Shown: positions 1 to 51,775 of the stretch, piece after piece | Layout of the letters: each line of letters begins with the position of its first letter | How positions within the stretch are numbered: the stretch's first letter is position 1 | Assembly: GCA_900547035.1 (NCBI GenBank) | Contig: URFM01000021.1 | Coordinates: 1-51,775 of the forward strand | Direction: 5' to 3' | Length of the DNA: 51,775 nt | Source: an uncultured Clostridium sp. | Lineage (GTDB): Bacteria > Bacillota > Clostridia > Lachnospirales > Lachnospiraceae | The notes under the pieces: generated by a model | Seen by the model: only the letters and a program-made list of their open reading frames with translations | Databases searched by the model: none | Told to the model about the DNA's origin: nothing | Position numbers and translations under genes: made by a program

Positions 1-77
1 ATCACTCGGGGCTAATGTTAAAATTTTTTCGGGACATTTTCAAAAATGCTTGACACAGTTTTTTTGAAAAAATATTT

Positions 78-872
78 CTACAGGATAAACATCCGGGCGG
101 TCATCAGCTGGTCCATGGTGCGGGCGGTGTAGGAGACGGTGAAGTCGTCCAGCCGGATTACGCCGGGATAGTAGGAGGCTCTCAGTGCCCGGAAGTAGTC
201 TTTAAAACGGATTTCCAGAGTCAGCTCCTCCGGGACCTCGGGCAGACAGCCCTCTTTATGTGCCAGAGAGCGGGCGGCCCCTTCCCGGATTTGATCCAGG
301 GCCATTTGAGAGGAAAGATTGATCGTGGCTCTTCCAAGACCGCTTTTAACGGCTACAGTGGTCAGTTCCGGCACCAGCCGGCGGGAGTGCTCGCAGAGGG
401 CCTGGTCACCTGAGAGGAAGACAGAGGGGACGCCTTTGGAAGCTGCCAGAAGGGAATGGAGGGTGAACTCCGAGGCCAGATGTCCGTTAATTTTGACCCA
501 GCTGTTGTTTAAGTTCATGGTATGGCACAGAGGGCTTCCGGCTAGTCCCGCTGGGGAATGATACCCCACGAACAGAAGGGCGTCAAAGGAATCGTCCAAT
601 CCGGCAATCATGGAATCCGGCGTCAGGGACCAATCGTAAATCACCTTCGCCTCCTTTGGAAACAGGGATAAATCCATGTTGCGGCCGCTGTCGTGGGCAT
701 CCTTTACATAGATTTCGTCAGCTCCTGCCTGCAGTACCCCCTCACAGGCCGCCACTGCCTCCAGCGTCATTTCCCTGGCAGCCGCCGCGTGCTCTTTGTC
801 CCCCAGCTCCGTTGCAGCCCAGGAGGTGGTGCCTGCCGTTCCCTCAATATCTACACTGATATAAACTTTCAT
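78..872 (-). CDS. dppA: D-aminopeptidase, M55 family (DppA-like)
   Basis: Predicted zinc-dependent D-aminopeptidase, 264 residues, close to the usual length of the M55 family. Family members release N-terminal D-amino acids from short peptides such as D-Ala-D-Ala. The N-terminus reads MKVYISVDIEG, placing D8 and E10 as zinc ligands. H60 (in DAHDSGRN), H105 (in VGYHSPAG) and E135 (in ASEF) fit the other metal residues known for Bacillus DppA. The frame could extend 22 codons upstream, but the ATG at 872 follows an AGGAG site at proper spacing, and the protein then starts exactly where the family does. It is divergent from the oligopeptide transporter operon, with its own promoter at 910-938. 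There is no signal peptide, so it acts in the cytoplasm. Confidence 0.9.
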   Translation of the reverse strand: MKVYISVDIEGTAGTTSWAATELGDKEHAAAAREMTLEAVAACEGVLQAGADEIYVKDAHDSGRNMDLSLFPKEAKVIYDWSLTPDSMIAGLDDSFDALLFVGYHSPAGLAGSPLCHTMNLNNSWVKINGHLASEFTLHSLLAASKGVPSVFLSGDQALCEHSRRLVPELTTVAVKSGLGRATINLSSQMALDQIREGAARSLAHKEGCLPEVPEELTLEIRFKDYFRALRASYYPGVIRLDDFTVSYTARTMDQLMTARMFIL

Positions 873-909
873 AATTTTGTTCACGCTCCTTTTGTCTGAA
901 CTGCTACCG

Positions 910-938
910 ATTATAATGTCAGCAAAGGGAAAAATCAA
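910..938 (-). promoter_or_regulatory. Promoter for the M55 D-aminopeptidase
   Basis: On the minus strand TTGATT (933-938) is followed after exactly 17 bases by a perfect TATAAT (910-915). The start codon at 872 lies about 38 bases beyond the -10 box. It is back to back with the promoter at 949-977, with only about 10 bases between the two -35 boxes, so one regulator could control both directions. Confidence 0.75.
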
Positions 939-948
939 TGGTTTTGTA

Positions 949-977
949 TTGACTTTTAATAGCGCAATAGGTATAAT
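949..977 (+). promoter_or_regulatory. Promoter for the opp operon
   Basis: TTGACT (949-954), a 17-base spacer and TATAAT (972-977) form a near-consensus vegetative promoter. A transcript from here would have a leader of about 145 bases before oppB. That leader contains a small reading frame and an intrinsic terminator (see 1039-1137 and 1034-1074). Confidence 0.8.
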
Positions 978-1033
978 TTTTCGTAACCGTTCAGGTTTTG
1001 CCCATAATTTTTAACGGAAGAGATAAGGAGGTT

Positions 1034-1074
1034 AAGCGATGCCGCTGCAGGTAGGGAGAGGGCATCGCTTTTTT
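1034..1074 (+). terminator. Leader terminator / attenuator before oppB
   Basis: AAGCGATGCC (1034-1043) and GGCATCGCTT (1061-1070) are perfect complements over 10 bases, and the right arm runs into a T tract, the form of a rho-independent terminator. It lies after the promoter at 949-977 and before oppB, so it would stop most transcripts unless prevented. The left arm contains the start codon of the leader reading frame at 1039. Confidence 0.75.
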
Positions 1075-1137
1075 ATGCGGCCGCGGTACGAAAATGAGGG
1101 AAGGCCGGAATTTCAGGAGGCGGTAAACACATGTTGA
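1039..1137 (+). CDS. Leader reading frame, 32 residues, upstream of oppB
   Basis: A 32-codon frame, MPLQVGRGHRFF at its start, begins with ATG at 1039, seven bases after a full AAGGAGG (1025-1031). It ends with TGA at 1135-1137, overlapping the oppB start by 7 bases. No family is recognised, and it is too short to judge by codon use. Its position is what matters: the start codon sits inside the left arm of the terminator at 1034-1074. A ribosome starting here would cover that arm and let RNA polymerase continue, while termination of translation on top of the oppB start would favour coupling. This regulatory reading is inference. Confidence 0.5.
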   Translation: MPLQVGRGHRFFMRPRYENEGRPEFQEAVNTC

Positions 1138-2057
1138 AATATATACTGAAGCGTCTGGGAGCAGGACTGGTTTCCATTTTCGTCCTGGTAACGATTACAT
1201 TTTTTTTAATGCATGCTATTCCCGGCGGGCCTTTCAGCCCGGCGGAGGAGCGCAATGTTCCTCAGAAGGTCCTGGATCAAATCGCGGACAAATATGGATT
1301 AAATGATCCGGTTCCGGTGCAGTATGTGAAGTATCTGAATAATCTCCTTCACGGGGATTTGGGAACATCCTTTAAACGCCAGGATACTACGGTTAACGAG
1401 CTGATTGCCAATGGATTTCCTGTTTCTGCCTCCGTGGGGATCTGGGGAGTAGCCTTGGCCCTGGCGGTGGGAATTCCGCTGGGAATGGTAGCCGCGGTGA
1501 AGAGAGGAAAACTGCCGGATGCGTTTTCTATGGTGTTTGCCACCATTGGAGTATCCGTTCCCAGCTTTGTGGTCTGTGTGCTGATGATGTATCTGTTCTG
1601 CGAAAAGTGGAAGATTTTTCCGTCCTATGGACTTACTTCCTGGAGGCATTACGTTCTGCCGGTATTCTGCATGGCCTTTTCACAGATTGCTTACATCACC
1701 AGACTGATGCGTTCCAGCATGCTGGAGACCATGAGGCAGGATTACATCCGCACCGAGCGTTCCAAGGGGGTGCCGGAATTTCAGGTGATCGGAAAATACG
1801 CCCTGAAAAATTCCATTCTCCCGGTGGTGACCTATGTGGGGCCCATGGTGGCAGCTCTGCTGACGGGAACTTTTATCATTGAGAAGCTGTTCAGTATTCC
1901 CGGCCTTGGAAGATACTTCGTTTCCGCTATCAGTGACCGGGACTATTCCGTCACTTTGGGACTGACCATATTTGTGGGGACAATGATTGTCATCTGCAAT
2001 TTGATTGTGGATATCCTTTATGCCGTCATTGACCCCAGAGTGAAAATTACAAAGTAG
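1131..2057 (+). CDS. oppB: Oligopeptide ABC transporter permease (OppB/DppB type)
   Basis: Membrane permease of 308 residues, the usual length for OppB/DppB. It begins with the typical MLKYILKRLGAGLVS amphipathic segment and first membrane helix. The family loop follows, and then the permease signature region near residues 185-240 (SSMLETMRQDYIRTERSKG), which docks on the ATPases. About six membrane segments are apparent. AGGAGG (1115-1120) precedes the ATG by 10 bases. It is the first structural gene of oppBCDF-oppA, ten bases before oppC. It forms the membrane channel with OppC. Substrate cannot be read from the permease; the neighbouring D-aminopeptidase and LD-carboxypeptidase point to peptides containing D-amino acids. 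Confidence 0.92.
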   Translation: MLKYILKRLGAGLVSIFVLVTITFFLMHAIPGGPFSPAEERNVPQKVLDQIADKYGLNDPVPVQYVKYLNNLLHGDLGTSFKRQDTTVNELIANGFPVSASVGIWGVALALAVGIPLGMVAAVKRGKLPDAFSMVFATIGVSVPSFVVCVLMMYLFCEKWKIFPSYGLTSWRHYVLPVFCMAFSQIAYITRLMRSSMLETMRQDYIRTERSKGVPEFQVIGKYALKNSILPVVTYVGPMVAALLTGTFIIEKLFSIPGLGRYFVSAISDRDYSVTLGLTIFVGTMIVICNLIVDILYAVIDPRVKITK

Positions 2058-2067
2058 GTGATATCCA

Positions 2068-3021
2068 ATGGAAGATAGTTTGAAACAAGGCGGATACTCC
2101 ATGGAGGATGAAATTCCTCAGGAGCTGCTGGCTCCGCTGTCGGATGAAGAGCGGGATCTGGATGAGATCGACAGGCCCAGCATTTCTTACTGGAGAAACT
2201 GCTGGCTCCGATTAAAAAAAGACAAGCTGGCCATGTTCGGTTTGGCAGTGATTATAGTAATTACGCTGCTGGCTGTATTTGTGCCGATGCTTTCACCCTA
2301 TACCTACGACCAAACGGATTTTGCCCACATGCTGGAGTGGCCCAGCATGGCTCATCCCTTCGGAACGGATAAGATGGGGAGAGATATTTTTGTCCGCACC
2401 ATGTATGGGGCCCGAATCAGTCTGACCATCGGTTTTGCGGCGGCGGCCATCAATATGGTGATCGGTGTCTTTTACGGCGGGATTGCCGGATACATGGGCG
2501 GTATGACGGATATGATTATGATGCGGATTGTGGATATTTTAAGCGGGATTCCCAGCCTTCTGTATCTGATTCTGATTATGATGTTTCTGGGAAATACGAT
2601 CCAGAGTATCCTTATTGCTATGTGCCTGACTTTCTGGATTACCACCGCCCGAATGGTGCGGGGGCAGATCCTGACTTTGAGGGAACAGGATTTTGCTCTG
2701 GCGGCTAAGGTATGCGGACAGAGCAAATGGCAGATTCTGATTCATCATCTGATTCCCAACAGCATGGGCGCGATTATCGTGACGGTAACCTTTCTGATTC
2801 CCCAGGCCATTTTTCAGGAAGCCTTTTTAAGCTTTCTTGGAATTGGAATCCAGGTTCCTAAGGCCAGCTGGGGGACCTTGGCTAATGATGCCATTGAATA
2901 TTTGTTCACCTATCCCTATCAGATGCTGTTTCCCGCGTTTGCCATCAGCATCACCATCTTTGCCTTGAATTTTATTGGGGACGGATTGAGGGATGCTCTT
3001 GATCCCCGCCTGAAAAAGTAG
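2068..3021 (+). CDS. oppC: Oligopeptide ABC transporter permease (OppC/DppC type)
   Basis: Second permease subunit, 317 residues. A hydrophilic N-terminus of about 45 residues precedes the first helix (AMFGLAVIIVITLLAVF), as is typical for OppC. The sequence HPFGTDKMGRDIFVRTMYGARISL is the strongly conserved periplasmic-side motif of OppC/DppC, and the ATPase-docking loop REQDFALAAKVCGQS lies near residue 210. A second in-frame ATG lies 11 codons in, but the first follows a TAGGTGAT site next to the oppB stop codon and is preferred. It pairs with OppB to form the pore. A gap of 49 bases separates it from oppD. Confidence 0.92.
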   Translation: MEDSLKQGGYSMEDEIPQELLAPLSDEERDLDEIDRPSISYWRNCWLRLKKDKLAMFGLAVIIVITLLAVFVPMLSPYTYDQTDFAHMLEWPSMAHPFGTDKMGRDIFVRTMYGARISLTIGFAAAAINMVIGVFYGGIAGYMGGMTDMIMMRIVDILSGIPSLLYLILIMMFLGNTIQSILIAMCLTFWITTARMVRGQILTLREQDFALAAKVCGQSKWQILIHHLIPNSMGAIIVTVTFLIPQAIFQEAFLSFLGIGIQVPKASWGTLANDAIEYLFTYPYQMLFPAFAISITIFALNFIGDGLRDALDPRLKK

Positions 3022-3070
3022 AATCCCTGAACCGTGTTTAACTGTTACGAATCTCCGGGAGGAAATGTCC

Positions 3071-4069
3071 ATGAGTGAATTATTGCTGGAAGTGAGAAAT
3101 CTTTATACGGCCTTTGACACGGCGGCGGGCAAAGTGTCCGCGGTGCGGGGGATTTCCTTTGATGTGAAGAAAGGGGAGAGCTTAGGGATTGTAGGAGAGT
3201 CAGGCTGCGGAAAAAGCGTCAGCATGCTCTCCGTCATGCGGCTGTTGGAGGACAATGCCCGGATGAAGGCAGAGGCGATCCGCCTGGACGGAGAAGACCT
3301 TCTGGGCAAGACCAACCAGGAGATGCGCAAGGTCCAGGGAAATGAAATCGGCATGATTTTTCAGGATCCGATGACCAGCCTGAATCCTCTGTTCACCGTA
3401 GGGGAGCAGATCCGCAATCCTCTGATGCGCCATAAGAAAATGAAACGGAAGGAAGCGGACGAAAAAGCCCGCAGTCTTCTGGAGATGGTGGGGATTCCCA
3501 GTCCGGAAAAGCGGCTGAACCAGTATCCCCACGAGCTTTCCGGGGGAATGCGCCAGCGGGTGATGATTGCCATTGCCCTTTGCTGCGGGCCGAAGCTGCT
3601 GATTGCTGACGAGCCCACCACAGCTCTGGATGTGACCATCCAGGCGCAGATTCTGGAGCTGATTGGCCAGATGAAGGAACAGAGCAGCATGTCGGTGATT
3701 CTGATTACCCATGATTTGGGCGTGATTTCCAGCCTTTGCAGCCGGGTTCTGGTAATGTATGGAGGCCTGATTATGGAGTCCGGTTCTCTGGAGGATATTT
3801 TTTACCGCACCGGTCATCCATATACCGCAGGCCTTCTGGCTTCGATTCCTAAGAAAACCAGGGAAAAGCTGGTTCCTATTTACGGAACGCCGCCGGATCT
3901 GTTGAATCCTCCTGCCGGCTGCCCTTTTGCGGCCCGGTGTCCCTATGCGATGGAATTGTGCCGTCAGTATTGTCCTAATCTGGCTCAGATTGGGCCGGGA
4001 CATGAGAGCGCGTGCTGGCTTCACAACCGCTCTGTTAAGGAATCGAGAGGGGAGGTGAAGCTGGGATGA
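3071..4069 (+). CDS. oppD: Oligopeptide ABC transporter ATPase (OppD/DppD type)
   Basis: ATP-binding subunit, about 332 residues. Walker A GESGCGKS, signature LSGGMRQRV, Walker B LLIADEPTTALD and the switch histidine in LITHDLG are all present. The C-terminal oligopeptide-transporter extension carries the cysteine pattern CPFAARCPYAMELC. The frame has two starts six bases apart; GGGAGGA stands too close to the ATG at 3065 and at normal spacing for the ATG at 3071, so MSELLLEV is taken as the start. It overlaps oppF by four bases (ATGA), implying translational coupling. It powers import together with OppF on the cytoplasmic face. Confidence 0.92.
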   Translation: MSELLLEVRNLYTAFDTAAGKVSAVRGISFDVKKGESLGIVGESGCGKSVSMLSVMRLLEDNARMKAEAIRLDGEDLLGKTNQEMRKVQGNEIGMIFQDPMTSLNPLFTVGEQIRNPLMRHKKMKRKEADEKARSLLEMVGIPSPEKRLNQYPHELSGGMRQRVMIAIALCCGPKLLIADEPTTALDVTIQAQILELIGQMKEQSSMSVILITHDLGVISSLCSRVLVMYGGLIMESGSLEDIFYRTGHPYTAGLLASIPKKTREKLVPIYGTPPDLLNPPAGCPFAARCPYAMELCRQYCPNLAQIGPGHESACWLHNRSVKESRGEVKLG

Positions 4070-5067
4070 ACGATCAGAATGAAAAAAACTGTCTGGAAGT
4101 AAAGGATCTGAAGATGTATTTTCCGGTGAAAAACGGATTGCTTTCAAAGCCCAGGCAGTTAAAAGCGGTGGACGGGGTATCCTTTTCCATACCGAAGGGG
4201 AAAACCATGGGCCTGGTAGGAGAATCAGGCTGCGGAAAAACCACAGTAGGGCGAACGATCCTGAAGCTTTATCAGCCTACGGGCGGGAAGATAATTTTTC
4301 AGGGTGAGGATTTGACGGAACTTACAGACACCCAGATGCTGCCTTTCCGGAAGAAGATGCAGATGATTTTTCAGGACCCCTATACCTCACTGGATCCAAG
4401 AATGACAGTGGAATCCATTATTTCCGAGCCCATTCGGGCCTTAAAGCTTTACGGCCCGGCAGAGTGCAGGGAGCGGGTAAGGGAGCTGATTCAGATGGTA
4501 GGATTAAAGCCGGACCATTTAAACCGGTATCCCCATGAGTTTTCCGGGGGACAGCGGCAGCGAATCGGCATCGCCAGGGCCCTTGCGGCAGAGCCGGAAT
4601 TTATCGTCTGTGATGAGCCTATTTCCGCTCTGGATGTGTCCATCCAGGCCCAGGTAATCAATATCCTGGAAGAGCTGCAGGAGCGTTTCGGCTTTACTTA
4701 CCTGTTTATTTCTCACGATTTATCGATGGTTCGTCATATTTCCCATCAGGTGGGCGTAATGTATCTGGGAAACCTGATTGAATATGCCCAGGTGGATGAA
4801 CTGTTTGACCATATGCTGCACCCATACACGCGTTCGCTGATCTCGGCGGTACCGGTGGCGGATCCCATTCAGGCAAGGGAAAGCAGCCGTATTGTACTTC
4901 AGGGAGATGTTCCGTCGCCTCTTGATCCGCCGGCGGGCTGTCCCTTTAAGGCCAGATGTTCCTTCGCCAGGGAAATCTGCGGCCAGGAAAAACCGGTACT
5001 TAAAAATGTTGGTGGCGGTCATATGGTGGCCTGCCACTTATATGATACAAGCGTTAAAAGGTCATGA
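4066..5067 (+). CDS. oppF: Oligopeptide ABC transporter ATPase (OppF/DppF type)
   Basis: Second ATP-binding subunit, 333 residues. Walker [10 protein letters not shown], the Q-loop [14 protein letters not shown], signature [15 protein letters not shown] and Walker [13 protein letters not shown] are intact. The C-terminal extension carries [14 protein letters not shown], the cysteine-rich tail shared with OppD. The start overlaps the oppD stop by four bases. The next gene, the binding protein, starts 65 bases downstream. The gap holds a small palindrome (AGCCATGGCT near 5086) but no clear promoter or terminator. Confidence 0.92.
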
Positions 5068-5132
5068 TGGACGCGCTTGCGCGGGCAGCCATGGCTTTGA
5101 CACTCTAACCACATATATATGAGGAGGTTATT

Positions 5133-6788
5133 ATGAAGAAAAAAATCAGCTTACTGTTATGCGCCGGCTTGGTGGCTGCGGCTTTAGCCGGCTGCGGAGG
5201 CTCGGGAAGCTCCGGAGGCGCAGAGGGAGAGAGCGCCCAGAGTCAGGCCGCAGAGTCTTCCACAGAGGGAAATGTTTTGGTTTACGCTATGGACCAGGAA
5301 CCGGAGACCCTGGACCCCACGATGAACAATTACAGCCGTTCTTCCAACGTACTGCAGAATTTGTTTTCCGGACTGTTCCGCATGGAGGCCGACGGAAGCC
5401 TTTCCAATGCCCTCTGTGAGGATTATACGGTCAGCGAGGATGGACTTACCTACACCTTTACATTAAAAGATGGAATGAAATGGTCCGACGGAAGCGACCT
5501 GACGGCTCAGGACTTTGTGTACGCTTGGCTGCGGGTGCTGAATCCGGAAACCGCTTCCCCGGCTTCCTGGGAGCTGTACTACATTCAGGGAGCGGAGGAA
5601 TACAATACGGGCGGCGGCTCGGCGGAGGATGTGGCGGTAAAGGCCGTGGATGATAAGACTCTGGAAGTTACTTTAAAATCTCCTACAGCCTACTTCCTCT
5701 ATCTGCTGGCAGGAACTAATTTCTTCCCGGTGAAGCAGGATGTGGTGGAAGGAGAGGAAGTTTGGACCAAATCTGCGGATACCTATGTCTGCAACGGCCC
5801 CTTTATGATGTCGGAGATTAATCCCCAGAGCAGTTATGTTCTGGTTAAGAATCCCAACTACTATGATGCGGACGCGGTGCAGCTGGACGGGGTAAATGTG
5901 GTATTTATCGAGTCGCCGGAGGCAGCTCTCTCAGCCTACAATTCCGGCGAGATTGATGCTATGGCAGACGGGCTGGTTGCCACCCAGGCAATTGAACAGT
6001 ATGGGGACAGCGACGAGCTGAAAGCCTACGATCTGATTGGAACCAGATACTATGATTTCAACTGCTCCAAGGAGTATTTATCTGATCCGAGGGTCCGGCA
6101 GGCATTGGCTATGGCAATCAGCCGTCAGACCATCTGCGATTCCGTGGTTCCCTCCAAGCCGAAGCCGGCTTACGCCTATGTGCCCTATGGCATCCCTTAT
6201 GAGGGTTCGGATTCTGATTTCCGTACTACCGTAGGCAATCTGATTACAGAGGATGTGGAGCAGGCAAAACAGCTGCTGGCGGATGCCGGATATCCAAATG
6301 GCGAGGGACTTCCGGTTTTGACGCTGATGGTGACCAACAGTCAGGAGAATAAGGATACGGCCCAGGTAATTCAGGCCATGTGGAAGGAGAACCTGGGAGT
6401 TCAGACGGAGATTGTGACCTACGAGGATAAGGTATACTGGGATGAGCACGCGGCAGGAAACTTTGACGTGGCATATGATGGATGGACCGGGGATTATCTG
6501 GATCCGGATACCAATTTAAACTGCTTTACCCAGGCACGTGTGTTTGACGAGAACCGCTGGAGCGGGGAGAAGGCCCTGGAGTACGATTCCATGATCGAGG
6601 AGTGCCGGAACCTGGCGGACAACGCCCAGCGAATGGAAATCTTTGCGGAAGCTGAAAAGCTGCTGATGGAGGAGATGCCGATCATGCCTTTGTACTTCCG
6701 CAACACCCAGCTGTTAGTGAAACCCACGGTCAGCGGACTGGAGAAAAACCTGCTGGGACACACGATGTTTGTACACGCATCGAAATAA
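5133..6788 (+). CDS. oppA: Peptide-binding lipoprotein (OppA/DppA SBP family 5)
   Basis: Extracellular substrate-binding lipoprotein, 551 residues. The signal peptide MKKKISLLLCAGLVAAALAGC ends in a lipobox LAGC, with lipidation expected at C21. A short Ser/Gly/Glu-rich stalk follows, then the large family 5 binding fold: YAMDQEPETLDPTMNN near the start, LKDGMKWSDGSDLTAQDFVYAW, and the C-terminal region LLMEEMPIMPLYF. It is preceded by GAGGAGG. It is encoded last in the transporter set, 16 bases before the LD-carboxypeptidase. It captures the peptide and hands it to OppBC. Family 5 proteins also bind nickel or sugars, but the peptidase neighbours favour peptides. Confidence 0.9.
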   Translation: MKKKISLLLCAGLVAAALAGCGGSGSSGGAEGESAQSQAAESSTEGNVLVYAMDQEPETLDPTMNNYSRSSNVLQNLFSGLFRMEADGSLSNALCEDYTVSEDGLTYTFTLKDGMKWSDGSDLTAQDFVYAWLRVLNPETASPASWELYYIQGAEEYNTGGGSAEDVAVKAVDDKTLEVTLKSPTAYFLYLLAGTNFFPVKQDVVEGEEVWTKSADTYVCNGPFMMSEINPQSSYVLVKNPNYYDADAVQLDGVNVVFIESPEAALSAYNSGEIDAMADGLVATQAIEQYGDSDELKAYDLIGTRYYDFNCSKEYLSDPRVRQALAMAISRQTICDSVVPSKPKPAYAYVPYGIPYEGSDSDFRTTVGNLITEDVEQAKQLLADAGYPNGEGLPVLTLMVTNSQENKDTAQVIQAMWKENLGVQTEIVTYEDKVYWDEHAAGNFDVAYDGWTGDYLDPDTNLNCFTQARVFDENRWSGEKALEYDSMIEECRNLADNAQRMEIFAEAEKLLMEEMPIMPLYFRNTQLLVKPTVSGLEKNLLGHTMFVHASK

Positions 6789-6804
6789 AGAGAGGCAGAA
6801 ACCT

Positions 6805-7743
6805 ATGGTATTCCCTGAGAAGCTGAAAGCGGGCGATACCATCGGGCTGGCAGCGCCGGCATTTCCCGTATCGAAAGAGAAGAGGGATGCCGGCGCCGCT
6901 TTGCTGGAACGCATGGGTTACCATGTGGCGATGGGAAGGTGCCTAAAAGAATTATATAATTTTCACGGCTATCTGGCCGGAGACGCAAAGGAGCGGGCAA
7001 TGGATTTGAACCGAATGTTCGCGGATCCTGAGATTAAGGCTATTTTCTGTGCCCGGGGCGGTTACGGCAGCGCCCACATTATGAAGTATCTGGACTATGA
7101 GTTGATTCGGAAAAATCCGAAAATCTTTGTGGGGTACAGTGATTTGACCAATCTTCACAGCGCCCTGAATCAAATCTGCGGCCTGGTGACGTTCCACGGC
7201 CCCATGGTAGTATCCAATATGCTGTCCGATTATGATGATTACAGCAGGGAGAGCCTGAAAAGAGCCTTAGAAATGGAACCGGGACAGGAGATGGAATTTG
7301 TTAATCCGCCGGGGAAACCGTCCATCGGGGTACTGCGGGAAGGGCAGGCAAGGGGGCAGATTACCGGAGGCAATCTGTCCTTGATCGTGGGTTCCGTCGG
7401 GACCTTTTATCAGCCTGATACCAGAGGAAAAATTCTCTTTTTGGAGGACATCGAGGAGACGATTCCGCGGCTGGATATGTACATTACTCATTTGGAATAT
7501 GCGGGGATGATGGATCATGCGGCGGGAGTTGTTCTGGGAAATTTTGAGGGCTGTGATAACAGCCGATACGATGATTCTTACTCGTTGGAGGAATTCCTCC
7601 ATGACCGTTTCCGCGGCTACCGGATTCCGGTGCTTTACCGGGTCTCCTCAGACCACGGCAAGCCTATGGGGACGATCCCTCTGGGGACTGTCTGCCGGGT
7701 AGACGGCCAGGAGGGACGATTGTTTTTTGAGAGAGGAGAATGA
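6805..7743 (+). CDS. LD-carboxypeptidase, S66 family (LdcA/MccF type)
   Basis: Serine peptidase of 312 residues. The catalytic Ser-Glu-His set of family S66 is visible: S112 in VGYSDLT, the acidic LFLEDIEE stretch at 211-218, and H283 in SSDHGKPMG. Family members cut the bond between an L- and a D-residue (murein tetrapeptide to tripeptide) or, for MccF, inactivate microcin C-type compounds. An upstream ATG at 6769 would overlap oppA; the ATG at 6805 after AGAGAGG gives the family N-terminus (PEKLKAGDTIGLAAPA). There is no signal peptide, so it works on imported peptides in the cytoplasm. Cotranscription with oppA supports murein-peptide recycling over immunity, though both remain possible. 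Confidence 0.88.
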   Translation: MVFPEKLKAGDTIGLAAPAFPVSKEKRDAGAALLERMGYHVAMGRCLKELYNFHGYLAGDAKERAMDLNRMFADPEIKAIFCARGGYGSAHIMKYLDYELIRKNPKIFVGYSDLTNLHSALNQICGLVTFHGPMVVSNMLSDYDDYSRESLKRALEMEPGQEMEFVNPPGKPSIGVLREGQARGQITGGNLSLIVGSVGTFYQPDTRGKILFLEDIEETIPRLDMYITHLEYAGMMDHAAGVVLGNFEGCDNSRYDDSYSLEEFLHDRFRGYRIPVLYRVSSDHGKPMGTIPLGTVCRVDGQEGRLFFERGE

Positions 7744-7759
7744 AGCCGAAAAAAACGTC

Positions 7760-7788
7760 TGGAAAACAGGCACAGCTTCTGGTATAAT
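7760..7788 (+). promoter_or_regulatory. Extended -10 promoter for brnQ
   Basis: TGGTATAAT (7780-7788) is an extended -10 element. TGGAAA at 7760-7765, 17 bases upstream, matches the -35 consensus at four of six positions. The leader to the ATG at 7881 is about 85 bases and holds a weak TACGG/CCGTA hairpin. Confidence 0.5.
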
Positions 7789-7880
7789 ATAATGCGAGCT
7801 CTGAAGAGTCATGTATAAGAGGGTTCGTACGGCGCGATCCGTATATTAATAGATCAGGCTTTAACAGGCGGAAGGTACAT

Positions 7881-9227
7881 ATGAAACAAAAGCTTTCAGG
7901 ACACAATCGATTGTTAATTGGATTTACATTATTTTCAATGTTTTTTGGGGCGGGGAATCTGATTTTTCCGCCCTTTTTGGGAGCTATGGCCGGTGAGAGG
8001 ACCGTTGCGGCTATGGCCGGCTTTTTGATCAGCGCAGTGGGGCTGCCGGTGCTGGGAGTGGCTGCGGTGGCTATAAGCGGCGGACTGCCTAGTTTGGCGG
8101 GAAGAGTGGACCGAAGATTTGCTTTTCTCTTCGTTCTTCTGGTCTATCTTTCCATCGGCCCCTGTCTGGCTATTCCCAGAACGGCCAGTACCTCTTTTGA
8201 GATGGCGGTGCTGCCATACATCAGCAGGAGCGGAGAGACGGAACGGCTGGCCAGGCTGATTTATTCTATCGTTTTTTTTGCAGCCTCAGCTTTCCTGGCA
8301 GCGAAGCCGGAACGGCTTTCCGACACTTTGGGAAAGGTGCTGTGTCCGGCACTGCTGATTTTAATCGGTGTGATTTTTGCGGGTTGCCTGATCTGGCCGT
8401 CAGGGGTGCCTGGACCGGCCCAGTCTGCCTACGCTGATAATCCTTCCGTCCGGGGTTTTTTGGAGGGCTACCAGACCATGGATACCATGGCGGCCCTGAA
8501 TTTCGGAGTAGTGATCGGCTTAAACATCCGGGAAAAGGGTGTAAAAGAAGAATATATGATTCTGCGGGAAACGGTGTGGGCCGGAGCGGCGGCAGGTATT
8601 CTGATGGCTCTGATTTACAGCGCTCTGGCTTATATTGGAGCGCCTATGGGCTGGGCTGTTTCTCAGGCTGACAATGGAGCCAGAATTCTGACTCTGGTGG
8701 CGGACAGCCTGTACGGGCGGTTGGGAATGGCGCTGCTGGGACTGATTTTCCTTATCGCATGCCTGAATACCTGTGTAGGGCTTCTGTGCTGCTGCAGCGA
8801 ATATTTTGTTACCTTGATCCCGGCGCCCGGGTATAAGGGCTGGGTCATGATTTTTGCACTGGTGAGCATGGCGGTGTCCAATGCGGGATTGACTCAGATT
8901 CTGGCGGTTTCGGTTCCGGTTTTGAACGCCATCTATCCGGTGGCAATTGTTCTGATCTTTCTGGCTCTGTCCGACAGACTGGTACGGAGCAGAAGGGAAA
9001 TTTATGTGGGAGCGGTGCTGTGCGCCGGCGTTGTCAGCCTGTTTTGTGCGCTGGAACAGAGCGGAGTTTTGGGAGAAACTGCCGGGGAGGCGATTGAAGG
9101 CGCTCTGGGATGGCTTCCGGGATATGGATTGGGACTTGGCTGGATTCTTCCGGGAGCAGCCGGAATTTTAGCCGGGCTTGCCGTTTGGAATATACGGGGG
9201 AAAACCTCAGAGAAAGCAGAGGATTGA
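7881..9227 (+). CDS. brnQ: Branched-chain amino acid carrier (BrnQ/LIVCS family)
   Basis: Membrane carrier of 448 residues with about twelve hydrophobic segments, the normal size for the LIVCS family. These proteins import leucine, isoleucine and valine with Na+ or H+. The N-terminal signature is clear: LIGFTLFSMFFGAGNLIFPP, followed by GFLISAVGLPVLGV and YLSIGPCLAIPRTASTSFE, all typical of BrnQ. The start at 7881 follows GGCGGAAGG at good spacing. It has its own promoter at 7760-7788. The next gene, recJ-like, begins five bases after the stop, so the two are probably cotranscribed although their functions are unrelated. Confidence 0.92.
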   Translation: MKQKLSGHNRLLIGFTLFSMFFGAGNLIFPPFLGAMAGERTVAAMAGFLISAVGLPVLGVAAVAISGGLPSLAGRVDRRFAFLFVLLVYLSIGPCLAIPRTASTSFEMAVLPYISRSGETERLARLIYSIVFFAASAFLAAKPERLSDTLGKVLCPALLILIGVIFAGCLIWPSGVPGPAQSAYADNPSVRGFLEGYQTMDTMAALNFGVVIGLNIREKGVKEEYMILRETVWAGAAAGILMALIYSALAYIGAPMGWAVSQADNGARILTLVADSLYGRLGMALLGLIFLIACLNTCVGLLCCCSEYFVTLIPAPGYKGWVMIFALVSMAVSNAGLTQILAVSVPVLNAIYPVAIVLIFLALSDRLVRSRREIYVGAVLCAGVVSLFCALEQSGVLGETAGEAIEGALGWLPGYGLGLGWILPGAAGILAGLAVWNIRGKTSEKAED

Positions 9228-9232
9228 CAAAG

Positions 9233-10963
9233 TTGAAGACAGAAGAAAAGTGGATGCTATACGCTAAAAAGGCCGATTTCCAGGAAATCGGCCATAAATT
9301 TCATGTAAGTCCTGTTTTGGCCAGACTAATCCGCAACCGGGACGTGGTTGGGGATGAGGCTATCGAGCGGTATTTAAACGGTACCGTGGACCAGATGCAC
9401 AGTCCCGGGCTGCTGCCGGATTTGACCCTGGCGGCCGAAATCCTGGAACAGAAGATTTCCTTTAAAGCTGCCATCCGCATTGTGGGAGATTACGACATTG
9501 ACGGCGTGTGCTCCACCTGTATCCTGTACCGGGGACTAAAGCGGCTGAGGGCCAGGGTGGATTATGAGATTCCGGACCGGGTGAAGGACGGATACGGAAT
9601 CAACGAGTCCATCATCCGGGCGGCGCGGGAGGACGGTATCGATACAATCCTCACCTGCGACAACGGCATCGCCGCCATTTCCCAGATTGCCCTGGCAAAG
9701 GAGCTGGGGATGACGGTGGTGGTGACGGACCATCACGATATCCAGACGGTGGCGGCAGAGGATGGAACGGAGCAGGACCTTCTCCCGCCGGCGGACGCCC
9801 TGGTGAACCCTAAGCGGCGGGACAGCGTGTATCCCTACCCTCAAATCTGCGGCGCTATGGTGGCCTACAAGCTCATCCAGGTGCTGTATGAGCGGGCCGG
9901 TATTCCCCGGACAGAGTGGCTGGATATGATGGAGCTGGCGGCAGTGGCTACGGTGGGAGACGTGATGAAGCTTCAGGACGAGAACAGGATTGTGGTGAAG
10001 GAGGGGCTCAGGCGGCTGAAGGATACGAAAAATTTGGGGCTCAGAGCGCTGATTGAGGCGAATCAGCTGGACCCGGAGAAGATTTCCGCCTACCACATCG
10101 GCTTTGTGATCGGACCCTGCCTGAACGCAGGGGGAAGGCTTTACACGGCAAAGCTGGCTCTGGCCCTGCTGCTGGCGGAGAGCGGGGAGGAGGCCAGGGG
10201 GCTTGCTCTGGAGCTGAAGGCATTGAACGACCAGCGAAAGGACATGACCCAGAAGGGGGTGGACGAGGCTGCCGCTCAGGTGGAAGAGCGCTATATGGCG
10301 GATAAGGTTCTGGTGGTATTTCTGCCGGACTGCCATGAATCCCTGGCGGGGATTGTGGCGGGACGGATTCGGGAGCGGTACCACAAGCCCACCCTAATCC
10401 TCACCCATTCCGAGGAGGGGGCCAAGGGCTCCGGCCGTTCTATTGAGGCTTACCACATGTTTCAGGGCCTGGTGGAGGTTCAGGATTTGCTGACCAAGTT
10501 CGGGGGGCACCCGATGGCGGCGGGCTTTTCCCTGCCTCTGGAACATGTGGAGGAATTTCGCCGGAGGCTCAATGAGAACGCGAAGCTGACGCCGGAGGAT
10601 TTTATCCCCAAAGTGTGGATTGATATCGCTCTGCCCTTTGAGTATGTGGACGAAGCCCTGATTGAAGAGCTGGAGCGGCTGGAGCCTTTCGGACAGGGAA
10701 ATGAGAAGCCCCAGTTTGCCCAGAAGGATTTAGCCGTCCGCAGCGCCCGGGTCATGGGCAAGAACCGGAATGTGGTGAAGCTTATGCTGGTCAACGAGCG
10801 GGGCGCCGCCCTGGACGCCGTGGTGTTTACGGACGGGGACTTGTTCCTGGAGGAGATGGGGGACAGCCGCCGGATGGATGTGGTGTATTATCCCACCGTA
10901 AATGAGTATAACGGGCGGAGGACGGTGCAGATTGTGGTGAGAAACTGGAGGTTTCGCAGGTAA
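9233..10963 (+). CDS. recJ: Single-stranded-DNA exonuclease, RecJ-type DHH protein
   Basis: DHH-family 5'-3' exonuclease of about 576 residues, the size of a compact RecJ. The phosphoesterase motifs are present: IVGDYDIDGVCST (motif I), TCDNGIAA, VVTDHHDIQ (DHH box, motif III) and GPCLNAGGRL. The DHHA1 domain follows with GSGRSIEAYHMF and KFGGHPMAAGFSL, then a C-terminal OB-like domain. The frame is open upstream into brnQ, but a TTG at 9233 lies nine bases after AGAGGA and gives the N-terminus KTEEKWMLYAKKADF expected for clostridial RecJ; the ATG at 9254 is a weaker alternative. It processes ends in recombination and repair. It converges on the LysR gene, ten bases apart. Confidence 0.88.
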   Translation: MKTEEKWMLYAKKADFQEIGHKFHVSPVLARLIRNRDVVGDEAIERYLNGTVDQMHSPGLLPDLTLAAEILEQKISFKAAIRIVGDYDIDGVCSTCILYRGLKRLRARVDYEIPDRVKDGYGINESIIRAAREDGIDTILTCDNGIAAISQIALAKELGMTVVVTDHHDIQTVAAEDGTEQDLLPPADALVNPKRRDSVYPYPQICGAMVAYKLIQVLYERAGIPRTEWLDMMELAAVATVGDVMKLQDENRIVVKEGLRRLKDTKNLGLRALIEANQLDPEKISAYHIGFVIGPCLNAGGRLYTAKLALALLLAESGEEARGLALELKALNDQRKDMTQKGVDEAAAQVEERYMADKVLVVFLPDCHESLAGIVAGRIRERYHKPTLILTHSEEGAKGSGRSIEAYHMFQGLVEVQDLLTKFGGHPMAAGFSLPLEHVEEFRRRLNENAKLTPEDFIPKVWIDIALPFEYVDEALIEELERLEPFGQGNEKPQFAQKDLAVRSARVMGKNRNVVKLMLVNERGAALDAVVFTDGDLFLEEMGDSRRMDVVYYPTVNEYNGRRTVQIVVRNWRFRR

Positions 10964-10973
10964 GAGGTCTGCC

Positions 10974-11912
10974 TTAATCCGGACAGGCCTCCAGCTGCTG
11001 GAAATACGCTTCTGCAATTTTCAGGAAATGCTGGCCGTATTGGGAGAGATATTTTCGTTTGTGACGGGTAAAGGAAATATCGGTAATATGAAAACTAGGC
11101 CCAGTTATAAGAGGAAATACATGGATGTCTTCAGCCAGGAAAGGGCGGACAGACAAATAGACTGTTTTGGTGATGATGGAGGCAGCCGCATTCTGAAAGT
11201 AAAAAGGAAGGAAAAACTGAGGGTAGTTGGAAGTAATTGTAAATTTGGGATGACAGTTTTCAGACTGAAAAAAGTCGGCAGTTACGTTTGAGGAATGGGT
11301 ATTGGAAAACGGAAGCTGCATAAAATCCCGGATATGAGCGCCCTGCCGGGAGCGGAAAATGAGCTCGTCCGCTGAGTCCGGATAGTGGCGTCTCAGAAGA
11401 GCGTCAGCGGCCATCAGATAAATCCGGTCCGTAAAAAGCTTGCGGCTTACCAGACTGGGATGGCTTACCTTATCGATGCAGACGGCAAAATCCAGCTCGC
11501 CGTCCAAAAGCATTTTGGTTAAGATATTGGAATGATAATGATGAAAGTGAAGCTCTACATTGGGATACTGGCAGGCAAATTGTTCCGCCAGAATGGGCAT
11601 CACAATACTGGAACGGGAGGGGCTGCAGCCGATGCGAAGGCTGCCCCTCTCTTTTTCTTTGATATCGGCAAGCACGTTTTTCAGATTATCCTCGCTGATG
11701 CGCATCTGATTGGCATGAGCGAGAAGCACTTCTCCGGCGTAGGTCAGGGACAGACGGGGCCTGCGCTCAAACAGTTTCACACCGTAATGCTCTTCAAGAC
11801 GGGCAATCTGACTGCTCAAGTTCTGCTGAGATATAAACAGGCGTTTGGCAGTCTGGGTGAAATTCAAATCTTTTGCGGCTTCCGCGAAGTAAATCAAACT
11901 GTTTAAATCCAT
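10974..11912 (-). CDS. LysR-family transcriptional regulator
   Basis: Regulator of 312 residues. The N-terminal winged helix-turn-helix is typical of LysR: DLNFTQTAKRLFISQQNLSSQIARLEE within residues 12-45. A long linker helix and a substrate-binding domain follow (GSLRIGCSPSRSSIVMPIL onward). The ATG at 11912 follows a perfect GGAGGAT; the 14 extra codons upstream in frame are not needed. It is divergent from a hydroxyacid dehydrogenase and a CitMHS-like carrier, and an ATTGT-N10-ACAAT site lies between them. By the usual LysR pattern it probably activates those genes in response to the transported acid and represses itself; this is inference. Confidence 0.9.
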   Translation of the reverse strand: MDLNSLIYFAEAAKDLNFTQTAKRLFISQQNLSSQIARLEEHYGVKLFERRPRLSLTYAGEVLLAHANQMRISEDNLKNVLADIKEKERGSLRIGCSPSRSSIVMPILAEQFACQYPNVELHFHHYHSNILTKMLLDGELDFAVCIDKVSHPSLVSRKLFTDRIYLMAADALLRRHYPDSADELIFRSRQGAHIRDFMQLPFSNTHSSNVTADFFQSENCHPKFTITSNYPQFFLPFYFQNAAASIITKTVYLSVRPFLAEDIHVFPLITGPSFHITDISFTRHKRKYLSQYGQHFLKIAEAYFQQLEACPD

Positions 11913-11980
11913 CTGGCATCCTCCGAATACTGAATTTTTAAACCGGTAGTACATGGATACTATAAGGGAATTGAGTGGAC

Positions 11981-12000
11981 ATTGTCAATTAAATAACAAT
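11981..12000. promoter_or_regulatory. Candidate LysR operator
   Basis: ATTGT, ten bases, ACAAT: an inverted repeat with the T-N11-A form favoured by LysR proteins, midway between the divergent lysR gene (start 11912) and the dehydrogenase (start 12126). A second shorter symmetric element, TTGT-N6-ACAA, lies at 12038-12051, about 57 bases away and closer to the promoter at 12063-12091, as expected for recognition and activation sites. Confidence 0.5.
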
Positions 12001-12062
12001 TTATTATTTATAAAAAGATAAATACAACAAAATTTGATTGTGATATAACAAGAATACGGTGT

Positions 12063-12091
12063 TTCACTTTTCCTTTTCCATGCAGTATGAT
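12063..12091 (+). promoter_or_regulatory. Promoter for the hydroxyacid dehydrogenase operon
   Basis: TTCACT (12063-12068), a 17-base spacer and TATGAT (12086-12091). The weak -35 box fits a promoter needing an activator. The start codon is 35 bases beyond the -10 box. Confidence 0.5.
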
Positions 12092-12125
12092 GAAGGCACA
12101 AACACAAAGGGGAAGGAGAACAGGT

Positions 12126-13097
12126 ATGAAGGTAATACTGGCAGGGCCTTATCCGGAAGGCACAAAGGAGATGTTTCAGCAGCAGCTTAAAGGATGCGAA
12201 CTTGCGGAGGTTCGGGACCAGCAGAAGTATGATGCTCTGGAGAAAGGAGACATCATTGTGGTACGGGTCCTGAAAACAACGAAGGAGACGCTGAAGAGCA
12301 AAAAGGAACTGAAAGCGGTAATCCGATGGGGAGCGGGATATGATTCGGTGGATATTCAGGAGGCCGGACGCAGAGGAATCCTGGTAGCCACCACTCCGGG
12401 AGCAAATGCTTATGCGGTTTCAGAACTGGCTCTGACTCTGATGCTGGGAATCCTCCGCCGGATACCGGAGCAGAACGAGAGCATGCACGAGGGAATCTGG
12501 GACAATTCGAAATACGTGGAACAAATGACATCCCTGAACCACAAAACCGTTGGAATCATCGGAGGCGGCAACATTGGGCGCAGAGTTGCGGGACAGGTTC
12601 AGGCCTTTGGGGCGAAAACCGTATATTATGACGTGAAACGGCTGGAACAGGAAACGGAACAGAAACTTTGCCTGGAATATCTGCCCTTTGAAGAACTGAT
12701 TCAGGTTTCAGATGTGATTACCATTCATATCCCGCTTTTAGACAGCACGAAACATATGATTGGAGCGGAGGAAATCAGAAAAATGAAAGCAGGGGTTTAC
12801 ATCGTTAATACAGCCCGAGGGGGACTGATTGACGATGAGGCCCTGGCAGAGGGGCTGCGAAGCGGAACGGTGGCCGGAGCTGGTCTGGATTGTGTGGAAA
12901 ATGAGGATATGAAGGCAAGTCCGTTTCGGGGTATGAAAAACGTAATTTTGACGCCTCACATAGGGGGGAATACCAATGACCTGCCTCAGGAAATGGTTCC
13001 GCGCATTTCGGAACAGATACGAAATTACGCAAGAGATAAGAAGCTGGATTATGTGGTGAACAAAGCGTTCCTGAAACAGAGCGCAGACAATGAGTAG
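12126..13097 (+). CDS. D-isomer-specific 2-hydroxyacid dehydrogenase
   Basis: NAD-dependent dehydrogenase of 323 residues, related to phosphoglycerate dehydrogenase, interconverting a 2-oxoacid and a D-2-hydroxyacid. The nucleotide-binding loop GIIGGGNIG lies at 143-151. The catalytic set Arg-Glu-His is visible: R231 in ARGGLID, an acidic residue in CVENED (256-261) and H278 in LTPHIGG. The ATG at 12126 follows AAGGAGAACAGGT; the 13 codons upstream of it are not needed. No ACT domain is present, so it is unlikely to be the regulated serine-pathway SerA. It lies nine bases before a CitMHS-like carrier, which suggests that it uses the imported hydroxyacid. The exact substrate is unknown. Confidence 0.85.
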   Translation: MKVILAGPYPEGTKEMFQQQLKGCELAEVRDQQKYDALEKGDIIVVRVLKTTKETLKSKKELKAVIRWGAGYDSVDIQEAGRRGILVATTPGANAYAVSELALTLMLGILRRIPEQNESMHEGIWDNSKYVEQMTSLNHKTVGIIGGGNIGRRVAGQVQAFGAKTVYYDVKRLEQETEQKLCLEYLPFEELIQVSDVITIHIPLLDSTKHMIGAEEIRKMKAGVYIVNTARGGLIDDEALAEGLRSGTVAGAGLDCVENEDMKASPFRGMKNVILTPHIGGNTNDLPQEMVPRISEQIRNYARDKKLDYVVNKAFLKQSADNE

Positions 13098-13106
13098 GGA
13101 GGTGAA

Positions 13107-14414
13107 ATGATGCTGCTGGCTTTATATGGATATGCGATTGTGATTATCTTTATGGCGCTGATTATGAGCAAAAAACTCAGCGCCCTTACCTCACTTCTGA
13201 TTGTACCGGTGGTAATCGGCTGTATCGCGGGATTTGGTCCGGAACTGGCGGAGTATGCGGTGATTGGCATGGAGAGCGTAGCCGGTACGGCGGCCCTTCT
13301 GCTGTTTGCGGTTTCCTACTTCTGCATTCAGCTGGGGACGGGTATGTTTGACCCGCTGGCAGAGAAAATTGTGCGGTTTGTAAAAGGCGACCCGGTGCGC
13401 GTGACGGTGGGTACCGTACTGCTGGCGCTGGCCATATCCCTGGACGGGGATGGGGCTACCACCTATATCATTGTCTGCACCACTCTGGTACCTATTTATA
13501 AGAGGCTGAAAATCAATATCCTGATTCTTCCCTGTCTGACGATTATGTGCAACGCGATTATGAATATCCTTCCATGGGGAGGTCCGACCGCCCGGGTCCT
13601 TTCCGGCCTGGAGCTGGAAGCGAACCAGGTGATGCCGCCGTACTATCTGGCAATGATTCTGGCCAGTATCTATATGGTAATCCTGGCTTATGTGGTGGGA
13701 AAAGGGGAGAGAAAACGCCTTGGAACGAAGATTATGACGAAGGAAGACCTGGAAGAAAACTTAAAGAGCGTAATCCGCGAGGATGATGAGTTTAAGCGGC
13801 CGAAGCTTTTGATTTTCAACTGGATTCTTACGGTGCTCCTGATGGTACTTCTGATTACGGGACTGTTTCCGTCCTCGTTCCTGTTCGGCATTGGCACGGC
13901 CATTGCGCTGATGGTCAATTACCACAGCTTAAGTTTGCAGTCCAAGTGTCTGGAAAATGCCAGCACCACCGTGTTCCCCTGTATCTGCCTGATTTTTTCA
14001 GCCGGCTGTTTCATGGGGATTCTTCAGGAAACAGGGATGTCGGATGCCATTGCTCAGAGCCTGATTGACATGATACCGGAGTCCATGGGGTCCCATTTCG
14101 GCTTGATTACATCTTTCATCAGTATACCGGGAACCTTCTTCTTATCCAACGATGCATTTTACTTCGGCATTGTTCCGATTCTTGCCGATGCGGCCCGCGA
14201 GTACGGCTTTACCAATCTGCAAATCGGACTGGCTTCTCTGACCGGTCAGGCGTTCCATCTGCTGACCCCGCTCATTGCCTCTAACTATCTGCTGCTGAAC
14301 TTAACCGGATGCAATATGGGAGAATGGCAGAGGAAATCAGCAAAATGGTCCATTGGCGTATATCTGATTTATGTGATTACCATGTTTGGTATTTTAAGAG
14401 TGATTCCATTGTAA
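13107..14414 (+). CDS. CitMHS-like divalent anion carrier
   Basis: Membrane carrier of 435 residues with about eleven or twelve hydrophobic segments and two re-entrant-type conserved regions (SLDGDGATTYIIVCTTLVP near 110-130 and the SNDAFYFG / QAFHLLTPLIASN stretch near 345-390). The pattern matches CitMHS / ion-transporter superfamily proteins that carry citrate-metal complexes or other organic anions. Two adjacent in-frame ATGs (13107, 13110) both follow GGGAGGTG; either can serve. It is cotranscribed with the dehydrogenase upstream and a 42-residue frame downstream. The transported acid is not known. Confidence 0.75.
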   Translation: MMLLALYGYAIVIIFMALIMSKKLSALTSLLIVPVVIGCIAGFGPELAEYAVIGMESVAGTAALLLFAVSYFCIQLGTGMFDPLAEKIVRFVKGDPVRVTVGTVLLALAISLDGDGATTYIIVCTTLVPIYKRLKINILILPCLTIMCNAIMNILPWGGPTARVLSGLELEANQVMPPYYLAMILASIYMVILAYVVGKGERKRLGTKIMTKEDLEENLKSVIREDDEFKRPKLLIFNWILTVLLMVLLITGLFPSSFLFGIGTAIALMVNYHSLSLQSKCLENASTTVFPCICLIFSAGCFMGILQETGMSDAIAQSLIDMIPESMGSHFGLITSFISIPGTFFLSNDAFYFGIVPILADAAREYGFTNLQIGLASLTGQAFHLLTPLIASNYLLLNLTGCNMGEWQRKSAKWSIGVYLIYVITMFGILRVIPL

Positions 14415-14444
14415 ATAAAAGGTAACAGTTCAGGAGGTAGAAAG

Positions 14445-14573
14445 ATGTTTTATCCATGTGCAGAATTAATCGAGGAGACGTATCTGGAACCGGCCAGAAA
14501 ACTGGGAGTCGCCCTTTTGTGCGACGGCGTGAAAAAGGCAAAGCTGGATTTGCTGGCGGAGAAGAAACACTAA
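14445..14573 (+). CDS. Small protein, 42 residues, unrecognised
   Basis: A 42-codon frame beginning MFYPCAELIEETYLEPARK and ending LAEKKH, immediately after a full AGGAGG at ideal spacing and 30 bases after the carrier gene. It is hydrophilic, has two cysteines (C5, C26), and shows no signal peptide or membrane segment. I do not recognise a family. It could be a true small protein of this operon, or the surviving N-terminal piece of a longer enzyme cut off by a deletion. The strong ribosome binding site and the terminator 18 bases after its stop favour expression. Confidence 0.6.
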   Translation: MFYPCAELIEETYLEPARKLGVALLCDGVKKAKLDLLAEKKH

Positions 14574-14590
14574 ATTTTGAGAAACAGCGT

Positions 14591-14648
14591 AAAAACTGCC
14601 GCAGCCCAGGCAAATCCTTGATGGTTTGCTGTGGGAGCGGCAGTTTTT
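14591..14648. terminator. Bidirectional terminator
   Basis: AAAAACTGCCGC (14591-14602) pairs perfectly with GCGGCAGTTTTT (14637-14648), with a second inner stem (GCAAATC / GGTTTGC). The right arm ends in a T tract on the plus strand and the left arm does so on the minus strand. It can therefore end both the dehydrogenase operon and the acidic lipoprotein gene that points towards it. Confidence 0.85.
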
Positions 14649-14691
14649 GATGTTAGAGACAACTGTTCAGGTCGGCATGAACGGCTGCAGT

Positions 14692-15060
14692 TTATTCAGC
14701 GGCAGACTCCTCGGTCTCTTCCGCTACAGACTCTTCAGAAGCTTCCTCGGCCTCAGATTCTGAAGACTCCTCCTCGGAAGCCTCCTCAGCCTCTGCCTCA
14801 TCAGATTCACCTTCGGCAGCTTCGGCGGATTCATCCTCAGCTGCGGCCTCGGCAGACTCATCTTCAGCAGACGCTTCCTCAGAGGATTCTTCCACGGCCT
14901 CAGTGGTGTCCTCCACGGCAGCTTCAGTGGTCTCCTCCACAGCTTCTGTTTCAACAGCGGTGGTCTCGGTGTCGTCGGTGCCTCCGCAGGCAGTTACAGA
15001 GCCGGCCAGCATAGCGGCAGCCATAACAGCAATCGCATACTTTTTCAAATTCTTTTTCAT
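14692..15060 (-). CDS. Small, extremely acidic lipoprotein of unknown function
   Basis: A 122-residue lipoprotein. The signal peptide MKKNLKKYAIAVMAAAMLAG leads to the lipobox VTAC, with lipidation expected at C25. The whole mature part, about 97 residues, is a low-complexity run of Glu, Ala, Ser, Thr, Asp and Val without a single Lys or Arg after the signal peptide. It resembles the stalk that precedes the folded domain of other lipoproteins here (compare 21479-22645), but no folded domain follows. AAGGAGAGGAG precedes the start. The upstream region carries a striking symmetric repeat array (15096-15181), so expression is probably regulated. The function is unknown; a surface spacer, polyanionic coat or metal-binding polymer are guesses. 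Confidence 0.8.
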   Translation of the reverse strand: MKKNLKKYAIAVMAAAMLAGSVTACGGTDDTETTAVETEAVEETTEAAVEDTTEAVEESSEEASAEDESAEAAAEDESAEAAEGESDEAEAEEASEEESSESEAEEASEESVAEETEESAAE

Positions 15061-15095
15061 AATAATCTCCTCTCCTTTGACTGGTTAACAAAAAG

Positions 15096-15181
15096 TTCAT
15101 ATTTTGATAACAATATTCATATTAAAGGGTACATGTGATGGAAATGTGAATAAAATATGAATATTAAAGAAAGAATATGAA
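15096..15181. repeat. Symmetric four-copy operator-like array
   Basis: The octamer TTCATATT occurs at 15096-15103 and 15116-15123, and its reverse complement AATATGAA at 15154-15161 and 15174-15181. Both pairs have exactly a 20-base period, and the array is symmetric about 15138/15139. The inner copies are extended to 12-base palindromes (AATATTCATATT, AATATGAATATT). TTAACAAAAA flanks the array on both sides (15085, 15189). It lies between the acidic lipoprotein gene (minus) and the glyA promoter (plus). This is most likely a cooperative regulator-binding array. Confidence 0.65.
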
Positions 15182-15243
15182 GTCTATATTAACAAAAACC
15201 GAAGATTATTGAGGGGAAATGCCATTGAAACTGTCCCTTTCCC

Positions 15244-15272
15244 TTGACACAACCCCCGTCCAACGTTATAAT
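15244..15272 (+). promoter_or_regulatory. glyA: Consensus promoter for glyA
   Basis: TTGACA (15244-15249), a 17-base spacer and TATAAT (15267-15272): a perfect vegetative consensus, fitting a strongly expressed housekeeping gene. The start codon is 50 bases beyond the -10 box; no riboswitch-like leader fits in that space. Confidence 0.92.
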
Positions 15273-15322
15273 CGCAGAAAAGGATTATTGCAACCATTTC
15301 ACAATCGCACACAAAGGAAAGG

Positions 15323-16582
15323 ATGGGTACACAAGTGGTTAATGAGGTTATGGATTTAATCGCCGGCTACGACAAAGAGGTGGGAGAGGCCATTCAGGCA
15401 GAATGCGCTCGCCAGAGACGCAATCTGGAGTTGATTGCTTCAGAAAACATTGTGTCGGAGCCGGTGATGATGGCAATGGGAACAGTGCTGACCAACAAAT
15501 ACGCGGAAGGCTATCCGGGAAAGCGGTATTATGGCGGCTGCCAGTGCGTGGATGTAGTGGAAAATCTGGCCATTGAGCGGGCTAAAAAGCTGTTTGGCTG
15601 CGATTACGCCAACGTACAGCCTCACTCCGGAGCCCAGGCCAATATGGCGGTGTTTGTGGCTATGCTGAAGCCCGGAGATACAGTTCTGGGAATGAACTTA
15701 AATCACGGCGGGCATTTGACACACGGAAGCCCCGTAAACTTCTCCGGACTGTATTTTAACATTGTTCCCTATGGCGTAAACGATGAAGGCTACATTGACT
15801 ACGATGAGCTGGAGCGGATTGCCGTTGAATCCAAGCCTAAACTGATTATTGCCGGAGCCAGCGCCTATGCCAGAACCATTGACTTCAAGCGTTTTCGTGA
15901 GGTAGCCGACAAAGTAGGCGCTTATTTGATGGTGGATATGGCCCATATTGCCGGACTGGTAGCCGCAGGCGAGCATCCCAGCCCCATCCCTTATGCGGAT
16001 GTGGTAACTACTACGACCCACAAGACCTTAAGAGGCCCCAGAGGCGGAATGATTCTTGCAAATAAAGAAGCCGCTGAGAAGTTCAATTTCAATAAGGCTA
16101 TCTTCCCTGGAACTCAGGGCGGCCCACTGGAACATATAATCGCGGCGAAGGCCGTATGCCTGGGAGAGGCGCTGAAGCCGGAATTTAAGGCTTATCAGCA
16201 CCAGGTGGTGAAAAACGCCAAGGCTTTGGCAGAGGCGCTTCAGAAACAGGGCTTTAAAATCCTGACCGGCGGCACGGACAACCATCTGATGCTGGTTGAC
16301 CTGCGGGGAATGGAGATTTCCGGAAAAGAGCTGCAGAACCGTTGCGATGAGGTGTACATTACCCTGAATAAGAACACGGTTCCCAATGACCCCAGAAGTC
16401 CCTTTGTGACCTCCGGCGTCCGCATCGGAACTCCCGCTGTCACCACCAGAGGACTGGTTGAGAAGGATATGGACAAGATTGCCGAGTGCATTTGGCTGGC
16501 CGCCACGGATTTTGAGAACAAGGCCGACTATATCCGCGATGAGGTAACGAAGCTTTGCGATCAGTATCCGCTGTATCAGTAA
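15323..16582 (+). CDS. glyA: Serine hydroxymethyltransferase
   Basis: PLP enzyme of 419 residues, the full bacterial length. It converts serine and tetrahydrofolate to glycine and 5,10-methylene-tetrahydrofolate in the cytoplasm, supplying one-carbon units. Recognisable regions are [11 protein letters not shown] (32-42), KRYYGGC (67-73), [10 protein letters not shown] (98-107), the PLP aspartate in VDMAHIAGL (204-212) and the PLP lysine K234 in [14 protein letters not shown]. The ATG follows AAAGGAAAGG. It has a perfect promoter (15244-15272) and its own terminator (16602-16632), so it is a single-gene unit. Confidence 0.97.
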
Positions 16583-16601
16583 AAAAATAGGATTGATTTT
16601 G

Positions 16602-16632
16602 TCCCCGGTGAGGTTTTGGCCGGGGATTTTTT
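16602..16632 (+). terminator. Terminator after glyA
   Basis: TCCCCGG (16602-16608) pairs with CCGGGGA (16620-16626) around an 11-base loop and is followed by six T residues. It lies 20 bases after the glyA stop. Confidence 0.88.
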
Positions 16633-16654
16633 AATAAGAGTCAGGAGGAGCGAT

Positions 16655-17587
16655 ATGGATACCAGCATTTACCGTTATGTGACAGCTATTGCAGAATGCG
16701 GCAGTATTTCCGCAGCGGCCAAAAAGTTATTTATATCCCAGCCTGCGCTGACAAAACAGCTGGGGCGTCTGGAAAGCTCTCTGGGATTTAAACTGTTTGA
16801 TAGGGGAAATATCCCTATCTCTCTCACGGCAGAGGGAGAAATTTTTCTGGAGTACGCTTACCAGTACCTGACGCTGGAGCAGGAGATGACAAAAAGGCTG
16901 CAGCAGGTGGGACGATGGGACGGCATGGATGTTCAAGTGGCTACGACACACAGGGGAGGTACTTATGTGGGGCTTCATACGGCGATGTTTCTGAAAGAAT
17001 ATCCTCAGGTTCAGGTGGAGTATTTGGATAGCAGCGCCAGTAGCTGTGAGGAGGCTCTAGTGAATGAACAGGTGGAACTTGCGGTGTACACTGACCCGGT
17101 GATTTCAGATAAGATTGAATATATGCCCCTGGAGGAAGACCCGCTGGTGCTGGTAATCCCTAGAAACAGCTCTATTTTCCAGGAGCAAAATCTGGAAGAT
17201 AATGATTTGGAGCATCTCTATGAGTTGGAACCGGAAGAATTAAACCGGGAAGACCTGGTATTTATCCGTTCCACATCTAACCACAGTCTGTATCTGGCAG
17301 AGAATGCTTTATTTAAACAATATAAAATCCGTCCTGCCCGCACATTTACGGTTGATTACGTAGATACCAGATACAACATTGCATGCGGAGGAGGCGGAGT
17401 GGCCCTTCTGCCATTTGTCACGATAGATAAACGAGCGGACCACAGGAATGTGGTATACGCGACTCTGAAGGGAGAGCAGCTTTACCGCTATGTGATAATT
17501 GCCCGGAAAAAGGGACGAGCGATTTCTCAGGGGGCTAGACTTTTCTGGAAGTTTATGATTGGACAGAGGTTTCAGGATACGATTTAG
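16655..17587 (+). CDS. LysR-family transcriptional regulator
   Basis: Regulator of 310 residues. The helix-turn-helix is evident (CGSISAAAKKLFISQPALTKQLGRLES, within residues 12-42), followed by the LysR effector-binding domain. The ATG at 16655 follows AGGAGGAGCGAT; the 13 codons upstream in frame run through the glyA terminator and are rejected. It precedes, on the same strand, a 2-hydroxycarboxylate carrier and a hydrolase, separated by its own terminator (17669-17702). It is probably the regulator of that transport cassette, with the palindrome at 17821-17836 as a possible site. It is not closely similar to the LysR protein at 10974-11912. Confidence 0.9.
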   Translation: MDTSIYRYVTAIAECGSISAAAKKLFISQPALTKQLGRLESSLGFKLFDRGNIPISLTAEGEIFLEYAYQYLTLEQEMTKRLQQVGRWDGMDVQVATTHRGGTYVGLHTAMFLKEYPQVQVEYLDSSASSCEEALVNEQVELAVYTDPVISDKIEYMPLEEDPLVLVIPRNSSIFQEQNLEDNDLEHLYELEPEELNREDLVFIRSTSNHSLYLAENALFKQYKIRPARTFTVDYVDTRYNIACGGGGVALLPFVTIDKRADHRNVVYATLKGEQLYRYVIIARKKGRAISQGARLFWKFMIGQRFQDTI

Positions 17588-17668
17588 GAATCTGCCCGTT
17601 TTACAACCGTCCTGAAATGCTGCGCATATATAACAAAATAGAATAAAAGAAAGACAAAAAGGAATAGA

Positions 17669-17702
17669 TGCCGCGGTTTCGATAGGAAATTGCGGCATTT
17701 TT
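17669..17702 (+). terminator. Terminator after the second lysR gene
   Basis: TGCCGCGGTTTC (17669-17680) pairs with GAAATTGCGGCA (17685-17696), with two G-T pairs and a five-base loop, followed by TTTTT. The 311-base gap 17588-17898 holds this terminator, the promoter at 17782-17809 and the palindrome at 17821-17836; I see nothing else in it. Confidence 0.85.
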
Positions 17703-17781
17703 CGGCTGCAGGAAAGAAAACGTATTCTGAGAAGTTATAGGTTGGTTGTTTGGATAGAATGTCGGTGAATGGGCAAAAATA

Positions 17782-17809
17782 TTGAAAAGATTTGAGAAAA
17801 TTATATAAT
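17782..17809 (+). promoter_or_regulatory. Promoter for the 2-hydroxycarboxylate carrier
   Basis: TTGAAA (17782-17787), a 16-base spacer and TATAAT (17804-17809). The expected transcription start is just before the palindrome at 17821-17836. Confidence 0.6.
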
Positions 17810-17820
17810 AATACTTGTGG

Positions 17821-17836
17821 ATTTTATCGATAAAAT
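17821..17836. promoter_or_regulatory. 16-base perfect palindrome, candidate operator
   Basis: ATTTTATCGATAAAAT is perfectly self-complementary. It starts about five bases downstream of the expected transcription start, a position where a bound protein would block the promoter at 17782-17809. Confidence 0.5.
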
Positions 17837-17898
17837 ATCTGATTTGTACAGTGGGGAGCTCCTGGGGACAAAACTAATATAAGGAACAGGAGGACGAG

Positions 17899-19209
17899 AT
17901 GATAGGTAAATTAAAAGATATTCGGATATTGGGATTTCCGCTGCCGGGATTCATGGTACTTTTTGTGGGAATGATGGCCATTGCGCTATCTGGCGGCATG
18001 CTGGGAAATATGGTTGGAGCCTTAGCCTTTGCTTTGATTTGGGGAGGCATGGTTGGCTGGATTGGCGACCGGATTCCGATTTGGAAGGACTGGCTGGGAG
18101 GCGGAATGTTTCTGACCTGTCTGGCTACAGGAGCGCTGGCGACCTTTCATATTGTGCCGGATTCGGTAGTGGAAACGCTGAGTAATTTTAACGATACGGT
18201 AGGGTTCCTGGATTTATACATCTTGGTGTTGATTACAGGTGCGATTTTGTCCATCGACCGGAAACTGCTTATTAAGGCTTTTGCAGGCTTTATTCCGGCA
18301 ATCCTGGGAGCGGTTGTGGTATCATTTTTGTTTACTGTTGCCGCGGCCCTTATTGTGGGAGAAAATCCTTTGCTGAGTCTGATTAATGTGGCTCTGCCAA
18401 TCATGGGTGGGGGAAACGGAGCGGGCTGTATTCCCATGAGCAGGATGTGGGAGGAAATGACGGGAAATTCTGCGGATTCCTGGTATGCGCCGGCATTTGC
18501 GGTTATGTCGATCGGAAATATGTTTTCCGTGGTTTCAGCGGCTTTGCTGGACCGTCTGGGGAAAAAGTATCCCAATTTGACCGGAAATGGTGTTATGATG
18601 AAAGGGAAGGATTTAACGGGAGCTGAGGACCCGAAGGAGATTAAAATTGGCCTTGGCGAGTATGCTTCCGGCTTCGCGCTCGGCCTGGTATTATTTGTGT
18701 TTGCGGATTTCTATGCTTCCCATATTTCAATTATTAATAACATGAACCTGGGATTTTCTATCCACAAATTTGCTTTTATGGTTATTTTCGCCGGTATATT
18801 GAATGCTCTGGGTCTGGTTCCACCGGAAATCCGCGCGGGGGCCAGAGGGATGCAGACATTTTTTACCAAATATATGTCTCTCCCCTTGATGGTAACAGTA
18901 GGTATCGGAACAGATTTAGCGGAACTGGCGGGAGCGTTTACGTTCGCCAATGTGATTATGATTGCCGCCTGCGTAATCGGAGCTATGGTAGGCGCAGTTC
19001 TAATTGGCTCGCTGTTTAAGTTCTACCCCATCGAAATCGCTATTACTGCCGGACTGGATATGGCAGGCGGTGGCGGCTCTGGAGATGTGCAGATTTTGGG
19101 AGCCTGCCACCGGATGGAGCTGATGTCCTTTGCTCAGATTTCATCCAGGATTGGAGGAGCCATTATGCTGATTATCGCAAGCGCCATGTTTGGCATGGTC
19201 GTAAATTAA
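17899..19209 (+). CDS. 2-hydroxycarboxylate transporter (2HCT family, CitS/MaeN type)
   Basis: Membrane carrier of 436 residues with about eleven hydrophobic segments. The family's two glycine-rich re-entrant loops are clear: ALPIMGGGNGAGCIPMS near 165-185 and MAGGGGSGDVQILGACHR near 388-405. In the 2HCT family the first loop carries GGxG and the second binds the substrate carboxylates. Members carry citrate, malate or lactate with Na+ or H+, or exchange them. The ATG follows AGGAGGACGAG. It is cotranscribed with the alpha/beta hydrolase 17 bases downstream. No citrate lyase or malolactic enzyme lies nearby, so the acid and its fate are unknown. Confidence 0.88.
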   Translation: MIGKLKDIRILGFPLPGFMVLFVGMMAIALSGGMLGNMVGALAFALIWGGMVGWIGDRIPIWKDWLGGGMFLTCLATGALATFHIVPDSVVETLSNFNDTVGFLDLYILVLITGAILSIDRKLLIKAFAGFIPAILGAVVVSFLFTVAAALIVGENPLLSLINVALPIMGGGNGAGCIPMSRMWEEMTGNSADSWYAPAFAVMSIGNMFSVVSAALLDRLGKKYPNLTGNGVMMKGKDLTGAEDPKEIKIGLGEYASGFALGLVLFVFADFYASHISIINNMNLGFSIHKFAFMVIFAGILNALGLVPPEIRAGARGMQTFFTKYMSLPLMVTVGIGTDLAELAGAFTFANVIMIAACVIGAMVGAVLIGSLFKFYPIEIAITAGLDMAGGGGSGDVQILGACHRMELMSFAQISSRIGGAIMLIIASAMFGMVVN

Positions 19210-19226
19210 AGGAGGAGTAAGAGAAA

Positions 19227-20045
19227 ATGAGAGAGCAAGCACTGAGCGCCGGCCTGACGCCGGAAATGAAGAAAAATTTATTTGGAAATGCATACTTGAA
19301 TATGCTGTGGCATTGCCCTAGCGATCCGAGATTTCATTATTGGGTCCACCTTCCGGACTGCTATTATGAGGAGGAGAATCCCAGCTATCAGCTGCTGGTC
19401 ATAATCCATGGTACTGGCTGTGAGATTGAATCTTATCTGAGGGCTGCAAAGGGGTTGGCGGACCAAAACCATGTGGCGTTGCTGGCGCCAATGTTCCCCG
19501 GCGGGCTGATTGACCGGGAAGATTTTAATAGTTATAAACTGTTATCCTGTGACGGTGTGCGTTACGACCAGATTCTGCTGTCTATGATTGATGATATGAA
19601 GAAGCGCTATCCAGGGGTTCAGGCCGACCGGTTCTTTATGTTTGGTCATTCCGGCGGCGGACAATTTACCAATCGCTTTCTTTTTGCTCATCCGGAAAGA
19701 TTGAAGGCGGTGTCCATCGGTGCGCCGGGAAGACCAACGTTTTTGAACTTTGAGGAAGATTATTTCTGGGGCGTTCGTGATTTTGAAAAATACTTTGATA
19801 AGAAGCTGGATTTAGAGGCAGTGCGAAAAATACCAGTGCAGCTTACGGTGGGAGAGCTTGACAACAAGTATATCGGCGACTCCCCCTACGGCTACAACCG
19901 AGTAGAGCGGATGAAGAACCTGAAAGCTAATCTGGAGGAAAATGGATTGTCGGTTTCTCTGGAGATACTGCCCGGTCTGGGGCACCTGAACGGCGAGAAG
20001 GAGCGGGTGCAGACGGCCCAGAAATTTTTTGAATCCTATCTATAA
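19227..20045 (+). CDS. Alpha/beta hydrolase, esterase-like
   Basis: Hydrolase of 272 residues, of the PHB-depolymerase/esterase-like branch. The oxyanion-hole segment LVIIHGTGCE lies at 57-66 and the nucleophile elbow GHSGGG at 140-145 (S142). D212 in VGELDNKY and H253 in GLGHLNG complete the triad. There is no signal peptide. It follows the carrier by 17 bases after AAAGGAGGAG, so it probably acts on an ester or conjugate related to the transported hydroxyacid; this link is inference. It ends 93 bases before the convergent lacI-type gene; the gap holds a 12-base-pair hairpin (20062-20094). Confidence 0.8.
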   Translation: MREQALSAGLTPEMKKNLFGNAYLNMLWHCPSDPRFHYWVHLPDCYYEEENPSYQLLVIIHGTGCEIESYLRAAKGLADQNHVALLAPMFPGGLIDREDFNSYKLLSCDGVRYDQILLSMIDDMKKRYPGVQADRFFMFGHSGGGQFTNRFLFAHPERLKAVSIGAPGRPTFLNFEEDYFWGVRDFEKYFDKKLDLEAVRKIPVQLTVGELDNKYIGDSPYGYNRVERMKNLKANLEENGLSVSLEILPGLGHLNGEKERVQTAQKFFESYL

Positions 20046-20061
20046 TAAAGGTATGAAACAT

Positions 20062-20094
20062 GGCTCGGAGGATACAAAATCAATCCTCCGGGCC
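20062..20094. terminator. Hairpin between convergent genes
   Basis: GGCTCGGAGGAT (20062-20073) pairs with ATCCTCCGGGCC (20083-20094) around a nine-base loop. No T tract follows on either strand, so it is an atypical terminator at best, but its place between two convergent genes suits that role. Confidence 0.45.
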
Positions 20095-20137
20095 AAAATG
20101 CATCAATAGGAGCTAAGCCGCCCAAACCCATCCCCAT

Positions 20138-21157
20138 TCATCGGGAAACAGAAAGAGAGGTAGACTCCCGCACAATCAGCTCCGTATCCAGCAAGATCGT
20201 TTTATTGGGGATAGAGGGAGCCGTGATTTTTTCAATTAAAAGCTCACATGCCATCAGTCCGAGCCGCATCTGAGGCTGGTCGATGGTTGTAAGGCTTGGA
20301 ATGGTCATGGCTGATATGTCAATATTATCAAAGCCGATAACCTTTAAATCCTGAGGAATCCGCATGCCTACCAGGTGAGCGCCCCGAATCACTGAGGCGG
20401 CATATACGTCGGAAGTAGTGACAAAGCCGTCGGGAGGTGCGGCAGTACGAAGCAGCTGCATGGTGCTGGCAATGGCCAGCTCGTAGTTGATTTCCGGAAA
20501 AGTGACCACCAGGTTGGGGTCCGGCTCGATTCCGGCGGTTAAGAGAGCCTGGGCGTATCCTTTCTGGCGGTACCGGGCGTATTTGTATTCCATGGGACCG
20601 CTTAAAAAAGCAATACGCCTGCAGCCGTGAGAAATCAGATGCTCTGTCGCGATTTTACCGGCCTCAAAATCATCGATGGAAACATAGGGAAGGTCAATTT
20701 CATCATTGAACTCACAGCATTGAACCAGGGGGATTCGGGAGCTGATTTCTTTAAGAATAGCCAGAGGGATACTGTTGAGAGTAATGACTCCCACAGCGCT
20801 GACCTTCCGGAGAATCTCCAGAAAGCGGGCCAGGGTATTGTGGTTTAGAAAATCTTCGTTAATTAGCAGATGGTATCCGTGGCGAAGGGCTCCTGCTTTG
20901 GCACCGCGGATAATTTCATTATAAAATGGATTGTCCAGAGCGGGGGCGTTGATAATTAATACATTGTTTCTGGCACTTGCCCGATTTTGTTTTTCCTGAA
21001 AGGGGTAGCCGTGGGATTTTAAAACTTCCACTACGGCCTGATAGGTTTCCTCCTTTACAAGACTTTGATGATTTAAGACACGGGAGACGGTGGAAGGCGA
21101 GACGCCTGCCTCCCGGGCAATCTGAGCTACAGTTGGATATTTGGAAGATGGGTTCAT
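20138..21157 (-). CDS. LacI-family transcriptional regulator
   Basis: Repressor of 339 residues. The N-terminal LacI helix-turn-helix is intact (TVAQIAREAGVSPSTVSRVLNHQ, residues 8-30), followed by a hinge and a periplasmic-binding-protein-like effector domain (NVLIINAPALDNPFYNEIIRGA onward; VIGFDNIDISAMTIPSLTTIDQP near the C-terminus). The ATG at 21157 follows AGGAGGAAATTTTA; 13 further codons upstream are rejected. It is divergent from the sugar operon 21479-31673 and probably represses it until the imported sugar or a derivative binds. Candidate sites with a central CG lie at 21395-21406 and near 21316-21324. Confidence 0.92.
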   Translation of the reverse strand: MNPSSKYPTVAQIAREAGVSPSTVSRVLNHQSLVKEETYQAVVEVLKSHGYPFQEKQNRASARNNVLIINAPALDNPFYNEIIRGAKAGALRHGYHLLINEDFLNHNTLARFLEILRKVSAVGVITLNSIPLAILKEISSRIPLVQCCEFNDEIDLPYVSIDDFEAGKIATEHLISHGCRRIAFLSGPMEYKYARYRQKGYAQALLTAGIEPDPNLVVTFPEINYELAIASTMQLLRTAAPPDGFVTTSDVYAASVIRGAHLVGMRIPQDLKVIGFDNIDISAMTIPSLTTIDQPQMRLGLMACELLIEKITAPSIPNKTILLDTELIVRESTSLSVSR

Positions 21158-21350
21158 TAAAATTTCCTCCTGCTTGAAAAGATGGACGGGCCACAAAAAA
21201 CTAATTTTACTATATCAGCAAAGTATAAAATAATCAAGAAAAATTTCTGAAATATTTCATATATATTCTGAAACATCATGGCGAAATTCCCAACTATAGT
21301 AATTTTAATTGTGCAAAACGCTTAAAAAATCCGGACAATATTGATAAATA

Positions 21351-21379
21351 TTGACTAAAATAACAGGAGGTGATATGAT
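21351..21379 (+). promoter_or_regulatory. Promoter of the uncharacterised sugar operon
   Basis: TTGACT (21351-21356), 17-base spacer, TATGAT (21374-21379). The 321-base gap 21158-21478 holds this promoter, the candidate LacI sites and a leader of about 90 bases; I see no riboswitch in it. Confidence 0.65.
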
Positions 21380-21394
21380 TCTTTCAGAAATGAA

Positions 21395-21406
21395 TGAAAC
21401 GTTTTG
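21395..21406. promoter_or_regulatory. Candidate LacI-type operator
   Basis: TGAAACGTTTTG is centred on the CG step typical of LacI-family sites, with GAAAC/GTTTT half-sites, about ten bases downstream of the expected transcription start. A weaker AAAACGCTT element lies upstream of the promoter near 21316-21324, about 80 bases away, a spacing that could allow looping. Confidence 0.5.
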
Positions 21407-21478
21407 AAACAGAACAGGGGAAAAGCAAAAATAATTAAAGGCCGGCGGGGTACGGCCAAATTAAAGGAGGTATACATA

Positions 21479-22645
21479 ATGAAAAAAGTCTTAGCGAGCG
21501 TACTGGCACTAACAATGGCAGCGTCCTTAGTGGGCTGCGGTTCCTCGTCTACCGCGGACACAACGGCTGCGGAGGCGCAGACAGAGGCTTCGTCCGCGGC
21601 GGAAGCGGCGGAAGACGGAACTGAGGCCCAGTCCGGTGAAGAGGCGGCAGAAGGAGGGGAAGAAGTCAGCTATGATTTTAAAATCGGCGTGATAACTCCC
21701 TCCGGAGACCATGGATTTACCGGTGAGAGCGTAGCTCAGGCAAATCTGGAGGCAGAGCTTCTGATGGAGCAGTATCCCGGTCTTGACATCACCGTTCGGG
21801 ACGGCATCGACGCTTCCGCTCAGATCACATCCATCGAGAATATGCTGGCCGGCGGAGATATGGACATGATTATTCTCTGGCCCATGGAAGGCGAGGCGTT
21901 AAGAAGCGCGGCTCAGTCCATCGTAGATGCCGGTGTGAAGCTGGTAGTTTACGACCGCCTGATTGAGGGATTTGAGCATGAAAACTTTGTAGGCGATATT
22001 ATGGGCGACAACGTAGGAATCGGCAAGAACATGGGCGAGTATCTGAACACCTTCTTCGCTGATGACGACGATGTACAGTATCTGCGCTTCGTAGGCGACA
22101 GCTCCACCGTTACCTCTCAGAGAAGCGATGGAATGGACGGCGTTCTGGCGGACAACTTTAATCAGGTTTCCGAGACTCTGGTAACCAACTGGTCCACCGA
22201 GACGGCGCAGACCCAGATGGAGAACTGGCTGGGCTCCCACAGCAAGGAAGAGATCGAGGCTCTCGATCTGATCGTAACCCATGACGACGAGATCGTAGAC
22301 GGCCTGATGAACGCTCTGGATGCATATTCAGGAGAGGCCGCCATCAATGTGAAGCTGATTACCTCCGTAGGAGGCCGTGAGGAAACTCTGCAGAAATTTG
22401 AGAATACACAGCTGGGCGTGAAGTTCTGGACCTCCTTCTTCTCCCCGTCCTTTATCCGTCAGGCATTTGAGCTGGGACTGGCTGACCTGACCGGACAGCC
22501 CTTTGAGGCAGAGCAGGATGAGAACGGAACCTATCTGATTCCTTCCTTCTCCATCACCAATGCAGATCAGGCAGGCGATGAGGACTTCGAGAGCTACCGT
22601 GCTACGGAAGACTATGAGGAGCGCTACGCCATCAGCCTGGAATAA
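21479..22645 (+). CDS. Sugar-binding lipoprotein (RbsB-like, Peripla_BP_4)
   Basis: Substrate-binding lipoprotein of 388 residues. The signal peptide MKKVLASVLALTMAASLVGC ends in a lipobox with C20. A stalk of about 40 residues, rich in Glu, Ala, Thr and Ser, follows, and then the two-lobed sugar-binding fold (FKIGVITPSGDHGFTGESVAQANLEAE; DMIILWPMEGEALRSAAQSIVDAG). AAAGGAGG precedes the start; 25 upstream in-frame codons are rejected. It is the first gene of the sugar operon and is separated from the ATPase gene by a hairpin (22687-22713). It delivers a sugar or polyol to the permease at 24230-25222. The ligand cannot be told from sequence. Confidence 0.9.
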   Translation: MKKVLASVLALTMAASLVGCGSSSTADTTAAEAQTEASSAAEAAEDGTEAQSGEEAAEGGEEVSYDFKIGVITPSGDHGFTGESVAQANLEAELLMEQYPGLDITVRDGIDASAQITSIENMLAGGDMDMIILWPMEGEALRSAAQSIVDAGVKLVVYDRLIEGFEHENFVGDIMGDNVGIGKNMGEYLNTFFADDDDVQYLRFVGDSSTVTSQRSDGMDGVLADNFNQVSETLVTNWSTETAQTQMENWLGSHSKEEIEALDLIVTHDDEIVDGLMNALDAYSGEAAINVKLITSVGGREETLQKFENTQLGVKFWTSFFSPSFIRQAFELGLADLTGQPFEAEQDENGTYLIPSFSITNADQAGDEDFESYRATEDYEERYAISLE

Positions 22646-22686
22646 GAAAAAAGAATGAACCATTTTCTGTAACTGACAGGAAATCC

Positions 22687-22713
22687 GGAAGGGCCGAACA
22701 GGCCCTTCCTTTA
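22687..22713 (+). terminator. Intercistronic hairpin in the sugar operon
   Basis: GGAAGGGCC (22687-22695), loop GAACA, GGCCCTTCC (22701-22709), then TTTAT. The stem is perfect, but the T run is short, so partial read-through is likely. Placed between binding protein and ATPase, it would keep the binding protein in excess, by partial termination or by protecting the upstream mRNA. Confidence 0.7.
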
Positions 22714-22737
22714 TAAACAGACAAAGGGGACATTAAG

Positions 22738-24255
22738 ATGCTGGTAGAAATGAAAGACATCGTAATGGAATTCGGGCCTACCAAAGCCGTAGATCATGTC
22801 AGTATCCAGGTGAAGCCGGGAACGATTCTGGGGCTTTTGGGAGAAAACGGCGCCGGAAAGTCCACCTTAATGAATGTGCTTGCAGGCACCTATCTGCCCG
22901 TATCGGGCGATATTCTGATCGACGGGAAAAAGGTTGTGATGAGCAACGCCAAGGTTGCCAACCGAAACGGAATCCGGTTTATCCACCAGGAGCTGAATCT
23001 GTGCGAGGATTTAAAAGTATTTGAGAATATGTATCTGGGCGAGGAAACCAGCCGTTTCGGCCTCCTTCGCAAGGAGGAGATGAAGAAAAACTGCCAGCAG
23101 GTCCTGGACCGGATGAAGGTCCGGATCAATCTGGAATCCCTGGTCGAGGAGCTGAGCGCGGCCCAGAAGCAGCTGGTGGAAATCGCCAAAGCTCTGCTGT
23201 TTCGGTCGGAATTGATTATTATGGACGAGCCCACTACGGCATTGTCCAACAACGAGATTGACAATCTCTTTGAGATTATGGAACAGCTGAAGGCGGAGGG
23301 GGTAAGCTTTATCTACATATCCCATAAAATGCCGGAGCTGTTCCGGATCTGCGATGATTACTATGTGCTCCGGGACGGACGTCTGGTGGCGGAAGGAAAG
23401 TTTTCCGACATCGACGAGGAGGGCATCACAGAGCTGATGATCGGTCATCAGCTGAATGAAGAAGATTTCTCCAATCATGAGGACTATACCAGGGAGGAAG
23501 TGGCCCTGGAGGTACAAAACCTTTCCGGAAACAATTTCCAGGATATCAGCCTTAAGCTCCACCGGGGCCAGGTCATTGCCATTACCGGCCTGCAGGGCTC
23601 CGGACGGGATGAACTGGCGGACGCCCTGTTCGGAGTAATCGGGGCGGAAGGAATTGTGAAAGTAAACGGCCAGGAAATTAAGAAAAACAGACCGGTGAAA
23701 TACCACATGGACCGGAAGATTGCCATGGTTCCCAGAATCCGGAAGGAGAGAGGAATCCACAACGATTTGTCCATCTATGACAATCTTTCCATGGCGTTTT
23801 TGAATACCAAGTGGAAAAAGCTGCTGATTAATGGTAAGCAGGAGCGGCAGCGCTACCAGAAGGAGGCAAAGGCCCTCCGGGTTAAAGCCGGAGATCCCGG
23901 AGAATCCATCACCTCTCTTTCCGGAGGAAACCAGCAGAAGGTGATTCTGGGAAAATGGCTGGAAACCGATGCGGATGTGTTTCTCTTTGACAATCCCACT
24001 CAGGGAATCGACGTGGGGACGAAATTTGAAATCTATCATCTGATTTTGAAGCTGGCCAGGGAGGGAAAGGCCGCTCTGGTGTTCAGCTCGGAATTTCCGG
24101 AGATCTATAAGGTGGCGGACCGCTGCATGGTTCTCTATAAAGGGAAAATCAACGCGGTGCTGGACCGGGATGAGATGACCGAAAAAAATGTAATGTACTA
24201 CTCGACAGGGGCGAATTTGGAGGCGGAGAATGATGGAGACTTTAAAGACAGTTGA
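22738..24255 (+). CDS. Sugar ABC transporter ATPase, two domains (RbsA/MglA type)
   Basis: Double ATPase of 505 residues, the normal RbsA length. The first domain has Walker A GENGAGKST (35-43), a degenerate signature LSAAQKQLVEIAKAL and Walker B LIIMDEPTTAL. The second has a degenerate Walker A, GLQGSGRDE, which is usual in this family, a good signature SLSGGNQQKVILGKWL and a Walker B reading FLFDNPTQGIDVG. There Asn replaces the Glu next to the Walker B Asp, so the second site may bind ATP without hydrolysing it. The ATG follows AAAGGGGACATTAAG. It overlaps the permease gene by 26 bases. It energises sugar import. Confidence 0.93.
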   Translation: MLVEMKDIVMEFGPTKAVDHVSIQVKPGTILGLLGENGAGKSTLMNVLAGTYLPVSGDILIDGKKVVMSNAKVANRNGIRFIHQELNLCEDLKVFENMYLGEETSRFGLLRKEEMKKNCQQVLDRMKVRINLESLVEELSAAQKQLVEIAKALLFRSELIIMDEPTTALSNNEIDNLFEIMEQLKAEGVSFIYISHKMPELFRICDDYYVLRDGRLVAEGKFSDIDEEGITELMIGHQLNEEDFSNHEDYTREEVALEVQNLSGNNFQDISLKLHRGQVIAITGLQGSGRDELADALFGVIGAEGIVKVNGQEIKKNRPVKYHMDRKIAMVPRIRKERGIHNDLSIYDNLSMAFLNTKWKKLLINGKQERQRYQKEAKALRVKAGDPGESITSLSGGNQQKVILGKWLETDADVFLFDNPTQGIDVGTKFEIYHLILKLAREGKAALVFSSEFPEIYKVADRCMVLYKGKINAVLDRDEMTEKNVMYYSTGANLEAENDGDFKDS

Positions 24256-25222
24256 GCCGAAAGCTTTATTCAAGAAAGTGGCAAGGGAGTATAGCTTTGT
24301 TTTTTCGCTGATTCTCCTGTTGATTATTGCCACATGTGTGAATCCGAACTTTTTTACCTGGAATAACATTACCAACATTTTTGTGCAGAGCTCCATGGTG
24401 GGACTGGTTGCCATGGGAATGAGCATGGTAATTTCCGCGGGGCAGATCGACATTTCCGTAGGAGCTCAGATTGCGATTATCGGAGGATTTGGCATCGAGG
24501 TGCTCAACAGCACCGGAAGCGTCTGGGTGATGCTGCTGTTCTGCTGTGCCTTTGGCATTGCCATTGGAACCGTAAACGGACTGCTGGTGTCTATGGGACA
24601 TATGCCGCCGATGATTGCTACCCTTGCCATGCAGTCCGCCTGCCGTTCCATCATCAACCATTTTGGTTCCGGCGGACCCTTTACGGTGGATAAGACCATC
24701 TATGAGTCCTTCCGCCAGCTGGCAGTGGGAGGAATCGGAGTGGGGAAATTTAAGGTTCCCTACCTGATGCTGATTTTCATTGCGGCGGGAATTATTTTCC
24801 ATATTATTATGAAGCATACCAAGCTTGGAAAACACATCTACGCAGTGGGAAGCAACGAGACAAGCGCCCGCCTGGCAGGCATCAATGTGGCGTTGATCAA
24901 GACGGTTGTATTCTCCATTACCGGCCTGATGTGCGGCATCGCGGCAGTGATCTACGCCTCCAGAATGACGGCGGTAGCTGCTTCCAGCGCGGCTGTGAAC
25001 TATGAGATGGACGCCATCGCGGCAGTTGCCATCGGAGGAACCTCCATGTCCGGCGGCCGGGGCAAGATTATCGGAACCTTTGTAGGCGTATTGATGTTTA
25101 AGATTATCAACAACATTCTGACGGCGGCGGATGTATCCACGTTCTTAAACGGTGCCATCAGCGCGGCAATTATCGTGATTGCAGTGCTGCTGCAGGGATT
25201 CCAGAACCGCAGCAGAAAGTAA
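24230..25222 (+). CDS. Sugar ABC transporter permease (RbsC type)
   Basis: Membrane permease of about 330 residues with eight to ten hydrophobic segments, of the RbsC/BPD_transp_2 family. Family landmarks are VAMGMSMVISAGQIDISVGAQ near 65-85, NETSARLAGINV (the ATPase-docking loop) near 205-216, and AVAIGGTSMSGGRGKIIGTFVG near 265-286. Two adjacent ATGs (24230, 24233) can serve as the start; both lie within the end of the ATPase gene, so the genes are coupled. It forms a homodimeric channel working with the binding protein at 21479 and the ATPase at 22738. Confidence 0.92.
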   Translation: MMETLKTVEPKALFKKVAREYSFVFSLILLLIIATCVNPNFFTWNNITNIFVQSSMVGLVAMGMSMVISAGQIDISVGAQIAIIGGFGIEVLNSTGSVWVMLLFCCAFGIAIGTVNGLLVSMGHMPPMIATLAMQSACRSIINHFGSGGPFTVDKTIYESFRQLAVGGIGVGKFKVPYLMLIFIAAGIIFHIIMKHTKLGKHIYAVGSNETSARLAGINVALIKTVVFSITGLMCGIAAVIYASRMTAVAASSAAVNYEMDAIAAVAIGGTSMSGGRGKIIGTFVGVLMFKIINNILTAADVSTFLNGAISAAIIVIAVLLQGFQNRSRK

Positions 25223-25253
25223 TGGATTTGTAAAAGAGGGAAGGTGAAGGAAA

Positions 25254-26294
25254 ATGCTGAAAGTAGGAATTATCGGCTGCGGAAAGATCGCTCAGGTGCG
25301 CCACGCGCCGGAATATCTGGAAAATCCAAATTGCAGCCTTGAGGCGTTTTATGATGTGGATTTTGAGCGGGCACGCCGGTTTGCCGAGGAATTTGGAGGA
25401 AAGGCTTATGCTTCCATGGAGGAGCTTCTGGCCGCGGACCTGGATGCGGTCAGCATCTGCACTGCCAATATCTACCACGCCCAGGGAGTGGTTGCGGCCC
25501 TGAAAGCGGGAAAGCATGTGCTCTGCGAAAAGCCAATGGCCATGAACCTGGAAGACTGCGAGTTAATGGCAAGGACGGCCAGGGAGCAAGGGAAGATCCT
25601 GATGATCGGACAGAATCAGAGGCTGGCCAGGGCCCATGTGGAGGGCAAACGGATTCTGGACAGCGGGGAAGTGGGAAAGCTGATTACCTTTCAGACCAGC
25701 TTCCGCCATCCTGGTCCGGAGGGATGGACGGGACAGAAAAATTCCTGGTTCTTTGACAAAAAGATAGCGGCCTTTGGAGCAATGGCGGATCTGGGAATCC
25801 ACAAGACAGACCTTCTGATTTACCTCACAGGGCAGAAGGTGGTCAAGACCTTTGCCAGACTGGAAACCCTGGATAAAAAATACCCGGACGGAACGCCGGT
25901 TTCGGTGGACGACAACGCCATCTGCACCTATGTGCTGGAAAACGGAGCCTTAGGGACCATGACGGTGAGCTGGACCAATTATGGGACGGAGGACAATTCC
26001 ACCCGCCTTTACTGTACCGAGGGCGTGATCCGGATGTACGATGACCCGGAGGCCTCTCTGATTGTGGAAAAACGGGACGGGACCGTAGAACGCTTTGCTT
26101 TGGACCAGCTGACCTCCAATAAAGACCAGACCGGAGGAAAGAGGACTTCCACCGGCGTGATCGACGCCTTTGTGGACAGCCTGATGAACGGCAAACCGTC
26201 GCCCATCAGCGGCGAGAGCGTGATTCCCGCCATGAAGGCGGTGTTTGCCAACGAGCGGTCCGCCAAAGAAGGCAGAATGGTGGATGTAGAATAG
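25254..26294 (+). CDS. Gfo/Idh/MocA-family oxidoreductase
   Basis: NAD(P)-dependent sugar or polyol dehydrogenase family, 346 residues. The Rossmann loop GIIGCGKIAQVRH (5-17) is followed by the catalytic-lysine motif CEKPMAMN (K93) and the DLGIHKTDLL segment with the family histidine near residue 183. The C-terminal alpha/beta domain is present to the end. GAAGGTGAAGG precedes the ATG. It lies between the permease and a TIM-barrel isomerase, a pairing common in inositol and rare-sugar catabolism. It probably oxidises the imported sugar or a hydroxyl of its derivative. The substrate is unknown. Confidence 0.9.
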   Translation: MLKVGIIGCGKIAQVRHAPEYLENPNCSLEAFYDVDFERARRFAEEFGGKAYASMEELLAADLDAVSICTANIYHAQGVVAALKAGKHVLCEKPMAMNLEDCELMARTAREQGKILMIGQNQRLARAHVEGKRILDSGEVGKLITFQTSFRHPGPEGWTGQKNSWFFDKKIAAFGAMADLGIHKTDLLIYLTGQKVVKTFARLETLDKKYPDGTPVSVDDNAICTYVLENGALGTMTVSWTNYGTEDNSTRLYCTEGVIRMYDDPEASLIVEKRDGTVERFALDQLTSNKDQTGGKRTSTGVIDAFVDSLMNGKPSPISGESVIPAMKAVFANERSAKEGRMVDVE

Positions 26295-26319
26295 ATTGAC
26301 GGAGAGGAGAGGGGACGAC

Positions 26320-27309
26320 ATGAAACGACCGATTACCATAGCTTCCGGGCAGTTTGGGGATATGCCCTTTGAGGAGCTTTGCAGAGTAGTAAGCGAGATG
26401 GGGTACGACGGCATTGAAGTGGCCTGCCATGCCCACCTGGATGCCGGGCGGGCGGCGGAGGATGAGGCCTACCGCAGAGAGTTTCAGGATACGCTGGAGA
26501 AATACGGGCTCAAGGTGTGGGCTTTAAGTGCTCATTTGGCAGGCCAGTGCGTGGGGGACCGGTGGGACCCGCGTCTGGACAATTTTGCCCCGGACAGCGT
26601 GAAAGGGCAGCCGGAGGCCATACGCCAGTGGGCCGTTAAGGAGATGAAAACGGTAGCTCGGGCAGCACAGGCGCTGGGAGTCAAGGTAGTGACCTGTTTT
26701 TTAGGATCTCCCATCTGGGCCTACTGGTATTCCTTCCCTCAGACGCCGCCTTCCATGGTGGAGGAAGGCTACCAGAAGATAAAAGAACTTTGGACTCCGA
26801 TTTTCGACGTTTACGACCAGTGCGGGGTGAAGCTGGCGCTGGAAATCCATCCCACGGAGATTGCCTTTGACTACTACAGCACCAAAAAGCTGTTGGATGT
26901 TCTGGAATGGAGGCCCACCCTGGGAATCAATTTCGACCCGTCCCACCTGCTCTGGCAGGGGATGGATCCGGCTGTGTTTTTGAGAGATTTTTCCAGCCGC
27001 ATTTACCATGTCCACATGAAGGATGTCAAAATGAACCTGGATGGAAGAAATGGGATTCTGGGCAGCCACATTGAGTTTGGAGACACGCACCGGGGCTGGA
27101 ACTTCGTATCCCTGGGGCATGGGGACGTGGATTTTGATGCCATTATCCGGGAGCTGAATCAGATGCAGTATACCGGTCCTTTGTCGGTGGAGTGGGAGGA
27201 CAGCGGAATGGAGCGGATGTTCGGAGCTTCAGAATCACTGGAATTTGTAAAGCAGATGAATTTTTCACCGTCCGATATCTGCTTTGATTCGGCACTGAAG
27301 GCAAATTAG
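26320..27309 (+). CDS. Sugar phosphate isomerase/epimerase (AP endonuclease 2-like TIM barrel)
   Basis: TIM-barrel metalloenzyme of 329 residues of the xylose-isomerase-like family. The metal ligands stand at the expected strand ends: E175 in LALEIHPTE, D206 in INFDPSHLLW, H232 in YHVHMKD and E291 in LSVEWED. The ATG at 26320 follows GAGGAGAGGGGACGAC; eight upstream codons are rejected. Family members epimerise or isomerise keto sugars, or dehydrate inosose. Together with the Gfo/Idh gene upstream and the HAD gene ten bases downstream, it probably acts on an oxidised or keto intermediate of the imported sugar. Confidence 0.88.
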   Translation: MKRPITIASGQFGDMPFEELCRVVSEMGYDGIEVACHAHLDAGRAAEDEAYRREFQDTLEKYGLKVWALSAHLAGQCVGDRWDPRLDNFAPDSVKGQPEAIRQWAVKEMKTVARAAQALGVKVVTCFLGSPIWAYWYSFPQTPPSMVEEGYQKIKELWTPIFDVYDQCGVKLALEIHPTEIAFDYYSTKKLLDVLEWRPTLGINFDPSHLLWQGMDPAVFLRDFSSRIYHVHMKDVKMNLDGRNGILGSHIEFGDTHRGWNFVSLGHGDVDFDAIIRELNQMQYTGPLSVEWEDSGMERMFGASESLEFVKQMNFSPSDICFDSALKAN

Positions 27310-27319
27310 GGGGACGCGT

Positions 27320-28171
27320 ATGGGAGAGGGTACAATCGAAGTGCTGCATCCTTTGCCCAAAGGGGCCAGGTTCCGTCATGGCGTGCTGGACTTTGACGGA
27401 ACCGTAAGCCTGATTCGGGAGGGCTGGCAGCAGATTATGATACCGTATTTCACCCAGGAGCTGGCGGATACGCCGGAGGGCAGAACGATTCCAATAGAAC
27501 AGCTGCGCCGGGAAGCCGAGGAATTTATTGCGGTCAATACGGGAAAGCAAACCATCTATCAATGCATTGAACTGGCGGGCCATATCCGGTCCCTGGGAGG
27601 AGAGCCCAGGGATCCCCAGGAATATAAGGACGAATATACGAGACGCCTGCTGTCTGCCATACAGGAGCGTCTGGACGGACTGGAGAAAGGAACGATTTCC
27701 CCGGAGGAGCTGCTGGTGCCGGGCTCGGAAGAACTTCTGCGGATGCTGACGGGCCATGGAGTCAAGCTGTATCTGGCCAGCGGGACGGACCACGACCATG
27801 TGCTGAAAGAAGCGAAGCTTTTGGGGATCCACCGCTGGTTTGGAGGCCGGATTTACGGAGCTCAGAGAGATTACAAGACCTTTTCCAAGAAAATGGTCAT
27901 TGACCGGATTGTGAGAGAAAACCATCTGGAAGGCCCGGAACTTTTGGGTCTGGGAGACGGATATGTGGAAATTGAAAACATCCGGGGAGCCGGAGGTTAC
28001 GCCTGCGGCGTGGCTTCCAATGAAAAGGAACGTCGGGGAATCGACCAGTGGAAGAGAAAGCGGCTGATCCGGGCCGGAGCGGATCTCATTATACCGGATT
28101 ATCGAAATTGGAAAGAATTGGAGAATTTCTTGTTCCCCGGGGAAGGACAGGAGGGAGAATATGCCGTTTGA
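27320..28171 (+). CDS. HAD-family phosphatase
   Basis: Haloacid-dehalogenase-type hydrolase of 283 residues. Motif I is LDFDGTVS (nucleophile Asp near residue 24), motif II is LASGTDHDH, motif III has the KKMVIDRI lysine, and the acidic motif IV is LGLGDGYVEIE. A helical cap lies between motifs I and II, as in phosphoglycolate phosphatase-like enzymes. It is not of the GmhB/histidinol-phosphatase type: I see no zinc-binding cysteine loop. It probably dephosphorylates a sugar phosphate of this pathway. It ends inside the start of the next gene (11-base overlap), so the two are translationally coupled. Confidence 0.87.
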   Translation: MGEGTIEVLHPLPKGARFRHGVLDFDGTVSLIREGWQQIMIPYFTQELADTPEGRTIPIEQLRREAEEFIAVNTGKQTIYQCIELAGHIRSLGGEPRDPQEYKDEYTRRLLSAIQERLDGLEKGTISPEELLVPGSEELLRMLTGHGVKLYLASGTDHDHVLKEAKLLGIHRWFGGRIYGAQRDYKTFSKKMVIDRIVRENHLEGPELLGLGDGYVEIENIRGAGGYACGVASNEKERRGIDQWKRKRLIRAGADLIIPDYRNWKELENFLFPGEGQEGEYAV

Positions 28172-29135
28172 AATTTTTGACCGAAGCCGTTTAAAGCTGC
28201 TGCCTCTTTCGCAGCGCATTCACGATTTGAACCTGGATGTGATGATGGATGAGGAGGAAAAACCGGCATTTTCCCATCCCTCCATTACGGAGCTGGCAGC
28301 CAGGATTCGCCGGGCAAAGGAGAAAAAGGCGGCGGTGCTTTTGATGCTGGGGGGACATGTCATCCGGTCCGGGGCGGCTCCCCTGTTAATCCGGCCGATG
28401 GAGGAGGGGTATGTGACCCATTTTGCCATGAACGGGGCGGCGGCCATCCACGACTTTGAATTTGCCATGATTGGAGCCACCACGGAGAGCGTGGCCAAAT
28501 ACATCAGCGAGGGCCAGTTCGGCCTGTGGCAGGAGGACGGACAGTATACCCAGGCCATTTCCGAAGGGGTGAAGGAAGGCCTGGGCGCAGGGGAAGCTTT
28601 GGGAAAATGGATTAAGGAGCATGATTTCCCCTATCAAAAGTACAGCCTTCTGGCAGCCTGTTATCAAAGGCAGGTTCCGGCCACCGTCCATATCGGCATC
28701 GGCTGCGATATTGTCCATGAGCAGCCAAATGCCGACGGAGCGGCTTTGGGTGAAGCCAGCTACCGGGATTTCCTGATCTATGCCAGAACGATTGAAAATC
28801 TGGAAAACGGCGTGTTTTTGAATTTCGGTTCCGCGGTAATCGGACCGGAGGTGTATTTAAAGGCCTTGTCCATGGCCAGGAACGTGGCACATCAGGAGGG
28901 GCGGGGAATCCGCCATTTTACAACGGCTGTGTTTGATTTGCTGCCGTTAGAGGGAAAAGACATTCACGAAGCGCCGCCAAAGAGCGATCCCAGGTATTAT
29001 TTCCGGCCATGGAAGACCATCATGGCCAGAACGGTTGCGGACGGCGGGGAGAGCTTTTACGTTGAGGGAAAGCACCGGGATACCATAGGAGCCTTGAGCT
29101 GGGAGCTTCTTCATGAAACGGGGGAAGAGAAATGA
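28161..29135 (+). CDS. Deoxyhypusine-synthase-like conserved protein of unknown function
   Basis: A 324-residue soluble protein. I recognise only a distant similarity to the deoxyhypusine synthase fold: an alpha/beta stretch with GGHVIRSGAAPLLI, then MNGAAAIHDFEFAMIGATTESVAKYI, then VPATVHIGIGCDIVHEQPNADG and the GVFLNFGSAVIGPEVYLKAL segment. The many short Gly/His/Asp motifs (IHDFE, IGCDIVH, NFGSAVIGPEV) look like an active site rather than a scaffold. No membrane segment or signal is present. It overlaps the HAD gene by 11 bases and the PfkB gene by four, so it belongs firmly to the sugar pathway. A bacterium has no eIF5A to modify; a role on a sugar phosphate with bound NAD is a guess. Confidence 0.6.
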   Translation: MPFEIFDRSRLKLLPLSQRIHDLNLDVMMDEEEKPAFSHPSITELAARIRRAKEKKAAVLLMLGGHVIRSGAAPLLIRPMEEGYVTHFAMNGAAAIHDFEFAMIGATTESVAKYISEGQFGLWQEDGQYTQAISEGVKEGLGAGEALGKWIKEHDFPYQKYSLLAACYQRQVPATVHIGIGCDIVHEQPNADGAALGEASYRDFLIYARTIENLENGVFLNFGSAVIGPEVYLKALSMARNVAHQEGRGIRHFTTAVFDLLPLEGKDIHEAPPKSDPRYYFRPWKTIMARTVADGGESFYVEGKHRDTIGALSWELLHETGEEK

Positions 29136-30166
29136 GGGAGCAGGAGTTAAGGGAACTGATGGCTCAATTCGGCGGTCTGCGCATTACGGTAGCGGGCGAC
29201 CTGTTTTTAGACCGCTGGTGGGAAGTAGATCAGAGCCTTCAGGAGCTGTCGGTGGAGACAGGACTTCCGGCCCGCCAGGTCACCGGTCGGAGGATGAGCG
29301 CCGGCGCCGCAGGGACGGTTTTAAACAATCTGGCGGCCCTGGGGGTTGGAACGATTCGGATTGTGTCCGCCATCGGGGATGACGGAGAGGGATATGAACT
29401 GAACCGTCTGCTGGGGGAGCGGAGGATCGACTGTACCTATCTGATTCGGGATGAACGGATTGTGACGCCTACCTACACAAAACCCATGTTTTATGAGCCG
29501 GGACAGGAGGAGAGAGAAGGAGAACGGTTTGACATTAAAAATACAGCTTCCATGCCGGAGGATATTCAGAAATGTTTGGCGGATTTTGTGCGGGAGGCGG
29601 CAAGGGACAGCGACGCCCTGATTGTGCTGGATCAGCTGGCAGAGGAAAATAGAGGCGTAGTGACGGCCTTTATGCGGCGGGAGCTGAAAGCGCTGGGGGA
29701 AGAAAGACCGGAATTTTTGATTTTCGCGGACTCCAGAGCCTTTGCGGACCGGTTCAGCTCCGTTACCATTAAATGCAACGATAAGGAAGCCAGAGCCATC
29801 ATGGGTCTGGAGGATGGTGATTTTTCTCTTGAGCAGATGGAAGGGTGCATGAAGGCATTGGAATTGAGAACCGGAAGAAAAGCGGTGATTACCTGCGGTT
29901 CCAGGGGAATTTTAGTAGAGGATGAAGGACAGACCTGTCTGCTTCCGGCCCTGCCGGTGAAGGGGCCCATGGATGTATGCGGCTGCGGTGATGTGTCTAC
30001 CTCAGGTCTGGTAAGCGCCCGGTGCGCCGGAGCGGGATGGAAAAAATCAGCGGAGTTTGCTAATCTCTGCGCTGCGGTGACCATAAGGAAAATCGGACAG
30101 ACCGGCACATCGTCCCCGGAAGAGATTCTCGGACGGTTTCGGGAAAATGAAGAGGAGAAGGCATGA
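29132..30166 (+). CDS. PfkB-family carbohydrate kinase, HldE kinase-domain-like
   Basis: Ribokinase-family sugar kinase, 344 residues. The N-terminal GDLFLDRWWEV (22-32) and the SAGAAGTVLNNLAALGVG stretch (56-73) resemble the heptose-7-phosphate kinase domain of HldE/RfaE. The ATP site is DVCGCGD (281-287), a variant of DTTGAGD with Cys in the anion hole and D287 as the catalytic base. Unlike HldE there is no C-terminal nucleotidyltransferase domain, so no ADP-sugar would be made. It is joined to its neighbours by four-base overlaps on both sides. It probably phosphorylates a sugar phosphate or free sugar of the pathway. Confidence 0.85.
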   Translation: MREQELRELMAQFGGLRITVAGDLFLDRWWEVDQSLQELSVETGLPARQVTGRRMSAGAAGTVLNNLAALGVGTIRIVSAIGDDGEGYELNRLLGERRIDCTYLIRDERIVTPTYTKPMFYEPGQEEREGERFDIKNTASMPEDIQKCLADFVREAARDSDALIVLDQLAEENRGVVTAFMRRELKALGEERPEFLIFADSRAFADRFSSVTIKCNDKEARAIMGLEDGDFSLEQMEGCMKALELRTGRKAVITCGSRGILVEDEGQTCLLPALPVKGPMDVCGCGDVSTSGLVSARCAGAGWKKSAEFANLCAAVTIRKIGQTGTSSPEEILGRFRENEEEKA

Positions 30167-31098
30167 GAATAGCGCTATGTTTTGATATAGGCGGCTCCAA
30201 GTATAACGTTGGCTTTATACGGGAGGACGGCGTTCTTCTGGGACAGGAGAAGGCGCGGTGGTCCCGCCCTTTAAGTGCTCAGACGGTGGAAGATGAGCTT
30301 GCGGCGGCCTGCGGCCGGCTGGGAGAACGTTTTCCCCAGATTTACCCGGACGTAATGGGAATTACCATTCCGGGCCTGGCGGATCCTCAGGAGGGGATTT
30401 GGGTGGATGCGCCCTTTTCCGGCATCCGCAATTTCCCTGTGCGGCAGAAGCTGGAAAAACGCTATGGGATTCCGGCGGCCGCGGACAATGACGGTCAAGC
30501 CTGCTGTCTGGCGGAATCCATATTCGGGTCCGCTGTGGGAAAACGGGATTTCTTCTATATGACCATTTCCAACGGAATTGGAGGAGCCCTGTTTTTGGAC
30601 GGAAAGCTTTATCAGGGAAAAGGGGGAGCGGGGGAAATCGGCCATTGCGTGGCGGAACCGGAAGGAAGACTCTGCCCCTGCGGAAACAAGGGCTGTCTGG
30701 AGGCCTGCGCAGCAGGACCGGGAATCAGCCAAAATTACCAGGAACTGCGGGAAGATAAGAGCCAGCCTCTCCTGGAGGCCAAGGAGATTGCCAGGCGGGC
30801 CAGGATGGGAGAAGGGGCCGCCCTGGAAACCTTCCGGATGGAGGGAGCGTATCTGGGAAACGCCCTGTCCTGGGTGATTAACCTGCTGAATGTTCCACTG
30901 GTGATTCTTGGCGGAGGCGTGTCGCTGGCCTTTGACCTGTTTGAGCCCAGTATGAAGGAGGCGCTGAAGGAGCGGGTATTTGCCCGGGCAAATCCGGCAG
31001 TGAAGGTAAGACCTACTTCTCTGGGGTACAACGGGGGATTATACGGAGCGGCCGCTCTGGGCTTTCTGCGGGCAGGAAAGAAGGTGAACGAGGGTTGA
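30163..31098 (+). CDS. ROK-family sugar kinase
   Basis: ROK-family protein of 311 residues without an N-terminal DNA-binding domain, so a kinase rather than a repressor. The phosphate-binding loop is CFDIGGSKYNVG (residues 6-17), the catalytic Asp is in AADNDGQA (near 110), and the zinc motif runs GEIGHC...CPCGNKGCLE with the His and three Cys intact. It probably phosphorylates a hexose or acyl-amino sugar. Two sugar kinases (this one and the PfkB protein just upstream, overlapping by four bases) in one operon suggest two phosphorylations, as in pathways through a bisphosphate, or two substrates. Confidence 0.9.
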   Translation: MRIALCFDIGGSKYNVGFIREDGVLLGQEKARWSRPLSAQTVEDELAAACGRLGERFPQIYPDVMGITIPGLADPQEGIWVDAPFSGIRNFPVRQKLEKRYGIPAAADNDGQACCLAESIFGSAVGKRDFFYMTISNGIGGALFLDGKLYQGKGGAGEIGHCVAEPEGRLCPCGNKGCLEACAAGPGISQNYQELREDKSQPLLEAKEIARRARMGEGAALETFRMEGAYLGNALSWVINLLNVPLVILGGGVSLAFDLFEPSMKEALKERVFARANPAVKVRPTSLGYNGGLYGAAALGFLRAGKKVNEG

Positions 31099-31673
31099 AG
31101 GAAAATTTTCTGTACGATTATAAGAAGGAACTGACCGATGCCATCTGGCAGGTGGACGAGGAGGTATTCCGGGAGGCGGTCCGGATTCTCTACCAGGCAT
31201 GGAGGGAGGACCGGCAGGTCTTTATCATGGGGAACGGAGGAAGCGCCGGGACGGCAAACCACTTTGTGTGCGATTTTGGGAAAAATTCCGTTCAGGGCGA
31301 TGGGAGAAGGCGGTTTCGGGTGATTTCCCTCTGCGACAATGTGGAGAAAATCACCGCCCTGGGAAATGATTTCTGCTTTGAGGAAATCTTCCGCTTCCAG
31401 CTGGGAAACCTGATGAATGAGGGGGACGTGCTGATTTCGGTCAGCGCCAGCGGCAATTCCCCGGATTTGGTGAGAGCCTGCCAGTACGCCAGGGAGAAAG
31501 GGGCAAAACAGATTGTCCTAGCAGGATTTAATGGAGGGGCAATACGGGAATTCGCGGATGCGGCCTTCGTGGTGCCCCTTGAGAGCTACGAGCGGATTGA
31601 GGACGTGCATCTGAACATCCTGCATATGCTGGTGGAGTATTTTAAGAAATCTCCGGAGCTGTTTGCGGAATAA
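31095..31673 (+). CDS. SIS-domain sugar isomerase, GmhA-like
   Basis: Phosphosugar isomerase of 192 residues, the size of GmhA (sedoheptulose-7-phosphate isomerase) and DiaA. The SIS motifs are GNGGSAGTANHF near 50-61 and VSASGNSPDLV near 116-126. The C-terminal helix ERIEDVHLNILHML aligns with the GmhA metal-site helix RIQEIHIKVIHIL. Compared with E. coli GmhA the two histidines H61 and H180 are kept, while E65 becomes Asp and Q172 becomes Glu, so substrate or metal use may differ. Translation starts with TTG at 31095, overlapping the ROK stop by four bases. It is the last gene of the operon, ahead of the terminator at 31683-31740. Confidence 0.87.
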   Translation: MKENFLYDYKKELTDAIWQVDEEVFREAVRILYQAWREDRQVFIMGNGGSAGTANHFVCDFGKNSVQGDGRRRFRVISLCDNVEKITALGNDFCFEEIFRFQLGNLMNEGDVLISVSASGNSPDLVRACQYAREKGAKQIVLAGFNGGAIREFADAAFVVPLESYERIEDVHLNILHMLVEYFKKSPELFAE

Positions 31674-31682
31674 GAAGGAAAA

Positions 31683-31740
31683 ATCACAAAAACTCCCGGC
31701 GGGACATGCTGTGGGCTGTCCGCCGGGAGCTTTTTGTGAT
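31683..31740. terminator. Long bidirectional terminator
   Basis: ATCACAAAAACTCCCGGCGGGACA (31683-31706, arm) pairs with its near-perfect complement at 31717-31740, with T runs inside the outer arms on both strands. It ends both the sugar operon and the convergent giant gene at 31756-36036. Confidence 0.9.
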
Positions 31741-31755
31741 TGAAGCGATTGGGGA

Positions 31756-34700
31756 TTACACTCCTGCCGCCGCTTCCTTTTTCAAATTCTTCTGAGCCGT
31801 CGCCAGCATAAGCTTAATCCGGTTCAGCTGATTTACCTCGCTGGCGCCGGGGTCGTAGTCTACGGCAATGATATTGGACTGTGGGTAATGGCGCCGCAGC
31901 TCCTTGATGACGCCCTTGCCTACGATGTGGTTAGGCAGGCAGCCGAAGGGCTGGGTGCACACGATGTTGTTTACTCCGCTGTGAATCAGCTCCAGCATCT
32001 CGCCGGTAAGGAACCATCCCTCGCCGGTCTGGTTGCCCAGGGACACAAAGCCTTTGGCCATCTGTGCCAGCTCATTGATATTGGAAGGCGGAGTAAAATG
32101 CTTGCTGGCGGAAAGTTCCTTCTTGGCCGTCTTGCGGAAGTACTCCAAAAGAGCGATCCCCGCGTTGCACAGATGGGCGGTGGAGCGCTTGGTCCCCAGG
32201 TGTTCCGCCTTAAAGTTGCTGTTGTAGAAGCTGTAAAGGAGGAAATCCATCAGATCCGGCATTACCGCCTCTGCTCCCTCGCTTTCCAGCAGGTCCACGA
32301 TATGGTTGTTGGCCAGGGGGGAGAACTTTACCAGGATCTCTCCCACGATGCCTACCTTTGGCTTTTTGATATCCAGCCTGGGCAGGGCGTCAAAATCCCG
32401 GATGATGCCCCGGACATTTCTGGAAAATTCCATCATGGCCGCGCTCCTCTTGGACAGGGACTTGATGCACCGGGCCTTCCATTTCTCGTGAAGGGCGTTG
32501 GCGCTTCCGGGCTCCTTCTCGTAGGGGCGAGTAGCGTAGAGCACCCGCATGAAAATGTCGCCGTAGACGACCGCCTGCATGGCCTTGGTCAGCATAGGCA
32601 GGGTGATGGAAAAGCCCGGATTGGTCTCCATGCCGTTGGCGTTGACGGAGATGACAGGTACCTGGCCCATACCGGCTTTCTCCAGAGCTCTCCGGATAAA
32701 TCCGATGTAGTTGGAAGCGCGGCAGCCGCCGCCGGTCTGGCTCATGACCACTGCAGTGTGGTCCAGGTCGTACTTGCCGGACAGCAGGGCGTCCATAATC
32801 TGGCCGATGACGATTAAGGAGGGGTAGCAGGCGTCGTTGTTGACGTACTGAAGTCCTACATCTACCGCGTTGCGGTTATGATTCTGCAGCACCTCCAGCT
32901 TGTAGCCGAAGGCCCGGATGGCCGGCTCAATTAGATCAAAATGAATGGGGGACATCTGGGGACACAGCAGAGTGTAGTCCTTTTTCATGTCTTTGGTGAA
33001 CAGAACCCGGTTGTAGGCGCTGGACACCACATGGCGCTCATAGTGCTTCTGGTCTCTTACCCGCAGGGCAGCGATGAGGGAACGGATGCGGATCCTGGCG
33101 GCTCCCAGATTGTTGACCTCATCGATTTTCAGCACCGTATAAATTTTGCCGGAATGGGTGAGGATGTCCGCCACCTGGTCCGTGGTTACCGCGTCCAGCC
33201 CGCAGCCAAAGGAGTTGAGCTGAATCAGATCCAGGTTGTCCTGTGTCTTTACAAAGCTGGCTGCAGCGTAGAGACGGGAGTGATACATCCACTGGTCCGT
33301 CACCACCAGAGGCCGCTCCACCTTTCCGAGGTGGGAGACAGAGTCTTCGGTCAGCACGGCAAAACCGTAGGAGGTGATCAGATCCGGAATTCCATGGTGG
33401 ATCTCCGGGTCCACATGGTAGGGACGTCCGGCCAGGACGATTCCCCGGCGGCCGTGCTCCTTCATCCAGGCCAGGGTCTCCTCGCCCTTCTGTTCCATGT
33501 CGTGGCGGGAGGCCAGCAGCTCCTCCCAGGCGGCGTGGGCTGCCATCTTTACCTCGGCGGCGGGAATCTGATACTCCTTGTCAAAGATCTTTACCAGCTC
33601 ATTGGTCAGAATCTCCTCATTGGTAAAGGCCATGAAAGGATTCAGGAAGCGGACGTTGTTCTCCGCCAGCTCCTCCACGTTGTTCTTGATGTTCTCCGCA
33701 TAGGAGGTTACCATGGGGCAGTTGTAGTGGTTTCCTGCATCCGGCGACTCGTTGCGCTCATAGGGGATGCAGGGGTAGAAGATGGTCTTCACGCCCTGAC
33801 GGATGAGCCAGCTGATATGTCCGTGGACCAGCTTGGCCGGGTAGCACTCGGATTCGCTGGGGATGGACTCGATGCCAAGCTCATAAATCTGTCTGGTAGA
33901 CTGGGGGGATAAAATGACCCGGAAGCCCAGCTTCTTGAAGAAAACGGCCCAGAAGGGGAAGTTTTCATACATATTCAGGACCCGGGGAATCCCCACGATT
34001 CCTCTGGAGGCCTCGTCCTCCGGCAGAGACTCGTAGTCAAACATCCGGTGGTACTTATAGTCGAACAGATTGGGAACTTCCTTCTTGGATTTCTCGATGC
34101 CCAGCCCCCGCTCGCAGCGGTTTCCGGAGATGAAACGGCGGCTGCCGCTGCCGAACTGGTTGATGGTCAGTACGCAGTGGTTGTTGCAGCCCTTGCAGCG
34201 GGTCATGGAGGTGGTGTACTTTAAGTTTACGATCTTGTCCAGGGGCAGCATGGTGGTGGAATGGTCCTCGCCATCGGGAATCATGTGATACCGCTCTCTG
34301 GCAATGAGGGCGGCTCCGAAGGCTCCCATGATGCCGGCGATATCCGGGCGGACCGCATTGCAGCCGGAAATTTTCTCAAAGCTTCTGAGCACCGCATCGT
34401 TGTAGAAGGTGCCGCCCTGAACCACCACATGGGAGCCCAGGTCAGAGGCCTTTGTGATCTTGATCACCTTAAACAGAGCGTTTTTGATGACGGAGTAGGC
34501 CAATCCGGCAGAAATATCCGCCACGGAGGCGCCCTCCTTCTGGGCCTGCTTTACGTTGGAATTCATGAACACGGTGCAGCGGGTTCCCAGGTCCGTGGGA
34601 TTTTTGGCAAAAAGAGCTTCCTTTGCAAAATCCTCCACGCTGTAATTTAAGCTCTTGGCAAAGGTCTCAATGAAGGAACCGCAGCCGGAGGAGCAGGCTT

Positions 34701-36036
34701 CATTTAACTGAACGCTGTCCACGGTGCCGTCCTTGATCTTAATGCATTTCATATCCTGCCCGCCGATGTCCAGGATGCAGTCCACATCCGGCTCGAAGAA
34801 CGCGGCGGCGTAGTAGTGGGAGATGGTCTCCACCTCTCCCTCGTCCAGCATAAGGGCTGCCTTCAGAAGAGCCTCGCCGTATCCGGTGGAACAGGAACGG
34901 ACGATCTTGGCCTCCGGGGGAAGCTGCTCCTTGATCTGGCTGATGGAACGGATTGCCGTGGCCAGAGGGCTTCCGTGGTTGTTGTCATAGAACCGGTAAA
35001 GGAGCTGTCCGTCCTCGCCCACCAGGGCCACCTTGGTGGTGGTGGAGCCGGCGTCGATACCCAGATAGCAGTTGCCCTTGTAGGAAGCCAAATCCCCGGT
35101 CTTTACCTTGTGGCCGTTGTGGCGCTCACAGAAGGCGTCGTAGTCCGCCTGGTCCACAAAGAGGGGCTCCATCCGCTTTACCTCAAAATCCATCTGAATG
35201 CCGTGGGAAAGGCGGTCGATGAGGGAAGTCAGCTCCTGGGGCTCCTGCCCGTCCTGGGGATTCAAGGCGGCTCCCACCGCGGCGAACAGGTGGGAATGTT
35301 CCGGGGCGATAATCTGGTCCCCGGTCAGGTGAAGGGTGCGGATAAAGGCCTTTCTCAGCTCCGGAAGGAAATGAAGGGGTCCTCCCAGGAAGGCCACGTT
35401 GCCCCGGATGGGCTTGCCGCAGGCAAGGCCGCTGATGGTCTGATTGACCACCGCCTGGAAAATGGAGGCGGCCAAATCCTCTCTGGTAGCGCCCTCGTTA
35501 ATCAGGGGCTGGATGTCCGACTTGGCGAACACGCCGCAGCGGGCGGCGATGGGGTAGATGGCCTTGTAATTTTTGGCGTACTCGTTTAACCCTGCGGCGT
35601 CGGTCTGCAGCAGGGAGGCCATCTGGTCGATGAAAGAACCGGTGCCTCCGGCGCAGATGCCGTTCATCCGCTGGTCGATGCCGCCGGTGAAATAGATGAT
35701 TTTCGCGTCTTCTCCGCCAAGCTCAATCGCCACATCGGTGCGGGGAGCGTAGTCCTGAAGGGCAGAGGCTACCGCAACTACCTCCTGGATAAAGGGTACG
35801 CCCAGGTGGGAGGACAGAGCCAGTCCTCCGGAACCGGTAATCATGGGTAAAACACTGACCGGCCCCACGGTATCCATCGCTTTCTGCAGAAGGCCCGCCA
35901 GAGTTTTCTGAATATCCGCGAAGTGCCGTTCGTAATCGGAAAAGAGAATCTTGTGATCCGCATCCAGAAAGGCGACTTTTACGGTGGTAGAACCGATGTC
36001 GATTCCAAGTGTCAAATTTGTATGTAATGAACTCAT
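31756..36036 (-). CDS. 2-hydroxyacyl-CoA dehydratase activator-type fusion protein
   Basis: A 1426-residue cytoplasmic protein. It begins with two BcrAD/BadFG ATPase domains: the first has [10 protein letters not shown] at 11-20 and the cluster-cysteine loop ICAGGTGSF, the second [12 protein letters not shown] near 325 and [18 protein letters not shown] cysteine group lies near 614, a DUF2229 domain follows from about 680, and a C-terminal part resembles the HgdB subunit of 2-hydroxyglutaryl-CoA dehydratase ([12 protein letters not shown] near 1100, [11 protein letters not shown] near 1355). It should bind one or more [4Fe-4S] clusters and drive electron transfer with ATP. No dehydratase subunits are encoded nearby, so the substrate is unknown. 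The only good ribosome binding site, AAAGGAGG, lies 24 bases before the ATG, with no in-frame start between. Confidence 0.85.
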
Positions 36037-36138
36037 AAATAACGTGGGTTGATCCCAAAACCTCCTTTGTATCGAAACGTAATAGCTCAGGACAGCGGAA
36101 AAGAGATGTGCTGCCGTGAACAGTTACTTTGAAACATC

Positions 36139-36157
36139 CGCCGGCGGCCCGCCGGCG
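36139..36157. repeat. GC-rich hairpin in the leader of the giant gene
   Basis: CGCCGGCG occurs at 36139-36146 and again at 36150-36157, and each copy is its own reverse complement. They can form an eight-base-pair stem with a three-base loop, in otherwise AT-rich surroundings upstream of the gene at 31756-36036. The 366-base gap 36037-36402 holds this hairpin, the inverted repeat at 36334-36356 and no gene that I can support. Confidence 0.5.
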
Positions 36158-36333
36158 CATCATAGTTTAACATAAATTAAGAAGGAATACAATTATCAGC
36201 ACGTATGAAAATCCCTATAAAAATCTGGATGTTCTGGGAAAACTTGCGATAAAGTCAGGTAAATCCCCGGGAAGAATGTTAAAAAAACTTAATATTGTTG
36301 TAAGAGGAAATCAATGGTATTCCATTAAGTGAT

Positions 36334-36356
36334 TTTGTATAATATTTTTATACAAA
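36334..36356. promoter_or_regulatory. -10 box inside an inverted repeat, upstream of the cell-wall-repeat protein
   Basis: TTTGTATAA (36334-36342) and TTATACAAA (36348-36356) are perfect nine-base complements. A TATAAT at 36338-36343 lies within the left arm, but no good -35 box stands 16-18 bases upstream. This suits a promoter that is repressed by a protein binding the repeat, or that needs an activator or a different sigma factor. Confidence 0.5.
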
Positions 36357-36402
36357 TAGTTGGAATTTGAGTAAAATGTATGAAAAACAAGGAGGGACGT
36401 AT

Positions 36403-37473
36403 ATGATGAAACGCACTGGAAAACAAATCAGCGCGCTGTTTTTGGCCGCAGTGATGGCAGTATCAGCGGCATCCACGGTTCAGGCGGCGGACGACAGAGA
36501 GAGAATCGACAAGGTAACATTGAACTTCGCCTATGACAAGGAGCCGGCCAGCGGCGATGAGATTGGAGATATCCGGGTAACCACAAACAGCGATCAGTTT
36601 ACTGTGGATTACGCGGAATATACCAATTCAGGAGATACCTGGACCGTAGGGGATGTTCCGGAGGTAAGGGTGGAGCTGGATGCCAACGATGGATACCGTT
36701 TCGCCTATGAGTCCAAAAGCCATTTTGACGTAAACGGCGGCGGGGCGGAATTTAAGGACGCGGACCGGCAGGACGATGATTCTCATATGGTGGTGACCGT
36801 GGAACTGGACCGCATCGGAGGAAAACTGTCCGCTCCGGAGAATCTGGAGTGGGACGGAACGACGGCTCACTGGGACCATCTGGACGGAGCCAAGACCTAT
36901 GAGGTCAGGCTGTACCGGGGAAGCAGCACGGTAACCACGGTGGAAACGGCGAATAACTACTACAATTTTGCGGGAAGTATTACCAGAGAGGGTGATTATA
37001 TTTTCCGCGTAAGAGGAATTTCCGATTACAATGACCGCTCCGGCGAGTGGTCCTCTGATTCCGATGAGTACTATGTGGACGAGGACGAGGCGGCCAGAGC
37101 AGGAACCGGCTCCTGGGTACAGGACGGCGCCAGATGGTGGTTTGCCTACAGCGGCGGAGGATATCCGGCAAACTGCTGGAAGGAAATAGGCGGGGCCTGG
37201 TACTATTTCGACCGCTCCGGTTACATGACCACAGGCTGGCAGTATGTGGACGGAGACTGGTACTATCTGAATCCGGGAAGCGGCGCTATGATGAGCGGCT
37301 GGCAGCTGATTAATAACGTGTGGTATTATCTGGATTCCAGCGGAGCCATGCAGACCGGATGGAATTACATCAACGGAAAATATTACTATATGGACTCCAA
37401 CGGCGCCATGTACGCCAACCGTACCACTCCGGACGGACATTATGTAGATGCATCGGGGGCGAGAGTTTACTAA
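36403..37473 (+). CDS. Secreted protein with C-terminal cell-wall-binding repeats
   Basis: A 356-residue exported protein. The signal peptide MMKRTGKQISALFLAAVMAV... ends near VQA-ADD (about residue 30). An N-terminal beta-rich domain of about 120 residues is followed by a fibronectin-like segment (APENLEWDGTTAHWDHL, KTYEVRLYRG) and then about five choline/cell-wall-binding repeats of the form GxWYYFDxSGxMxTGW, from about residue 245 to the end. The start at 36403 follows GGAGGGACGT. It should be held on the cell wall by the aromatic repeats. No enzyme domain is recognised. It is a paralogue of the protein at 45787-46803, with the same domain order. Confidence 0.87.
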   Translation: MMKRTGKQISALFLAAVMAVSAASTVQAADDRERIDKVTLNFAYDKEPASGDEIGDIRVTTNSDQFTVDYAEYTNSGDTWTVGDVPEVRVELDANDGYRFAYESKSHFDVNGGGAEFKDADRQDDDSHMVVTVELDRIGGKLSAPENLEWDGTTAHWDHLDGAKTYEVRLYRGSSTVTTVETANNYYNFAGSITREGDYIFRVRGISDYNDRSGEWSSDSDEYYVDEDEAARAGTGSWVQDGARWWFAYSGGGYPANCWKEIGGAWYYFDRSGYMTTGWQYVDGDWYYLNPGSGAMMSGWQLINNVWYYLDSSGAMQTGWNYINGKYYYMDSNGAMYANRTTPDGHYVDASGARVY

Positions 37474-37549
37474 GGATTCAGGATTTGGGAACGAAAAGCA
37501 GGGAACACTTTTATTTTAAGGATACAGGACTTCAAAAAGGAAGAAGGGC

Positions 37550-37576
37550 AGGGCTGGGTGAAAAATCCCGGCCCTT
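37550..37576 (+). terminator. Terminator after the cell-wall-repeat gene
   Basis: AGGGCTGGG (37550-37558) pairs with CCCGGCCCT (37567-37575), with one G-T pair. The T run that follows is short, so it is a weak terminator. Confidence 0.55.
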
Positions 37577-37651
37577 CATAATGGAAAGTAAAGAACATGT
37601 AAACGGAATATGAATTTTTTTTGAATGCTGAAAAAACCCCATGGATAGGAT

Positions 37652-37680
37652 TTGACAAACAGGAGAGCAGTCACTATAAT
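37652..37680 (+). promoter_or_regulatory. corA: Consensus promoter for corA
   Basis: TTGACA (37652-37657), a 17-base spacer and TATAAT (37675-37680), a perfect vegetative consensus. The start codon of corA follows 35 bases later. Confidence 0.9.
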
Positions 37681-37715
37681 TGAGGAGGTATTGACAGAAA
37701 GGGGGCAGATTTTGT

Positions 37716-38657
37716 ATGATTCGTATTTTTAAAACTGAAGACGGTGTAATGCATGAAAAAAGTGATATGCAGCCGGGATGCTGGATTGCATTGACTAACC
37801 CCACTGCCTCTGAAGTGATGGATGTGGCGGATGCCTGCCAGATCGATCCGGATCACATCAAGGCCCCTCTGGATGAGGAAGAACGGTCCCGTATCGAGGT
37901 GGAGGACAATTATACGCTGGTATTGGTGGATATTCCTTCTATTGAGGAACGGAACGGCAAAGACTGGTTTGTTACCATCCCCATGGGCATCATTACCACC
38001 AACGATGTGCTGATTACCGTCTGCCTGGAGGATACGCCGGTTCTCTCCTCCTTTATGGACGGCAGGGTCCGGGATTTCCATACTTTTATGAAGACCAGAT
38101 TCATCCTTCAGATTTTGTACCGAAACGCCACCCAGTATCTGCAGTATCTGCGGATTATTGATAAGAAGAGCGAGGTAGTGGAACGCAAGCTTCATCAGTC
38201 CCAAAAAAACGAGGAGTTAATAGAGCTTCTGGAGCTGGAGAAGTCCCTGGTGTATTTTACTACATCTTTAAAATCCAACGAGGTGGTGTTGGAGAAGCTG
38301 CTGAGGACCGAGCGTGTAAAGAAGTATCCGGAGGATACGGATCTTCTGGAAGATGTTATCATCGAGAATAAGCAGGCCATCGAGATGGCTAATATTTACA
38401 GCGGAATTTTAAGCGGGACCATGGATGCGTTTGCTTCCATTATTTCCAACAATGTAAATGCAGTTATGAAATTCCTTGCTACGGTTACCATTGTTATGTC
38501 CATCCCTACCATGGTGGCCAGCTTTTATGGAATGAATGTAAATACCAGAGGGATGCCTTTTGCGGACAGTCCCTTCGGATTCTTGATTGTTTTAGGCCTT
38601 GCAATTCTGCTGTCTTTGGTTGTAGCGTATATTTTCAACAAAAAGGATCTATTCTAA
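37716..38657 (+). CDS. corA: CorA-family Mg2+ (divalent metal) channel
   Basis: Metal channel protein of 313 residues. A long cytoplasmic domain, rich in charged helices (residues 1 to about 250), is followed by two C-terminal membrane helices with the diagnostic loop YGMNV near residue 270 and a basic tail (NKKDLF). CorA pentamers pass Mg2+, and sometimes Co2+ or Ni2+, into the cell. The acidic residues after the GMN loop (FADSPFG) are where CorA usually has a short negative loop. It has its own promoter. The next gene begins 19 bases after its stop, suggesting a shared transcript. Confidence 0.93.
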   Translation: MIRIFKTEDGVMHEKSDMQPGCWIALTNPTASEVMDVADACQIDPDHIKAPLDEEERSRIEVEDNYTLVLVDIPSIEERNGKDWFVTIPMGIITTNDVLITVCLEDTPVLSSFMDGRVRDFHTFMKTRFILQILYRNATQYLQYLRIIDKKSEVVERKLHQSQKNEELIELLELEKSLVYFTTSLKSNEVVLEKLLRTERVKKYPEDTDLLEDVIIENKQAIEMANIYSGILSGTMDAFASIISNNVNAVMKFLATVTIVMSIPTMVASFYGMNVNTRGMPFADSPFGFLIVLGLAILLSLVVAYIFNKKDLF

Positions 38658-38676
38658 GTTAAAAAAGGATGATAGA

Positions 38677-39528
38677 ATGAAATTTTTCCAAAAGCTGGAG
38701 CGAAAGTTCGGGCGGTATGCCATTCATAATCTGATGTATTATATTATCGTGCTGTATCTCATTGGCTTGGGAATTGTTTATTTGGTTCCCGGTTTTTACA
38801 CCATGTATCTGAGCTTGGATGCAGCTATGATTCTGAGAGGACAGATCTGGAGGATTTTTACTTTCATTATCTATCCGCCTACGACGAGCTTATTTTTTGC
38901 GGTTTTCGTATTTCTTCTGTACTATTCCCTGGGAAGATCTCTGGAACGGGTCTGGGGCGCCTTCCGCTTTAATGTCTATATCCTGATGGGTATTCTTTTT
39001 CATGTGGCGGCAGCCCTGATACTTTATCTGGTATTCCATGAACGAGTGCTGCTGACGACAACTTATCTGAACGCCTCGGTCTTTTTGGCCTATGCGGTTA
39101 GTTTTCCGGATGATACATTCTTCATCTACTTTGTGCTTCCGGTAAAGGCGAAGTGGCTGGCGGCCTTTGAGGGATTTTTCTATGTGCTGATGTTCTTTAC
39201 CGGCGGAATGCGTACGAAGGTGGAGATTGGCATGACGCTGGCAAACTTCCTGATTTTTTTCCTGATGACCAGGAATTACCGGAGAATCAGCCCTAGGGAG
39301 ATTAAGCGGAGACGGGATTTTCAGGTTCAGATGCGTCCGGTCAGCCGGGCTCGCCATACCTGCGCGGTATGCGGGAGAACAGATGAGGACAGTCCCGGGA
39401 TGGAGTTTCGGTACTGCTCCAAATGCGAGGGCAATTATGAATACTGTATGGACCACCTCTATACGCACAAACATGTTAAAAAATCGGATTTGGAGCAGAC
39501 GCCCCAAAGCGCCGATTCTCAAAGATAA
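38677..39528 (+). CDS. Rhomboid-like membrane protein lacking the protease motif, with C-terminal zinc ribbon
   Basis: Integral membrane protein of 283 residues with about six hydrophobic segments between residues 18 and 200, followed by a soluble tail. GQIWRIFTFIIYPP after the first loop resembles the rhomboid/derlin WR motif, and the overall helix pattern is rhomboid-like. At the place of the rhomboid GxSG nucleophile it reads LNASVFLAY, and I find no partner histidine in the last helix, so it is probably not a protease. The tail has a zinc-ribbon arrangement: CAVCG near residue 229, YCSKC near 249 and CMDH near 259. It is likely cotranscribed with corA. The function is unknown. Confidence 0.7.
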   Translation: MKFFQKLERKFGRYAIHNLMYYIIVLYLIGLGIVYLVPGFYTMYLSLDAAMILRGQIWRIFTFIIYPPTTSLFFAVFVFLLYYSLGRSLERVWGAFRFNVYILMGILFHVAAALILYLVFHERVLLTTTYLNASVFLAYAVSFPDDTFFIYFVLPVKAKWLAAFEGFFYVLMFFTGGMRTKVEIGMTLANFLIFFLMTRNYRRISPREIKRRRDFQVQMRPVSRARHTCAVCGRTDEDSPGMEFRYCSKCEGNYEYCMDHLYTHKHVKKSDLEQTPQSADSQR

Positions 39529-39576
39529 TGGCAATTGTTCAGAACAGATGAGCATTCACAGGAATGGAGGAAAAGA

Positions 39577-41013
39577 ATGAAGAAAACAAAAATTATCTGC
39601 ACCATGGGCCCAAATACCGATGACAAGAATATCATGAGAGAACTTGCGAAAAACGGTATGGATGTGGCCCGGTTTAATTTTTCACATGGAGACCACGAGG
39701 AGCATCTGGGACGTCTTGAGGTTCTGCGGGAAGTACGCAAGGAGCTGGACATTCCGGTGGCGGCTTTGTTGGATACCAAGGGACCGGAGATTCGGACCGG
39801 CCTTTTAAAAGATGGAAAGAAGGTTGCCTTAAAAGAGGGACAGACCTTTACTTTGACCACCCGGGACGTGGTCGGAGACGATACCATCACTCATATCAAT
39901 TACAGCGGCCTTAATGAGGACGTAACCGCAGGCAATAAGATTCTCATTGATGACGGCCTGATTGAATTGGACGTAGTGGAAGTCAATGGGACGGATATTG
40001 TCTGTAAGGTCGTGAACGGAGGAGAACTGGGAGAGAAGAAGGGCGTTAATGTGCCCAATGTGAAAATCAAGCTTCCGGCTCTTACGGAAAAGGATAAAGA
40101 GGATATTCTTTTTGGAATCCGTCAGGGCTTCGACTTTATTGCCGCTTCCTTTGTGCGTACAGCAGATTGCATCAGGGAGATTAAGGAGATTTTGGAGGAG
40201 CATGGCTCCAATATGAGAGTGATTGCCAAGATTGAGAACGCGGAGGGTATTGAGAACCTGGATGCGATTATCGAGGCAAGTGACGGCATTATGGTGGCAA
40301 GAGGCGATATGGGCGTGGAGATTCCGGCGGAAAAGGTACCCTATATCCAGAAGACCATTATCCGTAAGTGCAACGAGGCCTGCAAGACGGTTATTACTGC
40401 AACCCAGATGCTGGATTCCATGATCCGCAATCCCCGCCCTACCAGAGCAGAGGTAACGGATGTGGCCAATGCGGTGTACGATGGAACCGATGCCGTGATG
40501 CTTTCCGGAGAGACCGCTATGGGCAAGTATCCGGTAGAGGCGCTGAAGATGATGGCGACGATCGTAGAGGATTCGGAGTCCCATCTGGATTACGCGGCTT
40601 ACCGTCAGCGTAAAGTTTCTGAGAGCAATACAAAAAATGTTTCCAACGCGGTATGTTTCGCCTCCGTGTCTACGGCTCACGACTTGGGAGCAACGGCGAT
40701 TATTGCCCCCAGCATCAGCGGATTTACCACCCGCATGCTCTCAAAATGGAGACCCAGCGCCACGATTATCGGAATGTCTCCCAGCATGACTACGGTTCGT
40801 CAGATGCAGCTTCAGTGGGGAGTTACTCCGGTGTGGTCCAGAAGAGCGGATACTACGGATGAGCTGATTGAGAGTTCTGCTGAGGAGCTCAAGAGCCGTG
40901 GAATGGTTCATGTAGGAGATACTACGGTGATTACCGCTGGTGTGGTGACCTATTCCAGACGTCATGAAGCGGCGACGGAGACCAATATTATGCGGGTTAT
41001 GACTATTGAATAA
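39577..41013 (+). CDS. pyk: Pyruvate kinase
   Basis: Glycolytic enzyme of 478 residues that makes pyruvate and ATP from phosphoenolpyruvate and ADP. The N-terminus KTKIICTMGPNT, the substrate-binding segment DVARFNFSHGDHEEH, the metal-site helix GIMVARGDMGVEIPAE (near 240-255) and ATQMLDSMIRNPRPTRAE are all characteristic. It is the short form without the extra C-terminal PEP-utiliser domain found in many Bacilli. The ATG at 39577 follows GGAGGAAAAGA; the 14 upstream codons are rejected. It is cytoplasmic. A long inverted repeat (41071-41141) lies downstream before the lysA-like gene. Confidence 0.96.
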   Translation: MKKTKIICTMGPNTDDKNIMRELAKNGMDVARFNFSHGDHEEHLGRLEVLREVRKELDIPVAALLDTKGPEIRTGLLKDGKKVALKEGQTFTLTTRDVVGDDTITHINYSGLNEDVTAGNKILIDDGLIELDVVEVNGTDIVCKVVNGGELGEKKGVNVPNVKIKLPALTEKDKEDILFGIRQGFDFIAASFVRTADCIREIKEILEEHGSNMRVIAKIENAEGIENLDAIIEASDGIMVARGDMGVEIPAEKVPYIQKTIIRKCNEACKTVITATQMLDSMIRNPRPTRAEVTDVANAVYDGTDAVMLSGETAMGKYPVEALKMMATIVEDSESHLDYAAYRQRKVSESNTKNVSNAVCFASVSTAHDLGATAIIAPSISGFTTRMLSKWRPSATIIGMSPSMTTVRQMQLQWGVTPVWSRRADTTDELIESSAEELKSRGMVHVGDTTVITAGVVTYSRRHEAATETNIMRVMTIE

Positions 41014-41070
41014 TCTGCCGGCAGGGGAGAAACGGCTTTTCTCCTTACGGAAAATGAGATAAGAATGACT

Positions 41071-41141
41071 GGACAAGGGAGTCCGCCATGGAGTACAATG
41101 GTGCCGTAGGCGCCGTGATGCTCCGGCGGACTCCCTTGTCC
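41071..41141. repeat. Large 17-base-pair inverted repeat with structured loop
   Basis: GGACAAGGGAGTCCGCC (41071-41087) and its exact reverse complement at 41125-41141 enclose a 37-base loop. The loop can fold further (GGAG/CTCC and GGTGCC/GGCGCC around GTA). No T tract follows, so it does not look like an ordinary terminator. It stands between pyk and the lysA-like gene. Confidence 0.8.
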
Positions 41142-41167
41142 GATTACGAAGAAAGGAAGAAAGTATT

Positions 41168-42436
41168 ATGGAGAAGAAACCATTTGTTACCTTAGAGCAG
41201 CTGAAGGAGATTGAAAAAACCTACCCTACTCCTTATCATCTCTATGACGAGAAGGGAATCCGGGAAAACGCGAAAAAGCTGAAGGAGGCATTTTCCTGGA
41301 ACAAAGGATTTAAGGAGTATTTTGCCGTAAAGGCAACGCCAAACCCCTTTATTCTCAAAATTTTAAAGGAGTGCGGCTGCGGCACGGACTGCTCCTCCCT
41401 GACGGAGCTGATGATGTCAAAGGCCTGCGGCTTTTCCGGTTCCGACGTGATGTTCTCTTCAAACGATACACCGCCGGAGGAATTTGCCTATGCGGACCAG
41501 ATGGGTGCCGTGATCAATCTGGATGATTTTACGCATATTCAATGCCTGGAGGAAACTTTGGGGCATATTCCGGAGACCATCAGCTGCCGCTATAATCCCG
41601 GAGGAGTTTTTAAAATCAGCAATGACATTATGGACAATCCCGGAGATGCCAAGTACGGCATGACTACGGAGCAGATTTTCCAGGCATTTAAGATTTTAAA
41701 GAGCAAAGGGGCGAAGCATTTCGGTATCCACGCCTTTCTGGCCAGCAATACGGTGACCAATGACTACTATCCTCTTTTAGCCAGAAAGCTTTTCGAACTG
41801 GCGGTGAAGCTGAAGGAGGAGACGGGGGCCCACATTTCCTTTATCAATCTTTCCGGAGGAGTGGGAATCCCCTACCGCCCGGACCAGGAGCCTAATGATA
41901 TCCGTGTGATCGGAGAGGGTGTGCGAAAGGTCTACGAGGAGGTGCTGGTTCCCGCGGGTATGGGGGATGTATCCCTGTGTACGGAGCTGGGACGGTTTAT
42001 GCTGGCTCCCTATGGCTGCCTGGTAACCAAGGCCATCCATGAGAAGCACATTTATAAGGAATATATCGGTGTGGACGCCTGCGCGGTGAATTTGATGCGT
42101 CCGGCCATGTATGGAGCGTACCACCACATTACGGTTATGGGTAAGGAGGACTGGCCCTGCGACCACAAGTACGATGTGGTAGGCTCTCTCTGCGAAAACA
42201 ATGACAAGTTTGCTATTGACCGTATGCTTCCGAAAATTGATATGGGGGATTTTCTGGTGATTCATGATGCCGGAGCCCACGGATTTTCTATGGGATATAA
42301 TTATAATGGAAAGCTGCGTTCCGCAGAGCTTCTTTTAAAGGAGGATGGTTCCGTGGAGATGATTCGCCGGGCGGAAACGCCGGCTGACTACTTCGCGACC
42401 TTTGATTTTTGCGGACTGCTGAAGGATTTTTGCTAG
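41168..42436 (+). CDS. lysA: Diaminopimelate decarboxylase-like PLP enzyme
   Basis: Fold-type III PLP decarboxylase of 422 residues. The PLP lysine is K55 in YFAVKATPNP, the glycine-rich phosphate loop is NLSGGVGIPYRPD near 230, and the substrate region reads CENNDKFAIDR near 340 in place of the common CESGD. The lid-domain tyrosine region FSMGYNYNG is present. Most probably it makes lysine from meso-diaminopimelate. The ENND variant and the absence of other lysine genes nearby leave a related decarboxylase possible. GAAAGGAAGAAAG precedes the ATG. It heads the lysA-proC-nudix-spoIIM run. Confidence 0.83.
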   Translation: MEKKPFVTLEQLKEIEKTYPTPYHLYDEKGIRENAKKLKEAFSWNKGFKEYFAVKATPNPFILKILKECGCGTDCSSLTELMMSKACGFSGSDVMFSSNDTPPEEFAYADQMGAVINLDDFTHIQCLEETLGHIPETISCRYNPGGVFKISNDIMDNPGDAKYGMTTEQIFQAFKILKSKGAKHFGIHAFLASNTVTNDYYPLLARKLFELAVKLKEETGAHISFINLSGGVGIPYRPDQEPNDIRVIGEGVRKVYEEVLVPAGMGDVSLCTELGRFMLAPYGCLVTKAIHEKHIYKEYIGVDACAVNLMRPAMYGAYHHITVMGKEDWPCDHKYDVVGSLCENNDKFAIDRMLPKIDMGDFLVIHDAGAHGFSMGYNYNGKLRSAELLLKEDGSVEMIRRAETPADYFATFDFCGLLKDFC

Positions 42437-42497
42437 GGCATATACAGCAGTTCAGGACAGATACCGTATTTGTTAAAATTTCAGGAGGAGGAGAAAA

Positions 42498-43295
42498 ATG
42501 GCACAGGTTGGGTTTATTGGAATGGGAAATATGGGGTCCGCCATATTGGAAGGGCTGCTGAAAATCTATCCCGGGGAAGAGCTGGTCTTTACAGCGGCTC
42601 ACAGGGAGAAGATGGAGGAGGTCACCGCCCGCACCGGCGTCCCTCACGGCAGCTCCAACGCAGACTGCGCCTCCAGATGCAAATATCTGATTTTGGCGGT
42701 GAAGCCTCAGTATTTTGAAACCGTATTTCAGGAGATTGAAGGGGAATTGCGACCGGAGCAGGTGATTATTTCTCTGGCGCCCGGCATTACCATCCGTTCC
42801 CTGAAGGATCGCCTGGGCCATGACAAACGGTTTGCCAGGGCTATGCCCAATACTCCGGCTATGCTGGGAGCGGGAATGACGGGGCTGGCCTGGGAGAAAG
42901 GCAGCCTAACTCCCAAGGAGGAGCAGGAGCTGAAGGCTATCTTCGAGGTCTGCGGCAAGGTGGCGGTAGTGGAGGAACGGCTGATGAACGCGGTCGGCTG
43001 TGTCAGCGGCAGTTCCCCTGCTTTCATCTATATGATGATTGAGGCTCTGTCTGACGGCGGAGTAAAATACGGCCTGCCAAGAAGCATAGCCTGCCAGATG
43101 GCAGCCCAGGCAGTCCTGGGAAGCGCGAAGATGGTGCTGGAGACCGGAAAGCATCCGGAACAGCTGAAGGATGAGGTGTGTTCTCCGGGAGGAACTACCA
43201 TTCAGGGAGTGTCCGCCCTGGAGGAGATGGGATTTAGAAGCGCGCTGATTAAGGCATGCGACGCTTGTTACGAGAAGAGTACGCAGATTAAGTGA
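42498..43295 (+). CDS. proC: Pyrroline-5-carboxylate reductase
   Basis: NAD(P)H-dependent enzyme of 265 residues that carries out the last step of proline synthesis. The Rossmann loop is VGFIGMGNMGSAI (4-16), and AVKPQYFE and ARAMPNTPAMLGAGMT mark the core. The C-terminal family signature LKDEVCSPGGTTIQGV is complete near 225-240. The start follows AGGAGGAGAAAA. It is cytoplasmic. It sits 61 bases after the lysA-like gene and 22 bases before the nudix gene. Confidence 0.95.
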   Translation: MAQVGFIGMGNMGSAILEGLLKIYPGEELVFTAAHREKMEEVTARTGVPHGSSNADCASRCKYLILAVKPQYFETVFQEIEGELRPEQVIISLAPGITIRSLKDRLGHDKRFARAMPNTPAMLGAGMTGLAWEKGSLTPKEEQELKAIFEVCGKVAVVEERLMNAVGCVSGSSPAFIYMMIEALSDGGVKYGLPRSIACQMAAQAVLGSAKMVLETGKHPEQLKDEVCSPGGTTIQGVSALEEMGFRSALIKACDACYEKSTQIK

Positions 43296-43317
43296 AATAA
43301 AGGAGAGGGAAAAGGAC

Positions 43318-43929
43318 ATGAGCGGCAATCAAGAAAAAAAGGAAAATCAGAATATGGAACAGCCTCCGGTGATTCGGCTGGACCGGCAGCTGAAATATCA
43401 GGGGAATATTTTGAAAATTTATGAGGATGTGGTTCTTGCTAATGGGCATAAGGCTCACTGGGATTTCATCCACCATGATGGGGCGGCCGCAGTTCTGCCT
43501 GTAGCTGATGACGGGAGGATTCTTATGGTCCGCCAGTATCGCAATGCTCTGGATAAGTTTACTCTGGAAATTCCGGCGGGAAAGCTGGATGATCCTAAAG
43601 AGCCGAAGATCCGGTGCGCTTTCCGGGAGCTGGAGGAGGAGACGGGATTTAAGGCCGATCATTTGGAATACCTGATGAGCCTTAATACCACAGTCGCCTT
43701 CTGTGACGAGGCCATTGATATTTTTGTGGCGCACCATCTGATTCCGTCTAAGCAGCATTTGGACGAAGACGAAGTAATTAATGTGGAGCCCTGGGAGCTG
43801 AAGGACCTGGAGGAGCTGATTTACAGAGGCGAGATTACGGACGGAAAAACGATTGCCGCCATTATGGCCTATGCCAGGAAGTACCGGTCGGTTGATAAGC
43901 GGGATGAAGAGCTGGATTCCCGGTCATAA
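43318..43929 (+). CDS. Nudix hydrolase, ADP-ribose pyrophosphatase type
   Basis: Pyrophosphatase of 203 residues. The nudix box runs from G88 to F111 (AGKLDDPKE...RELEEETGF), with one residue more than the standard GX5E spacing and the catalytic REXXEE intact (R103-E107). The flanking sequences VRQYR and TLEIPAGK are typical of the NudF/ADP-ribose branch. It cleaves ADP-ribose, or a similar nucleoside diphosphate derivative, to AMP and a sugar phosphate. Its place just before spoIIM and xerD repeats the order in Bacillus subtilis (nudF, spoIIM, xerD region), which supports its orthology. Confidence 0.88.
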   Translation: MSGNQEKKENQNMEQPPVIRLDRQLKYQGNILKIYEDVVLANGHKAHWDFIHHDGAAAVLPVADDGRILMVRQYRNALDKFTLEIPAGKLDDPKEPKIRCAFRELEEETGFKADHLEYLMSLNTTVAFCDEAIDIFVAHHLIPSKQHLDEDEVINVEPWELKDLEELIYRGEITDGKTIAAIMAYARKYRSVDKRDEELDSRS

Positions 43930-43985
43930 TATTTTACCTGGAAGCATAGAGTGTTTTAAACAAGCTTAAAAGGTCGTGGCTGCCT

Positions 43986-44510
43986 TTGCAGGTAAAAAAA
44001 TGGAGATATCAGGACTGGCTGGCTTTCAGCTTCGGTTTTGGAGTCCTGCTTGGAACGGCGGCGGTCCGTTTTTTTGGCTGGCCGGTGGTTTTGGAACAGG
44101 TCCGGCAGCCGGAGCAGGCGGCTTTTCCTGACCGATGGGAGGCGCTCCGGCTTTTTTGCGTGGTATTTCGCTGCCGTTTTCTTCAGATGACAGCAGGATG
44201 GCTGATGGGAATGACCGTATGCAGCGTTCCGCTTTTCTGCATGACGGCGGCTTACGGGGGGCTTTCAGCCGCGGTGACGCTGTCGCTGCTTACGGCAAGA
44301 AAAGGAATGCTGGGGCTCCCTGCGTTTTTAATCGGTCTCTTTCCTCAGTGGATTATTTATGGGGCGGTTTGGTGGATATTGGCTTCTTGGGCGAGCGGGA
44401 CTCAAAAAAGGGTCCGTTTGGGGGCGTTCCTTCTGCTGATTCTCTTTACAGCTTGCGGAGCGGGGGCGGAAATCCTTGTAAATCCTATATTTTCCGCATA
44501 TTTTTTTTAA
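43986..44510 (+). CDS. spoIIM: Stage II sporulation protein M
   Basis: Integral membrane protein of 174 residues with about five hydrophobic segments. The C-terminal ending (GAEILVNPIFSAYFF) and the size match SpoIIM. With SpoIID and SpoIIP that protein forms the machine that remodels septal peptidoglycan during engulfment of the forespore. Translation seems to begin with TTG at 43986 behind a weak AAAGGT site; no better in-frame start is visible. The neighbours (nudix upstream, xerD downstream) repeat the Bacillus gene order. It indicates that the organism forms spores or descends from a spore former. Confidence 0.78.
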   Translation: MQVKKWRYQDWLAFSFGFGVLLGTAAVRFFGWPVVLEQVRQPEQAAFPDRWEALRLFCVVFRCRFLQMTAGWLMGMTVCSVPLFCMTAAYGGLSAAVTLSLLTARKGMLGLPAFLIGLFPQWIIYGAVWWILASWASGTQKRVRLGAFLLLILFTACGAGAEILVNPIFSAYFF

Positions 44511-44528
44511 AAATTTTTTCGAGAAATT

Positions 44529-44580
44529 TACAAGATATTGATGGGATGGATTTTACCTGTTTCAATATCTTGTATTTTTA
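44529..44580 (+). terminator. Terminator after spoIIM
   Basis: TACAAGATATTGA (44529-44541) pairs perfectly with TCAATATCTTGTA (44562-44574), followed by TTTTTA. It separates the lysA-proC-nudix-spoIIM unit from xerD. Confidence 0.85.
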
Positions 44581-44623
44581 TGTTAATCAGTAAAAAATAC
44601 CCATAAAAGTGGGAAAAATCTGT

Positions 44624-44652
44624 TTGATTTTATCGAAAAATGCGGCTATAAT
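44624..44652 (+). promoter_or_regulatory. xerD: Promoter for xerD
   Basis: TTGATT (44624-44629), 17-base spacer, TATAAT (44647-44652). The ATG of xerD is 62 bases beyond the -10 box. Confidence 0.8.
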
Positions 44653-44714
44653 GGTAGTCAGCCACTTGAAAGGCGGCATTTTGGGAATACGGGAGAAATA
44701 AGGGATAAAGAGTT

Positions 44715-45569
44715 ATGACGGCGGAAATAAAAGGTTTTGTGGAATATCTGGAGAAGGTAAAAGAGGCCTCTAATAATACGGTGATTTCTTACCAGCGGGA
44801 TTTGACCCAGCTGGCCTCCTTTTTGGAGAACAAAGGGATTACGGAGGTGGGAAAGGTGACGAAAACGAGTCTGAATTCCTACATTCTGGAACTGGAAAAA
44901 GAAGGAAAAGCCGCGGCTACTATTTCTCGTGAGATGGCTTCCATCAAGGCCTTTTTTCATTATGCCTTCCGCCAGGGGATGATCCGCAGGGATCCCTCTG
45001 AATTTATGAAGGCGCCTAAGGTGGAGAAGAAGGCGCCGGTGATTTTGACCCTGGCGGAGGTGAACGCTCTCTTGGAACAGCCAGGGGGGAACAGTCCTAA
45101 GGAAAAGCGGGACAAAGCCATGCTGGAGCTGCTGTATGCGACCGGAATCCGTGTTTCGGAGCTGATTGGACTGCAGATGGAAGATCTGAACCTGAAGGTG
45201 GGATATATTGTCTGCAGAGACCGGAATAAAGAGCGTATGGTGCCTTTTGGAAAGCATGTAAAGGAAGCTCTGACTGACTATCTGGAGAGTGCCAGAGGAG
45301 AGCTGCTGAAAGGGGGGGAATCTCCCTGGCTTTTTACCAACTGCAGCGGCAGACCCATGAGCCGTCAGGGCTTCTGGAAGCTAATTAAATTTTATGGGGA
45401 AAAGGCCGGGATTAAGAGCGACATTACGCCCCACACGCTGCGCCATTCCTTCGCTGCACATCTGGTTTTAAGCGGTGCGGATATTCGTGCGGTCCAGGCT
45501 ATGCTGGGCCACTCCGATGCGGCCACGACACAGATTTATGCCAGTTATCGGGAGAAGCTGGTGCGGTAA
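44715..45569 (+). CDS. xerD: Tyrosine recombinase XerD
   Basis: Site-specific recombinase of 284 residues. An N-terminal core-binding SAM-like domain (1-100) precedes the catalytic domain, which holds all active-site residues: R146 in GIRVSEL, K172, H240 and R243 in HTLRHSF, H266 in LGHSD and the nucleophile Y275 in TQIYASY. In Firmicutes this enzyme, with XerC or alone, resolves chromosome dimers at dif. Being next to nudix-spoIIM and far from any mobile-element gene, it is the housekeeping enzyme rather than an integrase. The ribosome binding site is weak (AAGGGATAAAGAGTT). It has its own promoter and a terminator. Confidence 0.93.
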   Translation: MTAEIKGFVEYLEKVKEASNNTVISYQRDLTQLASFLENKGITEVGKVTKTSLNSYILELEKEGKAAATISREMASIKAFFHYAFRQGMIRRDPSEFMKAPKVEKKAPVILTLAEVNALLEQPGGNSPKEKRDKAMLELLYATGIRVSELIGLQMEDLNLKVGYIVCRDRNKERMVPFGKHVKEALTDYLESARGELLKGGESPWLFTNCSGRPMSRQGFWKLIKFYGEKAGIKSDITPHTLRHSFAAHLVLSGADIRAVQAMLGHSDAATTQIYASYREKLVR

Positions 45570-45593
45570 AACTAAAAACAGCGACAGATATTT

Positions 45594-45626
45594 AAGCTGC
45601 CTTTTCCTAAGGGGAAGGCAGTTTTT
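45594..45626 (+). terminator. Terminator after xerD
   Basis: CTGCCTTTTCC (45597-45607) pairs with GGGGAAGGCAG (45611-45621) with G-T pairs and a three-base loop, followed by a T run. Confidence 0.85.
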
Positions 45627-45693
45627 GGCATTTACGGGTAAAGCTTGTTTTTGAAGGTATGGAAAGCGTTACAATATCTTAAGAAAATCGCTA

Positions 45694-45722
45694 TTGACGT
45701 ATTCCACCAAACTGTTTACAGT
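45694..45722 (+). promoter_or_regulatory. Promoter for the second cell-wall-repeat protein
   Basis: TTGACG (45694-45699), 17-base spacer, TACAGT (45717-45722). The -10 box is imperfect. Unlike its paralogue at 36403, no inverted repeat covers this promoter. Confidence 0.5.
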
Positions 45723-45786
45723 TAGGGTAAGAGCAGCGGGATGAATCCGTTGAGGGAGAATTTGTCGGTGAGAAAGGGGAATGCGT

Positions 45787-46803
45787 ATGAGCGGGCGGAT
45801 ACAGAGATGGCTGCGGCTGTCAAAGGCGTTCGGAGCGGTTGCGATGACTGCGGTGTTCGTTATGCTTCTGGGATACAGGGGATCAGCGGTCCAAGCGGAA
45901 GAGGCCAGACGAATCAGCCGCGTTTCCCTGAAATTTGAGACAAAGATTCAGCCGGAGATGAATTTCGGAGACGAGACCATTGATATTTCCGCTTCCAGCG
46001 AAAGATACTACGTGGAAGATTATCAAATTATGAATTCGGGATTTATTTGGGAAAACCGGATGACGCCCAGAATTCAGGTGACGGTTATGCCGGCCGAGGG
46101 ATGGTACTTTGGCGCGGTTGGCCGGGAGGAGATTACCTTAAAAGGCGGCGGGGCGGTTTACTCTAAGTCCCGGCGGGGAGCGGGGGACGGTCTGGTGATT
46201 GAACTGACGCTGGAGCCCTTAAACCGCTATATGGACTCTTTAAGCGGGCTGAGGCTGGAGAAGGACGGGGCGGCTTACTGGAATCCTGTTTCCAACGCGG
46301 GCAGCTATGAGCTGAGAGTTTATCGGGACGGGCGTGTGTTCGGAGATGCGGTGACAGTGCGCTCGGAGCGGTACAGCTGCTGGGAAAAACTGATTACGCC
46401 GGGAACATATGCGGTAGAAGTGCGTCCGGTGAACCGAACGGACCAGGAGGTTAAAGGGGAGTGGGTCCGCTCCGGGGATCTTCTGGTAGATTCGGCTATG
46501 GCGGCGGCCTTTCAGGGCCGTCCGGTGACCGGGGAGAACGGTCAGGTGATTTCGCCTGTCTGGCGGCAGGCGGCAGATGGACGCTGGTGGTATGACTGGG
46601 GAGACGGAACCTGGCCGGCGGACTGCTGGGAAGAAATTCAGGGAAAGTGGTATTTCTTTGATCCGGAAGGCTATATGAAAACAGGATGGTTTCTTTGGGA
46701 GGATCAGTGGTATTATTGCACAGAAAAGGGCTATATGCTGAGCGACTGCATCACGGAGGACGGTTACTGGCTGGGAGCGGACGGGGCGTTGATACGGCAG
46801 TAG
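45787..46803 (+). CDS. Secreted protein with cell-wall-binding repeats, paralogue of 36403-37473
   Basis: A 338-residue exported protein. The signal peptide is long and basic (MSGRIQRWLRLSKAFGA...), ending near VQA-EEA. The N-terminal domain (ISRVSLKFE, FGDETIDIS, YQIMNSGFIWEN) matches the same region of the protein at 36403-37473 (IDKVTLNFA, IGDIRVTTN, YTNSGDTW). A fibronectin-like part (SYELRVYRDG) follows, then two or three cell-wall-binding repeats (GKWYFFDPEGYMKTGW). The ATG at 45787 is preferred to 45781 because AAGGGGA stands too close to the latter. It has fewer repeats than the paralogue. It is likely wall-attached, with no enzyme domain seen. Confidence 0.85.
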   Translation: MSGRIQRWLRLSKAFGAVAMTAVFVMLLGYRGSAVQAEEARRISRVSLKFETKIQPEMNFGDETIDISASSERYYVEDYQIMNSGFIWENRMTPRIQVTVMPAEGWYFGAVGREEITLKGGGAVYSKSRRGAGDGLVIELTLEPLNRYMDSLSGLRLEKDGAAYWNPVSNAGSYELRVYRDGRVFGDAVTVRSERYSCWEKLITPGTYAVEVRPVNRTDQEVKGEWVRSGDLLVDSAMAAAFQGRPVTGENGQVISPVWRQAADGRWWYDWGDGTWPADCWEEIQGKWYFFDPEGYMKTGWFLWEDQWYYCTEKGYMLSDCITEDGYWLGADGALIRQ

Positions 46804-46885
46804 AGCGCGATGCTTCGGGACGGTGTGATCAGGAAAATAAAAGAAGCTGTCCCGAGGCGATATAGATTTGACAGAGGTGATAACA

Positions 46886-48958
46886 GTGTTAAAAGAGGAA
46901 GAAAAGTTTTTAAAGGCACTGGATGTGTCCTATTCCTATAATTTGGCGAAGAAAATGGAGAAGCCTGGAACCAACCCGGTTCTGGGCTTTCGCACGGCCG
47001 GATCGGGGGCAGAGTTTGAAGTGGGGGAGATGCTGGCCCGGGAAATGCGGGACATCGGCCTTTCCGATGTTGTTAAGGACCGGGTGGAAGTGGATGCGTG
47101 GGATTTCCATCATGCTGTCCTTTCTTTTCGGGACCGGCAGGGGAGAGAGCGGAGCTTTCAGCTGGGAGCCTACCAGACACAGTTTGATACTCAAGGACCG
47201 AAAACATATTCTCTTGTTTACGCGGGCAAGGGTACGGCCCGGGATTATGAGGGGCTGGACGTAAGGGATAAGCTGGTGCTGGTGGACATCAACCAGAGGG
47301 ATGAATGGTGGATTAATTTCCCGGTTTACCAGGCAAAGCTCAAAGGAGCGGCGGCTCTGATTGCGGTCCAGGACCAGGGCTACGGCGAGGTGGACGATGA
47401 AGCCCTCAACGCCCAGGATATTGCGGGTCCGGCCGATGCGCCGGCATTTTCTATCTCCCGGGCGGATGCAAGGGTACTGAAGGAGGAGATGGAGAGGGGA
47501 GAGATTTTAGTTTCTTTTGATGCCAAGTCTCTGGTGAGGGAAAAGAGCGGGACTTATAACATTGTGGGACGGATTCCGGGGAGAAATACCAAAAAAAGCA
47601 TTCTGCTGTCGGCTCACTATGACTCCTATTTCTCCGGATTTCAGGATGACAACACGGCGGTATCCATGATGCTTGGCATTGCCAGGGCCTTGGTAAAAAG
47701 CGGTTTCCAGCCGAAATATAACCTGATTTTCTGCGCTATGGCTGCGGAGGAATGGGGGGTGATCAACTCCAAATATGACTGGTCTACCGGGGCGTATGAG
47801 GAGATTTTCACTGTCAGGCCGCAGTGGAGAGGGCAGGTGATTGCGGATTTGAATTTTGAGCTGCCGGCATTTGCCCACGGGAAAAAGGACGGGGTACGCT
47901 GTACTTATGAATACGAGTCCTTTTTGAAGGAATTTGTTTCTGGCGTTTCGCCGGATAAAACCGTTTATCCGGAAGGAATCGAGGTGCTGTGTCCCATTGA
48001 AACCTGGTCGGACGATTTCTCCATGGCTATCGGGGGAATCCCTTCCATGGTGAATGATTTTGCTTCCGGGGAATTTATGGAAACTCACTATCATTCCCAG
48101 TTCGACAATGAGGAATTCTACGATGAAGAAGTATACCGCTTCCATCATGAATTTTACGGACGTCTGGTTTTGGCGCTGGACCGCCTGGCGGTGGTGCCCC
48201 TGGATTTCTCCAGGCTTTTTAGCGCGGTGAAGGAGAGCGAGGACCAAGGCCTGTGGAAGCGGGCAAATGCGGACGGAAGGAAACTTCTGGAAGAGGCTTC
48301 CAGGGGGGAAGCCTTGGGTAAGGGGATTTATGACCAGATCAGCAGGATTAATCTCCGGTATCGGAAAATGTTGGAGGAAGGAAGGCAGGAGGAGGCGGAG
48401 CGGCTGTTTGCGGCTTGCGAACCCCTTCAGGAGAAATTGCTCTACGCCTTTTATAAGGAGCAGGACTATTTTGTACGGCTGAACTGGCATGATGAGGTTC
48501 TTTTTCCTCAGCAGGCAGTACGGCGCAATCTGGAGGCTATTTATCAGGCGTTGGACTGTCTGGAGGCGGGGAACATTCGGCAGTGTCTGGAGTATGTTTA
48601 CAGTATCGACAACAACCGGTACGCCTTTGAATTTGACCGGGAGGTATTTGACTATTTTACCGGGTATGTGCTGGACCAGCCAGCGGACCGTCTGAAATGG
48701 GGGACGGGGAGGATTATTCACCATGAGAATCTGTTCCGTTTGGTGGAAGAATTGAAAAAACGTGCGGAGAATGAAGGGCAGGAGGTTCAGAACCTAGAAG
48801 AACAGTTAAAGGAACTGACGGCTGTGGCGGAGAGCCAGGCTGCCTGTTACCGGGATGATCTGCGCTATATGACCGAGGCTTCAAAAAAAATCGGGCTGCT
48901 TTTAGAGGAGTGTCGGGAAATGGCCCGGAGTGAGGAGATACAAACCTATGGAGAGTGA
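46886..48958 (+). CDS. M28-family metallopeptidase with PA-like domain, cytoplasmic
   Basis: Zinc aminopeptidase-like protein of 690 residues. A protease-associated-type insertion (about 105-215) precedes the M28 core. The metal residues are visible as H244 and D246 in SAHYDSYF, D254/D255 in FQDDNTAV and E288/E289 in MAAEEWGV. After the catalytic core comes an unusual C-terminal helical region of about 270 residues with coiled-coil character (LKKRAENEGQEVQNLEEQLKEL). The GTG at 46886 follows AGAGGTGAT at ideal spacing and is preferred to a TTG at 46868. There is no signal peptide, unlike most secreted M28 enzymes. It overlaps the GNAT gene by 11 bases. Confidence 0.8.
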   Translation: MLKEEEKFLKALDVSYSYNLAKKMEKPGTNPVLGFRTAGSGAEFEVGEMLAREMRDIGLSDVVKDRVEVDAWDFHHAVLSFRDRQGRERSFQLGAYQTQFDTQGPKTYSLVYAGKGTARDYEGLDVRDKLVLVDINQRDEWWINFPVYQAKLKGAAALIAVQDQGYGEVDDEALNAQDIAGPADAPAFSISRADARVLKEEMERGEILVSFDAKSLVREKSGTYNIVGRIPGRNTKKSILLSAHYDSYFSGFQDDNTAVSMMLGIARALVKSGFQPKYNLIFCAMAAEEWGVINSKYDWSTGAYEEIFTVRPQWRGQVIADLNFELPAFAHGKKDGVRCTYEYESFLKEFVSGVSPDKTVYPEGIEVLCPIETWSDDFSMAIGGIPSMVNDFASGEFMETHYHSQFDNEEFYDEEVYRFHHEFYGRLVLALDRLAVVPLDFSRLFSAVKESEDQGLWKRANADGRKLLEEASRGEALGKGIYDQISRINLRYRKMLEEGRQEEAERLFAACEPLQEKLLYAFYKEQDYFVRLNWHDEVLFPQQAVRRNLEAIYQALDCLEAGNIRQCLEYVYSIDNNRYAFEFDREVFDYFTGYVLDQPADRLKWGTGRIIHHENLFRLVEELKKRAENEGQEVQNLEEQLKELTAVAESQAACYRDDLRYMTEASKKIGLLLEECREMARSEEIQTYGE

Positions 48959-49580
48959 CATACTATACCGGGTCCGGAGAGAGGATCTGCCCAGACTGGA
49001 GGAGCTTTTAACCAAGTGTTTTGAGAAAGATCCGCTGTACTGTAAACTGATTCCGGATGAAGAGACGAGAAAACGCCTGCTTCCTGAACTGTTTCAGTGT
49101 GATTTGACGGAGTTTTATGAAACCTGCGAGATTTTTTCCGATAGTCCGGATATGAACTCCCTGTTGGTGGTTTCTGACGGCACAGAGAGCTTTGACCCTC
49201 TGAAACGGTATCTGACGGAGGCCTGGGCCCAGATCCAGACGGACCAATATCTGATTCGTGAGGATCTTTCCCTGAAAACACTGTGGAACTTCGTGTTAGG
49301 GAGGGATTACCTGAATTCCAGGTGGACCAGCCAGCTGCACCAGACCAGGCGTCTTCATATCATCTATCTGGCAGTGAGACCGGCTTTACAGCATCATGGG
49401 CTCACGCATCTTCTGATGAGTCAGGTAATCGCTTACGCAGAAGCGCACGGGATGATGATTTCGCTGGAAACCCACAATCCTCACAATGTTCCGATCTATG
49501 AGCACTATGGCTTTAAGTTGTTTGGAGTGATGGAAAAACATTTTGGGCTGAAGCAGTATTGTATGGTGAGGGAGATTTGA
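48948..49580 (+). CDS. GNAT-family N-acetyltransferase
   Basis: Acetyltransferase of 210 residues. The acetyl-CoA-binding region is near the C-terminus: IIYLAVRPALQHHGLTHLLM (a variant of the Q/RxxGxG/A loop), then ISLETHNPHNVPIYEHYGFKLFG, which is the usual GNAT end. The N-terminal half (RREDLPRLEELLTKCFEKDPL) is the common first helix. The ATG at 48948 follows GAGGAG and overlaps the peptidase stop, so the two are translationally coupled. An amine or peptide N-terminus released by that peptidase may be the acceptor; this is inference. Confidence 0.85.
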   Translation: MESDILYRVRREDLPRLEELLTKCFEKDPLYCKLIPDEETRKRLLPELFQCDLTEFYETCEIFSDSPDMNSLLVVSDGTESFDPLKRYLTEAWAQIQTDQYLIREDLSLKTLWNFVLGRDYLNSRWTSQLHQTRRLHIIYLAVRPALQHHGLTHLLMSQVIAYAEAHGMMISLETHNPHNVPIYEHYGFKLFGVMEKHFGLKQYCMVREI

Positions 49581-49586
49581 TTTTTC

Positions 49587-49629
49587 TGAGGTTATACTGT
49601 CGGTTATAAAAAAATGCAGTATAACCTCA
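49587..49629. terminator. 13-base-pair hairpin between the GNAT gene and leuB
   Basis: TGAGGTTATACTG (49587-49599) pairs perfectly with CAGTATAACCTCA (49617-49629). No T tract follows, so it may stabilise the mRNA end rather than terminate. No leucine leader peptide or T-box element is apparent in the remaining bases before leuB. Confidence 0.55.
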
Positions 49630-49688
49630 ATTCATATATTCAATTCCAAACTATTATACATCACAATTCAGAAAAAATCCCCAAATGG

Positions 49689-49717
49689 TTGAAATCCCCA
49701 TTCAAATAAGTTATGAT
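49689..49717 (+). promoter_or_regulatory. Promoter for leuB-ilvD
   Basis: TTGAAA (49689-49694), 17-base spacer, TATGAT (49712-49717), leaving a leader of about 55 bases before leuB. Confidence 0.6.
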
Positions 49718-49778
49718 GAAAGGAAGCTGTAAACCATATTGTTATTATAACTTGAAAGAATAATAAATAGGGGAGAAC

Positions 49779-50879
49779 ATGAAAATGGAATATAGTGTAA
49801 CTTTGATTCCGGGGGATGGGATTGGTCCGGAGATTGTGAGAGAAGCGGTGAAAGTGCTGGATAAGGTGGCGGAGGTTTACGGCCACAGTTTCCGGTACAA
49901 GGAGATCCTTATGGGCGGCTGCTCCATCGATGCATACGGAGTTCCTCTAACCGACGAGGCTCTTGAGACGGCAAAAAGCGCCGATGCGGTTCTTCTGGGA
50001 GCTGTGGGAGGAAACGTGGGAAATTCCCGCTGGTATGATATTGCCCCCAACCTGCGCCCGGAAGCGGGACTGCTGAAGATCCGCAAGGAGCTGGGCCTGT
50101 TTGCTAATATGCGTCCGGCCTATCTCTACAAGGAACTGGCAGGGGCCTGCCCGCTGAAGGAGGAGATTATCGGCGACGGTTTTGATCTTCTGATCATGCG
50201 GGAGCTGACCGGAGGAATCTACTTTGGAAAGCGCTGGACCGAGGAAGTGGACGGGGTAACTGCCGCTACGGATACCCTGACCTACAGCGAAAATGAGATT
50301 CGCCGGGTGGCCATCCGGGCCTTCGATATTGCCATGAAGCGCAGAAAGAAGGTTACCAGCGTGGACAAGGCCAATGTGCTGGATTCTTCCCGCCTCTGGA
50401 GAAAGGTTGTGGAGGATGTGGCCAGGGATTATCCGGAGGTGGAGCTGTCCCATATGCTGGTGGACAACTGCGCTATGCAGCTGGTGATGAATCCGGGGCA
50501 GTTCGACGTAATCCTGACGGAGAACATGTTCGGCGACATTCTTTCCGATGAGGCCAGCATGATTACGGGTTCCATCGGAATGCTTTCTTCCGCCAGCTTA
50601 AATGAGTCCAGGTTCGGCCTTTACGAGCCCAGCCATGGCTCCGCTCCGGATATTGCGGGGAAAGATCTGGCGAACCCCATTGCAACCATCCTGTCTGCAG
50701 CTATGATGCTGCGCTATTCCTTTGACCTGGACCGGGAGGCAGATGCGGTGGAGGCAGCGGTTCAGCAGGTGTTAAGAGAAGGATACCGCACCGTGGACAT
50801 CATGTCCGAGGGCTGCACCCGCATCGGTACAAAGGAGATGGGAGATAAGATCGCGGAGCAAATTGCAAAGCAGATGTAA
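49779..50879 (+). CDS. leuB: 3-isopropylmalate dehydrogenase
   Basis: NAD-dependent beta-decarboxylating dehydrogenase of 366 residues, the third step of leucine synthesis. [17 protein letters not shown], the substrate-binding [13 protein letters not shown] (including the Leu-branch residues before the Arg), the catalytic [14 protein letters not shown] with its Lys/Asp set, and the C-terminal [19 protein letters not shown] are complete. This pattern distinguishes it from isocitrate and tartrate dehydrogenases. It is cytoplasmic. GGGGAGAAC precedes the ATG; a second ATG two codons later is also possible. It is followed after 73 bases by ilvD, forming a branched-chain amino acid unit. Confidence 0.95.
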
Positions 50880-50952
50880 AGAGGAAAACGCCCAGGCCCG
50901 GGACAGCGATGAAGCGCGGCCGGGCTGTTGTGAACAGATAGGAGGATACAAA

Positions 50953-51775
50953 ATGAAGAGTGATGCAGTAAAAACCGGTATGCAGCAGGCACCCCACAGG
51001 TCCCTGTTTAACGCACTGGGAATGACCCAGGAGGAGATGAAAAAGCCGCTGGTGGGAATCGTCAGTTCCTATAACGAGATTGTGCCGGGTCATATGAACC
51101 TGGATAAAATCGTGGAAGCCGTCAAGCTGGGCGTGGCCATGGCGGGAGGAACCCCGGTGGTTTTCCCGGCCATTGCGGTCTGCGACGGCATTGCCATGGG
51201 CCATATCGGCATGAAGTATTCTCTGGTAACAAGGGACCTGATTGCCGACTCTACCGAGTGTATGGCCATCGCCCATCAGTTCGACGCCCTGGTGATGGTG
51301 CCCAACTGTGATAAGAACGTGCCCGGCCTGCTGATGGCCGCAGCCAGAATCAACGTACCCACGGTGTTCGTCAGCGGCGGCCCCATGCTGGCAGGCCATG
51401 TGAAGGGACATAAAACCAGTCTTTCCAGCATGTTCGAAGCCGTAGGCTCCTACGCGGCGGGCACCATGTCCTTAGAGGATGTGGAGGAATTTGAGGCCAA
51501 GGCATGTCCCACCTGCGGTTCCTGCTCCGGAATGTACACCGCCAACAGCATGAACTGCCTGACCGAGGTTCTGGGAATGGGCCTCAAGGGAAATGGAACC
51601 ATTCCCGCCGTATACTCCGAGCGCATCAAGCTGGCCAAGCACGCCGGCATGCAGGTGATGGAGATGTACCGGAGGAATATCCGCCCCAGGGATATTATGA
51701 CCAAGGAAGCCTTTATCAATGCCCTGACCATGGATATGGCCCTGGGCTGCTCCACCAACAGTATGCTTCATCTTC
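50953..51775 (+). CDS. ilvD: Dihydroxyacid dehydratase, N-terminal part (runs off the window)
   Basis: The first 274 codons of an open frame that reaches the window edge; the full protein should have about 555 residues. It converts 2,3-dihydroxy acids to 2-oxoacids in isoleucine and valine synthesis. The family N-terminus is clear: [34 protein letters not shown], the iron-sulfur cysteine in [15 protein letters not shown], and [19 protein letters not shown] with the other cluster cysteines. AGGAGGATACAAA precedes the ATG. The partner ilvC or ilvBN genes may follow outside the window. Confidence 0.96.

Follow-up and report, generated by a model that had tools for sequence, protein, structure and literature searches.

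Introduction

In the biosynthesis of ADP-heptose, which proceeds through GmhA, HldE, GmhB and HldD, HldD is the ADP-heptose epimerase. A second reference point for the locus described here is the superfamily that comprises deoxyhypusine synthase (DHS), 1,9-bis(guanidino)-5-aza-nonane synthase and the ArgZ ornithine cyclodeaminase; DHS carries an active-site lysine near its C-terminus. A third is the 3-keto-glucoside/C-glycoside pathway, which employs a dehydrogenase, a lyase and a 2-hydroxy-3-keto-glucal hydratase.

The protein at the center of this study belongs to the GSU2086 family, a very large family of uncharacterised proteins: at least 8000 candidates match it at E 1e-10, and those bearing names among the 120 listed are called hypothetical. 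We found no description of its function or reaction in the open-licence literature, and to our knowledge no reaction has been assigned to any member. In Geobacter, a table in PMC5585712 gives the gene order hldE-GSU2086-gmhA with electrode-growth defects for all three genes, and labels GSU2086 a 'Hypothetical cytoplasmic protein in sugar biosynthesis operon'. The protein analyzed here belongs by name to the same NCBIfam family as GSU2086 of Geobacter sulfurreducens and is likewise adjoined by kinase and isomerase genes, but the Geobacter neighborhood is biosynthetic.

Results and discussion

A LacI-associated sugar operon that points to catabolism

We analyzed a window (the whole stretch of DNA under study) of 51,775 nt from an uncultured Clostridium sp. 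(Lachnospiraceae; GCA_900547035.1, contig URFM01000021.1, positions 1-51,775 of the forward strand). Ten open ORFs lie on the plus strand between 21479 and 31673, beside a divergent regulator gene at 20138-21196 on the minus strand:

20138..21196, minus strand: LacI-family repressor, divergent (PF13377, PF00532 and PF00356 above cut-off)
21316..21404, no strand: putative operator pair, AAACGCTT at 21316-21323 and the palindrome AAACGTTT at 21397-21404 (pattern and promoter scans, consensus matches only)
21479..22645, plus strand: sugar-binding protein of a CUT2-type ABC importer (PF13407; weak matches to ChvE/XylF models)
22738..24255, plus strand: importer ATPase with two ABC domains (PF00005, two stretches)
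24230..25222, plus strand: importer permease (PF02653)
25254..26294, plus strand: Gfo/Idh/MocA sugar dehydrogenase, optional part (PF01408; best PDB match DgpA 7xr9, 5e-31)
26320..27309, plus strand: TIM barrel (AP_endonuc_2), relative of 2-hydroxy-3-keto-glucal hydratase, optional part (PF01261; PDB 2zds 1e-101, 8ro4 7e-53)
27320..28171, plus strand: HAD-superfamily protein, presumed phosphatase, core module (PF00702)
28161..29135, plus strand: GSU2086-family protein, deoxyhypusine-synthase/ArgZ-like Rossmann enzyme, core module (NF052581, 380.5 bits, cut-off 250)
29132..30166, plus strand: PfkB kinase, HldE-like, core module (PF00294; TIGR02198, 122 bits)
30163..31098, plus strand: ROK sugar kinase, frequent module member (PF00480)
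31095..31673, plus strand: SIS aldose/ketose-phosphate isomerase, GmhA-like, frequent module member (TIGR00441, 117.6 bits)

ORF coordinates and domain matches bear out the ten-gene layout and divergent LacI-family regulator of a preliminary description, to which we add a gap of 92 bases between the binding-protein and ATPase genes. By coordinates, the ATPase and permease genes overlap by 26 bases; gaps of 31, 25 and 10 bases then separate the permease, Gfo/Idh, TIM-barrel (start ATG at 26320) and HAD genes, the HAD and GSU2086 genes overlap by 11 bases, and each of the final three junctions (GSU2086/PfkB, PfkB/ROK and ROK/SIS) is a 4-base overlap. A promoter-like site at 21351-21379, a consensus match from a promoter scan, is flanked by the putative operators AAACGCTT and AAACGTTT; over the whole window the operator pattern is not enriched (7 found versus 5.3 expected). 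The repressor reaches no NCBIfam equivalog cut-off.

The importer combines a Peripla_BP_4 binding protein, a double ABC ATPase and a BPD_transp_2 permease, the composition of a CUT2-type system. The PDB relatives of the binding protein are too distant to assign a ligand, and the ATPase stays under cut-off for each sugar-specific NCBIfam model among the best 25 of its 192 matches. Pfam and NCBIfam profile searches of the operon genes and the regulator recognized no nucleotidyltransferase, which, together with the importer and LacI-family repressor, indicates catabolism. Relatives agree with this picture: among 27 draft genomes searched for an HldE-type adenylyltransferase, two are biosynthetic by context, and 17 of the other 25 contain no match at E 1e-12, while the remaining 8 contain a match that stays below cut-off (in two cases by 6 bits or less). 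The earlier proposal of a catabolic or salvage operon built from heptose-like enzymes without a nucleotidyltransferase is thereby supported.

The operon enzymes resemble, but fall outside, the curated heptose families

Like ADP-heptose biosynthesis, the operon encodes a GmhA-like SIS protein, an HldE-like kinase and a HAD protein; it differs in having an importer and a repressor, in lacking an adenylyltransferase, in placing GSU2086 where HldD would be expected, and in that its kinase, isomerase and HAD protein lie outside the curated families. The PfkB kinase scores 122 bits against a TIGR02198 cut-off of 345, which rejects HldE membership, and falls in our tree outside the clade holding E. 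coli HldE. Membership of GmhA is similarly rejected for the SIS protein (117.6 bits; TIGR00441 cut-off 209.45). At the positions of E. coli GmhA that we take to be its metal and catalytic residues (H61, E65, Q172 and H180), the window protein has H, D, E and H, so that metal-site residues are changed and the GmhA residue pattern is not retained. The scores carry less than names such as 'HldE-like' and 'GmhA-like' suggest. The HAD protein has no NCBIfam model match, on which ground we rejected a GmhB identity, and no PDB match at E 0.01.

We tentatively favor a reading, possible though short of probable, in which this is a LacI-controlled catabolic operon whose PfkB, GSU2086 and HAD proteins phosphorylate, epimerize and dephosphorylate an imported aldose, probably heptose-like, that ROK and SIS pass on. 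The CUT2-type transporter would import the sugar or a glycoside of it, and in this strain the Gfo/Idh protein and the 3-keto-glycal-hydratase-like TIM barrel would probably release the sugar from its glycoside via 3-oxidation. HAD, GSU2086, PfkB, ROK and SIS would constitute a mobile salvage module: PfkB would add a phosphate to the aldose, most probably at C1, the position used by HldE; GSU2086 would epimerize the sugar phosphate, using NAD in a redox-neutral manner; HAD would take off the phosphate that PfkB had added; ROK would then place a phosphate on the terminal hydroxyl; and the GmhA-like isomerase SIS would convert the aldose phosphate to its ketose counterpart, which for a heptose would be sedoheptulose 7-phosphate, and so supply central metabolism. 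The catabolic direction and the conservation of the module are well supported; the sugar, the order of steps, the use of NAD and the reaction of GSU2086 we infer. Heptose, one of the substrates suggested beforehand, keeps that inferred standing, and a heptose or a close relative is the most likely sugar.

A module of HAD, GSU2086 and PfkB genes recurs across phyla

HAD, GSU2086 and PfkB genes form a module, frequently joined by ROK and SIS, that is found repeatedly in Clostridia, spirochaetes, Planctomycetota and Chloroflexota. We compared 104 stretches, one of which (L143) has no recognized GSU2086 ORF, and built a tree of 103 proteins that excludes those of fewer than 270 residues; short loci (L027-L063, L098-L106 and L116-L133) and duplicates (L080, L081, L083, L087 and L090) were omitted. 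From a further set of 20 stretches L201 was left out, and L194 has no GSU2086 ORF. Linkage was counted in 52 loci, several of them closely related, from two clades with the HAD/PfkB module (the window clade, I_win, 28 loci; the second clade, II_cat, 24 loci), comparing genes within 4 kb of GSU2086 (356 kb in all) with the remainder of the same stretches (361 kb). HAD genes number 36 near versus 0 far, PfkB genes 37 versus 3, SIS genes 20 versus 0 (SIS parts fused to HAD uncounted) and ROK genes 21 versus 3 (some being ROK regulators). The clustering around GSU2086 is not due to chance.

Within 5 kb of GSU2086, the window-clade loci, several of whose contigs end early, contain HAD in 24/28, PfkB in 24/28 and SIS in 20/28 cases, while a CUT2-type ATPase is present in only 9/28 and the permease likewise in 9/28. 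In the second clade, HAD lies this close in only 11/24 loci; a GH38 alpha-mannosidase does so in 3/24, which is consistent with a manno-configured sugar. The preliminary description had treated seven enzymes as one set, a view that the comparison does not uphold: HAD, GSU2086 and PfkB stay together, in many cases accompanied by SIS and ROK, and a Gfo/Idh gene paired with a TIM barrel of the kind encoded in the window was seen in four loci (the window, L004, L093 and L112). Genes for both proteins are also present in L007 and L025, but of types other than the window's.

These counts bear on a bisphosphate route, in which an aldose phosphate made by ROK is isomerized by SIS to a ketose phosphate, which PfkB turns into a ketose bisphosphate for cleavage by an aldolase, leaving HAD and GSU2086 to side reactions or a variant sugar. 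PfkB kinases often yield 1-phosphates, the operon encodes two kinases and a HAD protein, and the Chloroflexota cluster includes a gene annotated as a DeoC aldolase. HAD, however, is linked to GSU2086 as tightly as PfkB is, and some loci, among them L064, L072 and L141, have it with neither SIS nor ROK, so that HAD looks like a core step, and the window operon has no aldolase. We regard this route as unlikely; the bisphosphate intermediate suggested earlier is possible and not required.

For the favored scheme of phosphorylation, epimerization and dephosphorylation, a different detail deserves mention. In L017, L092 and L093, SIS and HAD form one fused protein, and such fusions may place the two activities on neighboring steps, unlike the order we propose. 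SIS active-site types track the GSU2086 superclades: D and E occupy the E65 and Q172 sites in 27/28 superclade I proteins, three of them HAD-fused (that of L172 is of neither type), and E and Q in 8/8 superclade II proteins.

A probable, faint kinship of GSU2086 with deoxyhypusine synthase

The gene had been called 'DHS-like'. Kinship with DHS and ArgZ is suggested by profiles, though faint; the main point that the label misses is the GSU2086 family itself, with its relatives in heptose loci. A profile comparison of GSU2086 with DHS gave E 9e-4 over 222 columns with a probability of 22%, and the GSU2086 Rossmann region, with its NGA..HDFE motif, resembles that superfamily, as may the lysine that the window's clade has close to the C-terminus. 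From these profile-level likenesses a DHS-like fold is predicted. The DHS model PF01916 does not match the window protein at E 0.01; among relatives it scores 25.2 bits with L118 (the same protein as in L019), or 28.9 with in-frame neighbors, and 21.9 bits with L119, against a cut-off of 27. It matched nothing in 118 genomes of Clostridia, a set that includes GSU2086 carriers. Overall similarity is faint, and, in further distinction from the DHS/ArgZ enzymes, the neighbors of GSU2086 are sugar genes.

Over the 103 proteins, the lysine at position 285 of the window protein is conserved in 48/48 members of superclade I and 25/25 of the second clade (II_cat), and its equivalent is found in 0/30 proteins of the heptose-core clade taken together with its sister clade of spirochaetes. 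Because this lysine has been lost in the heptose-core branch, the chemistry of that branch and of the window's may differ.

A lysine so placed, in all 73 of these superclade I and second-clade proteins, together with the DHS/ArgZ kinship seen in profile comparisons, would suit an imine chemistry in which GSU2086, as DHS or ArgZ does, oxidizes a nitrogen-bearing carbon and the operon serves to break down an amino sugar or an N-linked one. A nitrilase-family gene directly downstream of PfkB in 6/28 window-clade loci fits as well, but is limited to one group; program alignments do not place lysine 285 on the DHS lysine, and profile searches recognized no sugar deaminase or deacetylase among the operon genes. 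On balance an imine route seems improbable.

The Gfo/Idh and TIM-barrel pair is an optional extra

The favored reading, a salvage module for a heptose-like aldose, treats the Gfo/Idh and TIM-barrel pair as an optional extra, which its distribution shows it to be. By sequence, the Gfo/Idh protein appears akin to DgpA and the TIM barrel to the hydratase 8ro4 of the 3-keto-glucoside/C-glycoside pathway; in the operon, though, we recognized no separate lyase, and its five other enzymes are not known to us from that pathway. Resemblance to these proteins and to IolG and IolE might instead suggest ordinary glycoside or inositol catabolism, with the five-gene module handling a common hexose. Membership in inositol catabolism was rejected on scores below cut-off (IolG, 146 against 355 bits; IolE, 63 against 290 bits), a Gfo/Idh gene was seen with this type of TIM barrel in no more than four loci, and a common hexose should need neither GSU2086 nor a GmhA-like SIS or HAD step, all of which make this explanation quite unlikely.

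GSU2086 relatives lie in heptose loci and, in two phyla, avoid HldD

Other GSU2086 proteins are encoded inside heptose-synthesis loci, with HldE-like, GmhA, GmhB, heptosyltransferase or LpxK genes as neighbors. L162 has two GT9 heptosyltransferase genes with AT-kinase, GmhB-like and GmhA-like genes (L163 and L164, near-identical to each other, share its layout), LpxK occurs in L137 and L150, the latter also with an AT-kinase, and an AT-kinase lies within 5 kb in 15/26 heptose-core-clade loci. In L018-L020 the AT-kinase is accompanied by SIS and transketolase halves, and L018 is a biosynthetic relative inside the window's own GSU2086 clade. A planctomycete cluster of GSU2086, LpxK and a dihydroorotase-like gene, scanned in L137, offered no clue to the sugar beyond LpxK.

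An anabolic salvage, in which the imported sugar becomes a sugar 1-phosphate and then a nucleotide sugar for the cell envelope, could draw on such relatives (including L018), on the HldE/GmhA-like set and on two module genomes (G363 and G399) with a near-cut-off HldE adenylyltransferase elsewhere, but is very unlikely given the LacI repressor and importer and the adenylyltransferase search of the 25 draft genomes.

GSU2086 avoids HldD over the genomes of two phyla, Planctomycetota and Nitrospirota. In tests that ignore relatedness, on samples that each include a center picked for having GSU2086, the family (above cut-off in 106/199 sampled Planctomycetota genomes) occurs in 8/54 HldD-positive versus 98/145 HldD-negative Planctomycetota (p 2.5e-11; 8/47 versus 98/152, p 1e-8, with HldD counted only above cut-off), and in 5/56 versus 11/21 Nitrospirota (p 1e-4), where for the heptose-core clade the exclusion is complete (0/56 versus 10/21, p 3e-7). 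In Planctomycetota it is partial: both genes occur together in 8 genomes, 5 of which have the core form. In Synergistota, no genome has both, 7 have HldD only, 5 GSU2086 only and 49 neither, with two further HldD fragments, a sample without the power to reach significance.

These observations tie GSU2086 to heptose or heptose-like metabolism, supply a concrete hypothesis for organisms apparently without HldD and narrow the looser earlier proposal to a module of five genes that is open to study in vitro. A wider proposal, which we put forward as doubtful, is that GSU2086 proteins are heptose epimerases of a new class, NAD-dependent and redox-neutral, with a DHS-like fold; one branch would take the place of HldD in making the LPS core of several phyla, while others would drive the first known catabolism of bacterial heptose, some gut and environmental bacteria eating the envelope heptose of others, each branch with its own GmhA-like isomerase. 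If true, heptose catabolism would connect the breakdown of bacterial envelopes with the pentose phosphate pathway. We came across no orthologous operon to which a sugar has been assigned, nor any description of this operon in the open-licence literature.

The exclusion of HldD is a feature of superclade II; the window protein belongs to superclade I, which does not show it, and the biosynthetic (type B) form of superclade I coexists with HldD in 5/6 of the Nitrospirota genomes carrying only type B. No GSU2086 protein was found in phages, and two were found on plasmids.

Identity of the operon proteins

The operon protein described at first as DHS-like clearly belongs to the GSU2086 family; relatives match PF01916 (deoxyhypusine synthase, DHS) weakly. 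Its PfkB and SIS partners, likened in the preliminary description to HldE and GmhA, do resemble the HldE kinase domain and GmhA, respectively, but both fall far below the curated cut-offs. The sugar importer is of the CUT2 type, the closest solved structure to the Gfo/Idh protein is DgpA, and that to the TIM barrel is 2zds, followed by 8ro4, a 2-hydroxy-3-keto-glucal hydratase; the introduction of PMC12101588 describes the route as glycoside 3-oxidation, aglycone elimination, and keto-glucal hydration and reduction to glucose. Searches of the HAD protein against NCBIfam and the PDB returned no matches at the limits used.

The GSU2086 family is large, with at least 8000 relatives (all 8000 scored candidates of a protein search matched), and among the 120 matches listed, those bearing a source name are called "hypothetical". 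In profile comparisons, 222 columns of the family aligned to a DHS (E 9e-4, probability 22%) and 67 to an ArgZ-like protein (E 4e-8). Residues invariant across 103 GSU2086 proteins include H66, H97, D98, E100, E109, D203, K234, N241, D259 and R282. DHS has an active-site lysine.

A conserved HAD-GSU2086-PfkB module

HAD, GSU2086 and PfkB form a conserved module. A scan of the genome collection yielded 24 GSU2086 loci, in 15 of which HAD and PfkB genes adjoin GSU2086, several of the others lying at contig ends or in different contexts. We compared neighborhoods across 104 stretches, the window among them. Across the 52 loci of the two HAD/PfkB clades, and over similar DNA lengths, HAD genes numbered 36 within 4 kb of GSU2086 versus none farther away, PfkB 37 versus 3, SIS 20 versus 0 and ROK 21 versus 3. 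The Gfo/Idh-TIM pair is an optional attachment, since a pair with the window-type barrel is present in the window, L004, L093 and L112 (L-numbers denote stretches of other genomes around GSU2086 genes). CUT2-type ATPase and permease genes each lie within 5 kb in 9 of the 28 loci of the window's clade, and transporters near other loci are of MFS, SSF or oligopeptide type, among others. SIS and HAD are fused, SIS first, in three loci:

L017, 2116-3621: SIS-HAD fusion
L092, 10572-12278: SIS-HAD fusion
L093, 10354-11745: SIS-HAD fusion

In one Clostridia group (L010-L014, L085), a nitrilase-family gene directly follows PfkB, with one small gene between them in L010.

The share of genomes with GSU2086 above its cut-off was 24 of 391 in Clostridia, 10 of 198 in spirochaetes, 106 of 199 in Planctomycetota, 16 of 77 in Nitrospirota and 5 of 61 in Synergistota, each sample including a center genome picked for having the family.

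Two superclades

The tree of 103 GSU2086 proteins comprises superclades I (48) and II (55). Superclade I holds the window's clade, a long form and the type B loci, which carry an adenylyltransferase and an AT-kinase; in most of them SIS, radical SAM proteins and transketolase halves are present too. Part of superclade II consists of loci with AT-kinase, LpxK, GmhB, GmhA or heptosyltransferases (the heptose-core form); the remainder includes a spirochaete group and the second HAD/PfkB clade, three loci of which have a GH38 alpha-mannosidase nearby. K285 is present in all 48 superclade I and all 25 second-clade proteins, and in none of the 30 from the heptose-core and spirochaete clades.

The SIS isomerases of the compared stretches divide along the same lines. 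At positions corresponding to the metal and catalytic residues H61, E65, Q172 and H180 of E. coli GmhA, 27 of 28 superclade I proteins (one without H180, three HAD-fused) have D and E in place of E65 and Q172; only L172, where the SIS and GSU2086 genes are 6 kb apart, departs from this. All eight superclade II proteins retain E and Q. In a midpoint-rooted tree, the 36 kinases of HAD/PfkB loci form a single clade, distinct from the one that contains E. coli HldE and from the type B kinases.

A nucleotide-sugar cluster of GSU2086, AT-kinase and a GmhA-like SIS recurs in L018-L020, L026 and L159-L161; most of these loci also have a separate adenylyltransferase, along with radical SAM proteins and transketolase halves. 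The planctomycete L137, the one stretch of its group scanned for families, has LpxK, GSU2086 and an HhH-GPD DNA-glycosylase-like gene, then a dihydroorotase-like gene; gene lengths are similar across L134-L140. In L086, likewise scanned singly, a second-clade GSU2086 adjoins a GH42-trimerisation-domain protein, an AXE1 esterase and an FAD oxidoreductase, and L078, L084, L088 and L091 have a like layout by gene length. Superclade I and II copies lie side by side in L005, where an apparent operon (1073-5067) contains two GSU2086 genes, each paired with its own HAD gene.

GSU2086 and HldD

HldE, GmhB and HldD act in ADP-heptose biosynthesis, HldD as the ADP-heptose epimerase. With HldD scored at E 1e-60, 8 Planctomycetota genomes have both HldD and GSU2086, 46 HldD only, 98 GSU2086 only and 47 neither; of the eight with both, seven could be placed (five core form, one type B, one long form). 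The Nitrospirota counts are 5, 51, 11 and 10, and because all five genomes with both carry type B, those for the core form become 0, 56, 10 and 11 (p 3e-7, relatedness ignored). In Synergistota, with HldD above its own cut-off, the counts of 0, 7, 5 and 49 are not significant. These exclusion counts, which ignore relatedness, support a heptose-core synthesis role for GSU2086 by which HldD becomes dispensable, the reaction itself being outside their reach, and they do not bear directly on the window's superclade. A table in PMC5585712 lists GSU2085 (hldE) at -3.1, GSU2086 at -3.2 and GSU2087 (gmhA) at -3.7.

Probable direction and proposed order of the pathway

We searched 27 draft genomes for the adenylyltransferase domain of HldE. 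Gene context marks two as biosynthetic; among the remaining 25, 17 had no match at E 1e-12 and eight had matches, none above cut-off, although those in two of the genomes searched (G363, G399) were at most 6 bits short. This scarcity in related genomes, together with the importer and LacI genes of the operon, favors catabolism.

HldE phosphorylates C1. If PfkB acts likewise, it would place a phosphate on C1 of an aldose, and successive action of kinase, GSU2086 and HAD would yield a free, altered aldose that ROK and SIS might then feed into metabolism; GSU2086 would act on a sugar phosphate of the same kind in biosynthetic and catabolic loci. The proposed order fits an arrangement in which HAD, GSU2086 and PfkB are the fixed trio, while ROK and SIS vary. 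Two observations count against it: K285 differs between GSU2086 branches, and fusion of SIS to HAD would suit a pair of enzymes on neighboring steps.

Operon layout and neighboring genes

The ten open reading frames and divergent LacI regulator lie where the preliminary description placed them, and gaps are 31 bases or less, as it stated, at all junctions but that between the binding protein and ATPase genes (92 bases). In the divergent intergenic region, two LacI-type operator-like sites, consensus matches only, lie on either side of a promoter-like site. Elsewhere the window contains:

31756-36036 (-): 1426-aa BcrAD_BadFG/DUF2229 protein with a CoA enzyme activase domain, transcribed toward the end of the operon
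36367-37473 (+): choline-binding-repeat protein
45781-46803 (+): choline-binding-repeat protein
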